Assembly: GCA_029055435.1 (NCBI GenBank)
Contig: JAIDDH010000030.1
Coordinates: forward strand, 1 to 54,503
Reading direction: 5' to 3'
Length of the DNA stretch: 54,503 bases
Source of the DNA: Acetatifactor sp.
GTDB taxonomy: Bacteria; Bacillota; Clostridia; Lachnospirales; Lachnospiraceae
Every line of letters begins with the position of its first letter. Position 1 is the stretch's first letter. Both the position numbers and the translations under genes were made by a program. The notes beneath the pieces were generated by a model. That model made no database searches, had not been told where the DNA came from, and saw only the letters and a list, made by a program, of their open reading frames with translations. This document shows positions 1 to 54,503 of the stretch, one piece after another.

Positions 1-2
1 TG

Positions 3-389
3 AGCTGCTCGTGGGCGCGGAGTTGTGTTTCAGCGGATATCATATGGGAGCGTGCACCCATCGGGACGGGGGAGCTGGTAAAAATCTGTCTGGAGCGGTT
101 TGACTGGAAGCGCACCACCACCTACACCATGCTCAAACGACTCTGTCAGAGGGGAATTTTTGAGAATGACAACGGCACGGTGCGGACTTTGATCTCCAAG
201 GAGGAGTTCTGCGGCAGGCAGAGCGAACAGTTCGTGGCGGACACCTTCGGGGGATCTCTGCCGGCTTTTATCGCGGCATTTACCAAAGGAAAGGTTCTCT
301 CCGATGAGGAGGCGGACGAGATACAGCGTTTGATCGAGGAGCACAGGCGTGCGAACACCTCCCTGCCTGCGGGAAAGGGGGAGGAATAG
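3..389 (+). CDS. BlaI/MecI-type repressor, 5' end missing, possible frameshift
   Basis: This is the C-terminal part of a winged-helix repressor of the BlaI/MecI/CopY family; the start lies outside the window. The readable part has the helix-turn-helix segment (DWKRTTTYTMLKRLCQRG) and the family's C-terminal dimerisation tail (GSLPAFIAAFTKGK). It is closely similar to the two other BlaI genes in the window. It ends 2 nt before the M56 peptidase, the normal BlaI-BlaR1 order. In this frame the text before ADIIWE (about bases 3-32) does not look like BlaI. Frame 2 over bases 2-31 reads ELLVGAELCF, which fits the family when joined to ADIIWE. A one-base insertion near base 32 is therefore suspected, either a real lesion or a sequence error. 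An internal ATG at 129 is too far into the domain to be the natural start. Confidence 0.85.
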   Translation, partial: SCSWARSCVSADIIWERAPIGTGELVKICLERFDWKRTTTYTMLKRLCQRGIFENDNGTVRTLISKEEFCGRQSEQFVADTFGGSLPAFIAAFTKGKVLSDEEADEIQRLIEEHRRANTSLPAGKGEE

Positions 390-391
390 GG

Positions 392-2734
392 ATGTTGGAG
401 ACCGTGTTTGAGGAAATCCTGAGATTAAGTCTCTATGGCACGATTGCGGGAATCGGCGTACTGTTTCTCAGTCTATTGATTCATCGCGTGCGTGCGGCCA
501 GATGGATCTCTCTGGTATTGTGGGGACTGGTGGCCCTGCGGCTGGCAGTGCCTTTTTCCGTAACCTCTGCCGCCAGCGCGTTCCGGCTGTGGCATCTTTC
601 GGATAGGATCGAAAACTCTCTGGACTTTCGGGGAACCTACACGGGAGACTACCGGATGGCGCCGGAGGGAAGCGCGCAATATGAGAAAGCGGTGGCGGCG
701 GGAAGTCCGGTGGAGACCGAAAGGGGAGGCGGACGGTATGTTTATTATTACCAGCGTGCCAACGGAACCATAGAGCCGGCGAAGACGACTTATGAGACCG
801 TTCTGCCGGCGGCCGCGCGCATTTGGTTTGCGGGCGTCGCGGCACTGTGGCTGTGGGCCGCCGTATCCTATGGCAGGCTGAAGGCAAAACTTCGGTTTGC
901 CATGAAGATTTCCGACGGAGTCTATGAGTCGGATGCTGTCCCGTCGCCCTGTGTGGCGGGGATTCTCCGCCCGCGGATATATCTGACGCCCGGTCTCGAG
1001 GGGATGCGGCGGGAGCATATTCTGCTGCATGAGAGAATGCACATCCGTTATCTGGATCATATCTGGAAGGTTCTGTCTTTCCTTGTGGTGAGTCTGCACT
1101 GGTTTAATCCGGTTCTGTGGATGTTCTATCGGTATTTTCAGGGGGAGCTGGAGCGGGCGTGCGACGAGAGAGTGCTGGCAAGGCTTGGCGTGGAGAGGAA
1201 GGCGGATTACAGTGAATCCCTCCTTGCCCTCGCCATGGAGAGAAAATGGAAAATGCCTACTCCCATCGCGTTCGGAGAGGATGACACGAAAGACAGAGTC
1301 AAAGGAATCCTGCGCTACCAGAAGCCTATGATCGCCGTGTCCGCAGTGGCGGTACTATTCGGCGCGGCGGTGAGTGTCGCACTGTTGACGGTGCCCGCAA
1401 AGGACTCGTCCGAATCTGAGGAAGGAGAAACGCAGATCACACGGACGGATGAGGAGGACGGGGAACCGGCCGGCGGGGAGGAGATGGATGCCACAACAGA
1501 GACGAATCGGGATCCGGACAATGTGGAGAGAGACCATGAGGAGAGAGTCTATGAGGAGATCGAGGAGAACGGTGTCCGATATCAGGATAGAGGATATGGG
1601 ATCTATCGTCTGGAGGAGGACCGGGAGGAGTTGATCTACGACGGCTATGTGGGAAACAATCCTCAGATGACGCTGTTCGAGGGGAAATTGTATTTTATTA
1701 CGGACTCTTTCTATTTTCAGGGTGCGCTTGACTGGGCGGACAATGCGGTTCGATGGGTGGATCTGGAGACTTTTGCCACCGGTGATTTACCGTTAGGGCG
1801 GAATCCAAATGCCATCATAATCGATTCCTTTCATATCCGTCAGGGAATCGTCGGCGTCCACTACACCTATCCCCGGGAAGAATGGGAAGTGATGATGCTC
1901 TATGCAAAGGAGGATGTGGCGTTAAACGGCAAGAATGTCATAGAGTTATCCGACGAGGAGAAGCAGCAGTACGGACAGAGCATCACCCAGCGGGTGCTTG
2001 CGAATCAAAGTACGCTCACCAATATTTCCAACAGAGTGCAGAACCGGAATTTGGCTTATCTGGACATGGACGGAGACGGTGTGGCGGAAGAGATTGTGCT
2101 GGAGCCGTCCCGAAGTGCCGGGGAGGAGGCACCGGATGAGCCGCTTCGCTACTACCGCTTGAAGATCGGGGAGGCAGTCCGGGAGGATTACGGTTACAAT
2201 ACGGACAATACGCTCCGGGCGTTCAGTCTGGATGGGAAAACGATGATTCTGGCGATTTATGAGGATGGACCAAGCGCAGATCCCCTCACCCATTTCTACC
2301 GCTATGAGAACGGGCAGATCATAGAGACAGGCAGTTTTGAGACGGATATTCTCTCCTGTGTACTTGACGGGGAGGGTGGCATAAGCGGTACAATCTTCAA
2401 AGAGATCGCAAGTTCAGACTGGATTAGAGTCCATTGGCGCATGAGCGCGGGCGGCATGCTGGAGGAAGTGCCGCAGGAGGTCTATGATTTTACCCGGGGC
2501 AATCCGGTAGAGCTGTGCGAGGAACTGCCGCTGCATCAGGAAATCGGGAGCCAAGAGACCTTCACGGTGATGCCTCAGACGGTGAAATTTCTACAGACTT
2601 CCGCGGATTTTAACTGGCTGCTTATCGAGACGGCGGACGGACAGCAGGGCTGGGTGCATGTGGTGGATTATGAGGTCGTTGAACTGGAGAAAAATGTGAT
2701 GGATGTGTTTGAAGGAGGCTACCTGGCAGGATAA
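392..2734 (+). CDS. M56 (BlaR1-like) membrane metallopeptidase with large C-terminal sensor region
   Basis: Probable signal-sensing membrane protease that inactivates its partner BlaI repressor. Two N-terminal membrane helices (about residues 10-55) are followed by a third near 135-160. The zinc-protease motif HERMH lies at 213-217, with the downstream ELACDERV-type motif (ERACDERV), and another membrane helix at about 310-335. The remaining 440 residues are predicted outside the cell: an acidic linker, a region with a calcium-loop-like motif (DMDGDGVAEE), and a C-terminal SH3-like segment ending in GWVHVVDYEVVE. Known BlaR1 proteins carry a penicillin-binding domain here; none is seen, so the signal is unknown. 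The ATG sits 2 nt after the repressor stop, with GGAGGAAT overlapping that stop as ribosome binding site. At 780 residues it is longer than a typical BlaR1 (about 600). Confidence 0.88.
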   Translation: MLETVFEEILRLSLYGTIAGIGVLFLSLLIHRVRAARWISLVLWGLVALRLAVPFSVTSAASAFRLWHLSDRIENSLDFRGTYTGDYRMAPEGSAQYEKAVAAGSPVETERGGGRYVYYYQRANGTIEPAKTTYETVLPAAARIWFAGVAALWLWAAVSYGRLKAKLRFAMKISDGVYESDAVPSPCVAGILRPRIYLTPGLEGMRREHILLHERMHIRYLDHIWKVLSFLVVSLHWFNPVLWMFYRYFQGELERACDERVLARLGVERKADYSESLLALAMERKWKMPTPIAFGEDDTKDRVKGILRYQKPMIAVSAVAVLFGAAVSVALLTVPAKDSSESEEGETQITRTDEEDGEPAGGEEMDATTETNRDPDNVERDHEERVYEEIEENGVRYQDRGYGIYRLEEDREELIYDGYVGNNPQMTLFEGKLYFITDSFYFQGALDWADNAVRWVDLETFATGDLPLGRNPNAIIIDSFHIRQGIVGVHYTYPREEWEVMMLYAKEDVALNGKNVIELSDEEKQQYGQSITQRVLANQSTLTNISNRVQNRNLAYLDMDGDGVAEEIVLEPSRSAGEEAPDEPLRYYRLKIGEAVREDYGYNTDNTLRAFSLDGKTMILAIYEDGPSADPLTHFYRYENGQIIETGSFETDILSCVLDGEGGISGTIFKEIASSDWIRVHWRMSAGGMLEEVPQEVYDFTRGNPVELCEELPLHQEIGSQETFTVMPQTVKFLQTSADFNWLLIETADGQQGWVHVVDYEVVELEKNVMDVFEGGYLAG

Positions 2735-2760
2735 AGTGGAAGGCATGAAACTAAATCCTC

Positions 2761-2815
2761 TTGACAAAAGAGACCACACAATGTAGTCTGTAGATGAGAC
2801 TACATTGTGTGGTCT
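2761..2815 (+). promoter_or_regulatory. Promoter with perfect 19-bp inverted-repeat operator for the second BlaI/M56 pair
   Basis: A -35 box TTGACA (2761-2766) is followed after 17 nt by TAGTCT (2784-2789). The arms AGACCACACAATGTAGTCT (2771-2789) and AGACTACATTGTGTGGTCT (2797-2815) are perfect inverted repeats separated by 7 nt. The left arm covers the spacer and -10 box, the right place for repression. The hairpin has no T-run. BlaI-type repressors are known to bind dyads in their own promoters; that this is the BlaI site is inferred from its position. Confidence 0.75.
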
Positions 2816-2877
2816 ATTGTGGATATTGGGAAAGCGTTTGCACTGACATATTTGCAAAATACAGGGAGGAGGCAGTT

Positions 2878-3240
2878 ATGCAAGAAATACAATTAGGTGT
2901 GATAGAGGCGCGGTATGCGGATATGATTTGGGAGCGGGAGCCCGTGACTTCGTCGGAGCTGGTGAAGCTCACGGCGGTGGAGTTCAACTGGAAGCGCACC
3001 ACCGCCCACAATGTGCTGAGACGGTTATGTGATAAGGGGTTATTCCGAAATGATAACGGTATGGTGACCGCGGTCATCTCTAGGGAAGAGTTCTATTCCC
3101 TGCAAAGCAGAAAGTATGTGGAGGACAGCTTTGAGGGCTCGCTTCCTGCGTTTATCGCAGCGTTTACCAAGGGAAAGTCCCTGACGGAAGAGGAAGCGGA
3201 AGAAATCTACCAGTTGATTGACAGGGCAAAGGGGGTGTGA
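2878..3240 (+). CDS. BlaI/MecI/CopY family transcriptional repressor
   Basis: A complete 120-residue winged-helix repressor. The N-terminal DNA-binding half contains ADMIWEREPVTSSELVK and the recognition helix region FNWKRTTAHNVLRRLC; the C-terminal half has GSLPAFIAAFTKGK, shared with the first BlaI. BlaI proteins dimerise on operator dyads and are cleaved after their M56 partner senses a signal. The start at 2878 is chosen because GGGAGGAGG lies 6 nt upstream; a longer reading from 2794 would begin inside the inverted-repeat operator. It is followed 2 nt later by the M56 gene and probably represses the pair through the dyad at 2771-2815. Confidence 0.93.
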   Translation: MQEIQLGVIEARYADMIWEREPVTSSELVKLTAVEFNWKRTTAHNVLRRLCDKGLFRNDNGMVTAVISREEFYSLQSRKYVEDSFEGSLPAFIAAFTKGKSLTEEEAEEIYQLIDRAKGV

Positions 3241-3242
3241 GG

Positions 3243-4997
3243 ATGGATGCCGTTTTCATCAAACTATTGAACATGAGCATTGCGGCAAGCTGGCTGATCC
3301 TGGCGGTCATCCTTTTGCGCGTGCTGTTATGGCGCTCCCCCAAGTGGATTCGCTGTATCCTGTGGGGAATCGTGGCGGTGAGGCTTGTGTGCCCCATCTC
3401 TATCGAGAGCCGGTTTAGTCTGATTCCCAATGCGGAACCTGTGGACCCCGCAGTTGTGTGGTATTCCCCCACGCCGACCATTGACAGTGGGGTGGCGGTC
3501 ATTGATCAGGCGGTCAATCCTGTGATCAGTGAGAGCTTTGCGCCAACGCCGGGAGCAAGCGTGAATCCGCTGGCGGTGTGGATGTATCTGGCGGGCATTG
3601 TCTGGGCAATCGGGCTTGTTGTCCTGTTGGGCTATGCGCTGTTTAGCTATGTGCGTCTGCGCCGGAATGTCTCGGAGGCGGTACTTTTACGGGACAATAT
3701 ATGGGTCGGCGATTCCGTGAGCTCCCCGTTTATTCTCGGGGTGATACGGCCGAGAATCTATCTTGCATCCGGCATGGAGGAAAGTCAGATGTCCTGCATC
3801 CTTGCCCATGAACAGGCCCACTTAAAGCGTGGGGATCACTGGTGGAAGCTGCTGGGTTATCTATTGCTGTCGGTTTATTGGTTCAATCCCCTCTCCTGGG
3901 CGGCATATGCCCTTCTGTGTCGTGATATCGAGCTGGCCTGTGACGAAAAGGTAGTTCGAAGCTGGGAGGAAGCTGAGAAAAAACAGTATTCGAGGACGCT
4001 GGTGTCCTGCAGCATGCGGCGAAAGAGGGTGATGGCGTGTCCCCTTGCCTTTGGCGAGGTGGGGGTGAAGCAAAGGGTGAAAGCGGTGTTAAGTTATCGC
4101 AAACCGGCTTTCTGGATTGTGCTCATTGCGATTGTGGCCTGCTTGGTCACCGCGGTCTGCTTCCTGACGAATTCACCAAAGCCCTATCAGATCAGGGTGA
4201 CCATACCTGCGAAGGGCACGGAAAATTTTTATTATTCTGACGAGGAAATCTGTCCCAAGGGCAGAACTCTCACGCTCTATGCCGGCGAAGGTATGGGGGA
4301 CGGGGAGGTCGTGTTGCTGCCTGTGGAGTGGCAGGAGGAAAACACCTATAAACCCACCTATATCACGCGGGGAATGCCCGTGAAGATGGAGGTGGAAAAG
4401 GGCGCGTGGTTCAAGATTGGCGTGAACATCCAGAATCCGTCGGAGGAAAGCAAAAACGTGTATATCACGGTGAAAAACGTGGATGTGCGCATTGCGTCCA
4501 CGGTCGGTAATGAGGGATGGCAGGAGACCGAAGAAGGCAGGTCACCGAATGCGGAAATGACAGAGGCGCCCATGGATAGCAGCTTGGCGCCAGAGAGCTC
4601 GGAGGAGCAGATTATAACGAGGGTGCTTGGACGCACTGCGGTTGGGTGGAGTAATAGCGTGAATTTCGAGCAAGACGCGGATATTTTGGTTAAGATGGCG
4701 GTGGATTCCACTGGGGAATACGAGGTATATGGCATTATCAGCAAGGAATTGGGGGCGTATGGCCTGGTGTTGAATGACATCATAGACGGGGACGATAATC
4801 ATAACTATGTCTACGAACCATGGGTTTATACAGGAGCTCCACAGGATGAGCCGAAGCTGGAATGGTCAGAGGATGGTGACGTGCTTTGGTTTTCTTATAT
4901 TGCATCCGAGAGGGATGGCGAATATGTATGGAGAAAGTGTATTGTGGATTGCGGATATGAAACGGGGCATATGGAACTATTGGGGAAGGAGAGGTAA
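3243..4997 (+). CDS. M56 (BlaR1-like) membrane metallopeptidase
   Basis: Partner protease of the preceding BlaI. It starts with two membrane helices (ILAVILLRVLLW and following). A third helix lies near residues 115-140. The HEQAH zinc motif is at 189-193 and the second family motif reads IELACDEKVV. A further helix (IVLIAIVACLVTAVCFL) lies near residue 300, followed by a sensor region of about 280 residues, unlike that of the first M56 protein. The sensor has no recognisable penicillin-binding or SH3 segment. The ATG at 3243 is preferred over a GTG at 3237 because it stands 2 nt after the BlaI stop, exactly as in the first pair, behind GGGGGTGTGAGG. Expected role: membrane sensor that triggers BlaI inactivation; ligand unknown. 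Confidence 0.9.
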   Translation: MDAVFIKLLNMSIAASWLILAVILLRVLLWRSPKWIRCILWGIVAVRLVCPISIESRFSLIPNAEPVDPAVVWYSPTPTIDSGVAVIDQAVNPVISESFAPTPGASVNPLAVWMYLAGIVWAIGLVVLLGYALFSYVRLRRNVSEAVLLRDNIWVGDSVSSPFILGVIRPRIYLASGMEESQMSCILAHEQAHLKRGDHWWKLLGYLLLSVYWFNPLSWAAYALLCRDIELACDEKVVRSWEEAEKKQYSRTLVSCSMRRKRVMACPLAFGEVGVKQRVKAVLSYRKPAFWIVLIAIVACLVTAVCFLTNSPKPYQIRVTIPAKGTENFYYSDEEICPKGRTLTLYAGEGMGDGEVVLLPVEWQEENTYKPTYITRGMPVKMEVEKGAWFKIGVNIQNPSEESKNVYITVKNVDVRIASTVGNEGWQETEEGRSPNAEMTEAPMDSSLAPESSEEQIITRVLGRTAVGWSNSVNFEQDADILVKMAVDSTGEYEVYGIISKELGAYGLVLNDIIDGDDNHNYVYEPWVYTGAPQDEPKLEWSEDGDVLWFSYIASERDGEYVWRKCIVDCGYETGHMELLGKER

Positions 4998-5043
4998 AAG
5001 GATATCAATATATATTGTTCTATTGCGTGTGGAGGGAATGGTT

Positions 5044-5109
5044 ATGAGTGAGAAGAATGCAATGTATGTGCGGGCGCAGCAAATAAAAAGGAGTTGCCAA
5101 AGCAGATAG
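5044..5109 (+). CDS. Possible 21-residue small ORF
   Basis: A short reading frame (MSEKNAMYVRAQQIKRSCQ...) starts with ATG at 5044, 7 nt after a good GGAGG. It sits between the M56 gene and the convergent exporter gene, and its stop abuts the exporter stop. No homology is recognised. It may be a real small peptide or the remains of a lost gene. Confidence 0.2.
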   Translation: MSEKNAMYVRAQQIKRSCQSR

Positions 5110-5934
5110 TCAAAAAAATTGAGATGGTAATTCCGATATGACTGGCCAATAATTCAATATCAGCATGGCAGCGCCAAGCACAGTAAGCACTGCTCCTGTC
5201 ACAAGTCCAACCGTACGGTTTTTTACCCGGTTGGCAAACTGTGCGGAAATAAGAGAGGCCGCAGTTGCAACAACAACACATATCAGCAGAACATCCCAGC
5301 GTTCCAGAATGATTGCCGGGTGGATGATGATATGGCTGATCGATGCAATAAGTGCCGTAAAAGTCATAATAAAAGTGCTTGTGCCGACAGCGGTTTTCAG
5401 TTCCATGCCGAGAAAGGCGGTAAAAACCACAAGCATCATCATACCGCCGCCTGTCCCTACAAAACCTGTGCCGAACCCAATGGTCAGACCGAAAAAAAGG
5501 GATATGGCTACGCCTTTCCAGTCAAGTTTCTCGCCCTTACCCACTGTATTTTCCCGTGATGTGTCCGGTTTTATCAGAAAACGGATGCCAATGAAAAATG
5601 TCAGAAACAGCGTAAAACTACCCAATACTACATTTCCTGCAAGCCACGCTGCATAACTGCCCATTGTACTCATGGTGAGGATGCATACCAGCATGATCCA
5701 TCCGCGTTTCAGGTCGATGTTTTTGTGCTTCCCATATGTAATTGTTGTCACTGCTGAACCAAGAATATCTGATGCAAGAGCAATGGCAGTCGCTTGATAA
5801 GCGCCGGTTTCTCCGCTGAAGCTTGGACAAAGTACAATCAGTATCGGCACCATTACGGTTGCTGCTGATAGTCCCGCAAGACCGGTGCCTATTCCTGCCC
5901 CAAGCGCTGCAATAACATACCATATGTATTCCAT
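5110..5934 (-). CDS. Sulfite exporter TauE/SafE family membrane protein
   Basis: A 274-residue protein with about eight membrane helices and the internal repeat typical of TauE/SafE (DUF81). The first half carries GAGIGTGLAGLSAATVMVP; the second half carries the related GLTIGFGTGFVGTGGGMMML. Members export sulfur-containing anions such as sulfite or sulfoacetate from the cytoplasm; the actual substrate here is unknown. The start at 5934 follows GGAGG about 10 nt upstream. It stands alone on the minus strand, convergent with the M56 gene and divergent from the big operon. No sulfur-metabolism genes are adjacent, although another putative sulfate exporter (YeiH type) occurs at 51.8 kb. Confidence 0.9.
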   Translation of the reverse strand: MEYIWYVIAALGAGIGTGLAGLSAATVMVPILIVLCPSFSGETGAYQATAIALASDILGSAVTTITYGKHKNIDLKRGWIMLVCILTMSTMGSYAAWLAGNVVLGSFTLFLTFFIGIRFLIKPDTSRENTVGKGEKLDWKGVAISLFFGLTIGFGTGFVGTGGGMMMLVVFTAFLGMELKTAVGTSTFIMTFTALIASISHIIIHPAIILERWDVLLICVVVATAASLISAQFANRVKNRTVGLVTGAVLTVLGAAMLILNYWPVISELPSQFF

Positions 5935-6275
5935 AGACTTTCCGCCTCCAGTTTTACAATGAAATAAATGTTAGTTTCCGAAAGACATTCTCTATGATTA
6001 AAACCATTTTTCAGGCGGAATCCTGCAGATAAGAAATTTCAAATAGAACAATTGGCTGAAAACCGACATGTGTATATTATAAATATATTTATGAAAAAGT
6101 CAACCGAAAAAGGAGAGAGAAAAAATGCGGAAACCGAAACCTTTTTTATAGCGCTTGAAGGCGAAGACTGTTCGAAGATGTTTTGTACCGCCCCTTTTCG
6201 ACACTGTTTAAGTGCCATTCGCAATATTTCGGGCTGAACGGTTACGTCCAAACAGAGTCCTGCCGTGCAGCCGTC
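5935..6275. other. Divergent intergenic region without an assured gene
   Basis: This stretch separates the TauE/SafE gene from the large rightward operon. It contains an eight-codon frame, MRKPKPFL, at 6125-6151 (+), 9 nt after AGGAG. Its size makes it unsafe to call a gene; it could be a leader peptide if a promoter lies upstream. A 61-codon frame covering 6052-6237 has no clear ribosome binding site and looks non-coding. I see no RNA gene or repeat. Confidence 0.4.
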
Positions 6276-6304
6276 TTGTCATTCGCCGGAAAAAATGCTA
6301 AAAT
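6276..6304 (+). promoter_or_regulatory. Probable promoter of the 6.3-27.1 kb operon
   Basis: TTGTCA (6276-6281), a 17-nt spacer and TAAAAT (6299-6304) form a good sigma-A-type promoter 75 nt before the chosen start of the first gene. An inverted repeat TCCGGCA / TGCCGGA at 6316-6322 and 6333-6339 would form a small hairpin near the transcript 5' end. Confidence 0.6.
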
Positions 6305-6378
6305 AGCAAGGTATATCCGGCATGGAAAATTTTGCCGGACGAAAGAAGGCGATGTGTGACCGGAAAGGCGAGGGCTTG

Positions 6379-8013
6379 ATGAATATAGGAAGCAATACCG
6401 GAAGTAGAACAGCATATCCGATAGAGCAGGATATGCAGAGGAAGCATGATAAAGGCAGATTGATTTTCTGGGGAATTTTGGCGTTGGCCATCCTCATCCG
6501 AATTATCGGTTTTGGGAGTCTGCCCAATGGTGTCAATCAGGATGAAGCCATGGGAGCGGTGGATGCGTGGGCATTATCCCTGTATGGGACGGACCGTTTC
6601 GGAGTGCGTCTTCCCGTGCATTTCAGCGCGTGGCAGGTGAGTCAGATGAGTGTGCTGCTGTCCTATCTGATGATTCCCTTTATCTGGTTGTTTGGATTCC
6701 ATACATGGGTAATCCGTCTTCCCATGCTGCTTGCCAGCGTGGGTTCTGTCCTGCTGGTATATCTCATCGGAAAGCAGCTCTTCGGCCGACGCTTCGCGCT
6801 GGTCGCCATGGCGCTCACGGCTGTGAATCCATGGCATTTTATGCAGAGCAGATGGGCCATCGACTGCAATCTGTTCCCGCATGTCTTTTTGCTGGCCTTT
6901 TATCTGTTGCTTCTGGGACTGCGGAAGAAAAGATTCCTGTATCTGTCCATGTTTTTCTTTGGATTGACCTTTTACTGCTACGGCATCGCGGTGTATTCCG
7001 TGACGCCGTTTTTGGCTGTCTTTGCCCTGTGGGGCTTGAGGAAAAAGCTGTTTTCCTTTCGGGAGGTTCTGCTCTCCATTGTGATTTTCGGTCTGACGGC
7101 GCTGCCTGAGATTCTGGTGATGGCGATTAATCTCTTTCATCTGGAGACTATAGAGACGGGGCTTATCACCATGAGCCGTTTCCCGGAGACACTGAGGGGA
7201 AATGATATCTTATTCTTGAATTTTTCTTTTGCCCAACTTGGAAAAAATATCCGGGCTATGGTGAGCTGTAGTTTCCTTCAGCTGCCTGATTATTGGTTTA
7301 ACGCGATTCCCGCATTCGGTCCCATGTATCATATCAGTATTCCATTTATGGCGGGAGGAGCGGTTTTGCTTTCGCGGGATCTGTTTCGGGAGCGGGATGT
7401 GGAGCGGCAGGCCGGTAAGCTGGCGCTCTGGGGATTCCTGCTCACGGGAATCTGGGTGGGCATCATCACCAGTGAGGTCAATGTCAATCGCATCAATATC
7501 ATTTTCTTCCCGTTAATTTTTGTTTGCGCTTATTGTATCTGCAGGCTGGCGGAGAAGAGCGTAAAATGGCTGGTTCTGGCAGGGGCGGCTTACGGACTGT
7601 GCGCCGTACTGTTTTTGGGGGCTTATTTTACGGTATATCCGGAAAAATCTGCGCAATATTATAATGGAGTGTTTCTGGAGGCTGTGCAGACGGCGGACCG
7701 GGAGGAGTGCGACAGGCTGTATATCACAGGCAATATGGGATGGCAGTTCAATCTGTCTATGGCGGAGATACTGACGCATTATGCCTGCCGTATTGATGCG
7801 CGCTATTATCAGGAGGAGACGCTTGTCACTGACGGGAGGACACTGTTGCCCTATTCTGAGAGATATCATTATATTAATGCCGGGAGCTATGACTGGGCAT
7901 CCTGTGACAGAGAGGCGCTGTATCTTGTGCAGGAGCGGGATTTGGAGAAAATAGAGGCCGCCTATGAGGTGCTCTGGGAGAACGGCGAGTTTTGGATTTT
8001 GAGTATCATTTGA
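6379..8013 (+). CDS. GT39/ArnT-like polytopic glycosyltransferase
   Basis: A multi-pass membrane enzyme of about 544 residues, of the GT-C fold family that includes PMT and ArnT. Such enzymes move a sugar from a polyprenyl-phosphate donor to an acceptor on the outer face of the membrane. The first extracellular loop has the acidic pair of the family (NGVNQDEAMG), and the next loops carry NPWHFMQSRWAIDCNLFPH, a typical GT39 segment. About ten hydrophobic helices follow, then a small soluble C-terminal domain. The frame can be extended to ATG 6322, but that codon lies in a 5'-end hairpin without a ribosome binding site; ATG 6379 has GCGAGGG upstream. First gene of the long operon; it suggests surface glycan modification. 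Confidence 0.82.
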   Translation: MNIGSNTGSRTAYPIEQDMQRKHDKGRLIFWGILALAILIRIIGFGSLPNGVNQDEAMGAVDAWALSLYGTDRFGVRLPVHFSAWQVSQMSVLLSYLMIPFIWLFGFHTWVIRLPMLLASVGSVLLVYLIGKQLFGRRFALVAMALTAVNPWHFMQSRWAIDCNLFPHVFLLAFYLLLLGLRKKRFLYLSMFFFGLTFYCYGIAVYSVTPFLAVFALWGLRKKLFSFREVLLSIVIFGLTALPEILVMAINLFHLETIETGLITMSRFPETLRGNDILFLNFSFAQLGKNIRAMVSCSFLQLPDYWFNAIPAFGPMYHISIPFMAGGAVLLSRDLFRERDVERQAGKLALWGFLLTGIWVGIITSEVNVNRINIIFFPLIFVCAYCICRLAEKSVKWLVLAGAAYGLCAVLFLGAYFTVYPEKSAQYYNGVFLEAVQTADREECDRLYITGNMGWQFNLSMAEILTHYACRIDARYYQEETLVTDGRTLLPYSERYHYINAGSYDWASCDREALYLVQERDLEKIEAAYEVLWENGEFWILSII

Positions 8014-8028
8014 TGTTAAGGAGAAAAG

Positions 8029-10761
8029 ATGGCGAATGTGCAATTGGAGTCAGATGGCCTGGTACTTGGAATTCTGGCTCATGTGGATGCGGGCAAGACG
8101 ACGCTGGCGGAGAGCATGCTTTATCTGGGCGGACAGATCAGAAAACTGGGCAGGGTGGATCATAAAGATACCGTGCTGGACAATTTTGCGCTGGAGAGAG
8201 AGCGTGGCATCACGATCTTTTCCAAGCAGGCAAGGCTGAAGTGGAGAGACCGGGAGCTGACGCTTCTGGACACGCCGGGACATGTGGATTTCTCGGCGGA
8301 GATGGAGCGGACGCTGCAGGTGCTGGACTGCGCGGTGCTTGTGATAAACGGGGCGGACGGTGTGCAGGGGCACACCCGCACGCTGTGGCGGCTTTTGGAG
8401 CGGTATGAGATACCGACTTTTTTGTTTGTAAACAAGATGGATCAGCCGGGAACGGACGGCGGGCAGTTGATGGAGTCGCTCAGAAGACAACTGGACGGAA
8501 ACTGCGTTGCATTTTCGGATGTGGTCTATGGCAGCGCGGTGCTGCGGGATCAGGACGAGCTTGCGGAGGAGCTTGCCACCTGTGAGGAAGAGCTGATGAA
8601 CGCTTATCTGGAGCGGGGAGCGCTGACGAGGGAGGAGATCGCCGAGGCAGTGGCGCAGCGCAGGGTGTTTCCATGCTATTTTGGAGCTGCGCTCCATGTG
8701 GAGGGCGTGGAGGCGCTTTTGGACGGCGTCGCAGCATACGGGCTAAGGCCGGTGTATTCGGAGGAATTCGGAGCCAGAGTGTTTAAGATTTCCAGAGATC
8801 AGAGCGGCGCCAGGCTGACACATCTGAAGGTTACGGGCGGCAGCCTGCGGGTGAAGATGCTGCTATCCTCGGAGAAGGTCGATCAGATTCGCATTTACAA
8901 TGGAGCCGTCTTTGAGACGGTGGAGGAGGTTCAGGCGGGGGAAATCTGTGCGGTTACGGGACTGACGCAGACTTATGCCGGTCAGGGGCTTGGCGCGGAG
9001 CCGGAGAGCGTCCTGCCGGTGCTGGAGCCGGTGCTGACCTATCGGGTGGAGCTGCCAGAGGGAGAGGACGCGGTGCAGGCACTTCTAAAGCTCCGCAGGC
9101 TGGAGGAGGAAGAACCGCTTCTGCATATTGTGTGGCAGGAGGAGAGCAGGGAGATTCATGCCCAGGTCATGGGCGAGGTACAGATAGAGATTCTGAAAAA
9201 GCTGATTGCCCAGCGCTTCGAGCTGGAGGTGGAGTTCGGCGCGGGGAGCATTGTATATAAGGAAAGCATTGCGGAGCGCGCCATCGGCATCGGGCATTTT
9301 GAGCCGCTGCGTCACTATGCGGAGGTGGAGCTTTTGCTGGAGCCGGGAGAGCGGGGAAGCGGCCTGCAGTTTGCCAGTCTGTGTAGTGAGGACATGCTGG
9401 ACAGAAACTGGCAGCGTCTGATTCTCACTCATCTGGAAGAAAAAGTTCATGTGGGGGTGCTCACGGGTTCGCCCATCACGGATATGAGGATTCTTCTGGT
9501 GGGTGGCAGGGCGCATCTCAAACACACGGAGGGCGGCGACTTCCGGCAGGCTACCTACAGGGCGCTGCGACAGGGACTGCGCAGCAGCAGGAGTATCCTG
9601 CTGGAGCCTGTATTTGCGTTTGTGCTGGAGCTGCCCACGGAGTATCTTGGGCGGGCCATGTCGGATGTGCAGCGCATGTACGGGAGTTTCGATATGCCCC
9701 GGACGGAGGATGGGCGCAGTGTTCTCACAGGCAGGGTTCCAGTGGCGGCCATGCGGGATTATCAGCGGGAGGTTTATGCCTATACTCATGGGGAGGGACA
9801 GCTTTCGTGTATTCTGGACGGCTATGAGCCCTGTCACAATGCGGAGGAAGTGATTGCGGAGCGGGGGTATGACCCGGAAGGAGATCTGGAGAATCCCACA
9901 GGTTCCGTGTTCTGTGCTCACGGAGCGGGCTTTGTGGTGGATTGGGATCAGGTGGCGGAGTACGCCCATGTGGAGTTGCCGGAGTGTGTGCGGCGGCTTG
10001 TGGAGGAAGGCGAAGCGGAACGCTTAGAGGAAAACACAGCGGAAAATGCGGCGGTCATGGAAGCAAAGCCGGCTTCCGGGCGGGGAGAGACGGAGCGCTA
10101 TATCACTCAGGAGGAGATCGAGACGATTTTCAGACAGACCTATGGGGGAAAAGAGCGTGACCAGCGTCGCAGGCGGCGTTATCATGTGAGCCATCGGGAT
10201 GTCTATTCGGATGCGGGAAAAGCGGGGGCAGGCGGCACAGGAAACGGTGGTGCAGGGGGCCGGGATACCCGAAAGGGCTCTGCGGGAGCCGGGAAGCAGA
10301 AGGAAGATTGTCTGCTGGTGGACGGTTATAATATTATTTTTGCGTGGGAGGAACTGCGCAGTCTGGCGCAGGTCAACATCGACAGTGCAAGGGATCGTCT
10401 TATGGATATCATGAGCAATTATCAGGGAATCTGGGGCGGGACTTTGATTCTGGTCTTTGACGCCTACAAAGTTAAAGGGAATCCCGGCAGCGTGATACAG
10501 TATCACAATATTCATGTTGTCTACACGAAGGAAGCGGAGACTGCAGATCAGTATATCGAAAAGACCGTCCACGGGATGACGGATAGATTTCAGGTGACTG
10601 TGGCCACCTCCGACGGGCTGGAGCAGATGATTATCTGGGGAGCCGGCGCGCTGCGTATGTCTGCCGCGGGGCTGTACGCCGCGGTGGAGGAGGCCATGGG
10701 GGCCATGCGCGAGGAGTACACGGAGCGGGACAGCAGGATTGCGTTCAGACCTTTTTTGTGA
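8029..10761 (+). CDS. TetM/TetO-like ribosomal GTPase fused to a YacP/Rae1-like NYN endonuclease domain
   Basis: Residues 1 to about 660 form a translational GTPase of the ribosomal-protection family: G1 AHVDAGKTT (17-25), G2 region RERGIT (57-62), G3 DTPGHVDF (81-88), G4 NKMD (135-138), then EF-G-like domains. A basic, glycine-rich linker (about 700-760) leads to a NYN/YacP domain (760-905) with conserved acidic residues at D765 (VDGYN), D811 (VFDAYK), D840 (TADQY) and D862 (TSDGLEQ). YacP (Rae1) of Bacillus is a ribosome-associated endonuclease that cuts mRNA in the A site. The fusion suggests a factor that binds the ribosomal A site and can cleave mRNA, perhaps a rescue factor; this is inferred. 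Tetracycline protection cannot be judged from sequence. The start has AAGGAG 5 nt upstream. Confidence 0.88.
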   Translation: MANVQLESDGLVLGILAHVDAGKTTLAESMLYLGGQIRKLGRVDHKDTVLDNFALERERGITIFSKQARLKWRDRELTLLDTPGHVDFSAEMERTLQVLDCAVLVINGADGVQGHTRTLWRLLERYEIPTFLFVNKMDQPGTDGGQLMESLRRQLDGNCVAFSDVVYGSAVLRDQDELAEELATCEEELMNAYLERGALTREEIAEAVAQRRVFPCYFGAALHVEGVEALLDGVAAYGLRPVYSEEFGARVFKISRDQSGARLTHLKVTGGSLRVKMLLSSEKVDQIRIYNGAVFETVEEVQAGEICAVTGLTQTYAGQGLGAEPESVLPVLEPVLTYRVELPEGEDAVQALLKLRRLEEEEPLLHIVWQEESREIHAQVMGEVQIEILKKLIAQRFELEVEFGAGSIVYKESIAERAIGIGHFEPLRHYAEVELLLEPGERGSGLQFASLCSEDMLDRNWQRLILTHLEEKVHVGVLTGSPITDMRILLVGGRAHLKHTEGGDFRQATYRALRQGLRSSRSILLEPVFAFVLELPTEYLGRAMSDVQRMYGSFDMPRTEDGRSVLTGRVPVAAMRDYQREVYAYTHGEGQLSCILDGYEPCHNAEEVIAERGYDPEGDLENPTGSVFCAHGAGFVVDWDQVAEYAHVELPECVRRLVEEGEAERLEENTAENAAVMEAKPASGRGETERYITQEEIETIFRQTYGGKERDQRRRRRYHVSHRDVYSDAGKAGAGGTGNGGAGGRDTRKGSAGAGKQKEDCLLVDGYNIIFAWEELRSLAQVNIDSARDRLMDIMSNYQGIWGGTLILVFDAYKVKGNPGSVIQYHNIHVVYTKEAETADQYIEKTVHGMTDRFQVTVATSDGLEQMIIWGAGALRMSAAGLYAAVEEAMGAMREEYTERDSRIAFRPFL

Positions 10762-10789
10762 TAAGATACACACTGGGAGGAGTATAGCT

Positions 10790-11755
10790 ATGATTTATCG
10801 ATTTTTGCCCGAGGGCGGCAGCAGTCTTTATGTCTTTGCCGGAATCCTGTTTGGGTTTATCGCGACAGTTTTTGCAACGGCAAAGCTCTGCCCCTATCTG
10901 CCAAAGGACGGCGGCCGGGAGTTTGCGCATGACGGGAAGCTCTCCGCGGGAAAGCCGCGTGGGGCGGGCATTATCTTTGTGCTGGTGTTTGTGGCTACTG
11001 CGCTGCTTTTTATTCCTCCGCAGGCGGAGATGACGATTTATCTGATTCTGATATCCATTTGTATGCTGACGGGTTTTTTGGACGACGCCTCCGAGAAGCC
11101 ATGGGGCGAGTACAAGAAGGGTTTTTTGGATTTGTGTGTGGCGGCTCTGGTGGCCATGACCTTTTTGAAATATAATTCCAATGTGGTGGAGTTGGCACTG
11201 TTTCATGTGAAGGTTGTGCTGCACCCGGTGGTGTTTGCACTGCTCACGGTGATTCTGGTGTGGGGGTCTGTGAATGTGACTAACTGCGCCGATGGAGTGG
11301 ACGGGCTCTCTGGAACACTGGGAATCATCACACTCATGACGATTTATCTCATTGATCGGATTAAGGACAGGCCTGAGAATTTTTCCTTTGGAATCCTGCT
11401 TTTTGCGGTATGTATTCTGGGGTATCTCTGGTACAATGCGACGCCCAGCAAGCTGATGATGGGTGATGCGGGGAGTCGGGCCATGGGGCTGTTTATCAGT
11501 ATCGCCATTCTGAAGACAGGCTGTCCGGTGCTGTATCTCCCGGCGGCATGTGTGTTGATTCTGGACGGAGGACTGGGGCTGTTGAAGGTGGCCCTGATCA
11601 GGTTTTTCAAGATTCACATTCTGACCCATGTCAGGACGCCTCTGCACGATCATGTGCGCAAGGTGTGGGAGTGGTCCAACACTCAGACCGTATACCGCTT
11701 TGCGATTATTCAGATCATCGTGTCCGCGGCGGTGGTGTTCGGAATACAGATGTAA
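10790..11755 (+). CDS. MraY/WecA-family polyprenyl-phosphate phosphosugar transferase (MraY-like)
   Basis: A 321-residue integral membrane enzyme of the PNPT superfamily, which transfers a phospho-sugar from a UDP-sugar to undecaprenyl phosphate. Family motifs are visible: LDDASEK (DDxxK type), NVTNCADGVDGLSG (the catalytic N..N..DG.DGL loop), GDAGSRAMG, and a late cytoplasmic loop TPLHDHVRK. The last corresponds to the PxHHH motif of MraY but has aspartate at its middle position (H286-D287-H288). About ten helices are expected. The start at 10790 follows GGGAGGAG by 7 nt; a longer frame from 10739 overlaps the upstream gene. No other mur genes are adjacent, so it could serve peptidoglycan or a separate lipid-linked glycan. 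Confidence 0.85.
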   Translation: MIYRFLPEGGSSLYVFAGILFGFIATVFATAKLCPYLPKDGGREFAHDGKLSAGKPRGAGIIFVLVFVATALLFIPPQAEMTIYLILISICMLTGFLDDASEKPWGEYKKGFLDLCVAALVAMTFLKYNSNVVELALFHVKVVLHPVVFALLTVILVWGSVNVTNCADGVDGLSGTLGIITLMTIYLIDRIKDRPENFSFGILLFAVCILGYLWYNATPSKLMMGDAGSRAMGLFISIAILKTGCPVLYLPAACVLILDGGLGLLKVALIRFFKIHILTHVRTPLHDHVRKVWEWSNTQTVYRFAIIQIIVSAAVVFGIQM

Positions 11756-11786
11756 GACGTAGATTGAAGAGAAGGATGAAGAGGAT

Positions 11787-12287
11787 ATGTATGATCAATT
11801 GACACCCAGCGACATCAAAAAGATGGAGGAAGAGATAGAGTACCGGAAGCTTGTGGTGCGGCCGAAGGCGCTGGAGGATGTGAAAGAGGCCAGGGCTCAC
11901 GGGGATCTGAGCGAGAATTTTGAGTATCATGCGGCCAAGAAGGTCAAAAATCAGAATGAGAGCCGGATTCGTTATCTGGAGAGAATGATTCGGACGGCGA
12001 AGGTGATATCGGAGGATTCCGCCGCGGACGAGATAGGCATCAACAATACGGTGACAGTGGTATTTCTGGACGACGGGAGCGAGGAGACCTACAAGATTGT
12101 GACCACGGTGCGGGGAAATTCACTGGAGGGTCTGATCAGCAATGAGTCCCCCCTGGGCAAGGCTCTGCTTGGCAAAAAGGCGGGGGATGTAGCGCATGTG
12201 CAGGTGAGCGACACGGTGGGCTATGATGTGCGTATCGTAAAATTTGAAAATACCGTGGATGACGGAGATCGGATAAGGAGTTTTTAG
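11787..12287 (+). CDS. greA: Transcription elongation factor GreA
   Basis: A 166-residue protein with the full GreA layout. The N-terminal coiled coil (residues 1-75) includes the tip motif GDLSENFEYHAAK, whose acidic residues enter the RNA polymerase secondary channel and stimulate cleavage of backtracked RNA. The C-terminal globular domain follows and ends with SPLGKALLGKKAGDV, typical of the family. It lies between the MraY-like gene and the HAD-CPBP gene with a 31-nt upstream gap, and its stop codon is directly followed by the next ATG. The placement inside an envelope operon is unusual but the protein itself looks normal. Confidence 0.95.
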   Translation: MYDQLTPSDIKKMEEEIEYRKLVVRPKALEDVKEARAHGDLSENFEYHAAKKVKNQNESRIRYLERMIRTAKVISEDSAADEIGINNTVTVVFLDDGSEETYKIVTTVRGNSLEGLISNESPLGKALLGKKAGDVAHVQVSDTVGYDVRIVKFENTVDDGDRIRSF

Positions 12288-13823
12288 ATGAAAAAATATC
12301 TGTTGTTTGATTTGGACGGAACCTTGACGGACCCCGGGGTGGGGATAACCACCTGTGTGCAGTACGCGCTGAAGTCTTTTGGCATCGAGGAGCCGGATCT
12401 GGAGAAGCTGGAGCGCTTTATCGGGCCGCCTCTGCGGGACAGTTTTATGGAGTTTTATGGTTTCAGCGCCGAGCAGGCGGAGGAAGCGGTGGCGAAGTAC
12501 CGGGAGCGGTTTCATGACACGGGTATTTTTGAGAATGAGGTGTATGCGGGGATTCCGCAGATGCTTAAGAATCTGCAGTCTAAGGGACTGTTTCTGGCGG
12601 TGGCATCTTCTAAGCCGCAGGTGTTTGTGGAGCGGATACTGGAGCATTTTGATCTGCGGAAATATTTTTCAGTGGTTGTGGGAAGTGAGCTGGACGGCTC
12701 CAGAGAAAGTAAGGATGAGATTGTGCAGGAGGCGCTGAATCGTCTGTTTGCCTACAAGCCCATACAGCGCGGTCAGGTCTATATGATTGGAGACCGCCGC
12801 TTTGATGTGGAGGGCGCAAGAGCAATCGGAATCGAGGCGGTGGGTGTGGCCTATGGCTATGGCAGTATGGAGGAATTGAAGGAGGCCAAGGCGGACTATA
12901 TAGTGCGCAGCGTGGAGGAACTGGAGAAGTTTCTGCTGCGGGGCGTGGAGGAAGAGAAGGGGGAAAGCAGACCCGAGGGCTTGAGCTTTCGGAGAATCTG
13001 GGTGATGCTCTACTCTTTTTTGCTGTTTATGGTGGTGCGTAATATTGTGATGTATGCGGTGGATCTGCTCTGCGTACAACTGTGGGATGCGACATTGCCG
13101 GCGGCGCTGGACGCCTTTTTGTTTGTGCGTGACCCGGAGATATTGAAAGGGGATCAGTTTGGCTTCACCGGCAATCAGGGCGTGCTGAAATCTGCACTGG
13201 GCTTTGTCGGAGGCGGACTGGCCGTCTGGTCCAACGCAAAGCTTTTGATCCAGAAGACGAAGGAGGAGACGAAGCTGAGCCATCTGCGTAGAGAGAGTTG
13301 GGCCGGCTATCTGCTGCTGGCCGGAGCTGCGGTCGGCGCGGTGCTTGGTCTGAATCTTTTGTTGGAGCTGCTGGGGCTGGTGAATAAATCCGGGGCTTAT
13401 CAGGCGGTGCAGGAGGATCAGTATTCTGCGGCCTTTCTGCTGGGCTTAATCACCTTTGGCGTGATTTCTCCTGTGGCGGAGGAGCTTTTGTTCAGAGGCA
13501 TCATTCACAATTATCTGCGCAGATTCATGAAGCCCAAGCTGGCGCTCTTAATTTCATCTGCGCTGTTTGGTATTTATCACATGAATTATGTGCAGGGGAT
13601 ATACGGTTTTTTCATGGGCTGTCTGATTGCGTATGCCTATGAGTATTTCGGGGATTTCAAGATGGCGTTGGCTGTCCACGCGGCCGCCAATATTCTGGTG
13701 TATTGTCTGACTTACGCGCCGATTGTCAACACGGCTTTTGTGAGCTGGCCGGTATGCTTGGTGTTCGCTGCGCTGGCGGTGGGCTGTCTGGGGACGCTGA
13801 ATAAGAGGAAGAATGTATTTTAG
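12288..13823 (+). CDS. HAD-superfamily phosphatase fused to a CPBP intramembrane protease
   Basis: Residues 1 to about 220 are a Gph/PpaX-like HAD hydrolase: nucleophile motif DLDGT (8-12), motif II near ASSKPQ, and motif IV GDRRFDVEGARAIG. Residues from about 240 to the end are a multi-helix membrane domain of the CPBP (Abi/CAAX protease) family: EELLFRG at 398-404, histidine H431 in FGIYHMN, and H464 in HAAANI, the usual zinc-peptidase residues. The HAD part should face the cytoplasm. The fusion is read without interruption, so it is not a simple gene overlap. Substrates of either half are unknown. AAGGAG inside the end of greA provides the ribosome binding site; greA stop and this ATG touch. 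Confidence 0.87.
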   Translation: MKKYLLFDLDGTLTDPGVGITTCVQYALKSFGIEEPDLEKLERFIGPPLRDSFMEFYGFSAEQAEEAVAKYRERFHDTGIFENEVYAGIPQMLKNLQSKGLFLAVASSKPQVFVERILEHFDLRKYFSVVVGSELDGSRESKDEIVQEALNRLFAYKPIQRGQVYMIGDRRFDVEGARAIGIEAVGVAYGYGSMEELKEAKADYIVRSVEELEKFLLRGVEEEKGESRPEGLSFRRIWVMLYSFLLFMVVRNIVMYAVDLLCVQLWDATLPAALDAFLFVRDPEILKGDQFGFTGNQGVLKSALGFVGGGLAVWSNAKLLIQKTKEETKLSHLRRESWAGYLLLAGAAVGAVLGLNLLLELLGLVNKSGAYQAVQEDQYSAAFLLGLITFGVISPVAEELLFRGIIHNYLRRFMKPKLALLISSALFGIYHMNYVQGIYGFFMGCLIAYAYEYFGDFKMALAVHAAANILVYCLTYAPIVNTAFVSWPVCLVFAALAVGCLGTLNKRKNVF

Positions 13824-13846
13824 ACTCTTTTTGGGGGGAAAGAGTC
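13823..13846 (+). other. Small hairpin before the first LTA-synthase-like gene
   Basis: GACTCTTT (13823-13830) and AAAGAGTC (13839-13846) form a perfect 8-bp stem with a G-rich loop, between the HAD-CPBP stop and the ribosome binding site GGAGAAAGAGG. No T-run follows, so it is probably not a strong terminator; it could set RNA stability or translation of the downstream array. Confidence 0.4.
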
Positions 13847-13858
13847 GGAGAAAGAGGC

Positions 13859-16339
13859 ATGAAATTGACGAAGGTACTGCAGGAGATAAAAAATTTCATA
13901 TGGAAACATAAAATCAGGATTGCGGCGGGAATTTTATTTCTGGCCGCAGAACTGTTTTTTTTCTTTGGGACAGATGCACTGCTGGAGGAGGAAGTTCATT
14001 TCCTGACCGGGGAGGGCTTATGGGATATCGCCTTGACAGAAGAGATCCCTTCCGTCTGTCAGGAGTTTGTGCCCGCCCACAGCTCATTGCGTTCTGTGAG
14101 CTTCCGCATGGACTTGTCCAATGTGACGAAGTGGGACGGAACGGTCATCATATCTGTGGAGGATAAGGATTATCAGGAACTCTTTCAGGAGAGCAGGCAC
14201 TATTATGAGATTACGGATTGTGCCTACACGGATGTGGAGGTCAATTTGAAACTGTCGCCGCGTAAGCATTATTATCTGACTATTTACTGTACGCCTTCTT
14301 CTGCGGGGGAGTATCCCGCAATCAGTGTGTGCGGCAGGGAGTATGAACTGCCGGAGAGCCGGAGCCTGATTTACGGGGAGGAGCAGCCGGGACAGCATCT
14401 GGTGAGCCGTTATCAGTATGTGGACGCGCTGACCTTGCCCCGGGCAGCCATGGGAATTTTTCTGTGTGTGCTGGCCGCTGTGGGCGTGATGTTCGGAGTG
14501 CCGAAGCACCCGTATGTACGGAGGGCTGCTGCGGCGTTCCTGCTTCTGGCCGCGCCTGTTATTCTGGGCTGGAGGCTGGAGCTTCTGATTTGTGATACTA
14601 ATTTTTATCTTCCCTTTGCTATGATGTGGAATATCGGGTTGATGGTTGCCCTGGAGCTTCTGGTGCTTTTGGGGACGCATTCGCCCCGGGTCAGCATTGT
14701 CCTGACTAATACTGCGGTGACGGCGCTGTACTCGGCCAATTATTTTATGCGGATGTACAGGGGTACTGCTCTGCGCATGAATGATTTCACTGCCATCGGC
14801 ACGGCTGCCAAGGTGATGGGAAGCTATGATCTGAGTCCGGACAGTTCACTGGCTTTTATCTGGGGGATTTTGATCGTGTTTGTGGTGTTTGGCCTACAGA
14901 CCAAGGCTTCAAAGCCGGATGGGCATAAAGATGGTGCGAAGCTGGCAGTTCGTTCTGCGATTCCCTGTCTGATTTCTTATGCTGTTACTTCCGTGCTGGC
15001 CGTGGCGGCGGTTCTGTGGGGGGGATATCAATTGCTCTACACGGATATGCTGGCCCGGGCAGGCTTTGAGGGATTGGATATCACCGGGTTTGACTATGAG
15101 CTGATTTATTCCTTCGACGGGTATCTGGTGGGTACCTGTATCGAGATTCAGAATTCCAGAATCGTGAAACCGGAGGGGTATTCCGTGGAGCTGGTGGAGG
15201 AGATTCTGACGCAGGCCTCTATGGCGGAGGGACAGTCGTCGTCGGAAACTTCAGTGGTGGAGGCTGTGGACAAGTCGGAGCTGCCCCATGTGATTATGGT
15301 GATGAACGAGAGTCTCTCGGATATACAGGTGGTCCGCGATGTGGAGCTCAGTCAGGAGAATCTGGGCTTTATGAAATCGCTGCGGGAGAACACGATCAGT
15401 GGCTGGGTGAACGCTTCCACATTTGGCGGCGGCACGGCGAATGCGGAGTTCGAGGTTTTGACCGGCTGCAGCATGTCCTTTTTGTCGGTGAATTATTATC
15501 CTTATCAGCAGGCGCTGAACAAGTCTCTGAATTCTATGGTCAGCCGGATGAAGGAGAGCGGCTATACGGCTATTTCCATGCATCCGGAGAGTGCGGCTAA
15601 CTGGAACCGGAGAAATGTCTATCGCTATTATGGTTTTGACAAGATGCTGTGGAAGCAGGATTTTGAGGGTGAGGAGATTGTTCACAGCGGAGTGTCGGAT
15701 GCGGCCACCTACCGCCGCATTATAAAGTTTTATGAGAACAGAGAGCCAGGGGAGAAGCTGTTTGTCTTTGATGTGACCATGCAGAACCACGGCGGATATA
15801 CGGAGGACGAGGCTCCCTATGCGGTGACGGCTCTGAATCTGCAGGAGGAGCAGATCGATCAGTATCTGTCGCTGGTGAAGATATCTGACGACGCTTTCGC
15901 GGATCTGGTACATTATTTCGAGGAGCAGGATGAAAAGGTGATAATCTGTATGTTCGGGGATCATCAGCCATGGATATTTGATCTGATCGTGGATGCGAAT
16001 CTTGCGGACGGCAGCGGGGCCTCTCAGGAGATTATGAGTAAGTATAAGACGCCCTTTGTCATCTGGGCCAACTATGACATAGAGGAGGCTCAGGATATGG
16101 ATATCAGTATGAATTATCTGGGCGGTCTTCTGATGCGGACGGCGGGGGTTCCCCTTTCTCCCTATTTTAGATTTCTGGAGCAGGAGAGAGCGGAGTATCC
16201 CATCGTCACGGTGAACGGATATGTGGACAGCGCGGGGACTTACTTCGGCTGGGGCAGCAGAGAGAATGAGTTTTCGGAGTATCAGATGCTGCAGTACAAT
16301 TATCTGTTTGACGATGAGAAGGTGGATTGGGGGTACTGA
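13859..16339 (+). CDS. LTA-synthase-like membrane sulfatase-fold protein, array copy 1
   Basis: 826 residues. One N-terminal helix (about 20-40) is followed by an external domain of about 140 residues (core segment CQEFVPAHSSLRSVSF), four to six more helices, then a large external domain of the LtaS/alkaline-phosphatase superfamily. LtaS enzymes transfer glycerophosphate from phosphatidylglycerol using a threonine nucleophile and a metal. The matching residues appear to be E484 (MNES), T526 (GGGTANAEFE) and D701-H702 (GDHQP); NHGGY is also present. Known LtaS lacks the extra N-terminal external domain. First of five consecutive paralogues. The start has AGAAAGAGG close upstream. The polymer or acceptor made here cannot be told from sequence. 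Confidence 0.88.
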   Translation: MKLTKVLQEIKNFIWKHKIRIAAGILFLAAELFFFFGTDALLEEEVHFLTGEGLWDIALTEEIPSVCQEFVPAHSSLRSVSFRMDLSNVTKWDGTVIISVEDKDYQELFQESRHYYEITDCAYTDVEVNLKLSPRKHYYLTIYCTPSSAGEYPAISVCGREYELPESRSLIYGEEQPGQHLVSRYQYVDALTLPRAAMGIFLCVLAAVGVMFGVPKHPYVRRAAAAFLLLAAPVILGWRLELLICDTNFYLPFAMMWNIGLMVALELLVLLGTHSPRVSIVLTNTAVTALYSANYFMRMYRGTALRMNDFTAIGTAAKVMGSYDLSPDSSLAFIWGILIVFVVFGLQTKASKPDGHKDGAKLAVRSAIPCLISYAVTSVLAVAAVLWGGYQLLYTDMLARAGFEGLDITGFDYELIYSFDGYLVGTCIEIQNSRIVKPEGYSVELVEEILTQASMAEGQSSSETSVVEAVDKSELPHVIMVMNESLSDIQVVRDVELSQENLGFMKSLRENTISGWVNASTFGGGTANAEFEVLTGCSMSFLSVNYYPYQQALNKSLNSMVSRMKESGYTAISMHPESAANWNRRNVYRYYGFDKMLWKQDFEGEEIVHSGVSDAATYRRIIKFYENREPGEKLFVFDVTMQNHGGYTEDEAPYAVTALNLQEEQIDQYLSLVKISDDAFADLVHYFEEQDEKVIICMFGDHQPWIFDLIVDANLADGSGASQEIMSKYKTPFVIWANYDIEEAQDMDISMNYLGGLLMRTAGVPLSPYFRFLEQERAEYPIVTVNGYVDSAGTYFGWGSRENEFSEYQMLQYNYLFDDEKVDWGY

Positions 16340-16343
16340 TATT

Positions 16344-19300
16344 ATGAAGTTTTCGATTATAGTAGTGACCCTGAATCCGGGAGATAAGCTGAGGCAGACG
16401 GTTGAGAGCGTGCTGTCTCAGAGCTGTGAGGATTATGAGATTGTGGTGAAGGATGGAGGCAGCACCGACGGCTCGCTGGAGAGTCTGCCGGAGGATGCAC
16501 GCATCCGTGTCTACACGGAATCTGACAGCGGCATTTATGACGCCATGAATCAGGCGGTGAAAAAGGCGCAGGGAGAGTATCTGCTCTTTTTGAACTGCGG
16601 CGATGTATTTTATGATGCAGGAGTGCTGGAACGGGCATTGCGCTGCGCAGAGCAGGAGCGGGGAGATGCTCCGCTGGTGCTCTACGGAGATACTTATGGG
16701 GCAAAGAATGATGTGCTGATTGCCGCACCCGCGGAGATAGACGGTTTTGCCTGCTATCGGAATATTCCCTGTCATCAATCCTGTTTTTATGACGCGCGGC
16801 TCTGTAAGGAGAAGCCTTATCGCGCCGAATACCGTATTCGGGCGGACTATGACCATTTTCTGTGGTGCTATTACCGGGCGGGGGCCAGGATGGTATATCT
16901 GGACTGCGTGGTGGCCTCATACGAGGGCGGAGGGTACTCGGAGAGCCGGGAGAACCGTAAGCGGGACAAGGAGGAGCACAGACAGATCACACAGGAGTAT
17001 ATGTCCCCGGAGGAGCTTGGCAGATATCGGAGAGCCATGCTGCTCACGCTTGCGCCGGTGCGTAGCTTCCTGGCGGAGAACCGCCTGACCTCGGGGGCCT
17101 ATCACTGGATGAAGACCTGTTTTTATCGGCATAAGCTGAGAATATTGGCAGGATTTATAATATTCCTGGCGGAAGTCTTTTTATTTATGGGAACCGGGGT
17201 GCTGGGGGAGGACGCAATCAATTATCACACCGGAGAGGGTTCCTGGGAGGAGGAGCAGTCGGCGGAAACTTCGGTTTTTTGTCAGGAATTTGTGCCGAAA
17301 TATGGACACTTGCGGTCGTTTAGCTTTCTCATGGGCAAAGAGGGTGTCACACAGCCGGACGGCGCGGTCATCGTGCAGATTCTAGATGCGCAAGATCAGG
17401 TGCTTTTTGAGGAGACAAAGTCCTTTTCCGAGATACGGGACGGACGTTTTACGGACGTGACGGCGAATCTGGAACTTTCCACCCGGTCAACTTACCGGCT
17501 GGTATTGATCACCGAGCCTTCCTCCGCGGGTGAGTACACCACGGTGGGGGTCTGCGGCAGGGAGTATAAACTGCCGGAGAATCGTGCGCTGTGGAGCGGC
17601 GTAGATGATAAAGCTTCGGAAAATATTACCGAAAAATTTTCTGAAAATTTAATGGATATTCAGTTGGTGATGCGTTATCATTATGAAGATGCAGTGCCTG
17701 TGGGAAAAGCGCTGAAGGTGCTCTTGTTGTGTCTCGTGACGGCTTTTGGGGTGATGTTCGGACTGCCGGAGCGTCCATGGATACGCAGGACGGCAGGAAT
17801 CGTGCTGCTTCTGGCGGGACCTTTGGTGCTGGGGAGGCAGTTAGAGCTGCTCTCTTATAAAGAGGTGATGTATCTGCCATTTGCCATGCGCTGGAATCTG
17901 GGAATCATGTTTGGACTGGAGCTTGCGGTGCTGCTTGTCACCCACTCTCCACGCATCACGGTGGCGCTGACGAATCTTATGCTGACTTTTTTGTATTCAG
18001 CCAATTATTTTGTTATTTTATATCGCGGAACGCCGCTTCGCATGAATGATTTCGCGGCGGCGGGCACGGCGGCGAAGGTTTTGGGAGATTATGATTTTAC
18101 GCCCAACGACCGCCTGGCTATTATCTGGGGACTGTTGTTCTTGTTTGTGGTGTATGGTGTGCAGACGGGCAGAGCACGGGGGTCTGCAGGAAGGACTGAA
18201 GTTCATGGCCGGGCTTATTATGGAAGGAAGCTGTTGTCCTATGCGGTGTCGATTGCGATGGCTGCGGGGCTTATCTGTTTTGGCAGATATCAGCTTCTGT
18301 ATACGGATATGCTTCAGCAGGCGGGCTTTGCGGACGAGGAACTGCGGGGAATCGGGCAGGACATGATTTATTATGTGAACGGTTATCTGGTGGGCACCTG
18401 TATCGAGGTGAAGAACTCTCGTATTCTGCCGCCAGAAGACTATTCCGTGAGGGCTGTGGAGGAGATTCTGCAGGAGGTGTCAGAGGAGCGGGAGCTCTCT
18501 GCGCAAGATCAGGAGAGCCTGCCGCATGTGATTCTCATTATGAACGAGAGCTTTGCTGACCTGCGGGTGCTGGCGGATCTGGAGCTCAGCCAGGAAAATC
18601 TCCCCTTTTTTAACTCACTGAAGGAGAATACAGTGCGGGGCTATGTGAATGCCTCCGTGCTGGGAGGGGGCACCGCCAACTCGGAGTTTGAGGTGTTCAC
18701 CGGCTGCAGCGTGGCATTTTTCCCGGTAAATTATTACCCGTATCAGCAGGCGCTGAAAAGGCCTGTGGAGTCGGTAATCAGCCATATGAAGCGTTATGGT
18801 TATACTACGTACTCCATGCACCCGGAGCCTGCGGGCAACTGGAACCGCACCAGTGTGTATCGGTATTACGGATTCGATGAGAGTCTGTGGAAATCGGATT
18901 TTGCGGGGGTGGAGGTCGTTCACAGCGGGGCGTCGGACGCGGAGACCTACCGGAAAGTCATCGAACTGTATGAGAACAGGCAGCAGGGTGAGAAGCTGTT
19001 TATTTTTGATCTGACGATGCAGAATCACGGCGGTTATCCCGGAAAGGATGCGCCCTATGAGGTGGAGGAGACGCGGGTGAAGAATCCCGCGCTGGACGAA
19101 TATCTGTCGCTTGTCAAGATATCCGATGAGGCATTTGAAGATTTGGTGCATTATTTTGAGGCGCAGGATGAGCGGGTCGTGATCTGTCTGTTTGGCGATC
19201 ATCAGCCGTGGGTGTCGGATTTGATCGTGGAGGCTTATCAGACCGGGGCCGACGTTAGTCAGGAGAGGCTGATGGACAAGTACAAGACGCCCTTTGTCAT

Positions 19301-19577
19301 ATGGGCCAATTATAATATTGAGGAGGCCGAGGGGTACGATATCAGTATGAATTATCTGGGGGGACTTCTGGAGCGCACTGCAGGGATTCCGCTCTCGCCG
19401 TATTTTGCTTATCTGGAGAGGCTGCGGGAGGAATATCCTGTCATCACCATCAATGGCTATGTGGACGGCGATGGCAGTTGTGCGGGCTGGAGCAGCGAGG
19501 GGGATGAATTTCCGGATTACCGGATGTTACAATACAATTATCTGTTTGATGAGGATACCGTACAATGGGGGTATTGA
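16344..19577 (+). CDS. GT2 glycosyltransferase fused to an LTA-synthase-like protein, array copy 2
   Basis: 1,077 residues in one frame. Residues 1 to about 240 are a cytoplasmic GT2 glycosyltransferase (MKFSIIVVTLN start, DGGSTDGSLESL for nucleotide-sugar binding, ESDSGIYDAMNQAV, FLNCGD, IRADYDHF). From about 255 the protein repeats the plan of its neighbours: membrane helix, external domain (FCQEFVPKYGHLRSFSF), helices, LtaS-like domain with E735, T777 and D952-H953. The chosen ATG at 16344 lies 4 nt after copy 1; a longer frame from 16221 overlaps copy 1 and adds no domain. Linking a sugar-adding enzyme inside the cell to a phosphotransferase outside suggests that a lipid-linked glycan is made and then decorated or extended; this is inference. 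Confidence 0.88.
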   Translation: MKFSIIVVTLNPGDKLRQTVESVLSQSCEDYEIVVKDGGSTDGSLESLPEDARIRVYTESDSGIYDAMNQAVKKAQGEYLLFLNCGDVFYDAGVLERALRCAEQERGDAPLVLYGDTYGAKNDVLIAAPAEIDGFACYRNIPCHQSCFYDARLCKEKPYRAEYRIRADYDHFLWCYYRAGARMVYLDCVVASYEGGGYSESRENRKRDKEEHRQITQEYMSPEELGRYRRAMLLTLAPVRSFLAENRLTSGAYHWMKTCFYRHKLRILAGFIIFLAEVFLFMGTGVLGEDAINYHTGEGSWEEEQSAETSVFCQEFVPKYGHLRSFSFLMGKEGVTQPDGAVIVQILDAQDQVLFEETKSFSEIRDGRFTDVTANLELSTRSTYRLVLITEPSSAGEYTTVGVCGREYKLPENRALWSGVDDKASENITEKFSENLMDIQLVMRYHYEDAVPVGKALKVLLLCLVTAFGVMFGLPERPWIRRTAGIVLLLAGPLVLGRQLELLSYKEVMYLPFAMRWNLGIMFGLELAVLLVTHSPRITVALTNLMLTFLYSANYFVILYRGTPLRMNDFAAAGTAAKVLGDYDFTPNDRLAIIWGLLFLFVVYGVQTGRARGSAGRTEVHGRAYYGRKLLSYAVSIAMAAGLICFGRYQLLYTDMLQQAGFADEELRGIGQDMIYYVNGYLVGTCIEVKNSRILPPEDYSVRAVEEILQEVSEERELSAQDQESLPHVILIMNESFADLRVLADLELSQENLPFFNSLKENTVRGYVNASVLGGGTANSEFEVFTGCSVAFFPVNYYPYQQALKRPVESVISHMKRYGYTTYSMHPEPAGNWNRTSVYRYYGFDESLWKSDFAGVEVVHSGASDAETYRKVIELYENRQQGEKLFIFDLTMQNHGGYPGKDAPYEVEETRVKNPALDEYLSLVKISDEAFEDLVHYFEAQDERVVICLFGDHQPWVSDLIVEAYQTGADVSQERLMDKYKTPFVIWANYNIEEAEGYDISMNYLGGLLERTAGIPLSPYFAYLERLREEYPVITINGYVDGDGSCAGWSSEGDEFPDYRMLQYNYLFDEDTVQWGY

Positions 19578-19580
19578 CGA

Positions 19581-22103
19581 ATGAAGATTTGGAAAAGGGC
19601 CGTTGGCTGGCTTAAGGATTGCGTGTGTCATCATAAGGGAAGACTGGCGGCGGGACTTATCGTATTTGTGGCAGAGCTTGTTTTATTTCTGGCGTCAGGA
19701 GTGCTTTTGGAGGATGAGACCAATTTCCTCTCGGGGGAAGGTTCCTGGGAGGAGTATTTGACGGAAGGAAGCGCAAGCTTTTGTCAGGAGTTTCAGCCGG
19801 AGCATCGGCATCTGCGTTCTCTGAGCTTTCTGGTGAGCCTGACGGATGTTACAGAGCGGGACGGTGAGGTCGCCGTTGTGGTAGCGGATAAGAAGGGCAG
19901 GGTACTCTTTGAGAAAAGTCTGGGATTTGATGAGCTCTCAGACGGGCGCTTCACGGATGTGGAGGTGGATCTGACGCTTTCCACATGGGAAAAATATGAT
20001 CTGACGCTGATAGCGAAGCCTTCTTCGGCAGGGGAGTATCCCACGGTGAGTGTCTGTGACACTTCATGGGATTTGCCCGAGAGCAGAAGCCTGCAGCGCG
20101 GGGATGAGACGTTTAAAGAATGGCAGTTGGTGACCCGTTATGTATATGAGGAGGCTTTGACGGACGCCAGACTGGGCATGCTTATATTATTAAGTCTGTT
20201 GACGGCGCTCGGTGTCGGTTTCGGGCTGCCGAAAAATATAAAGCTGCGGAGAGCGGTGGGGATTTTAATTATGGTGGCTGCGCCCTTTGTTCTGGGGAGC
20301 AGGCTGGAGAGTCTGACCTTTGACGAGGTCTATGCGCTGCCCATCACGATGCGTTTTCGGACGATGGATTATCTTCCCTTTGCGCTGTTGTGGAATCTGG
20401 GCATTATGTATGCGGCGGAGTTGGTGATCTTTCTGTGTACGCATTCCACGAGAGTGACGATCGTGCTCACGAATATTGCAGTGACCCTTTTGTATTCCGT
20501 CAATTATTTTGTGATTGCCTATCGGGGGACACCGCTTCGTGTCAATGATTTTACTGCTATAGGAACGGCTGCCAAGGTAGTGGGAGATTACAGCTTTGAG
20601 CCCAACAGTGCGCTGGCGCTTGTGTGGTGCTGGGCAATCCTGTTTGTGGTTTGGGGCGTGCAGACGGGAAAGGCGTTAAAACCGATTCTAAAGCTGTCAG
20701 AAAAAGAGGATTCGTCAAAAATAGAAAAGCGTCCTGCGGGAAGAAAGCTGTGGCGGTTTGTGTCCTATGGTGTCACCATTGCCGTGGCAGTAGTCATCAC
20801 AGTATGGGGAGGGCATCTTTTGCTCTACACGGATCTGCTGGACAGGGTCGGCTTTTCTAACGAGGAATTTAAAGGGTTTTATCAGGATATGCTCTATTAT
20901 CGAAACGGTTATCTGGTGGCTACCTGTATCGAGGTCAGGAATTCCCGCATTTTGGTTCCGGGGGAATATTCCAGGGATCGGGTGGAGGAGCTTCTGGAGG
21001 AGAACAGGGAGGAGCAGGAGCTTTCTGAGGAGGAGATATCCGAGCTGCCCCATGTGATTTTGGTGATGAACGAGAGTTTTGCGGATCTGCGGGTGTTGGC
21101 GGATCTGGAGCTCAGTCAGGAAAATCTGTCCTTTTTTAATTCTCTGAAGGAGAATACGGTGCGGGGCTATGTGAATGCTTCCGTGCTGGGCGGCGGCACT
21201 GCCAATTCGGAGTTTGAAGTGTTCACCGGCTGTACGGTGTCCTTTTTCCCGGTGAATTATTATCCCTATCAGCAGGCGGTCAAAAGACCCATCGATACGC
21301 TGGTGAGCCGCATGGAATCCTATGGCTATCGCACGGTCTCCATGCATCCGGAGGCCGCGGGAAACTGGAACAGGACGAATGTCTATCGGTATTATGGCTT
21401 TGACGAAAGTCTGTGGAAACCGGATTTCGCGGGTGCGGAGGTGGTTCACAGCGGGGTGTCGGACGAAGAGACCTACAAGCGGATCATCGAGCTGTACGAG
21501 AACAGGCAGCAGGACGAAAAGCTGTTTATCTTTGATCTGACCATGCAGAATCACGGCGGATATTCTTCTCATGGAGCGCCTTATGAGGTGCAGGAGACGC
21601 GGATGCAGAATCCCATTCTGGATGAGTATCTGTCGCTTGTGAAGATTTCCGACGAGGCTTTTGAGGATTTGGTGCAGTATTTTCAGGAGCAGGACGAGAA
21701 GGTAGTCATTTGTATGTATGGCGACCATCAGCCATGGGTGTCCGATCTGATTGTGAATTATTATTACAAGGGGATGCATATGCCGCCTGAGCAGATGATG
21801 GACAAATATAAGACACCTTTTGTCATCTGGGCCAATTATGATATCGAGGAGGCGGAAGGGTATGATATCAGTATGAATTATCTGGGAGGGCTGCTTCTCA
21901 GAACGGCGGGGATTCCTCTCTCTCCCTATTTTACCTTTTTGGAACAGCAGCGGGAGGAATATCCCATTGTCACCATCAACGGCTATGTGGACAAGGATGG
22001 CAACTATGCGAACTGGGGCAGTGAGGGAGATGAGTTCCCGGAGTATCGGATGCTGCAGTATAATTATTTATTTGATGAAAATACCGTACAATGGGGGTAT
22101 TGA
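19581..22103 (+). CDS. LTA-synthase-like membrane protein, array copy 3
   Basis: 840 residues with the same layout as copy 1: N-terminal helix, external domain (FCQEFQPEHRHLRSLSF), helices that include a short insertion near DEVYALPITMRFRTMD, and a catalytic domain with E498, T540 and D715-H716. Its catalytic half is very close to copy 2 (for example the shared segments MNESFADLRVLADLELSQ and KENTVRGYVNASVLGGGT), which points to recent duplication or gene conversion. It begins 3 nt after copy 2. The ribosome binding site is the G-run inside the upstream gene's final Trp-Gly-Tyr codons. Confidence 0.88.
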   Translation: MKIWKRAVGWLKDCVCHHKGRLAAGLIVFVAELVLFLASGVLLEDETNFLSGEGSWEEYLTEGSASFCQEFQPEHRHLRSLSFLVSLTDVTERDGEVAVVVADKKGRVLFEKSLGFDELSDGRFTDVEVDLTLSTWEKYDLTLIAKPSSAGEYPTVSVCDTSWDLPESRSLQRGDETFKEWQLVTRYVYEEALTDARLGMLILLSLLTALGVGFGLPKNIKLRRAVGILIMVAAPFVLGSRLESLTFDEVYALPITMRFRTMDYLPFALLWNLGIMYAAELVIFLCTHSTRVTIVLTNIAVTLLYSVNYFVIAYRGTPLRVNDFTAIGTAAKVVGDYSFEPNSALALVWCWAILFVVWGVQTGKALKPILKLSEKEDSSKIEKRPAGRKLWRFVSYGVTIAVAVVITVWGGHLLLYTDLLDRVGFSNEEFKGFYQDMLYYRNGYLVATCIEVRNSRILVPGEYSRDRVEELLEENREEQELSEEEISELPHVILVMNESFADLRVLADLELSQENLSFFNSLKENTVRGYVNASVLGGGTANSEFEVFTGCTVSFFPVNYYPYQQAVKRPIDTLVSRMESYGYRTVSMHPEAAGNWNRTNVYRYYGFDESLWKPDFAGAEVVHSGVSDEETYKRIIELYENRQQDEKLFIFDLTMQNHGGYSSHGAPYEVQETRMQNPILDEYLSLVKISDEAFEDLVQYFQEQDEKVVICMYGDHQPWVSDLIVNYYYKGMHMPPEQMMDKYKTPFVIWANYDIEEAEGYDISMNYLGGLLLRTAGIPLSPYFTFLEQQREEYPIVTINGYVDKDGNYANWGSEGDEFPEYRMLQYNYLFDENTVQWGY

Positions 22104-22106
22104 TGG

Positions 22107-24575
22107 ATGGAGCGTATGAGGAAAATCATTTCGAGTGTGTTGCCGGGAATCCGGGAGTGGTTTGGCGATTGTGTGCGTCATCACAAGCTGCGCATGGCGG
22201 CAGGACTTGTGGTTTTGGCGGCGGAGCTGTTTTTGTTCCTGGGGACCGACATCCTGTTGGAGGATAAGACCAATTATCTCACGGGAGAGGGTTCATGGGA
22301 GCAGGAGCAGGGCCCTGAGGCATCAGGCTTTTGTCAGGCCTTCAGACCGCAGGCAAGTCATCTGCGCATGATCAGCTTCCTCATGGGCAAGGACGGGGTG
22401 ACTGTGCAGGACGGGCAGGTTACCGTGACGATATCGGATGCGGAGAACAACATTCTCTTTGAGGAGAGCAGGAGCTTCGCAAAGATTTCCAATGGCTCTT
22501 TCACGGATGTGGGGATGGACTTAGAGCTTTCTCCCGGAAAGACTTATTATCTGACGCTTGTGACCGAGCCTTCCTCTCTGGGGGAATATCCCACGGTGGG
22601 GGTGTGCGGCAAGGAGTATGTCCTGCGGGAAAACCGGACTCTGACTTATGGGGAGGAGATGCCGGGAGTACAGTTGGTGGCCCGCTATCAATATGCGGAT
22701 GTGCTGCCGGCCGCCAAGGCGGGAAAGGTGATACTGATTTGTGTTCTGACCGCGTTTGGCATTATGTTCGGTCTGCCGAAAAATGCTGTGCTGCGCAGGA
22801 CGGTGGGAATTCTTCTGTTGTTGGCCGGTCCTTATGTGCTGGGCAGGCAGTTGGAGCTTTTGACTTATAGAGAAGCATATTATCTGCCCTTTGCCATGAA
22901 GTGGAACGTGGCCATTATGTATGGTCTGGAGCTGATCGTGTTGCTTTGCACCCAGTCTCCCGCCGTGACGGCGACGTTCACCAATGTGGTGCTGACTTTA
23001 TTATATTCGGCCAATTATTTTATGATCATGTATCGGAACACGCCGCTTCGCATGAATGAGTTCACTGCAGTGGGGACTGCGATGGAGGTGGTAGGAGAGT
23101 ATCGTTTTGTGCCGAATGACCATATGGCGTTTGCCTGGGGATTGATGCTTTTAATCGTGGTATTTGCCGTGCAGACCGGTGTGCGGCGAAAGGTACAAAA
23201 TGAAGATAATCGCAGAAAGAGAGTGGTGAAGTTCTGTCTCAGCCATGCGCTGACTATTTGTATCGCGGCTGTGGTGGCGTTTGCGGGCAAATATTATCTG
23301 TGTGATCTGGACACGCTCACGGAGGCGGGATTTGCATATGAGGAATTCAAGGGTTTTCATCAGGATTTGATTTTTTATATGGACGGGTATTTGGTAGCGA
23401 CTCTGGCTGAGGCGAGAGAGGCCAAGATTGTTCCACCGGAGAATTACAGCACGGAACTGGTGGAGGAACTGTTGACGGAAGCTGCAAAGAACAGTGTGAC
23501 GTCCAAGGACGAGCTGCCTCATGTCATTGTGGTGATGAATGAGAGTCTTGCCGATCTCAGTATTCTTAAGGATGTGGAGCTCAATCAGGACAATCTGACT
23601 TTTGTGCGTTCACTGAAGGAGAATACCATCAAGGGATATGCGAATGCATCGGTGTTGGGCGGCGGCACTGCCAACACAGAGTTTGAGCTGTTTACAGGCT
23701 GCAGTATGGCATTTTTGCAGAAGGGGTATTATCCCTATCAGCAGGCTATCAGGCGTGAGATTCCCTCCGCCATCAGCCGGTTGAAGCAAAACGGCTATAC
23801 CACAATCTCTATGCATCCCGAGTATGCCAGAAACTGGAACCGGGAGAAGGTATATCAGTATTATGGTTTTGACCGCTCGCTGTGGAAACCGGATTTTGCG
23901 GGCGCAGAGGTTGTTCATGCGGGGGTGTCGGATGCGGAGACCTATCGGAAGGTCATTGAACTGTACGAGGGCAGACAGCCGGATGAAAAGCTGTTCATTT
24001 TTGATCTGACTATGCAGAATCATGGCGGATATATCGGTATGTTGAACCAGGAGCATGAGGTGCGCGCAGAGAAACTGCAAAATCCTGAGCTGGACGCGTA
24101 TCTCTCTCTGGTGAAGATATCTGACGAGGCTTTCTCCGAGCTGATCGCTTATTTTGAGAAAGAGGAGGAGAAGGTGATTATCCTGCTGTTCGGCGACCAT
24201 CAGCCCAGCATCAGCGGGGTCAATCCTTATTTAGAGGAGGAAGGGCGGCATCCCGGTCCGCTGGAGGGAATGTTGTATTATAAGACACCCTTTGTCATCT
24301 GGGCAAACTATGATATTGAGGAGGCGGAAGGGTACGATATCAGCATGAATTATCTGGGCGGGCTTTTGATGGAGACTGCCGGGATAGAGCTTTCCCCGTA
24401 TTTTGCTTATCTGAGGGAGCTTCGGCAGGAATACCCTATCATCACGATAAACGGTTATGTGGACAAGGACGGAAATTATACGAACTGGGGCAGCGGGGGG
24501 GATGAGTTCCCGGAGTACCGGATGCTGCAGTATAATTATCTGTTTGATAAACGCAGGGTAGACTGGGGGTATTGA
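22107..24575 (+). CDS. LTA-synthase-like membrane protein, array copy 4
   Basis: 822 residues with the array's standard plan: N-terminal helix (MAAGLVVLAAELFLFLG), external domain (FCQAFRPQASHLRMISF), helices, and a catalytic domain with E479, T521 and D697-H698. The region after GDHQP differs from copies 1-3 (SISGVNPYLEEEGRHPGP), where a bound ligand might be read differently. Gap of 3 nt to both neighbours. Ends in the same tail as all copies: YRMLQYNYLFD, then a Trp-Gly-Tyr C-terminus. Confidence 0.88.
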   Translation: MERMRKIISSVLPGIREWFGDCVRHHKLRMAAGLVVLAAELFLFLGTDILLEDKTNYLTGEGSWEQEQGPEASGFCQAFRPQASHLRMISFLMGKDGVTVQDGQVTVTISDAENNILFEESRSFAKISNGSFTDVGMDLELSPGKTYYLTLVTEPSSLGEYPTVGVCGKEYVLRENRTLTYGEEMPGVQLVARYQYADVLPAAKAGKVILICVLTAFGIMFGLPKNAVLRRTVGILLLLAGPYVLGRQLELLTYREAYYLPFAMKWNVAIMYGLELIVLLCTQSPAVTATFTNVVLTLLYSANYFMIMYRNTPLRMNEFTAVGTAMEVVGEYRFVPNDHMAFAWGLMLLIVVFAVQTGVRRKVQNEDNRRKRVVKFCLSHALTICIAAVVAFAGKYYLCDLDTLTEAGFAYEEFKGFHQDLIFYMDGYLVATLAEAREAKIVPPENYSTELVEELLTEAAKNSVTSKDELPHVIVVMNESLADLSILKDVELNQDNLTFVRSLKENTIKGYANASVLGGGTANTEFELFTGCSMAFLQKGYYPYQQAIRREIPSAISRLKQNGYTTISMHPEYARNWNREKVYQYYGFDRSLWKPDFAGAEVVHAGVSDAETYRKVIELYEGRQPDEKLFIFDLTMQNHGGYIGMLNQEHEVRAEKLQNPELDAYLSLVKISDEAFSELIAYFEKEEEKVIILLFGDHQPSISGVNPYLEEEGRHPGPLEGMLYYKTPFVIWANYDIEEAEGYDISMNYLGGLLMETAGIELSPYFAYLRELRQEYPIITINGYVDKDGNYTNWGSGGDEFPEYRMLQYNYLFDKRRVDWGY

Positions 24576-24578
24576 CGG

Positions 24579-27140
24579 ATGCGTTTTTTTAAGCTCGCCG
24601 AAAGATTTCGGGAGGATTGGCATTCCAGAAGAAATAAATATTGGGTTCTGGCGGCTGCTCTGCTGGCGGTTGTGCTGACGGTTCTGCTTGTGGGCAAAAG
24701 CAGTCCGCTGCGGGAGGATGCGGAGCATTATCTGGCGGGCGAGGGCTCCTACGGTCTGGCCTTTGGCGTCGGAGAACAGTATGTGCAGGAGTTTCGTCCA
24801 CAGTATGGCAAGCTGAAGAGTGTGGGCATCGTAGTGGATATGCAAAAGACGGCAGAACGAGAGGCCGACGGGCAGGAGACTGCGGAGCAGGACGGAGGGC
24901 AGGCTGAAGAGCAGACTCCGGGTAGTGTGAGACTTGGCATTGTGGATGGTGCGGGGCTTGAGCTCTGGTCGAAGGAGCTTTTGGCGGCGGAACTCTCTGC
25001 GGGCGTCTATACGGATGTGGATGTGAATTTGGAGCTTTCTGCAGGAAAGACGTATTATCTGACTGCGGAGAGCTTTCTGGTGGAGACGCTTTCGCCGGAG
25101 CTGGTGGTGTGCAGCACGGATTACGAGCTGCGGGAAAACAGGAGTCTTGCGGGGCGTGAGGAGATTGCGGGGACGCAGCTTTTGACCAGATACCGTTATG
25201 TGGATGCCCTGCTTCCGGGGACGGCGGCCAAGGCTTTATTGCTGGTGTTTCTGGCGGCCCTGGGGATTGCGGTGGGTCTGCCTGCGGATCGGCGTATCAG
25301 AGCGGCGGTGTCAGTTGTTTTGCTGGCGGCCGGGCCGTTTGTGCTGGGACGGCGGCTGGAGCTGCTTCTGCCTACTAATGTATTGCTTCCCCATGCCATG
25401 AAGTGGAATGTGGGACTGATGTTTTTGTTTGAGCTGATCGTGCTTTTGTGTACGCTCTCCGAACGGTTTACAATTGTGTTCTGCAATATCGCGCTGACGA
25501 TTTTGTACTGTGCAAATTATTTTGTCTATGCCTTCAGGGGGACTTATCTGAAGGCCAATGAGTTTACCGCTATCGGCACGGCAGTGGACGTGGCGGGGAA
25601 ATACCGGTTTCAGCCGGACAGCCATATGACCATGTGCTGGTGCATTGCGGCGGTGTTGGTGGTCTGGGGAATGTGTACGGGGAAGCCGGGAAAGGTGTCT
25701 GAACAGAGAAGGGAGCCCGGGCAGAGTATCCGTATCGGGAAACTTCGGTTTTCATGGAAGGGGATTCTCGTCCATGGTCTGGGTCTTGTCCTGGGTATCG
25801 CGCTTTTGTCCGGCGCGCGTCATGTGCTTCTGGACACAGAGCTTCTTCTGGAGCATGGCTTTAGCTATTACAGCGGCATCAACTCAGAGTATACCTATTA
25901 TTTTGACGGATATCTAGTGGGGAGTATGCTCAATATCAGGTATTCCCGAATCACAGAGCCGGCGGGCTATTCCGTGAGACGGGTGGAGGAAATTTTGAGT
26001 GCTTATCGGGAGGGAGGACAGGAGAATTCCGAAGGCAGTCAGGGGAGTGTGGCACCGGACGTCTCACAGGAGCTGCCCCATATTATTTTGATTATGAACG
26101 AGAGCTGGTCAGATCTGCGGGTAAACGGCAATCTGGAGCTCAGTCAGGAGAATCTCTCGTTTACAAAGTCTCTGCGGGAAAATACGGTCAAGGGGTATGT
26201 GAATGCCTCGGTGCTGGGCGGCGGCACGGCCAACTCGGAGTTTGAGGTATTTACCGGGTGTGCCATGGGATTTTTGCCGGATTCCTATTATGCGTATCAG
26301 CAGGCGGTGACGCATCCCATGCCGTCTATGGTGTCCCATCTGCAGGATTTGGGCTACTCCACGGTATCTATGCATCCCGAGCGCGCTTTGAATTGGCGCA
26401 GGAATGTGGTGTATAATTATCTGAGCTTTGAGAGACGGTTCTGGAAGGAGGATTTTGAGGGAGCTGAGGTCATTCACTCCGGGGTATCGGATGCCGAGAC
26501 CTTCCGTAAGGTGGAAGAACTGTATGAGAATCGGGCGGAGGGCGAAAAGCTTTTTATATTTGATCTGACCATGCAGAATCACGGCTATTACCGCAAGTCC
26601 AATGTGGAGCGGACTGTGGAGGCTGTGAATGTGGACTGTGATGAGGCGGATTTATATTTGTCTCTGGTATATGAGACGGACAGGGCCTTCGGGGAGCTGG
26701 TGCAGTATTTTGAGAAGGAGCAGGAGCCGGTAGTGATCTGTATGTTCGGCGACCATCAGCCCAAGTTTGAGACGGAGGATTTTTATGAGGATATCTATCG
26801 TCAGACCGAGGGGCTCACGGAGGTGGATAAAAAGAGGAATCTCTATAAAACGCCATTTGTCATCTGGGCCAATTATGACATTCCGGAGGCAGAGGGGCTG
26901 GACATCAGTATGAGTTATCTGGGTGTGCTTCTGCAGCAGACGGCAGGAGTCGAGATGACGCCGTATTTCCGATTCCTGGCCGGGCAGATGGAGGAGTATC
27001 CAGTCGTCACAGTGAACGGTTATGTGGATCGTGAGGGGAATTACAGTAACTGGTCGGGAAGCGGAGAGGAATTCCCGGATTACCGGATGTTGCAGTATAA
27101 TTATCTGTTTGATAACAATATCGTGGAGTGGGGATACTGA
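24579..27140 (+). CDS. LTA-synthase-like membrane protein, array copy 5
   Basis: 853 residues and the most divergent of the five. Its N-terminal external domain carries an acidic/glutamine-rich insertion (about residues 90-110, EADGQETAEQDGGQAEEQ). The catalytic domain keeps E508, T550 and D725-H726, but NHGGY is changed to NHGYY and NWNR to NWRR. It is the last gene of the operon; a strong hairpin follows 50 nt later. Function is expected to parallel the other copies, with a possibly different acceptor. Confidence 0.87.
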   Translation: MRFFKLAERFREDWHSRRNKYWVLAAALLAVVLTVLLVGKSSPLREDAEHYLAGEGSYGLAFGVGEQYVQEFRPQYGKLKSVGIVVDMQKTAEREADGQETAEQDGGQAEEQTPGSVRLGIVDGAGLELWSKELLAAELSAGVYTDVDVNLELSAGKTYYLTAESFLVETLSPELVVCSTDYELRENRSLAGREEIAGTQLLTRYRYVDALLPGTAAKALLLVFLAALGIAVGLPADRRIRAAVSVVLLAAGPFVLGRRLELLLPTNVLLPHAMKWNVGLMFLFELIVLLCTLSERFTIVFCNIALTILYCANYFVYAFRGTYLKANEFTAIGTAVDVAGKYRFQPDSHMTMCWCIAAVLVVWGMCTGKPGKVSEQRREPGQSIRIGKLRFSWKGILVHGLGLVLGIALLSGARHVLLDTELLLEHGFSYYSGINSEYTYYFDGYLVGSMLNIRYSRITEPAGYSVRRVEEILSAYREGGQENSEGSQGSVAPDVSQELPHIILIMNESWSDLRVNGNLELSQENLSFTKSLRENTVKGYVNASVLGGGTANSEFEVFTGCAMGFLPDSYYAYQQAVTHPMPSMVSHLQDLGYSTVSMHPERALNWRRNVVYNYLSFERRFWKEDFEGAEVIHSGVSDAETFRKVEELYENRAEGEKLFIFDLTMQNHGYYRKSNVERTVEAVNVDCDEADLYLSLVYETDRAFGELVQYFEKEQEPVVICMFGDHQPKFETEDFYEDIYRQTEGLTEVDKKRNLYKTPFVIWANYDIPEAEGLDISMSYLGVLLQQTAGVEMTPYFRFLAGQMEEYPVVTVNGYVDREGNYSNWSGSGEEFPDYRMLQYNYLFDNNIVEWGY

Positions 27141-27192
27141 GGGCGGCAAATATGCTCCCAAATGAGGACAGCGGGAAGCGTGAAATTGGAAC

Positions 27193-27226
27193 AGGGCAAA
27201 TGATTTATCTGTAAATCATTTGCCCT
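27193..27226. terminator. Strong 15-bp hairpin between the LTA array and the XRE gene
   Basis: The perfect stem AGGGCAAATGATTTA / TAAATCATTTGCCCT has a 4-nt loop and lies between convergent genes. On the plus strand it is followed by an A-run, so neither strand shows a classic downstream T-run; in the minus direction the T-run precedes the stem. It is the likely transcription end for both sides but is not a canonical intrinsic terminator. Confidence 0.55.
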
Positions 27227-27234
27227 AAAAAAAA

Positions 27235-27621
27235 TTACACTGCCACGATACTGTCATTTCCTGCATCTGTTGATTGGGATGACTTTTCTTTAGCTCCAGA
27301 AGCCTTTTGTGTGCGCTGGAGCTTTAGATTTATAATGGCAAGAATCTCTTCCTGGTCATCCTCCGTGAGATTTCTGTATTTTGACAGCATTTGTGTTTCG
27401 GAGGTGTTTAAGATATTGCCTACGATTCCAAACAGCAGATAATCCGCTGAGATTGCGAAAATTTCGCACATTTTTATGACCTGTTCCAAGGTGGGTTTAC
27501 TCTTTTTGTTTTTCCAGTCAGTCAGAGGACTTTTCTTTAAATCCAGTTTTTTCCCGAATTCATTTCCGGTAATGCCGATTTTTGTGCATTCTGCGCTGAT
27601 TCGTGCGTACATTTCATCCAT
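27235..27621 (-). CDS. XRE-family transcriptional regulator
   Basis: 128 residues with an N-terminal lambda-repressor-like helix-turn-helix (about residues 5-62: ITGNEFGKKLDLKKSPLTDWKN, then a helix to ADYLLFG) and a hydrophilic tail. It is divergent from a second, smaller XRE gene. Two identical palindromes TGCGAAAATTTCGCA lie in the shared upstream region and a third copy lies inside this gene (27454-27468). The likely role is autoregulation and control of the rightward XRE-GDPD operon; which XRE protein binds the palindromes is unknown. The ATG at 27621 has only a weak ribosome binding site. Confidence 0.88.
   Translation of the reverse strand: MDEMYARISAECTKIGITGNEFGKKLDLKKSPLTDWKNKKSKPTLEQVIKMCEIFAISADYLLFGIVGNILNTSETQMLSKYRNLTEDDQEEILAIINLKLQRTQKASGAKEKSSQSTDAGNDSIVAV
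27454..27468. promoter_or_regulatory. Intragenic copy of the XRE operator palindrome
   Basis: TGCGAAAATTTCGCA here is identical over 15 nt to the two copies in the divergent promoter region. It lies within the minus-strand XRE gene, coding Cys-Glu-Ile-Phe-Ala. An exact 15-nt match by chance is very unlikely, although the encoded segment is of a kind common in XRE proteins. Confidence 0.6.
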
Positions 27622-27702
27622 AAAAACACCACGCCTTTCCGTGTTGAGAGAAGCTTGTACTCAGAAAAGCTTCTTTTTTTATGCTTATCTGTAGGTAACA
27701 AT

Positions 27703-27754
27703 TGCGAAAATTTCGCATAATTTTGTTGACATTGCGAAAATTTCGCATTATCAT
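27703..27754 (+). promoter_or_regulatory. Twin palindromic operators and rightward promoter between divergent XRE genes
   Basis: Two copies of TGCGAAAATTTCGCA (27703-27717 and 27733-27747) have centres 30 bp apart, close to three helical turns. The second lies exactly in the spacer of a strong promoter: TTGACA (27726-27731), 17 nt, TATCAT (27749-27754). Binding there should block RNA polymerase; the first copy lies toward the leftward XRE gene and could control it. Confidence 0.8.
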
Positions 27755-27847
27755 TAAATTGATTTACTAATTAATCAAATCTTAGCATTATGAGGGCGTG
27801 AAGTCAAACATTCCTTATAAACAGAAGATGAAACAGGAGGCGGCGCT

Positions 27848-28045
27848 TTGAGAAGGAAGAGGCCCATGACGGCGTTTGAGGTGGATGTCAAAAAAAGGCT
27901 CATCGATAAAGGGATGACGCATACGGAGCTGGCAGAGCGGCTCGGAATCAAGAAGCAGTATCTGACGTTGGTTCTCTCAGGGGAACGGAAGAACAGCAGG
28001 TATGTGGAAAAGATAAGAGAGATACTGGAGATAGAAGAGGGATAA
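27848..28045 (+). CDS. Small XRE-family helix-turn-helix protein
   Basis: A 65-residue protein made almost only of a helix-turn-helix domain: FEVDVKKRLIDKGMTHTELAERLGIKKQYLTLVLSG. It starts with TTG at 27848, chosen because AGGAGG stands 7 nt upstream; ATG 27866, also preceded by a purine-rich AGGAAGAGG, is an alternative start. It is transcribed from the operator-controlled promoter at 27726-27754 and ends 3 nt before the GDPD gene. It may act as a second, Cro-like partner of the divergent XRE repressor. Confidence 0.8.
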   Translation: MRRKRPMTAFEVDVKKRLIDKGMTHTELAERLGIKKQYLTLVLSGERKNSRYVEKIREILEIEEG

Positions 28046-28048
28046 AAA

Positions 28049-29272
28049 GTGGAGAATGTCTGCCAAAGAGAAGAAAACAATAAAGAGATAGAGAAGGAAA
28101 AAGACGAGAAAGAGTTAAGAGCGGAAAAAGTACGAAAGCAAACCGGCAAAGGATGGCTCATCGCAAAGCTTGTGGCGATTCTGGTGCTCGCCATGGGGCT
28201 TGTGGTAATGACTGTGTGCATAGAGAGGGGAGAGAGCTTTTCCTTGCTGCTTGTAGATCTGCGGACGAGATTTGTGGACAATGCGCTGTTTCCATATGCT
28301 TTTAGAAATAAACTGATTGTACTGGCCGCCGTATTCCTTCTGCTGATTGTTGTGGCTTTGTTTACACAGGATTTCTGGTGGAAGCTGAAGCTGGGAAAGT
28401 GGGAGGTGGTTGTAAGCCCGCAGGCAGCATGTTTTCGGTGGGGGTGGAACCTGTGTCTGATTGTCGTGGCCGCCGCGTTTGTCGTTCAGGGAGTGAGGTT
28501 TACGCATCCCACGGTGAGAGCCGCATGGAAGGAATGGGATGGGGATGCATTGATTGCCCATGCCGGTGGAGGAATTGAGGAGCAGAACTATACCAACAGC
28601 AAGGAGGCGTTCATAAGCAGTTATGAGGCCGGTATGCGAACTATCGAGATAGACTTTGTGCTTACTTCGGATGACAAGCTGGTGTGCTGCCATGATTGGA
28701 AAAAGCAGATGTGCAGTGATTATGAAGCAGAATATGTCTATTCGGAGGAGGAATTTCTGAATATACGGATTTATGACCGTTTTACGCCCATGTCTCTGGA
28801 GACTCTGATGGAATTGATGAAAATTTATGACGATGTGCTGATTGTGACGGACACTAAGGATAGGAAGATAGAGCTGGTGCAGAAGGAGTTTCAGATTTTG
28901 GTGGACACGGCAAAGATGGTGGGAGCCCCGGAGCTTTTGGATCGTTTTGTGGTGCAGATTTATGACTATGAGATGTATGATGCCGTGGAGGCAATCTACT
29001 CGTTTCCCTCGTATGTCCTGACTCTGTATCGTCTGGGCGGTGTGGACGAGGAGAGTTTTCGAGAGCATTGCAGATTCCTGAGGAATAGGGATATCAATTC
29101 CATCACCATGCGGCAGAGCTGGTTCCAGCCGGAGTTTAAGGAGATAGCGGATACTTATGGGATCGATATCTATGTCCACACAGTGAACAATGCGGATACG
29201 GTGGAGGAGATGCAGGCCTGGGGCGTGCGGGGATTCTACACGGACTATGTGACACCGGATATGATACCATGA
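28049..29272 (+). CDS. Membrane-anchored glycerophosphodiester phosphodiesterase family protein
   Basis: 407 residues. A charged N-terminus is followed by about three membrane helices (near 35-55, 90-110 and 130-150) and a catalytic GDPD domain predicted outside the cell. Catalytic-type histidines are H171 (IAHAGGG) and H215 (CHDW), with acidic IEIDF between them and YTNSKEAF after the first. GDPD enzymes hydrolyse glycerophosphodiesters to glycerol-3-phosphate. The usual HR dipeptide reads HA here, as I recall for a YTNS subfamily. The GTG start lies 3 nt after the small XRE gene with GAGGG upstream. Sitting beside five LtaS-like genes, it could trim or recycle a glycerophosphate polymer; this is inferred. 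Confidence 0.85.
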   Translation: MENVCQREENNKEIEKEKDEKELRAEKVRKQTGKGWLIAKLVAILVLAMGLVVMTVCIERGESFSLLLVDLRTRFVDNALFPYAFRNKLIVLAAVFLLLIVVALFTQDFWWKLKLGKWEVVVSPQAACFRWGWNLCLIVVAAAFVVQGVRFTHPTVRAAWKEWDGDALIAHAGGGIEEQNYTNSKEAFISSYEAGMRTIEIDFVLTSDDKLVCCHDWKKQMCSDYEAEYVYSEEEFLNIRIYDRFTPMSLETLMELMKIYDDVLIVTDTKDRKIELVQKEFQILVDTAKMVGAPELLDRFVVQIYDYEMYDAVEAIYSFPSYVLTLYRLGGVDEESFREHCRFLRNRDINSITMRQSWFQPEFKEIADTYGIDIYVHTVNNADTVEEMQAWGVRGFYTDYVTPDMIP

Positions 29273-29292
29273 TTGCGAAGCAGTCATGGTAT
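29264..29292. terminator. Inverted repeat at the end of the GDPD gene
   Basis: ATACCATGA (29264-29272, including the GDPD stop) and TCATGGTAT (29284-29292) form a 9-bp stem with an 11-nt loop. No T-run follows, so termination is only possible, not assured. Confidence 0.35.
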
Positions 29293-29360
29293 GTTTGAGG
29301 CGAAAGATATATTATCAAAGGAACTGTTTATGGACGGGGCATATAAGGAATACAAAAGGT

Positions 29361-29912
29361 TTAGGAGTGTAGAAAACATATTCTGATATAAGCATCCTCA
29401 TCCAGCTCCGGGTTTGTAAACTGATCCCAGCCTTCATGGGTAAAGATGGCATACCAGCTCATACTCTCGTCAAAACAATATATGTCTGCCGGCAGCCACA
29501 GATCATAAAGCTGATGACCGTTATTCCATGCGTACTGTTCATTGTTCCATTCTTCGGTAATCTTATGGGCGAGGTACGTTCCCTGTATACTGATGACTGT
29601 GTCTTTGGGGTAGTCCATGGAAAATCGTTTATTGTCTCTCACCCGTTCATTGGAAAACAAGTCCCACATGGCAAAGACAGTGGGTTTGTCGTTTAAGAAT
29701 GCAGCGGCGGTCTCCATGCGGCACATTTTCCGGTAGTTGTCATTGTCCAGCAGATATTCCCATAAATATCCATCATAATAGAGTCCATCGGAATATGGAA
29801 TTAAAGTGGCAATATGTTTTTGGTAATGGTCGCTTGCAGTATTGACAAATTGCCGGATAAAGGATTTGCGCAAAAGTTGTGCTTTTTCGGGCGGCAAGAT
29901 TTTAAATTCCAT
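29361..29912 (-). CDS. DUF4275-like protein of unknown function
   Basis: 183 residues, soluble, with no signal peptide. Segments such as YLWEYLLD, CRMETAAAFLN, ADIYCFDESMSWYAIFTHEGW and the spacing between them resemble the DUF4275 family from memory, whose function is not established. It is followed on the same strand by no close partner; a small zinc-ribbon gene lies upstream. The region is more AT-rich than its surroundings. The start at 29912 has GGAGATAATTGCAAT upstream (AGGAG about 9 nt away). Confidence 0.6.
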   Translation of the reverse strand: MEFKILPPEKAQLLRKSFIRQFVNTASDHYQKHIATLIPYSDGLYYDGYLWEYLLDNDNYRKMCRMETAAAFLNDKPTVFAMWDLFSNERVRDNKRFSMDYPKDTVISIQGTYLAHKITEEWNNEQYAWNNGHQLYDLWLPADIYCFDESMSWYAIFTHEGWDQFTNPELDEDAYIRICFLHS

Positions 29913-29979
29913 ATTGCAATTATCTCCTCAGATGCCTTGTTTTCCTTAAGCGCTGTCGAATGTTTATGGCTGAAATGTG

Positions 29980-30204
29980 TCAGCGGTGTGCTCGTTTCGC
30001 CTTTTTAACTTTTTCAATATCTTCCTGGTTAATCCATTCTTCGGTATATCCGCAGGAGCAGCAGATATATCTGTTGACATTTACAGCAGAAAAAATAGTT
30101 GCACCTGTCATAATATTATTTCCAGAGCCGTAGGCGCCGGTGTAACCATCGACGATAAGAATATCAGAACTATTGCATTTCGGGCAGATTTTTGTATTTT
30201 TCAT
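29980..30204 (-). CDS. Small zinc-ribbon protein
   Basis: 74 residues with a two-knuckle zinc ribbon: CPKC near the N-terminus and CCSCG about 35 residues later, joined by a glycine-rich loop. A basic tail (KVKKAKRAHR) follows. No enzyme domain is present. Such proteins may bind nucleic acid or be stand-alone zinc ribbons; role unknown. Upstream of the DUF4275-like gene on the same strand. Confidence 0.65.
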   Translation of the reverse strand: MKNTKICPKCNSSDILIVDGYTGAYGSGNNIMTGATIFSAVNVNRYICCSCGYTEEWINQEDIEKVKKAKRAHR

Positions 30205-30403
30205 AATAGCATCTCCGATTGAAATAGAGTATATCTAAACGTGGTTGTTCTTATTGTAGCAATTCCCTGAGATTTTGCAAGTTCTTTGTATTTTTGGTGT
30301 TTTCCCGCTTTTTATTCTCATAAAAATAAAAGTTCGCTTTATGGAAAAGGCGACATCGCAAAAGCGGATGTGGCATTATAAATAGTCTTGGATAGCGGAT
30401 GTG

Positions 30404-30412
30404 TGATATAAT
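30404..30412 (+). promoter_or_regulatory. Extended -10 promoter for the methyltransferase
   Basis: TGATATAAT is a perfect extended -10 element (TG, one base, TATAAT at 30407-30412), 50 nt before the methyltransferase start. No clear -35 box is needed for this class. Confidence 0.5.
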
Positions 30413-30461
30413 CTTAGTGGCATTCGGAAAATAAAAATTGAGTTTTGAGGAGATAAGCGTT

Positions 30462-31214
30462 ATGAATCATGATGTAGAAAATGTAAAACAAGCCAAGAAC
30501 AGCTTTAATAATATTTTAGGCAATAAAAAATATGCCGGGATAATAAAAGATGACAAGCACTTATCTCTACTGCTGGATTTAGTAGAGGGTGACAAGAATA
30601 ACAAAATTTTAGATATCGGAACAGGAACAGGTTATCTGGCTTTTCCGTTAGCTGAAAAATTTCCAACAGCCAGTGTTTGTGGAATAGACATTGCAGATGT
30701 AATCGTTGAGAAAAATAATGCAACTGTCAAAGAAAAGGGAATTAGGAACCTTTCATTTGAAGTTTTTGACGGATTAAAATATCCATTTCCTGACGAAAGT
30801 TTTGATTTGATAGTTACCAGATACGCGTTCCATCATTTTCCGGATATTGTAGACGCAGTTCGGCAGATGAGCAGGATTTTGGTAAAAGGCGGAAAAGTGC
30901 TTATTTCTGATCCCATGAGAAATGAAAAGGATGATAATGGGGTAATAGATAGTTTTATGAGGGTTAAAAAAGACGGCCATATTCAATTTTATTCTTCAAA
31001 TGAATTAGATAAATTATTTATTAATAGTGGTTTTACAAAGGAAAAGCAAGTTATCACTGATATGAAATTTCCTTTTGCAAAACAGAGCGAATACATCGAA
31101 TTATATGATAAAATCACTGATAAAGATAAAATGTTATATGATATTAGCGAAAAGAATGGCATTGTATGGGTTAATCATATCGATGTGGGAAATACCATTT
31201 TTGTTAAACAGTAG
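30462..31214 (+). CDS. Class I SAM-dependent methyltransferase
   Basis: 250 residues with the Methyltransf_11/25 pattern: motif I ILDIGTGTGYLAFPLA (SAM-binding glycine-rich loop), acidic end of strand 2 (GIDIAD), FPDESFDLIVTRYAFHHF, then ILVKGGKVLISDP. The substrate cannot be read from sequence; small-molecule methylation of the UbiE or arsenite type is possible, but the cysteines of ArsM are absent. The ATG at 30462 follows GAGGAG by 9 nt. The gene is clearly AT-rich against gltB and the LTA array, suggesting transfer. Confidence 0.85.
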   Translation: MNHDVENVKQAKNSFNNILGNKKYAGIIKDDKHLSLLLDLVEGDKNNKILDIGTGTGYLAFPLAEKFPTASVCGIDIADVIVEKNNATVKEKGIRNLSFEVFDGLKYPFPDESFDLIVTRYAFHHFPDIVDAVRQMSRILVKGGKVLISDPMRNEKDDNGVIDSFMRVKKDGHIQFYSSNELDKLFINSGFTKEKQVITDMKFPFAKQSEYIELYDKITDKDKMLYDISEKNGIVWVNHIDVGNTIFVKQ

Positions 31215-31309
31215 AAAGTGCAATTTTTAATATAATTACATAATTATCAGAAAATAAATACATGAAAGGCGAGTTTGCAAACTATCAGACAATTTAGCAA
31301 AAAAAGTTG

Positions 31310-31338
31310 TTTACAGATGAGGAAAAAGGGTGTATAGT
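31310..31338 (+). promoter_or_regulatory. gltB promoter
   Basis: TTTACA (31310-31315), a 17-nt spacer and TATAGT (31333-31338) form a good sigma-A promoter. The expected start of transcription (about 31345) falls at the left foot of the terminator-like hairpin. Confidence 0.7.
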
Positions 31339-31341
31339 AGT

Positions 31342-31388
31342 AAAAAATCGCAAAGGAGCGAGAGATGGGCTCCCTTGCGATTTTTTTT
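31342..31388 (+). terminator. Terminator-like hairpin between promoter and gltB; possible attenuator
   Basis: The arm from 31342 to 31359 (A-run, then TCGCAAAGGAGC) pairs with 31369-31386 (GCTCCCTTGCGA, then T-run) with one A-C mismatch and a 9-nt loop, ending in eight T. It looks like a strong intrinsic terminator placed directly after the gltB promoter. The left arm holds a Shine-Dalgarno sequence AAAGGAG and the loop region holds ATG 31365, in frame with gltB. Confidence 0.7.
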
Positions 31389-31415
31389 GTATGCGAATGT
31401 GAAAGGAGAACTGCG

Positions 31416-34400
31416 ATGTTTGATGTGAAGAGGGAAGAGGCACAGGCTCCTCTTTATCGGGAGGCGTTTGAGCATGACAATTGTGGTATTGGCGCATGTG
31501 TCAATATCAATGGCAGGAAGAGCAGGGAGACCGTAGAGAATGCTTTAAAGATTGTGGAGAATCTGGAGCACAGAGCCGGCCGGGATGCTGAAGGCAAGAC
31601 CGGAGACGGCGTGGGGATTCTCACACAGATACCCCATAAATTCTTTGCACGGGTGACGAAGGCTCTGGGCATCGAGCTGGGCGGTGAGCGTGAATATGGT
31701 GTGGGAATGTTCTTTTTCCCGCAGGAGGAGCTGCGCCGCAATCAGGCAAAGAAGATGTTTGAGATTATCGTGGAGAAGGAGGGGCTGGAATTCCTGGGCT
31801 GGAGAGAGGTGCCAACCTTCCCCAATGTGCTGGGACATAAAGCCGTAGAGTGCATGCCCTGTATCATGCAGGGATTTGTGAAAAAGCCCGAGGATGTGGA
31901 GAAGGGGCTGGCCTTCGACCGCAGGCTGTATATGGCAAGGCGCGTGTTTGAGCAGTCTACCGATGATACATATGTGGTATCTTTTTCCAGCCGGACGATT
32001 GTATATAAGGGCATGTTTCTGGTGGGGCAGCTGCGCACCTTCTTTGCGGATCTGCAGAGCGCGGATTTCGAGTCTGCCATCGCCATGGTGCATTCCCGTT
32101 TCTCCACCAACACGAATCCCAGCTGGGAGCGGGCTCATCCCAACAGATTAATGGTACATAACGGCGAGATCAACACCATCCGCGGTAATGCGGACAAGAT
32201 GCTGGCGCGGGAAGAAAATATGGAGTCGGAGTATCTGAAGGGTCAGTTGCACAAGGTGCTGCCCGCCATCAACAAGACGGGCTCGGATTCCGCCATGCTG
32301 GACAATACGCTGGAATTTCTGGTGATGAGCGGCATGGAGCTGCCACTGGCGGTGATGATAGCTATTCCCGAGCCTTGGGCCAACAACAAGGCCATGTCCC
32401 AGACCAGAAGGGATTTTTACCAGTATTATGCCACGATGATGGAGCCGTGGGACGGCCCCGCATCCATCCTGTTCTCCGACGGAGATATCATGGGAGCAGT
32501 GCTGGACAGAAATGGCTTGAGACCCTCCAGATATATGATTACGGAGGACGATACGCTGATTCTCTCCTCCGAGGTGGGCGTGCTGGATATCGATCCCGCT
32601 AAGATCAAAGTGAAGGAGAGGCTGCGCCCCGGTAAGATGCTTCTGGTGGACACCGTGCAGGGCAGAGTGATTGATGATGAGGAACTGAAGGAGAGCTATG
32701 CCGCAAGACAGCCCTATGGCGAGTGGCTGGACAGCAATCTGGTGGAGCTGAAGAATCTGCATATCCCCAATCAGCGTGTGCCTGAGTACACGCAGGAGGA
32801 GAGACAGCGCATGCAGAAGGCCTTCGGATATACCTATGACGAGCTGAAGACGGCCATTCTGCCCATGGCCAAAAATGGCAGCGAGGCCATCTCCGCAATG
32901 GGTGTGGATACTCCCATCCCGGTGTTGTCCAAGACCTATCATCCTCTGTTCCATTATTTTAAGCAGTTGTTCGCACAGGTGACAAATCCGCCCATCGACG
33001 CTATCCGGGAGGAGATTGTGACTTCCACTACGGTCTATATCGGGCCGGAGGGAAATCTTTTGGAGGAGCAACCTTCCAATTGTAATGTGCTGAAAGTGAA
33101 TAATCCCATTCTCACCAACACGGACCTGTTGAAAATCAGGACCATGAAGGCGGATGGTTTCAAGGTGGAGGTCGTACCCATCACCTATTATAAAAATACC
33201 AGTCTGGAGCGGGCCATTGACAGGCTGTTCGTGGAGGTGGACAGAGCATATCGGGACGGCGTGAACATCCTGATTCTCTCCGACAGAGGGGTGGATGAGA
33301 ACCATGTGGCGATTCCTTCCCTGCTTGCGGTGTCCGCACTGAATCAATATCTGGTGCGCACCAAGAAGCGTACCCGTGTGGCGCTGATTCTGGAGACCGG
33401 TGAACCCAGGGAGGTACATGATTTTGCCACGCTTTTGGGATATGGCGCCTGCGCTATCAATCCCTATCTGGCGCAGGAGTCCATCAAGGAGCTCATCGAG
33501 AATCACATGCTGGATAAGGATTACTATGCGGCAGTGAATGACTATAACAGCGCTGTGCTTCACGGCATTGTAAAGATTGCCTCCAAGATGGGTATCAGCA
33601 CTATACAGTCCTATCAGGGAGCGCGGATTTTTGAGGCCATCGGTATTGATTCCGAGGTAATCGAAAGGTATTTCAGCAATACGGTCTGCCGCGTGGGCGG
33701 CGTGAGCCTGAAGGATATCGAGAAGCAGGTGGATAATCTGCACTCCCAGGCTTTCGATCCGCTGGGACTGCAGACGGATTTGACTCTGGACAGTCCGGGA
33801 CATCACAAGGCCAGAAGCGGCGGGGACGAGCATCTCTACAATCCCGCTACGATTCATATGCTGCAGGAATCCACCAGACGGGGAGATTACGGTCTGTTCA
33901 AACAGTATACCGCCATGGTGAACGATGAGCATTCCATCCGGAATCTGAGAGGATTGATGGATTTTAACTTTCCTAAAAAGGGCGTCGCCATCGACGAGGT
34001 GGAGCCCGTGGAGTCCATTGTAACGAGATTTAAGACCGGGGCCATGTCCTATGGTTCTATTTCCAAGGAGGCCCATGAGACCATGGCTATCGCCATGAAC
34101 CGCCTGCACGGAAAATCCAATTCCGGCGAGGGCGGCGAGGATCTGGAGCGCCTGACTGTGGGTGAGGACGGCCTGAACCGTTGTTCTGCCATCAAGCAGG
34201 TGGCCAGTGGACGTTTTGGCGTCACCAGCAGATATCTGGTGAGTGCACAGGAGCTGCAGATTAAGATGGCTCAGGGGGCAAAGCCCGGCGAGGGCGGGCA
34301 TCTTCCCGGCGGAAAGGTTTACCCGTGGATTGCCAAGACCAGGCATTCCACCCCGGGTGTGTCTTTGATTTCCCCGCCGCCTCATCACGACATTTACTCT

Positions 34401-35963
34401 ATTGAGGACTTGGCGCAGTTGATCTATGATTTGAAAAATGCCAACAAGAAAGCCCGCATCTCCGTGAAGCTGGTGTCCGAGGCAGGTGTGGGCACGGTTG
34501 CGGCCGGTGTGGCGAAGGCCGGGGCGCAGGTCATTCTGGTGTCCGGCTACGATGGCGGCACGGGCGCTGCTCCGGGGAGCTCCATACACAATGCGGGACT
34601 TCCCTGGGAGCTTGGGCTTGCGGAGACCCATCAGACACTGATTATGAACGGGTTGAGAAATAAGGTCCGCATCGAGACGGACGGCAAGCTCATGAGCGGA
34701 CGGGACGTAGCTATCGCTGCCATTCTGGGAGCGGAGGAATTCGGTTTTGCCACGGCTCCGCTGGTGACCATGGGATGCGTCATGATGAGAGTGTGCAATC
34801 TGGATACCTGCCCTGTGGGCGTGGCTACGCAGAACCCGGAGTTGAGGAAGAAATTCCGGGGAAAGCCCGAGTATGTGGAGAATTTCATGAAATTTATCGC
34901 CCAGGAGCTGCGGGAGTATATGGCAAAGCTGGGCGTGCGCACTGTGGATGAGCTGGTGGGACACACGGAGCTTCTGAAGGTGAAGGACAATCTGACGGAC
35001 CGTCAGCAGAAGGTAGAGCTGAGTGCAATTCTCTCCAATCCCTATGAGGGAAGCCGGAAAAAAGTCACCTTCGATCCGAAGCAGGCCTATGATTTTGAAC
35101 TGGAAAAGACCATGGATGAGAGCGTGCTGTTGAAACAGCTGGGCAAAGCCATCGCTTCCGGACAGAAGCGCAGTGTGGAGGTAGAGGTGAAAAACACTGA
35201 CCGCGCCTTCGGTACGATTCTTGGAAGTGAGATCACGAGAAAGCTTGGGGACGATGTGGAGGAAGATAGCTACCGTGTGCTTTGTCAGGGCGCAGGTGGA
35301 CAGTCCTTCGGCGCGTTTATCCCCAAAGGCCTCACGCTGGAGCTGGTGGGTGATTCCAACGATTATTTCGGAAAGGGCCTCTCCGGCGGAAAGCTGATTG
35401 TCTATCCGCCCAAGGGCAGCAGATTTAAGGCTGAGGAGAATATCATTGTAGGAAATGTGGCGCTCTACGGCGCTACCAGCGGCAAGGCCTTCATAAACGG
35501 TGTGGCGGGAGAGCGCTTCTGTGTGAGAAACTCCGGTGCGAACGCCGTGGTGGAGGGCGTGGGCGACCACGGCTGTGAGTATATGACCGGCGGCCGCGTG
35601 GTGGTTCTGGGCAGCACGGGTAAGAATTTTGCAGCGGGCATGAGCGGCGGTATCGCCTATGTGCTGGATGAGAACAATGACCTGTACAAGAGACTGAACA
35701 AAGAGATGGTATCTTCCAACGAGATAACCTCCAAATATGATGTGCTGGAGCTGAAAGCCATGATTCAGGAGCATGTGGCGCTCACAAACTCCGAGAAGGG
35801 AAAGGAAGTGCTGGAGCACTTCGGCGAATATCTGCCCAAGTTCAAGAAGATTATTCCTCATGACTATGAGCGGGTATTAAAGACCATCGTGCAGATGGAG
35901 GAAAAGGGACTCAGCGCGGAACAGGCACAGATCGAGGCGTTTTATGCTAACACAAGAAAATAA
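31416..35963 (+). CDS. gltB: Glutamate synthase, large subunit
   Basis: About 1,515 residues, the full length of bacterial GltB. It makes two glutamates from glutamine and 2-oxoglutarate. The class-II amidotransferase domain begins at Cys23 (HDNCGIGA), to be exposed by removal of a short propeptide. The central and FMN-binding synthase domains follow (GYDGGTGAAPGSS), with the 3Fe-4S cysteines C1121, C1127 and C1132 in the expected C-x5-C-x4-C spacing. The C-terminal glycine-repeat domain starts near 1,260. ATG 31416 has AAAGGAG 8 nt upstream and gives a normal propeptide. An in-frame ATG at 31365 also has AAGGAG and would add 17 residues encoded by the hairpin. Followed by gltD. Confidence 0.96.
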   Translation: MFDVKREEAQAPLYREAFEHDNCGIGACVNINGRKSRETVENALKIVENLEHRAGRDAEGKTGDGVGILTQIPHKFFARVTKALGIELGGEREYGVGMFFFPQEELRRNQAKKMFEIIVEKEGLEFLGWREVPTFPNVLGHKAVECMPCIMQGFVKKPEDVEKGLAFDRRLYMARRVFEQSTDDTYVVSFSSRTIVYKGMFLVGQLRTFFADLQSADFESAIAMVHSRFSTNTNPSWERAHPNRLMVHNGEINTIRGNADKMLAREENMESEYLKGQLHKVLPAINKTGSDSAMLDNTLEFLVMSGMELPLAVMIAIPEPWANNKAMSQTRRDFYQYYATMMEPWDGPASILFSDGDIMGAVLDRNGLRPSRYMITEDDTLILSSEVGVLDIDPAKIKVKERLRPGKMLLVDTVQGRVIDDEELKESYAARQPYGEWLDSNLVELKNLHIPNQRVPEYTQEERQRMQKAFGYTYDELKTAILPMAKNGSEAISAMGVDTPIPVLSKTYHPLFHYFKQLFAQVTNPPIDAIREEIVTSTTVYIGPEGNLLEEQPSNCNVLKVNNPILTNTDLLKIRTMKADGFKVEVVPITYYKNTSLERAIDRLFVEVDRAYRDGVNILILSDRGVDENHVAIPSLLAVSALNQYLVRTKKRTRVALILETGEPREVHDFATLLGYGACAINPYLAQESIKELIENHMLDKDYYAAVNDYNSAVLHGIVKIASKMGISTIQSYQGARIFEAIGIDSEVIERYFSNTVCRVGGVSLKDIEKQVDNLHSQAFDPLGLQTDLTLDSPGHHKARSGGDEHLYNPATIHMLQESTRRGDYGLFKQYTAMVNDEHSIRNLRGLMDFNFPKKGVAIDEVEPVESIVTRFKTGAMSYGSISKEAHETMAIAMNRLHGKSNSGEGGEDLERLTVGEDGLNRCSAIKQVASGRFGVTSRYLVSAQELQIKMAQGAKPGEGGHLPGGKVYPWIAKTRHSTPGVSLISPPPHHDIYSIEDLAQLIYDLKNANKKARISVKLVSEAGVGTVAAGVAKAGAQVILVSGYDGGTGAAPGSSIHNAGLPWELGLAETHQTLIMNGLRNKVRIETDGKLMSGRDVAIAAILGAEEFGFATAPLVTMGCVMMRVCNLDTCPVGVATQNPELRKKFRGKPEYVENFMKFIAQELREYMAKLGVRTVDELVGHTELLKVKDNLTDRQQKVELSAILSNPYEGSRKKVTFDPKQAYDFELEKTMDESVLLKQLGKAIASGQKRSVEVEVKNTDRAFGTILGSEITRKLGDDVEEDSYRVLCQGAGGQSFGAFIPKGLTLELVGDSNDYFGKGLSGGKLIVYPPKGSRFKAEENIIVGNVALYGATSGKAFINGVAGERFCVRNSGANAVVEGVGDHGCEYMTGGRVVVLGSTGKNFAAGMSGGIAYVLDENNDLYKRLNKEMVSSNEITSKYDVLELKAMIQEHVALTNSEKGKEVLEHFGEYLPKFKKIIPHDYERVLKTIVQMEEKGLSAEQAQIEAFYANTRK

Positions 35964-35973
35964 GAACTTCTAA

Positions 35974-36033
35974 GACCGCAAAGTACGCGGTCAAAGAATT
36001 TCTAATTTTCTCAAAGAATGCTTCGCATTCTTT
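35974..36033 (+). other. Two hairpins between gltB and gltD
   Basis: GACCGC / GCGGTC (35974-35979 and 35987-35992) and AAAGAATGC / GCATTCTTT (36013-36021 and 36025-36033) form two stems in the 100-nt gap. Neither is followed by a long T-run. They may protect RNA ends or lower gltD expression relative to gltB. Confidence 0.5.
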
Positions 36034-36064
36034 CCACAATGATGAGTATTAGGAGGATATGAGA

Positions 36065-37558
36065 ATGGGTAAACCTACAGGTTTTATGGAATATGAGCGG
36101 GAGGTCAGTGAGGCTGAGGCTCCCGGTGAGCGGGTGAAGCATTTCAATGAGTTTCACAGGCATTTGCCGCGGGAGAAGCAGCAGCTTCAGGGGGCGCGCT
36201 GTATGGAGTGTGGAGTGCCTTTCTGTCAGGCGGGGATGATGATCTGCGGCATGGCCAGCGGGTGTCCTCTGCATAATCTGGTGCCGGAGTGGAATGATCT
36301 GGTCTACACCGGCAACTGGGAGCAGGCTTACAATCGGTTAAAGAGGACGAATAATTTCCCGGAATTTACTTCGAGGGTGTGTCCCGCCCTGTGTGAGGCG
36401 GCCTGCACCTGCGGATTGAACGGTGACCCTGTGGCCACCAAGGAGAATGAGTATGCCATTATCGAAAATGCGTATGCGGAAGGGTATGCGGCGGCCAATC
36501 CGCCCAAGGTGCGCACCGGAAAGCGCGTGGCAGTGGTGGGAAGCGGCCCGTCGGGACTAGCCGTGGCCGATCAGCTCAATCACAGGGGGCATGAGGTGAC
36601 GGTGTTCGAGCGCTCTGACAGAGTGGGCGGACTTCTGATGTACGGCATCCCCAATATGAAGCTGGAGAAGCAGATCGTGGAGCGCAAGGTAAAGATCATG
36701 GAAGAGGAGGGCGTGACCTTCGTCACCGGCACAGATGTGGGCAGGGACGTCAAAGCGGATAAGCTGCTCCATGATTTCGACAGGGTAGTGCTGGCCTGCG
36801 GTGCCTCCAATCCCAGAGATATCAAGGCTCCCGGCAGGGACGCCAAAGGCATTTATTTTGCGGTGGATTTTCTGAAGGCAAATACCAAGAGCCTGCTGGA
36901 TTCGCAGTTTGCAGATAAGACTTATGTGGACACCAAGGACAAGCATGTAATCATCATCGGGGGCGGGGACACGGGAAATGACTGTGTGGGCACTTCCATC
37001 CGCCACGGCGCAAAGAGCGTGACGCAGATCGAGATGATGCCCAAGGCGCCCGACAGCCGCGCCGAGAACAATCCATGGCCCGAATGGCCCAAGGTGTGCA
37101 AGACGGACTATGGTCAGGAGGAGGCCATCGCATTATACGGCCATGATCCCCGCATCTATGAGTCCACGGTGAAGGAGTTTGTCAAGGATAAGAACGGCAA
37201 TCTGAAGGCCGTGAAGATTGTGAAGCTGAGTTGGGTGAAGGATGAGAAGACCGGACGCATGAACATGCAGGAGATAGCGGGCAGTGAGCAGATGCTGGAC
37301 GCAGATATCGTGCTGATCGCGGCGGGATTTCTGGGCACACAGAGTTATGTGGCGGAGGCTTTCGGTGTGGAGCTGAACGAGCGCACCAATGTAAAGACCG
37401 AGGCCGGCGCATATCAGACCAGTGTGGACAAAGTGTTTGTCACAGGCGATATGCACCGGGGACAGTCTCTTGTAGTGTGGGCCATCCGCGAGGGCAGAGA
37501 GGCTGCCAGAGCCGTGGATGAGAGCCTGATGGGATATTCTAATCTGGTTGTGCAGTAG
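36065..37558 (+). CDS. gltD: Glutamate synthase, small subunit
   Basis: 497 residues. It feeds electrons from NAD(P)H to GltB. The N-terminal cysteine-rich region (CMECGVPFC, then CPLHN, CPALCEAACTCG) supports two 4Fe-4S clusters; an FAD-binding motif (VAVVGSGPSGLAVADQL) and a second Rossmann motif (HVIIIGGGDTGNDCVG) follow. The C-terminus has VFVTGDMHRGQSLVVWAI, typical of the family. ATG 36065 is preferred over 36059 because AGGAGG is then 8 nt away and the start MGKPTGFMEY matches GltD proteins. Confidence 0.96.
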   Translation: MGKPTGFMEYEREVSEAEAPGERVKHFNEFHRHLPREKQQLQGARCMECGVPFCQAGMMICGMASGCPLHNLVPEWNDLVYTGNWEQAYNRLKRTNNFPEFTSRVCPALCEAACTCGLNGDPVATKENEYAIIENAYAEGYAAANPPKVRTGKRVAVVGSGPSGLAVADQLNHRGHEVTVFERSDRVGGLLMYGIPNMKLEKQIVERKVKIMEEEGVTFVTGTDVGRDVKADKLLHDFDRVVLACGASNPRDIKAPGRDAKGIYFAVDFLKANTKSLLDSQFADKTYVDTKDKHVIIIGGGDTGNDCVGTSIRHGAKSVTQIEMMPKAPDSRAENNPWPEWPKVCKTDYGQEEAIALYGHDPRIYESTVKEFVKDKNGNLKAVKIVKLSWVKDEKTGRMNMQEIAGSEQMLDADIVLIAAGFLGTQSYVAEAFGVELNERTNVKTEAGAYQTSVDKVFVTGDMHRGQSLVVWAIREGREAARAVDESLMGYSNLVVQ

Positions 37559-37564
37559 AGTCCA

Positions 37565-37600
37565 ATGGATTCTTCAATGGAAAACCATGGAAGAATCCAT
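37565..37600. terminator. Hairpin between convergent gltD and M56 genes
   Basis: ATGGATTCTTC (37565-37575) pairs with GAAGAATCCAT (37590-37600), a perfect 11-bp stem. It overlaps the end of the minus-strand M56 gene. It lacks a clear T-run on either side. Confidence 0.4.
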
Positions 37601-39565
37601 GGAAGAGTCATCGGAATTTGAAGTAGCAGTCAATATGGCATTGTGAATGTCTTCACACGCCCTGAGCAGAATCTGCCCTCGCAGGTCCTGCCCAGGGTGT
37701 CTTTCGCTGTAGTCCAGCGTGTATTCTCCATAGTAAGTGAGTCTGCGGTATTCCGTCAGGTGATAGCCGATATAATCCTGCGTCGAGGAGGAGGCGGAGA
37801 GTTCGGACCAGACGGGGACGGAACAGATAGTGTCCAGTAGCTGTTCCAGTATGAGGTCGATACTGTCCGTGTCCAGTCCTGCGGTGAGCACGGCCTGGCG
37901 ATAACACTCCATCTCCTGCAGAAGCAGGTATTTTTGCGAGTCAAAAGCATCCGCCTGAGCGAAAGGGGGGAAATTCTTTCGGATACCCTCCTCATAATAC
38001 TTTCCGTCTCCCGGTATCCAATAATCTTCTAAAACATAGCCTTTCAGAGCCTCAGATTCCCGATAGACGGCTTCCGGCATGGACATGGAGAGCATCCGGT
38101 GGTAGTCATTATCTAAGGAAAAAGTAAGTATCACAGGAATGTGACTTCCGCTGATATCCTGAATTCCCTGGTCGGTAATTCCGTATTCCATATAGTAAGC
38201 CCATCCATAGTAAGAGATATTGTGCCGCGTGCTTCCTGAGGCAGAGGAGCCTTCCGATTTTGCCAGAAGTACGAAACTGCAGGCGGATCGGATAGCGGAT
38301 GGTGTGTAAGCGCTCCGATTGTGTGACAGAATGGCGTCGGTGATGGCTGTGGACTCATCCTGTGTGAGCGTTGTGAGTCTTTCATCGGGACTCAGATAAA
38401 TGTTGGGCATGATGTCGGGCGCGTCAGCGGGTGTATTGTCAGGTGTGTCGCCGACTTCATTGGGTGTGTTGTCGGATGCCTCATCGGGTGTGGGCGCTAT
38501 GGCGGTGTTACCGGGCGTATCGCTGTCAGGTGTCGACTGATTGTCGGTGAGTGTGTGTTCCTCTTCTGCAGCGGGAGAGGTCAGGAAGCAGAAGGCCGTG
38601 ACCGCACAGACCGCAATGGCCGCAATCACAAGGACAGGTGCGGGTCTGCGGTAGTTTTTGATTCGCAGGACGCGCTCTTTTACATTGAGCTCGCCGAATG
38701 CCAGAGGACAGGCGTTGATTGCGGAGCGATGTCCGGTGCGGCGGCCTGCATGAGTCTCTGTGCAGGAGAGCAGGGTCAGGGAGTAGGCTTTGCGCCGGGT
38801 GTCGTCCAGGCCGCGGATGACTTTTTCGTCACAAGCCAGCTCGATATCTTTGCAGAACAGCAGATAACTCAGCCAGACCAGCGGATGGAACCAGTATACC
38901 GACAGAATCAGAAAGCCCAGGGGCTTGAGCAGATGGTCTCTCCGGGCGATATGCGCCTGTTCGTGGGCCAGCACATGGGCGAGTTCATCTCCGTTCAGAT
39001 CATAGTGTACATAAATCTGTGGTCTGAGAATGCCCAGTATAAATGGAGAGCCTGCAAACTCGCTCTGACGGATATTGTCTCTGAGACGGGTTGCGGTGCT
39101 CATTTTCAGACGCAGGCAGATAAAGCTTCCCGCCAGATACATGAGCATGACAAAGATGCCGATGAGCCAGATGCAGGAGGCGATGAAGGTAATAATCTGC
39201 AGCGGATTGGCGCTGGCCTCGGGCGAAGGCGCAAAGGAGGCGGATATTATGGGATTAAGCTGCGCGTCCACCGCAGGGATGCCGCTGGAGATAGCGGGCG
39301 CGGGACTCTGCAGAATATTTTCAGGAATAGTCTCGGTGCTTGGAATCAGACTGAGAGGACTTTGCAGTGTAAAGGGGCAGAGCAGGCGAAGCCCCACCAG
39401 CATCCACAGCAGACAGCAAATCCATCGGGGGGCCTTCCTGAGAGCGAGACGAAGCAGCAGTACGGCGAGAATAAGCCAGCTTGCGCTGATGCTGAGATTG
39501 ACACATCTGAGGAAAGCAGTTTCTAATAGATTTTCTGATATGATTTCTGAAAAAAGGGTGTTCAT
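37574..39565 (-). CDS. M56 (BlaR1-like) membrane metallopeptidase
   Basis: 663 residues. It opens with two helices (LILAVLLLRLALRK onward), then a third near residue 125. HEQAH is at 201-205, followed by IELACDEKVIRG and a helix near residue 315 (VLVIAAIAVCAVTAFCFL). A proline-threonine-aspartate-rich spacer with repeated TPD/NTP units (about 340-390) precedes a sensor region of about 270 residues unlike those of the two other M56 proteins here. Expected role: membrane sensor protease acting on the upstream BlaI. AGGAGGTGA precedes the ATG closely. The gene lies 21 nt after its BlaI. Confidence 0.9.
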   Translation of the reverse strand: MNTLFSEIISENLLETAFLRCVNLSISASWLILAVLLLRLALRKAPRWICCLLWMLVGLRLLCPFTLQSPLSLIPSTETIPENILQSPAPAISSGIPAVDAQLNPIISASFAPSPEASANPLQIITFIASCIWLIGIFVMLMYLAGSFICLRLKMSTATRLRDNIRQSEFAGSPFILGILRPQIYVHYDLNGDELAHVLAHEQAHIARRDHLLKPLGFLILSVYWFHPLVWLSYLLFCKDIELACDEKVIRGLDDTRRKAYSLTLLSCTETHAGRRTGHRSAINACPLAFGELNVKERVLRIKNYRRPAPVLVIAAIAVCAVTAFCFLTSPAAEEEHTLTDNQSTPDSDTPGNTAIAPTPDEASDNTPNEVGDTPDNTPADAPDIMPNIYLSPDERLTTLTQDESTAITDAILSHNRSAYTPSAIRSACSFVLLAKSEGSSASGSTRHNISYYGWAYYMEYGITDQGIQDISGSHIPVILTFSLDNDYHRMLSMSMPEAVYRESEALKGYVLEDYWIPGDGKYYEEGIRKNFPPFAQADAFDSQKYLLLQEMECYRQAVLTAGLDTDSIDLILEQLLDTICSVPVWSELSASSSTQDYIGYHLTEYRRLTYYGEYTLDYSERHPGQDLRGQILLRACEDIHNAILTATSNSDDSSMDSSMVFH

Positions 39566-39586
39566 GGCGTCACCTCCTATATATGG

Positions 39587-39937
39587 CTACCCTTCGATGA
39601 TTTTGCGGATTTCTTCTACTTCCGCGTCCGACAGTTTCCGGTGCCGTCCGAAGGCGGCGATGAAAGCGGGGAGAGAGCCCTGGAATTTCTGTTCCACCAG
39701 TTCTTCAATCTCCGCCTCCTGTATCTCGTCCCTGGAGACGAGGGAGGTGACGATAGTGTCCTTGTTTTGGAGCACGCCCCGCTGGGACAGACGCTTGATG
39801 ACTGTGTATGTAGTGGTGGATTTCCAGCCCAGCTGTTCTTCGCAGAGCTTTACCAGGTCTTTGCTTTTGATGGGCTCATGCTCCCAGAGAATCAGACAGA
39901 AACGGTATTCGCTCTCAAATATTTTCGGTGTGTTCAT
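39587..39937 (-). CDS. BlaI/MecI/CopY family transcriptional repressor
   Basis: 116 residues, complete. The N-terminal winged helix has ESEYRFCLILWEHEPI and the recognition region LGWKSTTTYTVIKRLSQRG; the C-terminal dimer part has GSLPAFIAAFG. It is the third BlaI in the window and pairs with the M56 gene downstream. Ribosome binding site TTGGAGG lies 5-6 nt before the ATG. It probably binds the two palindromes at 40005-40018 and 40031-40044. Confidence 0.93.
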   Translation of the reverse strand: MNTPKIFESEYRFCLILWEHEPIKSKDLVKLCEEQLGWKSTTTYTVIKRLSQRGVLQNKDTIVTSLVSRDEIQEAEIEELVEQKFQGSLPAFIAAFGRHRKLSDAEVEEIRKIIEG

Positions 39938-40004
39938 AAGATACCTCCAAATGTCTCCTAAAATAGCTGTTTTTCGATTAAATATCTCCTAAATATCCCC
40001 GCAG

Positions 40005-40057
40005 TCTAATGCATTAGAGTATAAAATTAGTCTAATGTGTTAGAGCGGAGATGTCAA
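40005..40057 (-). promoter_or_regulatory. Promoter and twin palindromes of the third BlaI/M56 pair
   Basis: On the minus strand, TTGACA (40057-40052), 17 nt and TAGACT (40034-40029) form a promoter. TCTAATGTGTTAGA (40031-40044) overlaps the -10 box and TCTAATGCATTAGA (40005-40018, a perfect palindrome) lies just downstream of the start point. Their centres are 26 bp apart. The layout matches BlaI-type autorepression and mirrors the dyad at 2771-2815. Confidence 0.75.
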
Positions 40058-40155
40058 GTGGGAATTTTAGGGCTTTAATAAGTTTCTCATTTAATAGATA
40101 AATTTTTTCTGTTTTTAATCAATTATTTAATGTGGTAATCTAAAACAAAAAGAGA

Positions 40156-40184
40156 TTGACATTAAAACAAGAGACTGTTATAAT
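40156..40184 (+). promoter_or_regulatory. Consensus promoter of the secreted VWA-protein gene
   Basis: TTGACA (40156-40161), exactly 17 nt and TATAAT (40179-40184) are both perfect consensus boxes. The gene start follows 45 nt later. Strong constitutive transcription is expected unless an operator is hidden here. Confidence 0.75.
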
Positions 40185-40228
40185 GAGCTTGTTTTAATTT
40201 TAAAAATATAAAAATGGGAGAGTGTGGT

Positions 40229-40804
40229 ATGAACAGAAGATGGAAAAGAGTATTGGCAGTTATACTTGCAACAGCAATAGGGGTTGGTACAGTCAATGTA
40301 TCAGAGGTTTGCGCGCAGGAAAAAGTAGAGATCGGCAGCGGCTATCTGGAGACGAGTGCAGCGGAGACAGTGGTTGAAACACCAGTGAAAGATAAAACGG
40401 CAGATAATGCTGCCGTGGCGGATAATGCTGCCGTGGAGGCTGGAACTACAGCAGGAGATGATACAGGACGCGGGAGCTGGGATCAGACGACAACCGAGAA
40501 GGTGTTTGAAGGGGAAAATTACAAGGTTACATTCACCCTGACATCCTATTGGAATACGGGATACAATGCTAACATTAAACTGGAAAATACGGGGAACAGC
40601 ACAATCCAGAATTGGTGTCTGGGTTTTGACTATGATAATGCGATCACGAATATCTGGAATGCGGAAGTATCCGAAAATAACGGTAAAAAATATGTGATTA
40701 AGAATGCAGGCTGGAACCAGGACATTGTAGCCGGTGGAAGCATAGAGTTCGGTATTTCCGGCAACCATGCATTTAAGGGATTCCCGGAGAACTATGAATT
40801 ATAG
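40229..40804 (+). CDS. N-terminal fragment of a secreted CBM/VWA surface protein (frameshifted)
   Basis: 191 residues before a stop at 40802. A signal peptide (MNRRWKRVLAVILATAIGVG, cleavage near AQE) is followed by a low-complexity linker with a repeated NAAVADNAAV unit, then a first CBM2-like beta-sandwich (YNANIKLENTGNSTIQNW, IWNAEVSENNGKKYVIKNA). The frame breaks at the end of this module: the next residues IGTSAEVKQEDY continue in the -1 frame from base 40801. One missing base near 40799-40801 explains it. The start at 40229 has GGGAGAG upstream; an in-frame ATG at 40214 lacks one. Confidence 0.8.
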   Translation: MNRRWKRVLAVILATAIGVGTVNVSEVCAQEKVEIGSGYLETSAAETVVETPVKDKTADNAAVADNAAVEAGTTAGDDTGRGSWDQTTTEKVFEGENYKVTFTLTSYWNTGYNANIKLENTGNSTIQNWCLGFDYDNAITNIWNAEVSENNGKKYVIKNAGWNQDIVAGGSIEFGISGNHAFKGFPENYEL

Positions 40805-43800
40805 GAACAAGCGCGGAAGTCAAACAAGAAGACTATGCCATAGAGTACCGGGTAGAAAGTGATTGGGGAAGCGGCTTCACAGGCAATGTCTCCATAACAA
40901 ATAATACGGATGTTGCATTGGAGGACTGGGTTTTAGAGTTTGATTTTGACAGGGAAATCACGGAAATCTGGAATGGCGTTATTGAGGAGCATGAGGGAAA
41001 CCATTATGTTGTGAGGAATGCGACCTACAACAGCACAATAGTCCCCGGGGGAAGCGTTTTCTTTGGAATGAAAGGTTGTGGCGGCGAGACAGGGAATGAG
41101 CCGATTAATTATATATTATACTCATATAGAAATGCTGATGGATATGTAGTAAAATTTTGTGTGGGAGCTGAAGATGTTGACAGGATTCCCAAAGTGCAGA
41201 TAATTAGTGATGGAAAATATGTAACTAAGCCAGAAAATCCGATGAGAGAGGGATATTATTTTATTGGATGGTATGTAGATGAAAGTTTTTCAGAAAAATT
41301 TGATTTTGAAAATACCGCTGTGCATAGAAATATTACATTGTATGCAAGATGGCTGGATTATTTATGCCAAGTCGATACAGATCAGGATGGTATAGTTGAT
41401 TCTTTAGAAGAATATTTTGGGACAGATGTATTTGATGCTGATACAGATAAAGATGGGTTAACTGATTATGAAGAAGTATACATAACAGGAACAAATCCAT
41501 TAATTGTAGATACGGATAATAACGGCATAGATGACTATAATGATGATCTTGATAATGATGGAATTATTAATGGTGATGAAGTAAAAAATGGTACTAATCC
41601 AGCCTATTATGATACTGATATTGATGGGTTGTCAGATTATGAGGAAATGTATGAATATTTTACTGATCCGACCGTTAAAGATTCTGACGGGGATGGTGCT
41701 TCAGATGGTTGGGAACTTCAAAATGGCTATGATCCGTTAGTGTACAATGATAGTTTTGCGCTATCAGCATCTATTGGACGTATAAATGAGGCGAATCCAG
41801 TGATTGCAAGTGTTAATGTAGAGGTTCATAATGCAGATGTGGAATCGTTAAATATCGACAAGGTTAAGTCGCATGATAATTGCTATATTACACCGTCAAT
41901 TGCAGGTTATATAGGAGATGCATATGACTTTACATTAAATGGAGAATTTGATGTAGCGGAATTAATATTCGAATATGATATTAATATTGGGGAAATTAGT
42001 GAAGAGTTTCAGCCAAGAATATATTATTTTAATGAGGAAACAAAGTCTTTTGAAGAACTTGAAAATCAGATTGTGGAAAATGGAAAAGTTATAGCATACA
42101 CAACACATTTTTCGACCTATATATTGCTGAATAAGATTGAATTTGATAAAGTATGGAATAATGAAATCAGGGTGTCTTCAAATGGGGAAAATTTAAATAT
42201 TGCTTTTGTTGTGGATCTTTCAGGTAGTATGTCGGGAACAAAATTATCAACAACAAAATCAGCAATTAATTCATTTATTGATGTTTTGGAAGATGAAGAC
42301 AAAGCTGCAATAGTATCATTTACTAATAGTGCTACGGTAAGCTGTAATATGACGGATGATAAAGTTACTTTAAAGAATGCAGTTAAAAGTATGAGAGCAA
42401 GTGGACTTACATCCATATATAAAGGAATTGAAAAGGCAATAGGTGTATTTGAAGATGCAGAGACAGATGGTTACAAAATGATGATTGTTTTTACAGATGG
42501 ATATGATGAGCCGTCAACACGTTATGATATACACTATAGGGCATTAGTGGAAATGGCAAACGAAAAAGATATTGTAATTTATACAATAGGTATAAGTACA
42601 ATAGATGAAGCCTTATTAACTAAAGTGGCGGAGTCAACAGGCGGAAAGTACTATTATGCCAGCGTAATATCTGAGCTTCAAGGGAAAGTTGATGAGATAA
42701 AAGATGAAACTATAGACTATAAAAAAGATAGCAATAATGATGGAATATCTGATTATCATACGAAGCTTATTGAGGAAGGGATACTAGTGCTAAGTAATTC
42801 TTCTAATGAATTAAAGGGAGTTAATTTGAATTATGATGATAAGGGGAATTTGACAGACGATTGTGATGGCGATGGTTTAAAAAATGGCGAAGAGATTAAA
42901 GTTGTAGAAAAAAATGGGAGAATCTATTTAGAAATGATCTCACATCCTCTGAGAGAGTATAGTGATGGAGATATAATGTCGGATTATGAAGAGGTGCAAA
43001 ACGGAACTGATCCATTACGTTATGAGGCAAATAAATATAGAGTGGATAGATTATGTACAGACGGATTCTACTATTTTGAAACTACAGCCGGGGATTTGAG
43101 GGATGATGAATTTGTCCGTGGTCTTATAGGTTACTCGGCAATTATAAACGGTGTCTGGAACAAACAGGAGTTATATAGAGATCTTATTATTGATTACTAT
43201 AGTACATATGTTACACAAGATACAATTGATGATATAGTAACAGATGAAGAAAAGAAATTATGGTACGACACATTGGTTACATGGTCCAGCAATGCGAATA
43301 AATATGGGAAAGTACCATATGATACTATTTACAATATTAATAAGCTAATCAGTTATGTGAATGGAGCAACAAATGTGAGCCAGATGGAAGGTGATTTTGT
43401 TAAGAGGGTGAGTTCATTAATTGTTGAAATTAATAAGGTTAGTGAAGATGCCACTGAATTGCGGTTTGACGTAGCTGGTTTACCATATGTAAAAAAATAT
43501 TTTGATAGTGATATTGTGAAACAGGTAGTGGGGTCTTCTCAAAAAACATTGGATAAGTGTTCTAACGGTATATCTTTTTTGGTATATGGTGCAGACGTAG
43601 TGGATACAATAACATCTCTATCACAGATTGAAGCAAATAAGGCTGCTTTTAATGAAAATGTGGATGCATTAGAAGTCTTAAGCATTTTTGGCTCAGACAG
43701 GAATATACGCGCAGCAGCGAATGAGGTAATGGACGTACTAGCCAAAGAATATTTACAAGTTTATGCGTCTGCAATAGGAGGGGATATATTTGAAGCTGTT

Positions 43801-44256
43801 GGAGATTTTGTTCTATATCAGGTAGCATCTAAGGTTGGTTATGTAGCAGTAGTGGTTGCTGTTCGTGATGTTATGAATCTTCTTGTAGGCAGTAAAGCTG
43901 ATGTAGAACAGATGTATAGAATATTATGCTATAGCGATATGTGTGAAGCGTATTCAAAATCTTTGTTTTGGAAGATTCATGTGACGGATAATCAGAGGTA
44001 TTATTATTGTTATAATCAAGATAATGTTATGCATATTACAAGATATTTGGAAAACATAGCCCAGTTACGAATATTAGGCGAGCAAGAATATTATAAGTAT
44101 ATTAAGAATGATGGTTTATTGGGCTTTGTGGTAAATTATTTATCAGAACTTGATAAGTTAAAAGAAGAGATTGAGGATACGATTTCTAAAGTAAAAGAAT
44201 GTGCAGACTTTTTGAAACTTCATATTTCCTCAAAAATGCAGTATGCTGTGCAATAG
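40801..44256 (+). CDS. C-terminal part of the secreted CBM/calcium-repeat/VWA protein, no own start
   Basis: About 1,150 codons that continue the preceding fragment in another frame. In order: a second CBM2-like module (WGSGFTGNVSITNNTDVALE), an InlB/Flg_new-type repeat (MREGYYFIGWYVDE, ITLYARW), four or five calcium-loop repeats of the thrombospondin-3 type (DTDQDGIVDSLEE, DTDKDGLTDYEE), a von Willebrand A domain with a MIDAS motif (DLSGSMSG, later FTDGYDEP) at about 42.2-42.7 kb, more calcium loops (DSNNDGISDY, DCDGDGLKNGEE), and a C-terminal region of about 400 residues with no recognised fold. No LPxTG anchor is visible. A surface or secreted adhesin is likely. It is AT-rich from about 41.1 kb onward. 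Confidence 0.8.
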   Translation: MGTSAEVKQEDYAIEYRVESDWGSGFTGNVSITNNTDVALEDWVLEFDFDREITEIWNGVIEEHEGNHYVVRNATYNSTIVPGGSVFFGMKGCGGETGNEPINYILYSYRNADGYVVKFCVGAEDVDRIPKVQIISDGKYVTKPENPMREGYYFIGWYVDESFSEKFDFENTAVHRNITLYARWLDYLCQVDTDQDGIVDSLEEYFGTDVFDADTDKDGLTDYEEVYITGTNPLIVDTDNNGIDDYNDDLDNDGIINGDEVKNGTNPAYYDTDIDGLSDYEEMYEYFTDPTVKDSDGDGASDGWELQNGYDPLVYNDSFALSASIGRINEANPVIASVNVEVHNADVESLNIDKVKSHDNCYITPSIAGYIGDAYDFTLNGEFDVAELIFEYDINIGEISEEFQPRIYYFNEETKSFEELENQIVENGKVIAYTTHFSTYILLNKIEFDKVWNNEIRVSSNGENLNIAFVVDLSGSMSGTKLSTTKSAINSFIDVLEDEDKAAIVSFTNSATVSCNMTDDKVTLKNAVKSMRASGLTSIYKGIEKAIGVFEDAETDGYKMMIVFTDGYDEPSTRYDIHYRALVEMANEKDIVIYTIGISTIDEALLTKVAESTGGKYYYASVISELQGKVDEIKDETIDYKKDSNNDGISDYHTKLIEEGILVLSNSSNELKGVNLNYDDKGNLTDDCDGDGLKNGEEIKVVEKNGRIYLEMISHPLREYSDGDIMSDYEEVQNGTDPLRYEANKYRVDRLCTDGFYYFETTAGDLRDDEFVRGLIGYSAIINGVWNKQELYRDLIIDYYSTYVTQDTIDDIVTDEEKKLWYDTLVTWSSNANKYGKVPYDTIYNINKLISYVNGATNVSQMEGDFVKRVSSLIVEINKVSEDATELRFDVAGLPYVKKYFDSDIVKQVVGSSQKTLDKCSNGISFLVYGADVVDTITSLSQIEANKAAFNENVDALEVLSIFGSDRNIRAAANEVMDVLAKEYLQVYASAIGGDIFEAVGDFVLYQVASKVGYVAVVVAVRDVMNLLVGSKADVEQMYRILCYSDMCEAYSKSLFWKIHVTDNQRYYYCYNQDNVMHITRYLENIAQLRILGEQEYYKYIKNDGLLGFVVNYLSELDKLKEEIEDTISKVKECADFLKLHISSKMQYAVQ

Positions 44257-44265
44257 GTGATAATT

Positions 44266-44616
44266 ATGGAGTTAATAGTCATTGGATTGGTTTGCTTTAT
44301 TGCATCTTTGGCACAAGTAATAAATTTTAAAGTTAATTATGTCAGGCACTATGCAATCTGTTTGGATTACACTACAGGTCATTATGCCTTTACTTCGTTT
44401 CCTCTATATGAGTATGAAATGATAGAAGCTGGTGTGAAGGTGGTATATAAAAACACAGGAATTGCGTTTTTTTATCCTAAAAAAGGGAAGAGGCATAAGG
44501 TTCTGATTCATAAAAGTAATCACAATAAAATTGTAGGATACAGCGAATATATATTGAATTTAATATTGACATTTCTGCTTTCTATTTGTTTATTGAGCCA
44601 GATAATTTTTATGTAA
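44266..44616 (+). CDS. Small two-helix membrane protein
   Basis: 116 residues with a hydrophobic helix at each end (MELIVIGLVCFIASLAQV and LILTFLLSICLLSQIIF) and a basic, aromatic middle part. The layout recalls DUF3592-type proteins, but the match is weak. It starts 9 nt after the VWA-protein stop; ATG 44266 with AGGTGAT upstream is chosen over GTG 44257. Tight coupling to the surface protein suggests a helper, such as an anchor, chaperone or immunity-like role; none is shown. Confidence 0.65.
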   Translation: MELIVIGLVCFIASLAQVINFKVNYVRHYAICLDYTTGHYAFTSFPLYEYEMIEAGVKVVYKNTGIAFFYPKKGKRHKVLIHKSNHNKIVGYSEYILNLILTFLLSICLLSQIIFM

Positions 44617-44716
44617 GATCTAAGCGTTACGGATAAATATATTTCGTGGAATAAAAGCAAATTAGTAATGCGACAGACTATTATGGTTTGTCTGGGGAAA
44701 ACCCTAAAGTTTATAT

Positions 44717-44763
44717 AAACCTCCAAACTGATGCAAGATTAAATTGCACAGTCTTGGAGGTTT
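44717..44763 (+). terminator. Long hairpin whose right arm holds a ribosome binding site
   Basis: AAACCTCCAA (44717-44726) pairs with TTGGAGGTTT (44754-44763). Between them ACTG/CAGT and TGCAA/TTGCA extend the stem. It ends in TTTTATT. It may terminate the VWA operon, or mask the GGAGG used by the small ORF at 44768. Confidence 0.55.
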
Positions 44764-44767
44764 TATT

Positions 44768-44866
44768 ATGGCAATGCTTCTTGTGCTGGGCGAGAACAAT
44801 CCAGACAGTGATAGGCGTATGAATCTGCAGGAATACCTGGAGGGAACCGTTCCATTCCATATATAG
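44768..44866 (+). CDS. Possible 32-residue ORF, perhaps a truncated gene
   Basis: MAMLLVLGENNPDSDRRMNL and on to a TAG. A good TTGGAGG stands 7 nt before the ATG but is buried in the hairpin's right arm. No family is recognised. A protein-like frame continues after the stop in another phase, so this may be the first part of a broken gene. Confidence 0.3.
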   Translation: MAMLLVLGENNPDSDRRMNLQEYLEGTVPFHI

Positions 44867-45042
44867 ACATACGAGACGTGGCAGGAAACTTCGCAAATGC
44901 GTACTGAACAAAGCCTTTGAAATAGTCCTGTCAGATGTTATAATAACGGAAGATACACTGAAAGTATTAAACGAGTTTTAAGCAGGTAGCATAAGGTGGA
45001 GTGTTGTCGTGTGATAATGGAAATCATGAAGGAGGATTGACT

Positions 45043-45549
45043 ATGAATACACTGGAAGCAATCAAAACCCGCAGAAGTATCCGAAAATACAATCCGGATA
45101 TAACGGTGCCCCGGGAGCATATCACTCAGATGCTGGAGGCGGCCATGATGGCGCCCAGCGCCTGCAACACGCGGCCATGGGAATTTGTCGTCGTGGAGAG
45201 CCGGGAAGTGAAGGCGCAGATTATGGAGGCCATGCCCTACACCCAAATGCTGGCCACCGCGCCTGTGGCCATTGTGATCTGTGGCAGGCCTGACCTTCAG
45301 GAGAATATCTGTCAGGGTTTCTGGCCTCAGGATTGCGGCGCTGCCGCCCAGAATATTCTGCTGGCGGCGAAGGAACTGGGGTATGGAACCTGCTGGTGTG
45401 GCTGTTACCCTCTTACCGACAGGGTAGAAGGAATGCAGAAAATTCTGGCTGTCAGCAGCATTCCCCTTGCCGTCATTGCCGTGGGCAAGGCCGAAGAAAC
45501 GCCTGATGCAAGGGGCTTTTACGATGAGGCAAGGGTGAAGTATCTGTAA
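45043..45549 (+). CDS. Nitroreductase family protein
   Basis: 168 residues with the flavin-dependent nitroreductase pattern: N-terminal TRRSIRKYNPD (phosphate-binding arginines), MMAPSACNTRPWEFVVV (FMN-binding), and the C-terminal AAAQNILLAAKELGYGTCWCG. Family members reduce nitro compounds, quinones or flavins with NAD(P)H. No substrate can be assigned. The ATG at 45043 follows AGGAGG by about 8 nt; a longer frame from 45001 has no ribosome binding site. It appears to stand alone and is closed by a strong hairpin. Confidence 0.92.
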   Translation: MNTLEAIKTRRSIRKYNPDITVPREHITQMLEAAMMAPSACNTRPWEFVVVESREVKAQIMEAMPYTQMLATAPVAIVICGRPDLQENICQGFWPQDCGAAAQNILLAAKELGYGTCWCGCYPLTDRVEGMQKILAVSSIPLAVIAVGKAEETPDARGFYDEARVKYL

Positions 45550-45563
45550 CAGGGAGAGGAAGT

Positions 45564-45604
45564 CGAACCCCCTTAGCCCCGTTTTGGGGTTCTAAGGGGG
45601 TTCG
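45564..45604. terminator. Strong hairpin between convergent nitroreductase and anti-sigma genes
   Basis: CGAACCCCCTTAG (45564-45576) pairs perfectly with CTAAGGGGGTTCG (45592-45604), with an inner CCCC/GGGG stem and a TTTT loop. There is no long T-run, but the stem is very stable and lies between convergent genes, so a shared terminator is likely. Confidence 0.65.
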
Positions 45605-45621
45605 ATGCTTTATAAGGAAGT

Positions 45622-46641
45622 TCAGGAATCCTTCAGCTCAATGGGAATCTCATATAACACTTCATAACTATCGTCAATGATTCCGCCATAGGGGTCTGTT
45701 TCTATTTTGCTGCGGATTACTTTCAAGGTCAGCCTCGTGCCCACTTCTTCCGGCTTGATGAACCAGTAGCCGTATGCGTCATTGTCCCTGTTTGGATAGG
45801 CGGTATAATCATTGCCCAGCTCATCAGACAGGACGAATCGGTACTCATCCTCATTATGCCCGATGGTGCTGCAGTCGATGAACAGCGTCACATAAAGGGC
45901 GGATTCCTCAATCCGCTCCAGCGAGATTCTGTGCTCCCCGAATGAATAAGTTTTGCCGATGTTCCAGCTTCTGTCCGTAAAGCAGGAGGTGGGGGTAAAG
46001 GTGCTGGTAAAGCCTTCGCCGCCCTGTTCATAGAGCAGCCTAACAGTCAGTTCCTTTCCCATCAGATCCTGGCCCTCCACACCGCTTAAGTCAATGCAGT
46101 ATAGGTAGGTCGCTTTCGTTTCTTCCGCCGAATCGTCATCATAAACCTCTACATAGAGTCCTTCCATGTATTCTGACTGGCAGAGCACCGTATTCCCTTC
46201 TGTAATGTAGAAAAACCATGGCAGGAAATAGGTGTGGAAAGAGCCGTCCTTGGCCTCTTCCAGACCGCTCCAGTCAAAGGTGTAGCACAGCAGGAGACGG
46301 TGGTCCTCCACTATTGCGTTGTTCAGCGTACCGACTACTCCGTTGCATTCCTGCGTGTCATCTATGCGGACGGCATAGGCGGCTTCAATATCGTCAAAAT
46401 TCTGCATGACGACGCGGTTCCCATTTGCCAGATTGGCAAGGAAGTGGCCGATTGTCGGGACGGCAGCGAGGCTGACCGTGCCGAGGAGCAATACCATGGC
46501 GGCAGCCAGTGCGACGCTGAAACGCATTCTGGTTCGCTGGGATTTATGAGTTTTTGCCTGTGCGTCGATATATTCCTGTATGTACTCTTCATCCACATTT
46601 CCCATGATATTCAGCAGTTGTTCGTTCATTTTTCCGCTCAT
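45622..46641 (-). CDS. DUF4179-type membrane anti-sigma factor
   Basis: 339 residues. A short cytoplasmic N-terminus (MNEQLLNIMGNVDEEYIQEY) that should hold the sigma factor is followed by one membrane helix (VALAAAMVLLLGTVSLAAV, about residues 43-62) and an external domain of about 270 residues rich in beta-strand patterns. This is the DUF4179 layout, found next to ECF sigma genes in Clostridia and Bacilli. Its ATG overlaps the sigma stop by 4 nt (ATGA), so the two are translated together. It probably holds the sigma factor at the membrane until an envelope signal arrives. Confidence 0.85.
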   Translation of the reverse strand: MSGKMNEQLLNIMGNVDEEYIQEYIDAQAKTHKSQRTRMRFSVALAAAMVLLLGTVSLAAVPTIGHFLANLANGNRVVMQNFDDIEAAYAVRIDDTQECNGVVGTLNNAIVEDHRLLLCYTFDWSGLEEAKDGSFHTYFLPWFFYITEGNTVLCQSEYMEGLYVEVYDDDSAEETKATYLYCIDLSGVEGQDLMGKELTVRLLYEQGGEGFTSTFTPTSCFTDRSWNIGKTYSFGEHRISLERIEESALYVTLFIDCSTIGHNEDEYRFVLSDELGNDYTAYPNRDNDAYGYWFIKPEEVGTRLTLKVIRSKIETDPYGGIIDDSYEVLYEIPIELKDS

Positions 46642-47192
46642 ATGAAAATCCCCCTTTCCGTCAGATGGTTTTTCAGCTTCTTCCGCATTCTGGAGAGGCG
46701 GATATTTATAGTGTTTTTTGTCACCCGGTTGCTTTCTGACAGTGATTCTATGGATTCAAGAGCAAAGTAGCGGCCCATGAAGAGGATTCGGTCCTCGGCG
46801 GACAGTCCGGCGAGGAAACTGTTTATGGCTTGCCGCAGTTCGTCGGTATCTTCATCAAATGCGGCACCTCCGGGAATGCAGTCCTCCAGCTCATCCAGAG
46901 CAACCAAGTAGACGCCTCCGCCCCGCTTTTTGGCTGTCAGGCGTCGGAGACGGTCTATGGATCGCCGTCTGGTCAGCATGACGGCATAGGAAGCAATTGA
47001 TTCGGGACGCTTTGGGGGAACGGTATTCCAGATGTCCAGCAGGGTGTCATTGACGCATTCCTCGGCATCCTGTGCCGTGGGAAGGATTCGCCCTGCAAAA
47101 TTTTTCAGCAGTCCGCCATACCGGCGTATGATTTCATCCAAGGCGGATTCCCTGCGCTGCCAAAGCAAAGTGACGATTTCGGTATCTTCCAT
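46638..47192 (-). CDS. ECF-type RNA polymerase sigma factor
   Basis: 184 residues. Region 2 spans about residues 10-80 (IIRRYGGLLKNFAGRIL, DAEECVNDTLLDIWN, ASYAVMLTRRRSIDRLRR) and region 4 about 120-175 (LSAEDRILFMGRYF, then the helix-turn-helix NRVTKNTINIRLSRMRKKLK). Regions 1 and 3 are absent, as in extracytoplasmic-function sigma factors. AAAGGA precedes the ATG by about 8 nt. It is co-translated with the DUF4179 anti-sigma. Target promoters are not known; the upstream inverted repeat or the solute-binding lipoprotein gene could be among them. Confidence 0.92.
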   Translation of the reverse strand: MEDTEIVTLLWQRRESALDEIIRRYGGLLKNFAGRILPTAQDAEECVNDTLLDIWNTVPPKRPESIASYAVMLTRRRSIDRLRRLTAKKRGGGVYLVALDELEDCIPGGAAFDEDTDELRQAINSFLAGLSAEDRILFMGRYFALESIESLSESNRVTKNTINIRLSRMRKKLKNHLTERGIFI

Positions 47193-47224
47193 AAGCTTTT
47201 CCTTTCTTAAGTATATCGTAACTA

Positions 47225-47285
47225 TTCAGAACCATTCGCAAAATGCTGCTGCGTAGTTTCCATTTTGCTCATATTTGGCTCTGAA
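47225..47285. repeat. Nested inverted repeat upstream of the sigma gene
   Basis: Outer arms TTCAGA (47225-47230) and TCTGAA (47280-47285) flank inner arms GCAAAATG (47238-47245) and CATTTTGC (47261-47268). It lies between the lipoprotein stop and the sigma start. It may end lipoprotein transcription or act in sigma regulation. Confidence 0.4.
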
Positions 47286-47301
47286 CAGTCACAGTATATC
47301 A

Positions 47302-49647
47302 TTATTTCATGTTCGTATCCAGATAGAGCTGTACCCTGTTCTGGATGAGCTTTGCAGTTTCCTCCGCCGTTTTGTCTCCAGCAAAGAAAGCTTCAATTTC
47401 TTCGCTCACGATGTTCATGATTTCTTCGTTCTCATAATAGCGGCGGTTTACTGAAAGGAGAAACGTCACCAGTTTTTCAAGCTGCTTCTCTGTCATAGGT
47501 TCCGGAGCGGCCACTTCTTTGTCGGTAGAATCACTCTGGGACCCGCTGAGGGCTGATCTGGAATTTTCGAGAAAAATTTTTTCCTGTACCGGAAGTCCCC
47601 GGCGGAGGCCGGACTGATAGTCATCCGTCAGATAATACCGCAGGAATTCCCATGCCCCTTCGATATGGTCGGAATGGGCGGAAATGGCATAGGCTTCCTC
47701 CGCTTTGATATAAGAACCGGAACCGTCTTCCATGGGAAAGCCGATATAGGAAACTTCTTCTCCGAAGATGCCGTTTACATAGTAATCGATGCCCTCAAAG
47801 CTGCTGAAGGGCATGCCGGCGAGAATTGTCCTGCCTTCCCGGTACTGTGCTTCGTAGTTCCTCCAATAATCTTCGCCGTAAGAATCTGCATCCAGCTCTT
47901 CAGGGAGGGATTTGGCATATTCTAAGAGATCAAGGAAATTCCGGGATTGGAAGTTACATTTTCCCGCGCCGGTGTCAATGAAACTGCCGCCGCAATACGC
48001 CATCATGGTCTGAAGGAAGGAGGAGCGGCTGGCCTCCGGGATCAGGTTTGTCCCTTCCGACTGTGTCTCCAGCAGATGCACTGCATCGGCGAAGGTCCAT
48101 GATGTCCTGTCCCCCACGACGGAGGATGCTCCTATCATGGTGTCCACACGGAAACTGGGAATCACATAATACAGCTTTCCATCCATGGAATAGGCTTCAA
48201 ACACGTTTGTCAGGAAATCGGTTTGGGAAAGTTCCGCATCCTTCTCGATGAGTTCCCCGATATCTGCCAGAAGTCCTCGGGCGGCATAGGTTTCCACAGG
48301 CAGGCCGTCAGTGACCAGTATGTCAGGCATTTTCCCCGAAAAGACTCTGTTTGTCATCTCCGCGATGCCCGCCGCAAGCTCTTCCTCGGAATCATATTCT
48401 TCCACATTCTGCACGATGATGCGGTATTGGTCGTTGCTGCGGTTGAACTCCACTACTCGCTGCATGACGTCCTCGCTTATGTAGCAGCCTGCCAGCAAAA
48501 GCACGGATCTGTCGGGGATGTCCGCCGGGTCCACATAGGTAAAGATTCCCATGCTGGCCTCGCTGTTGTAATTTTCGTAAAACAGGCCCGCGAAGGAGGT
48601 GTCACTCAGGCTGATCAGCGCGTCAAAGCTGCTGACGTTCAGGTCTGAATTGATGAAGTCCATGACCTTTGTGCTCTCTAGGGCCTGCGAAGGAGAGTGG
48701 GGGCTTGCAGTATCCGGCGGGGCATAGGAGAAGATGCCCGTCCGATTGCTGTACAGCAGGCCGGAGCCGGGGCCTGCGGCCAGGCTTCCGTATCCGTTCC
48801 AAACGGAGGAAGGCATCCGGCTGGATTCTCCCATTGTGTCCGCAGCAGGGTCATAGGATACAAGGTATTGTTTCGTCCAGTCGTCTTTCCCGTAACAGAC
48901 AAGCAGAAGAGTGCCGTCCGTTTGGTGCACAATGGCAGCGCTGGTACTGAATATTTGAAAGGTTTCGTCGGACAGTTGTCTGGAACCGGAAACCTTTCCC
49001 TGTGCATCCACTGATATCTGCCATGCATATTCTCCCATCAGGGTCAGGCTTGCCGTGCTGTCCTCTGCCACGGATATGGCGTTCACGGAAAGAGATTCGT
49101 CACCGGAACCGCAGTCCTCCAGTTCCGTCTCCCACAGCAGGCGGCCTCCCGCTGTCCAGCAGCACAGATAGCGCATGGATACGGCATTTTCTTCCGGATT
49201 CAGCGGTTCTCTGTAATAATATCGAACGGCGTAAATTCTGCCGTCAGCCCCAAAGGTGTAGTTTTCATAATAGGAATTTTCCGAAGCACCGGAGCTGTCT
49301 TCCACAGCAGGGTTCCACGGAACTGTTTCAAGGGGGACAGCGGCCGCGCCGGATCCGTCGTCACCCACGGACAGAATCCGAATATCATTGTCGTTGTAGT
49401 GTTCCCAGTCTGTTACTTTCATCAGCAGGAAAATCTCCCCGTCTCTGTAGCCGGAGGCACAGACCTCATATTCGTCCCCGCCGAAATCCGGCATTTCGAT
49501 TTCCTGAAACCGATAGACATGTTCCTTTGCCAGAGCATCGTTTTCCTTTCCGCTTTCTGTGGCACTTCTGCCGCAGGCGCATAAACTCAGCGCCGCAAAG
49601 AGGAGCAGACATAAGCCTGCCAACTGCTTGCTTCTTTTTCTTTTCAT
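47302..49647 (-). CDS. Lipoprotein with N-terminal propeller-like region and solute-binding-protein domain
   Basis: 781 residues. Signal peptide with a lipobox (LCAC, lipid on Cys25), then about 330 residues of repeated beta-strand pattern that could be a propeller (for example GRIYAVRYYY and TDGTLLLVCYG). A family-1 extracellular solute-binding domain follows from about residue 400 (MPDILVTDG, MDGKLYYVIPSF, GILAG-like AGMPFSS, WEFLRYYLTDDYQSGLRRG). Such proteins usually deliver sugars to ABC importers, but no permease or ATPase gene is nearby. ATG 49647 with GGAGG upstream is chosen; a longer frame from 49818 adds no signal sequence. Upstream of the sigma/anti-sigma pair on the same strand. 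It could act as a sensor instead of a transporter part. Confidence 0.82.
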   Translation of the reverse strand: MKRKRSKQLAGLCLLLFAALSLCACGRSATESGKENDALAKEHVYRFQEIEMPDFGGDEYEVCASGYRDGEIFLLMKVTDWEHYNDNDIRILSVGDDGSGAAAVPLETVPWNPAVEDSSGASENSYYENYTFGADGRIYAVRYYYREPLNPEENAVSMRYLCCWTAGGRLLWETELEDCGSGDESLSVNAISVAEDSTASLTLMGEYAWQISVDAQGKVSGSRQLSDETFQIFSTSAAIVHQTDGTLLLVCYGKDDWTKQYLVSYDPAADTMGESSRMPSSVWNGYGSLAAGPGSGLLYSNRTGIFSYAPPDTASPHSPSQALESTKVMDFINSDLNVSSFDALISLSDTSFAGLFYENYNSEASMGIFTYVDPADIPDRSVLLLAGCYISEDVMQRVVEFNRSNDQYRIIVQNVEEYDSEEELAAGIAEMTNRVFSGKMPDILVTDGLPVETYAARGLLADIGELIEKDAELSQTDFLTNVFEAYSMDGKLYYVIPSFRVDTMIGASSVVGDRTSWTFADAVHLLETQSEGTNLIPEASRSSFLQTMMAYCGGSFIDTGAGKCNFQSRNFLDLLEYAKSLPEELDADSYGEDYWRNYEAQYREGRTILAGMPFSSFEGIDYYVNGIFGEEVSYIGFPMEDGSGSYIKAEEAYAISAHSDHIEGAWEFLRYYLTDDYQSGLRRGLPVQEKIFLENSRSALSGSQSDSTDKEVAAPEPMTEKQLEKLVTFLLSVNRRYYENEEIMNIVSEEIEAFFAGDKTAEETAKLIQNRVQLYLDTNMK

Positions 49648-49951
49648 AGGAATCCTCCATTCTTTCTGCAGCATCATAACCTGCCTTCTATCTCTTAAAT
49701 CGCAGAAGGAGGAAAAAACTTTCAGGGTTTGCACATTATTTATTTGAAATCGGCGAAGGATACTCTTTTTGGATGAGCTGATTCCGGAGGGATGGCTGTC
49801 AGGTGTTGTCAGCAGCAATTAGAAGAGCGACATAAAGAATCATTTCGGCCTGCTGCTTGTTCCCTGCTATCAATGCGTGATTATGGAAAATGGACAGTTG
49901 AGCATTTGTGGGTTGTTTAAGGGAAAGCTCTGACACATGGTTCTTACTGTC
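49648..49951. other. Intergenic region without a supported gene
   Basis: Between the lipoprotein start and the next terminator. A minus frame at 49799-49993 (64 codons) lacks a ribosome binding site and contains the terminator hairpin at its start, so it is not called. The minus-strand promoter of the lipoprotein should be here, but I see no clear boxes. Confidence 0.4.
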
Positions 49952-49983
49952 TAAAAAAGATACCGATTTGGTATCTTTTTTTA
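49952..49983 (-). terminator. Intrinsic terminator after the LprI-like gene
   Basis: AAAAAAGATACC, a 5-nt loop (GATTT on the plus strand) and GGTATCTTTTTTT form a 12-bp stem flanked by an A-run and a T-run, so it can work in both directions. It stands 50 nt after the minus-strand LprI-like gene. Confidence 0.8.
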
Positions 49984-50034
49984 GAGTTTTCATATTTTTG
50001 TAGACAAGATGTGGGGATCATGAGAAGGGAAGTT

Positions 50035-50964
50035 TTAGTCACAAACTATAACATCATCCATGGCGTCTAAAGAAGTTCCATATGCAAAATTAATCGAATC
50101 AGCCAGGTTAAATGAAAGTTCATAAAAAGCATCGTAACCATCATGTGCCGTCTTGAATATGATGCTATTTCCTGTATAGCCATATACATCGAGATCAGAA
50201 ATAATATCGCCGCCGGTTACCCAGACAGTCCAATTACTTCCTTCAACACCATATGCACACGTTTCTGTCCTCTCAATACCAACACATGCGCCACGCTCTT
50301 CATCAAATACCCACTGCCCTTCAAATTTCTTAAAAATATCATTTAGGCTTGGATCCGCCATATCTATGCTTTCTTGGATTTCAGACGGAATGGTAAATGA
50401 TTCGTTTCTGACATCTGCTAAATATCCGGCAAGGATGTATGCTCTTGCCCGTGTCATTTCTTCGGCGGTTGAATTTTCTAATTGTGGTTGAAGGCTTCCA
50501 CCAAAAGCCGATGCACCAGCACCTCTTACATTTTCTTCTTTTCTTTTAATCCACGCGCGTTGTTCATCAAGCACTTTTGCTTTCGTTTCAGCATCCAATT
50601 CATCACTTAATCTGCTCCATAAAGAATTGAGTTCATCATCCCAAAGCTGATACCATTGTGCGGTAAGCTGATTCATTTCCTGCTGTCCCATGCTGCTCCA
50701 ATCAGCATTTTCATATTCATAAGACTTATCCTCTACTTTTGCAATCTCATCTTGAATACTTTCGGCTTCACTTTTTTCTTCTATATCATTTAGATTTTCA
50801 TTATTCACATTTTCAGCATTCACATCTTCTGTATGCCGATTCTCTTCCGGCTGAAGTCGCTCAACAGGTATAGAAAATTGCATTTCTTCCGTTTTTGCGC
50901 CACAGCCGCTGCACAATAAAATAAACATAATGCATAATGATATTGCTATTATTTTCCTTTTCAT
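50035..50964 (-). CDS. Lipoprotein with a DUF1311/LprI-like domain
   Basis: About 309 residues. Lipoprotein signal with cysteine in SGCG, then an acidic, Asn/Glu-rich spacer (NVNNENLNDIEEKSEAES). A helical domain follows with the LprI/DUF1311 pattern (WDDELNSLWSRLSDELDAE, KVLDEQRAWIKRKEENV, TRARAYILAGYL), then a C-terminal beta domain (FEGQWVFDEERGACVGIERT). LprI of mycobacteria inhibits lysozyme; that activity is not shown for this form. ATG 50964 is chosen because AGAGG stands about 9 nt upstream; ATG 50973 directly touches that site. Confidence 0.75.
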   Translation of the reverse strand: MKRKIIAISLCIMFILLCSGCGAKTEEMQFSIPVERLQPEENRHTEDVNAENVNNENLNDIEEKSEAESIQDEIAKVEDKSYEYENADWSSMGQQEMNQLTAQWYQLWDDELNSLWSRLSDELDAETKAKVLDEQRAWIKRKEENVRGAGASAFGGSLQPQLENSTAEEMTRARAYILAGYLADVRNESFTIPSEIQESIDMADPSLNDIFKKFEGQWVFDEERGACVGIERTETCAYGVEGSNWTVWVTGGDIISDLDVYGYTGNSIIFKTAHDGYDAFYELSFNLADSINFAYGTSLDAMDDVIVCD

Positions 50965-51040
50965 AAAATTCATCCTCTTTCTTTTATATCTTGTTCCAAC
51001 TTCGATTTGTCAGTACAAGTATAACCTATTTTTTCACGGA

Positions 51041-51592
51041 TCACAATTCCGAAAAGGGAGTTTGGAATAAATGCGGGGAGGCCAGCTCGTTTATCCATGC
51101 ATCGGCTTCCGCTCTCGACTTGAAAATGATGATATTCTTGCTATCACTATTTATCTGCGATTCTTTGATCTGGTATTTTTTAAGCAATTCGTATATCTGA
51201 GGTAATTGTTCTCTTGGAAAATCAATGATCCATTGTTTGAAATCTCGGTCAAATTCGGATTCAATCCACGGCAGGTCTTCGCGCGCGTTTCCGATGCGGG
51301 ATTGTGCGCCTGCAAGGCAGAGTTCTAGAGGGAAATCCATTAGAAAGACAGTATCGCATGCTTTTAGACGAACTTCGAGTGTGCGCTGGTAATTTCCGTC
51401 GATAATCCAGCGGTCGCTTTTGATAATCTGGTCTAAACGTGTATCAAATTCTTCCCGGGAGATATGTGTCCGCTCTGGTGTGTGCCACAGCATATCCAGA
51501 TAATATAGGGGAAGACCGGTCACATCCCGCAGTTTTCGCGCAAATGTGCTTTTTCCGGCGCCGGGGCTACCGATAATAATTATTTTCTTCAT
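51041..51592 (-). CDS. P-loop kinase of the topology-modulation/adenylate-kinase-like type
   Basis: 183 residues with Walker A GSPGAGKST near the N-terminus, then LDMLWHTPERTHISREEFD and WIIDGNYQRT, and FLMDFPLELCL: the pattern of small AAA_17/FlaR-like nucleoside-kinase-fold proteins. These are often annotated as topology modulation proteins or adenylate-kinase-related; substrates are not known. ATG 51592 is chosen with GGAAGG about 10 nt upstream; the longer frame begins with TTG at 51610 inside that site. Alone on the minus strand. Confidence 0.85.
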   Translation of the reverse strand: MKKIIIIGSPGAGKSTFARKLRDVTGLPLYYLDMLWHTPERTHISREEFDTRLDQIIKSDRWIIDGNYQRTLEVRLKACDTVFLMDFPLELCLAGAQSRIGNAREDLPWIESEFDRDFKQWIIDFPREQLPQIYELLKKYQIKESQINSDSKNIIIFKSRAEADAWINELASPHLFQTPFSEL

Positions 51593-51672
51593 TTTATAAA
51601 GACCTTCCAATCCATAGATGGCATCATTCTAGCACAAAATCATGCAGTTTTGCAAAGTTTTGATGGAAAAAT

Positions 51673-51701
51673 TTGACGTTAGCGGGAAATCAGTATAAAA
51701 T
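51673..51701 (+). promoter_or_regulatory. Promoter of the YeiH-type transporter operon
   Basis: TTGACG (51673-51678), 17 nt and TAAAAT (51696-51701) form a good sigma-A promoter, 65 nt before the transporter start. Confidence 0.6.
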
Positions 51702-51765
51702 GAACCATATATCAGGCTGGAATAATCGGTTTGAATATTGGTCATTGTTGATAAGGAGAACGGGA

Positions 51766-52800
51766 ATGGGATTTGTGAAGGAAAAGGGAGCAGGGATTTT
51801 AGTGTGTCTGGGAATCGGTGTGGTTTGTTTTTTCCTGGGGAAAGCATTCCCTATCATCGGTGGCCCGGTTTTTGCCATTATTATCGGTATGGTGCTTGCA
51901 CTAATCTGGAAAAATAAGGAGAAGGTGCAGGCGGGTATTACTTTTACGTCCAAGAAGATATTGCAGTGGGCGGTGATTCTGCTGGGATTTGGCTTGAATC
52001 TTTCGGTGCTTCTGCAGACGGGAGCGCAGTCTCTGCCCATCATTCTGGCGACTATTGCCACCTCGCTGGTGATTGCGTTTGTATTGTGTAAGGTAATGAA
52101 GATGCCGGGAAAGATTGCTTGTCTGGTGGGAGTGGGTTCCTCCATCTGCGGCGGTTCCGCTATTGCGGCCACAGCCCCGGTCATCGATGCGGACGATGAG
52201 GAGGTGGCGCAGGCGATTTCCGTTATCTTCTTATTTAATGTGCTGGCCGCTATTATTTTTCCTTATCTGGGGACTTTGCTCGGTTTTGTCGGAAGCGAGG
52301 GTTTTGGCATTTTTGCGGGCACGGCGGTGAATGATACTTCCTCTGTGACGGCTACGGCATCCACGTGGGACAGTATGCACGGGCTGGGCACGGCGACGCT
52401 GAACAAGGCGGTGACGGTAAAACTGACTCGCACGCTGGCCATCATTCCGATTACATTGGTTTTGGCATTTCGGCGTATGCGGCGGGAAAAGCAGGAGAAC
52501 AGAGAGGGCAGGAAGCTGGAATGGAAAAAGATTTTCCCCGTGTTTATCCTGTATTTTGTGCTGGCAAGTGTGATTACCACGGTGGCTGTCAATGGATTTG
52601 CGGTGTCTGTGGCGGTGTTTGATCCGCTGAAAGAGCTGAGTAAGTTTTTGATTATTATGGCGATGGCGGCCATCGGTCTTAACACGGATGTGGTGAAGCT
52701 GATTAAACAGGGCGGAAAGCCGATACTGATGGGATTTTGTTGCTGGGCAGGAATCACGGGCGTGAGCCTTTTGATGCAGTATGTCATGGGGATTTGGTAA
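51766..52800 (+). CDS. YeiH/UPF0324 family putative sulfate exporter
   Basis: 344 residues with about ten helices. Family segments are clear: GPVFAIIIGMVLALIWK, GFGLNLSVLLQTG, GVGSSICGGSAIAATAPVI and GTAVNDTSSVTATASTW. UPF0324/YeiH proteins are described as putative sulfate or sulfonate exporters; transport by this copy is not proven. ATG 51766 has AAGGAG 7 nt upstream; the longer frame from 51673 starts inside the -35 box. The stop is directly followed by the acyltransferase ATG. Confidence 0.9.
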   Translation: MGFVKEKGAGILVCLGIGVVCFFLGKAFPIIGGPVFAIIIGMVLALIWKNKEKVQAGITFTSKKILQWAVILLGFGLNLSVLLQTGAQSLPIILATIATSLVIAFVLCKVMKMPGKIACLVGVGSSICGGSAIAATAPVIDADDEEVAQAISVIFLFNVLAAIIFPYLGTLLGFVGSEGFGIFAGTAVNDTSSVTATASTWDSMHGLGTATLNKAVTVKLTRTLAIIPITLVLAFRRMRREKQENREGRKLEWKKIFPVFILYFVLASVITTVAVNGFAVSVAVFDPLKELSKFLIIMAMAAIGLNTDVVKLIKQGGKPILMGFCCWAGITGVSLLMQYVMGIW

Positions 52801-53943
52801 ATGGTGCAGAAGTCGGGAGAGAGAAAAAAGAATCTGGAGGAGCTTCGTTGTCTTGCCATGATGATGGTGGTGGCGCTGCATTTTCTGGGAAAGGGAGAAC
52901 TGCTGGGGGATGTGAGTGCCGCTCAGATGGATGCGGTGGGAATCGCCGCGTGGGTGCCGGAGGCATTGTGTATCGTGGCGGTGAATCTGTATATGCTCAT
53001 TAGCGGGTATCTGTTGTGTGAGTCTTCTTTTAAATTGAGCAGACTGCTGAAGCTGTATCTGCAGATATGGATGTATTCCGTGGGTGTCGGTCTGATTGCA
53101 GGGCTTACTGGTCTGACAGCGGTGGAGATAGATACGCATTATTTCTTGAGTCTGCTGTTCCCGGTGTCCATGGGGCATTATTGGTTCATGACGGCATATG
53201 TGTTTTTGTATTTGTTGCTGCCTTTTGTGGGAATGGCTGTGAAACGGATGACAAAAGAGCAGTTAAAACTGGCTTTAATCATACTTTTGCTGGTGTTTTG
53301 TGTGCTGAAATCGGTTCTGCCTTTTCGATTGGAGGAGGATGGACAGGGATATGATTGTCTGTGGTATCTATGTGTCTTTTTGACGGCGGCTTATATCCGA
53401 AGGTTCGGCATTGGATTCCTGGAGAAGAGATGGCGCTGTATGCTTCTCTATATTGGCGGCTGTGCCGCTGTTTTGGCGGAGCTCTTTGTATTCCGGGCCG
53501 TCTATCTGCGAACGGGCAGTCTGGGATTGATTTTAAAAATCAGCCTGGAATACAATCATATATTTGCGTTTTTCGCGGCGGTAGGGCTGTTCGGATGGTT
53601 TTTGCTCGGAAAGGGTGAGGGCATTATTGGGCGTGCGGCAGCGCAGGCCGGGCCTTATGTGCTGGGCGTCTATCTGTTTCATGAGAATATTGCGTTGCGT
53701 TATGAGTGGCAGGGATGGTTTGGCGCGAGAGGGATTCAGAGCGTGCCGGAGCTGCTGGTTAAGCTTTTGGCGGCGGTTATCTGCATGTTCATAACGGGTG
53801 TTATTGTTGAGCGGGTGCGGAGCTGGCTGGTGAGAATGCTGGGCAGACTGTTCTCCGGGCTGAAGTGCTGGCAAAACTGGATGGAAAAGCTGGGACGGAT
53901 GGATCAGCTTTTTGTGGAAATGGGAGGATCGGAGATTTCATGA
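52801..53943 (+). CDS. Acyltransferase-3 family membrane protein
   Basis: 380 residues, about ten helices. It starts with the family's first-helix pattern ERKKNLEELRCLAMMMVVALHF, whose arginine and histidine are the conserved residues of this family, and continues with VNLYMLISGYLL and MGHYWFMTAYVFLYLLLP. Family-3 acyltransferases move acetyl or succinyl groups onto surface sugars. The ATG touches the transporter stop (no gap), and its own end overlaps the next gene by 4 nt, so the three genes are probably translated in series. Substrate not known. Confidence 0.88.
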   Translation: MVQKSGERKKNLEELRCLAMMMVVALHFLGKGELLGDVSAAQMDAVGIAAWVPEALCIVAVNLYMLISGYLLCESSFKLSRLLKLYLQIWMYSVGVGLIAGLTGLTAVEIDTHYFLSLLFPVSMGHYWFMTAYVFLYLLLPFVGMAVKRMTKEQLKLALIILLLVFCVLKSVLPFRLEEDGQGYDCLWYLCVFLTAAYIRRFGIGFLEKRWRCMLLYIGGCAAVLAELFVFRAVYLRTGSLGLILKISLEYNHIFAFFAAVGLFGWFLLGKGEGIIGRAAAQAGPYVLGVYLFHENIALRYEWQGWFGARGIQSVPELLVKLLAAVICMFITGVIVERVRSWLVRMLGRLFSGLKCWQNWMEKLGRMDQLFVEMGGSEIS

Positions 53944-54503
53944 AAAAGGGAAATTTCATGAAGAAAAAAGTGTGGTGGGAATCTCTGCTGGTGGTGATTC
54001 TGTTCTGGTATCCCCTGCGGCATATTTACTGGGGGCTGGATTTGTGGGACACGGGCTATAATTATGCAAATTTTGTCTATATGGGGCTGGATCATATGGA
54101 TTCCATGTGGCTCTTTTCTACTTATCTGGCCAATGTGGTGGGGCATTTTTTGACGATGCTGCCCGGAGCCGGGGGACTGGTGGGGATGAATCTCTATACG
54201 GGTTTGTTTGCCAGTGCTTTGGCCATCATGGGTTACTTTTTCTGCACGAGGAAGCTGGGGATTTCACGGGGCATTACCTTTGTGGGAGAACTGGCTGCGC
54301 TCAGTCTGTGCTGGTGTCCCACGGCGCTGATCTATAATTATCTGACCTATGTGCTCTTTCTGGCCTGCGTGATTCTGCTTTATATAGGCTTGACGGATAA
54401 TCGCATGTGGTGCCTTTTCGCAGCGGGCATCTGTCTGGGTACTAATGTGTTGGTACGCTTTTCCAATCTGCCGGAGGCTGCCATGATTGCGGCGGTGTGG
54501 GTG
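53940..54503 (+). CDS. Multi-pass membrane protein, probably GT-C-type glycosyltransferase, 3' end missing
   Basis: 188 residues are visible before the window ends. It has at least five hydrophobic helices, with the first external loop LDLWDTGYNYANF, where an aspartate sits in the place of the GT-C family's acidic motif. GT39-like function is suggested by this loop and by the neighbouring acyltransferase, but the key parts lie outside the window. ATG 53940 overlaps the acyltransferase stop (ATGA) and has GGAG 5 nt upstream. Confidence 0.65.
   Translation, partial: MKKGNFMKKKVWWESLLVVILFWYPLRHIYWGLDLWDTGYNYANFVYMGLDHMDSMWLFSTYLANVVGHFLTMLPGAGGLVGMNLYTGLFASALAIMGYFFCTRKLGISRGITFVGELAALSLCWCPTALIYNYLTYVLFLACVILLYIGLTDNRMWCLFAAGICLGTNVLVRFSNLPEAAMIAAVWV

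Follow-up and report, generated by a model that had tools for sequence, protein, structure and literature searches.

The locus raises the question of why a bacterium would keep five consecutive copies of a predicted glycerophosphate transferase, and which envelope polymer they would serve. The genes lie in the 54,503-nucleotide stretch of Acetatifactor sp. that was analysed as a whole (the window; contig JAIDDH010000030.1 of assembly GCA_029055435.1). According to the open reading frames and their translations, positions 13859-27140 are covered by five paralogues placed head to tail on the + strand: gene 1 (13859-16339, 826 aa), gene 2 (16344-19577, 1077 aa), gene 3 (19581-22103, 840 aa), gene 4 (22107-24575, 822 aa) and gene 5 (24579-27140, 853 aa). 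The gaps between them are 4, 3, 3 and 3 nt from gene 1 to gene 5, and every copy matches the Pfam Sulfatase family PF00884 (E 1.5e-30 to 2.3e-26), which confirms the tandem of five paralogues, 3-4 nt apart over 13.3 kb, described in the original prediction. The five proteins have a common domain order, with a first membrane helix, a beta-sandwich (about 14003-14443 in gene 1), a membrane domain and the C-terminal PF00884 transferase domain, which is found at about 15272-16216, 18513-19454, 21039-21980, 23505-24452 and 26067-27017 in genes 1 to 5, respectively. The pairs of copies that were compared are 47-64% identical. No other PF00884 match occurs in the source genome (3.47 Mb in 158 contigs, 99.48% complete). 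Neither misassembly nor chance accounts for the arrangement, since the five genes recur, identically ordered, in the sister species (L036, L115), which was assembled separately.

At each of the four junctions in the window (16325-16346, 19563-19583, 22089-22109 and 24561-24581) a GGGGG run was observed 9-10 nt ahead of the next ATG. It is supplied by the terminal Trp-Gly-Tyr-stop codons (TGGGGGTAYTGA) of genes 1-4, and the same arrangement is repeated in all four junctions of L036. Since the run lies inside these codons, the sequence for the conserved C-terminus may also serve the following gene as its ribosome-binding site.

The catalytic domains appear to be intact. The motifs MNES, GGGT and GDHQP are present in all five copies, as are the Glu, Thr, Asp and His of the metal site and the His, Trp, Arg and His of the glycerophosphate site, eight positions whose roles we take to be those of their counterparts in LtaS structures, the correspondence being visible in the alignments. 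Among 136 collected proteins, a set that includes some genes fetched twice, seven of these eight positions are invariant and the Trp is replaced by Tyr in 23. The dN/dS values against the sister species L036 (G034) are 0.117-0.147 for all five genes and for the glycosyltransferase part of gene 2 described below. The catalytic set that had been seen in the letters is thus retained, and residues, fold and selection together support the predicted glycerophosphate-transfer chemistry. The possibility that these are inactive sulfatase-fold relics was rejected, given the site residues kept in all five copies and the purifying selection (dN/dS 0.12-0.15).

The catalytic domain resembles GacH more than LtaS, in sequence as well as in predicted structure. 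In a profile comparison to solved relatives GacH was matched with E 1.7e-30, ahead of LtaP (2.8e-14) and Staphylococcus aureus LtaS (1.7e-12), the solved chains of the last two consisting of catalytic domains only, so that the comparison with them covers this part. GacH with sn-glycerol-1-phosphate was also the best match of the predicted structure (TM-score by target 0.78), whereas LtaP reached 0.65-0.66 and LtaS-type enzymes 0.60-0.65. The LtaS equivalog model NF053595, run on three copies, gave 52.6, 49.3 and 31.4 bits for genes 1, 2 and 5 against a cut-off of 970. One glycerophosphate-site position, which is W in the array as in LtaS, is F in GacH. As described in excerpts of two papers (PMC12282279, PMC11754754), GacH and its counterpart SccH release glycerol phosphate from phosphatidylglycerol onto side-chain sugars, SccH being specific for the glucose that one transferase pair installs. 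By analogy with this precedent the array would decorate a glycan, and we consider it probable that the five genes form a GacH-like module that decorates an as yet undescribed envelope glycan with glycerophosphate.

A feature absent from the original prediction bears on which glycan this may be. Ahead of its first membrane helix gene 2 carries an extra N-terminal GT2 domain (16344-17051, + strand, 236 aa; PF00535, E 3.5e-19, 69.8 bits vs a gathering threshold of 23.3), which accounts for its length of 1077 aa compared with 822-853 aa in the other copies. The structure model of this domain has a GT-A fold, with the fucosyltransferase WrtF and SpsA as the closest matches; the WcaE model gave 80 bits, far under its cut-off of 369. 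The mechanically called open reading frame opens at 16221, and the start codon ATG 16344 is conserved, being the same in the sister species, where the GT2 part is 84.7% identical (L036). An assembly or frame artefact in gene 2 was ruled out, as the same fusion is found in seven of 101 genomes of the genus (G000, G034, G098, G084, G019, G047 and G009). It is also countered by the fusion in 43 of 102 collected proteins (39 with the N-terminal sandwich and 4 without it), a biased set in which one member is the GT4 protein of the window and the others come from two array-seeded searches.

The GT2 domain itself is far more widespread than its fusion. A match at E 1e-15 was obtained in 98 of the 101 genus genomes (in G092 only at 35% identity), and in most of them it is a shorter, separate open frame. 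When aligned, these stand-alone proteins end near the point where the fused ones enter the membrane helix. We chose 20 regions with a stand-alone GT2, and in 13 of them the order is GT4-GreA-HAD-CPBP-GT2, with the HAD-CPBP gene directly upstream of GT2; in one region GT2 stands before GltB without the other neighbours, and the remaining six have none of them. In one of these six (L160) the Pfam matches of the neighbouring genes include other sugar transferases. The presence in 98 of 101 genomes and the syntenic place together indicate that the fused domain is a gene widespread in the genus and belonging to an envelope-type locus. In G055 the GT2 is a gene of its own, placed between two array genes, which is the state expected before fusion. 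The GT2 is also present in genus members that have no array-type enzymes (e.g. G089), and its job therefore needs no glycerol phosphate. In our reading the GT2 domain would make the acceptor for glycerol phosphate, and its fusion suggests that glycerol phosphate likely goes onto a surface sugar chain, not onto ordinary lipoteichoic acid.

The same neighbours accompany the array in the window. A GT4-type polyprenyl-phosphate sugar-phosphate transferase (10790-11755, + strand, PF00953) is followed by a GreA-like gene (11787-12287, + strand) and by a gene for a HAD phosphatase-CPBP (Rce1-like) fusion protein identified with Pfam (12288-13823, + strand), the latter directly upstream of the array. 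The only PF00953 matches in the source genome are this GT4 gene and the MraY of the division cluster; the GT4 protein stays below the cut-offs of both the MraY model (76 bits) and the WecA model (47 bits). Further upstream of the array, a PMT_2 (GT39-like) membrane glycosyltransferase (6322-8013, + strand) may belong to the same pathway. With GT2 fused and with GT4 and PMT_2 near, the locus has too few glycosyltransferases to build a glycan alone. Two LCP proteins are encoded in the source genome and could anchor a glycan to the wall.

Downstream of gene 5 lies a gene for a membrane protein with a glycerophosphodiester phosphodiesterase (GDPD) domain (28049-29272, + strand, PF03009). In the window it is uncoupled, 908 nt after gene 5, whereas the distance is 9 nt in L037 and 6 nt in G055. 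It follows the gene 5 lineage in all four loci of that lineage (the window, L036, L037 and G055), and no such gene was seen in L042, which forms the next branch of the gene 5 clade.

Other genes of the window were noted. An unusual fusion of an EF-G/tetracycline-protection-like GTPase to a YacP NYN domain (8029-10761; tet_protect model 414 bits vs a cut-off of 775) has counterparts 60-84% identical in relatives' loci where matched. An acyltransferase gene (52801-53943) has relatives (L037 13643-14770; L119 9626-10753) that come after the GDPD gene in L037 and G055 (73% and 60% identity), whereas in the window it is about 23.5 kb away. The segment 40214-44253 has low GC (34-38%) and CBM2, VWA and TSP3-repeat genes, and is perhaps foreign or adhesin-like. 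Three genes for BlaR1/M56-type membrane peptidases and one for a BlaI-type repressor are found at 392-4997 and 37574-39565.

The main competitor to glycan decoration is a lipoteichoic acid (LTA) machinery, in which the copies would be a primase and polymerases building polyglycerophosphate on a glycolipid while GT2 makes the anchor. We hold this to be rather unlikely. Fold and site are as in LtaS and LtaP, the Trp of the glycerophosphate site is the LtaS residue, Bacillus subtilis has four LtaS-type enzymes including a primase (from an excerpt of PMC3089915), a fused glycosyltransferase could supply the anchor, and no other PF00884 protein of the source genome is at hand for the task. Against this stand the closer match to GacH in sequence and model, the equivalog scores far under the cut-off in the three copies run, and the same GT2 in genus members without such enzymes or, as in L160, beside other sugar transferase genes. 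The source genome also gave no match to PF06925 (UgtP-type glycolipid synthase, the one type of anchor synthase covered; B. subtilis control positive) or to PF04914 (DltD, D-alanylation; B. subtilis and Lactococcus controls positive), although DltD is not needed in every LTA maker. PF04464 (Glyphos_transf, TagF-type wall teichoic acid) likewise had no match in the source genome and was positive in the B. subtilis control. The description of the genes as LTA-synthase-like holds for the fold and site of the family. As a label it is too narrow, because GacH is the best match, the equivalog scores are low and two classical LTA partners are unmatched.

Returning to a glycan acceptor, the N-terminal sandwich is the part of these proteins that might contact it. 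A profile search finds the domain in all five copies, in agreement with what had been proposed. The exact motif given for it, CQxFxP...LRxxSF, does not hold throughout, gene 5 having V for the C of CQxFxP and LKSVGI where LRxxSF had been quoted. It follows the first membrane helix and precedes the membrane domain, which suggests that it is external, and the outside location of the protein parts would follow by analogy with the GacH and LtaS families. No Pfam family matched the domain at E 0.001. The structure prediction and the wider search suggested in the original prediction were carried out: the predicted fold resembles sandwiches of several kinds, some of them lectin-like, and the domain occurs in other Clostridia relatives too. 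The best structural matches are phage baseplate and viral capsid proteins. PHR domains score like carbohydrate-binding modules against it, and the lectin likeness is one of shape only. Glycan binding by this outside domain would fit our reading. That the domain is unique to the array was rejected, as the profile finds it in those relatives and in stand-alone proteins. Divergence among the copies is faster in the N-terminal domains than in the catalytic ones, and orthologues show the same trend, so the faster change is no proof of acceptor switching; we regard the case for such switching as weak.

The sandwich was also seen outside the array. Beside a PMT_2-like gene the source genome encodes two more sandwich proteins (L114, G000:C38, 8046-9911, 9857-10609 and 10512-12161 for the trio; also L125), and the trio is present likewise in the sister species. 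A stand-alone 221-aa sandwich protein (L118 8675-9340) is encoded directly upstream of the fused gene in G084.

The next question is whether the number five has a meaning. In L036 the five genes are 81.6-87.2% identical copy by copy to those of the window. When 96 catalytic domains were placed in a tree, every copy of the window paired with the L036 gene at the same position, with support of 100/100, 100/99, 100/60, 100/100 and 100/99 for genes 1 to 5. This tree left out seven short catalytic domains, the repeat loci (L006-L016, L115, L117, L123) and most Collinsella-type rows; among its labels, the truncated row L116 is marked 'none' although the gene has the N-terminal domain, and L050 sits among the 'ecto' rows without a profile match. 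The gene 1 lineage also holds the first place in L038 (98/87) and, with weak support, in L037 (88/34), and the gene 5 lineage also occurs in L037 and G055 (100/99); the fused copy of L037 is unplaced. The phylogeny that had been suggested for the five copies thus gives a one-to-one pairing with the sister species. The earlier proposal of several acceptors, or of steps along one polymer, is compatible with five separately conserved lineages, and its two options fit them alike.

The array is variable across relatives. The profile was matched at E 0.001 in 70 of the 101 genus genomes, many of the matches being weak or partial. Five full copies on one contig are found in G000 and G034, two copies in G098, three in G084 (two of them adjacent), three in L037, and several in G055, split across contig ends. 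A family-wide search, with up to two candidates scored per genome, gave a match at E 1e-60 in 144 of 397 genomes. In a plasmid search 37 records matched, and among the five matches listed the identity is 27.6-36.5%.

The five genes could be near-equivalent tandem duplicates that exchange parts, their number reflecting dosage or mosaic redundancy without special meaning, an explanation compatible with either chemistry. Copy number at the locus does vary (0, 1, 2, 3 or 5). Moreover the catalytic domains of genes 2 and 3 share 81% identity, compared with only 50-53% for the rest of the two proteins, and outside the catalytic domain the closest copy to gene 2 is gene 4 (57-59%), so neighbouring genes have likely exchanged parts. 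We nevertheless find mere redundancy unlikely, since the lineages are matched one-to-one in the sister species and two of them, one with weak support, recur in L037, purifying selection acts on all five, and the N-terminal and membrane domains differ by 41-66% between copies. Transfer of another group by the same fold, e.g. phosphoethanolamine, is highly improbable, for although MCR-1 and EptC domains are among the fold matches, they rank far under GacH and LtaS (E 3.4e-9 or weaker vs 6.8e-20), and the H, W, R and H of the glycerophosphate site are kept in all five copies.

Glycerophosphate decoration of an envelope glycan can be put together as follows. The Thr of GGGT is predicted to accept glycerol phosphate from phosphatidylglycerol, forming an enzyme intermediate at a metal bound by Glu, Thr, Asp and His; this intermediate would then pass the glycerol phosphate to a sugar hydroxyl outside the cell. 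In the cytosol, the GT4 protein might start the glycan on a lipid carrier and the GT2 domain would add a sugar, after which the glycan would be flipped. Those parts of these membrane proteins that face outside may then keep hold of it by means of the lectin-like sandwich during the addition of glycerol phosphate. The five copies would decorate different sites or act at different chain stages, and the GDPD protein could remove or trim glycerol phosphate. The target would likely be the glycan worked on by the fused GT2 and the neighbouring GT4 gene, and the fusion would hold the enzyme that makes the acceptor sugar together with one decorating enzyme. Both the acceptor and this division of labour among copies are presumptive. 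More tentatively still, it is possible, if somewhat doubtful, that a bifunctional transmembrane enzyme, adding sugar inside and glycerol phosphate outside on the same lipid-linked glycan, leads an array whose lectin-like domains read different chain positions, thereby giving an undescribed surface polymer of a gut commensal a defined pattern of glycerophosphate groups.

A protein 98% identical to gene 2 is attributed to an Acetatifactor sp. The Acetatifactor group lives in the gut and the source bacterium is likely a gut commensal. It carries five such predicted enzymes, and a natural fusion directs attention to the sugar transferase likely to make their acceptor, so that the envelope polymer of these Lachnospiraceae and its charging become a question addressable at one locus. 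Glycerol phosphate on streptococcal wall glycans was overlooked for decades, as stated in an excerpt of PMC11754754, and in streptococci it affects cell shape, division, zinc tolerance and killing by human phospholipase (excerpts of PMC11754754 and PMC12282279).

Among known systems, GacH of Streptococcus pyogenes (SccH in S. mutans) likewise has a membrane domain followed by an outside sulfatase-fold domain. To our knowledge no fusion of GT2 enzymes such as WcaE, WrtF and SpsA, which have the GT-A fold in common with the GT2 part of gene 2, to a phosphotransferase is known, and in open-licence papers we found no description of a five-gene array or of a GT2 joined to an enzyme of the LtaS or GacH type. 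With 824 aa GacH is similar in length to the array proteins (excerpt of PMC12282279). Its first 395 residues are described in the excerpted text as a transmembrane domain, and neither a GT2 fusion nor an array is described for GacH in these excerpts. LtaS, LtaP and the four LtaS-type enzymes of B. subtilis have the fold, metal site and glycerophosphate-site residues of the array. B. subtilis also has several LtaS-type paralogues per genome, not described as one tandem array in the excerpt of PMC3089915. Set beside these systems, the locus is an intact, conserved variant of GacH-like enzymes in which the number five and the fusion are unusual.
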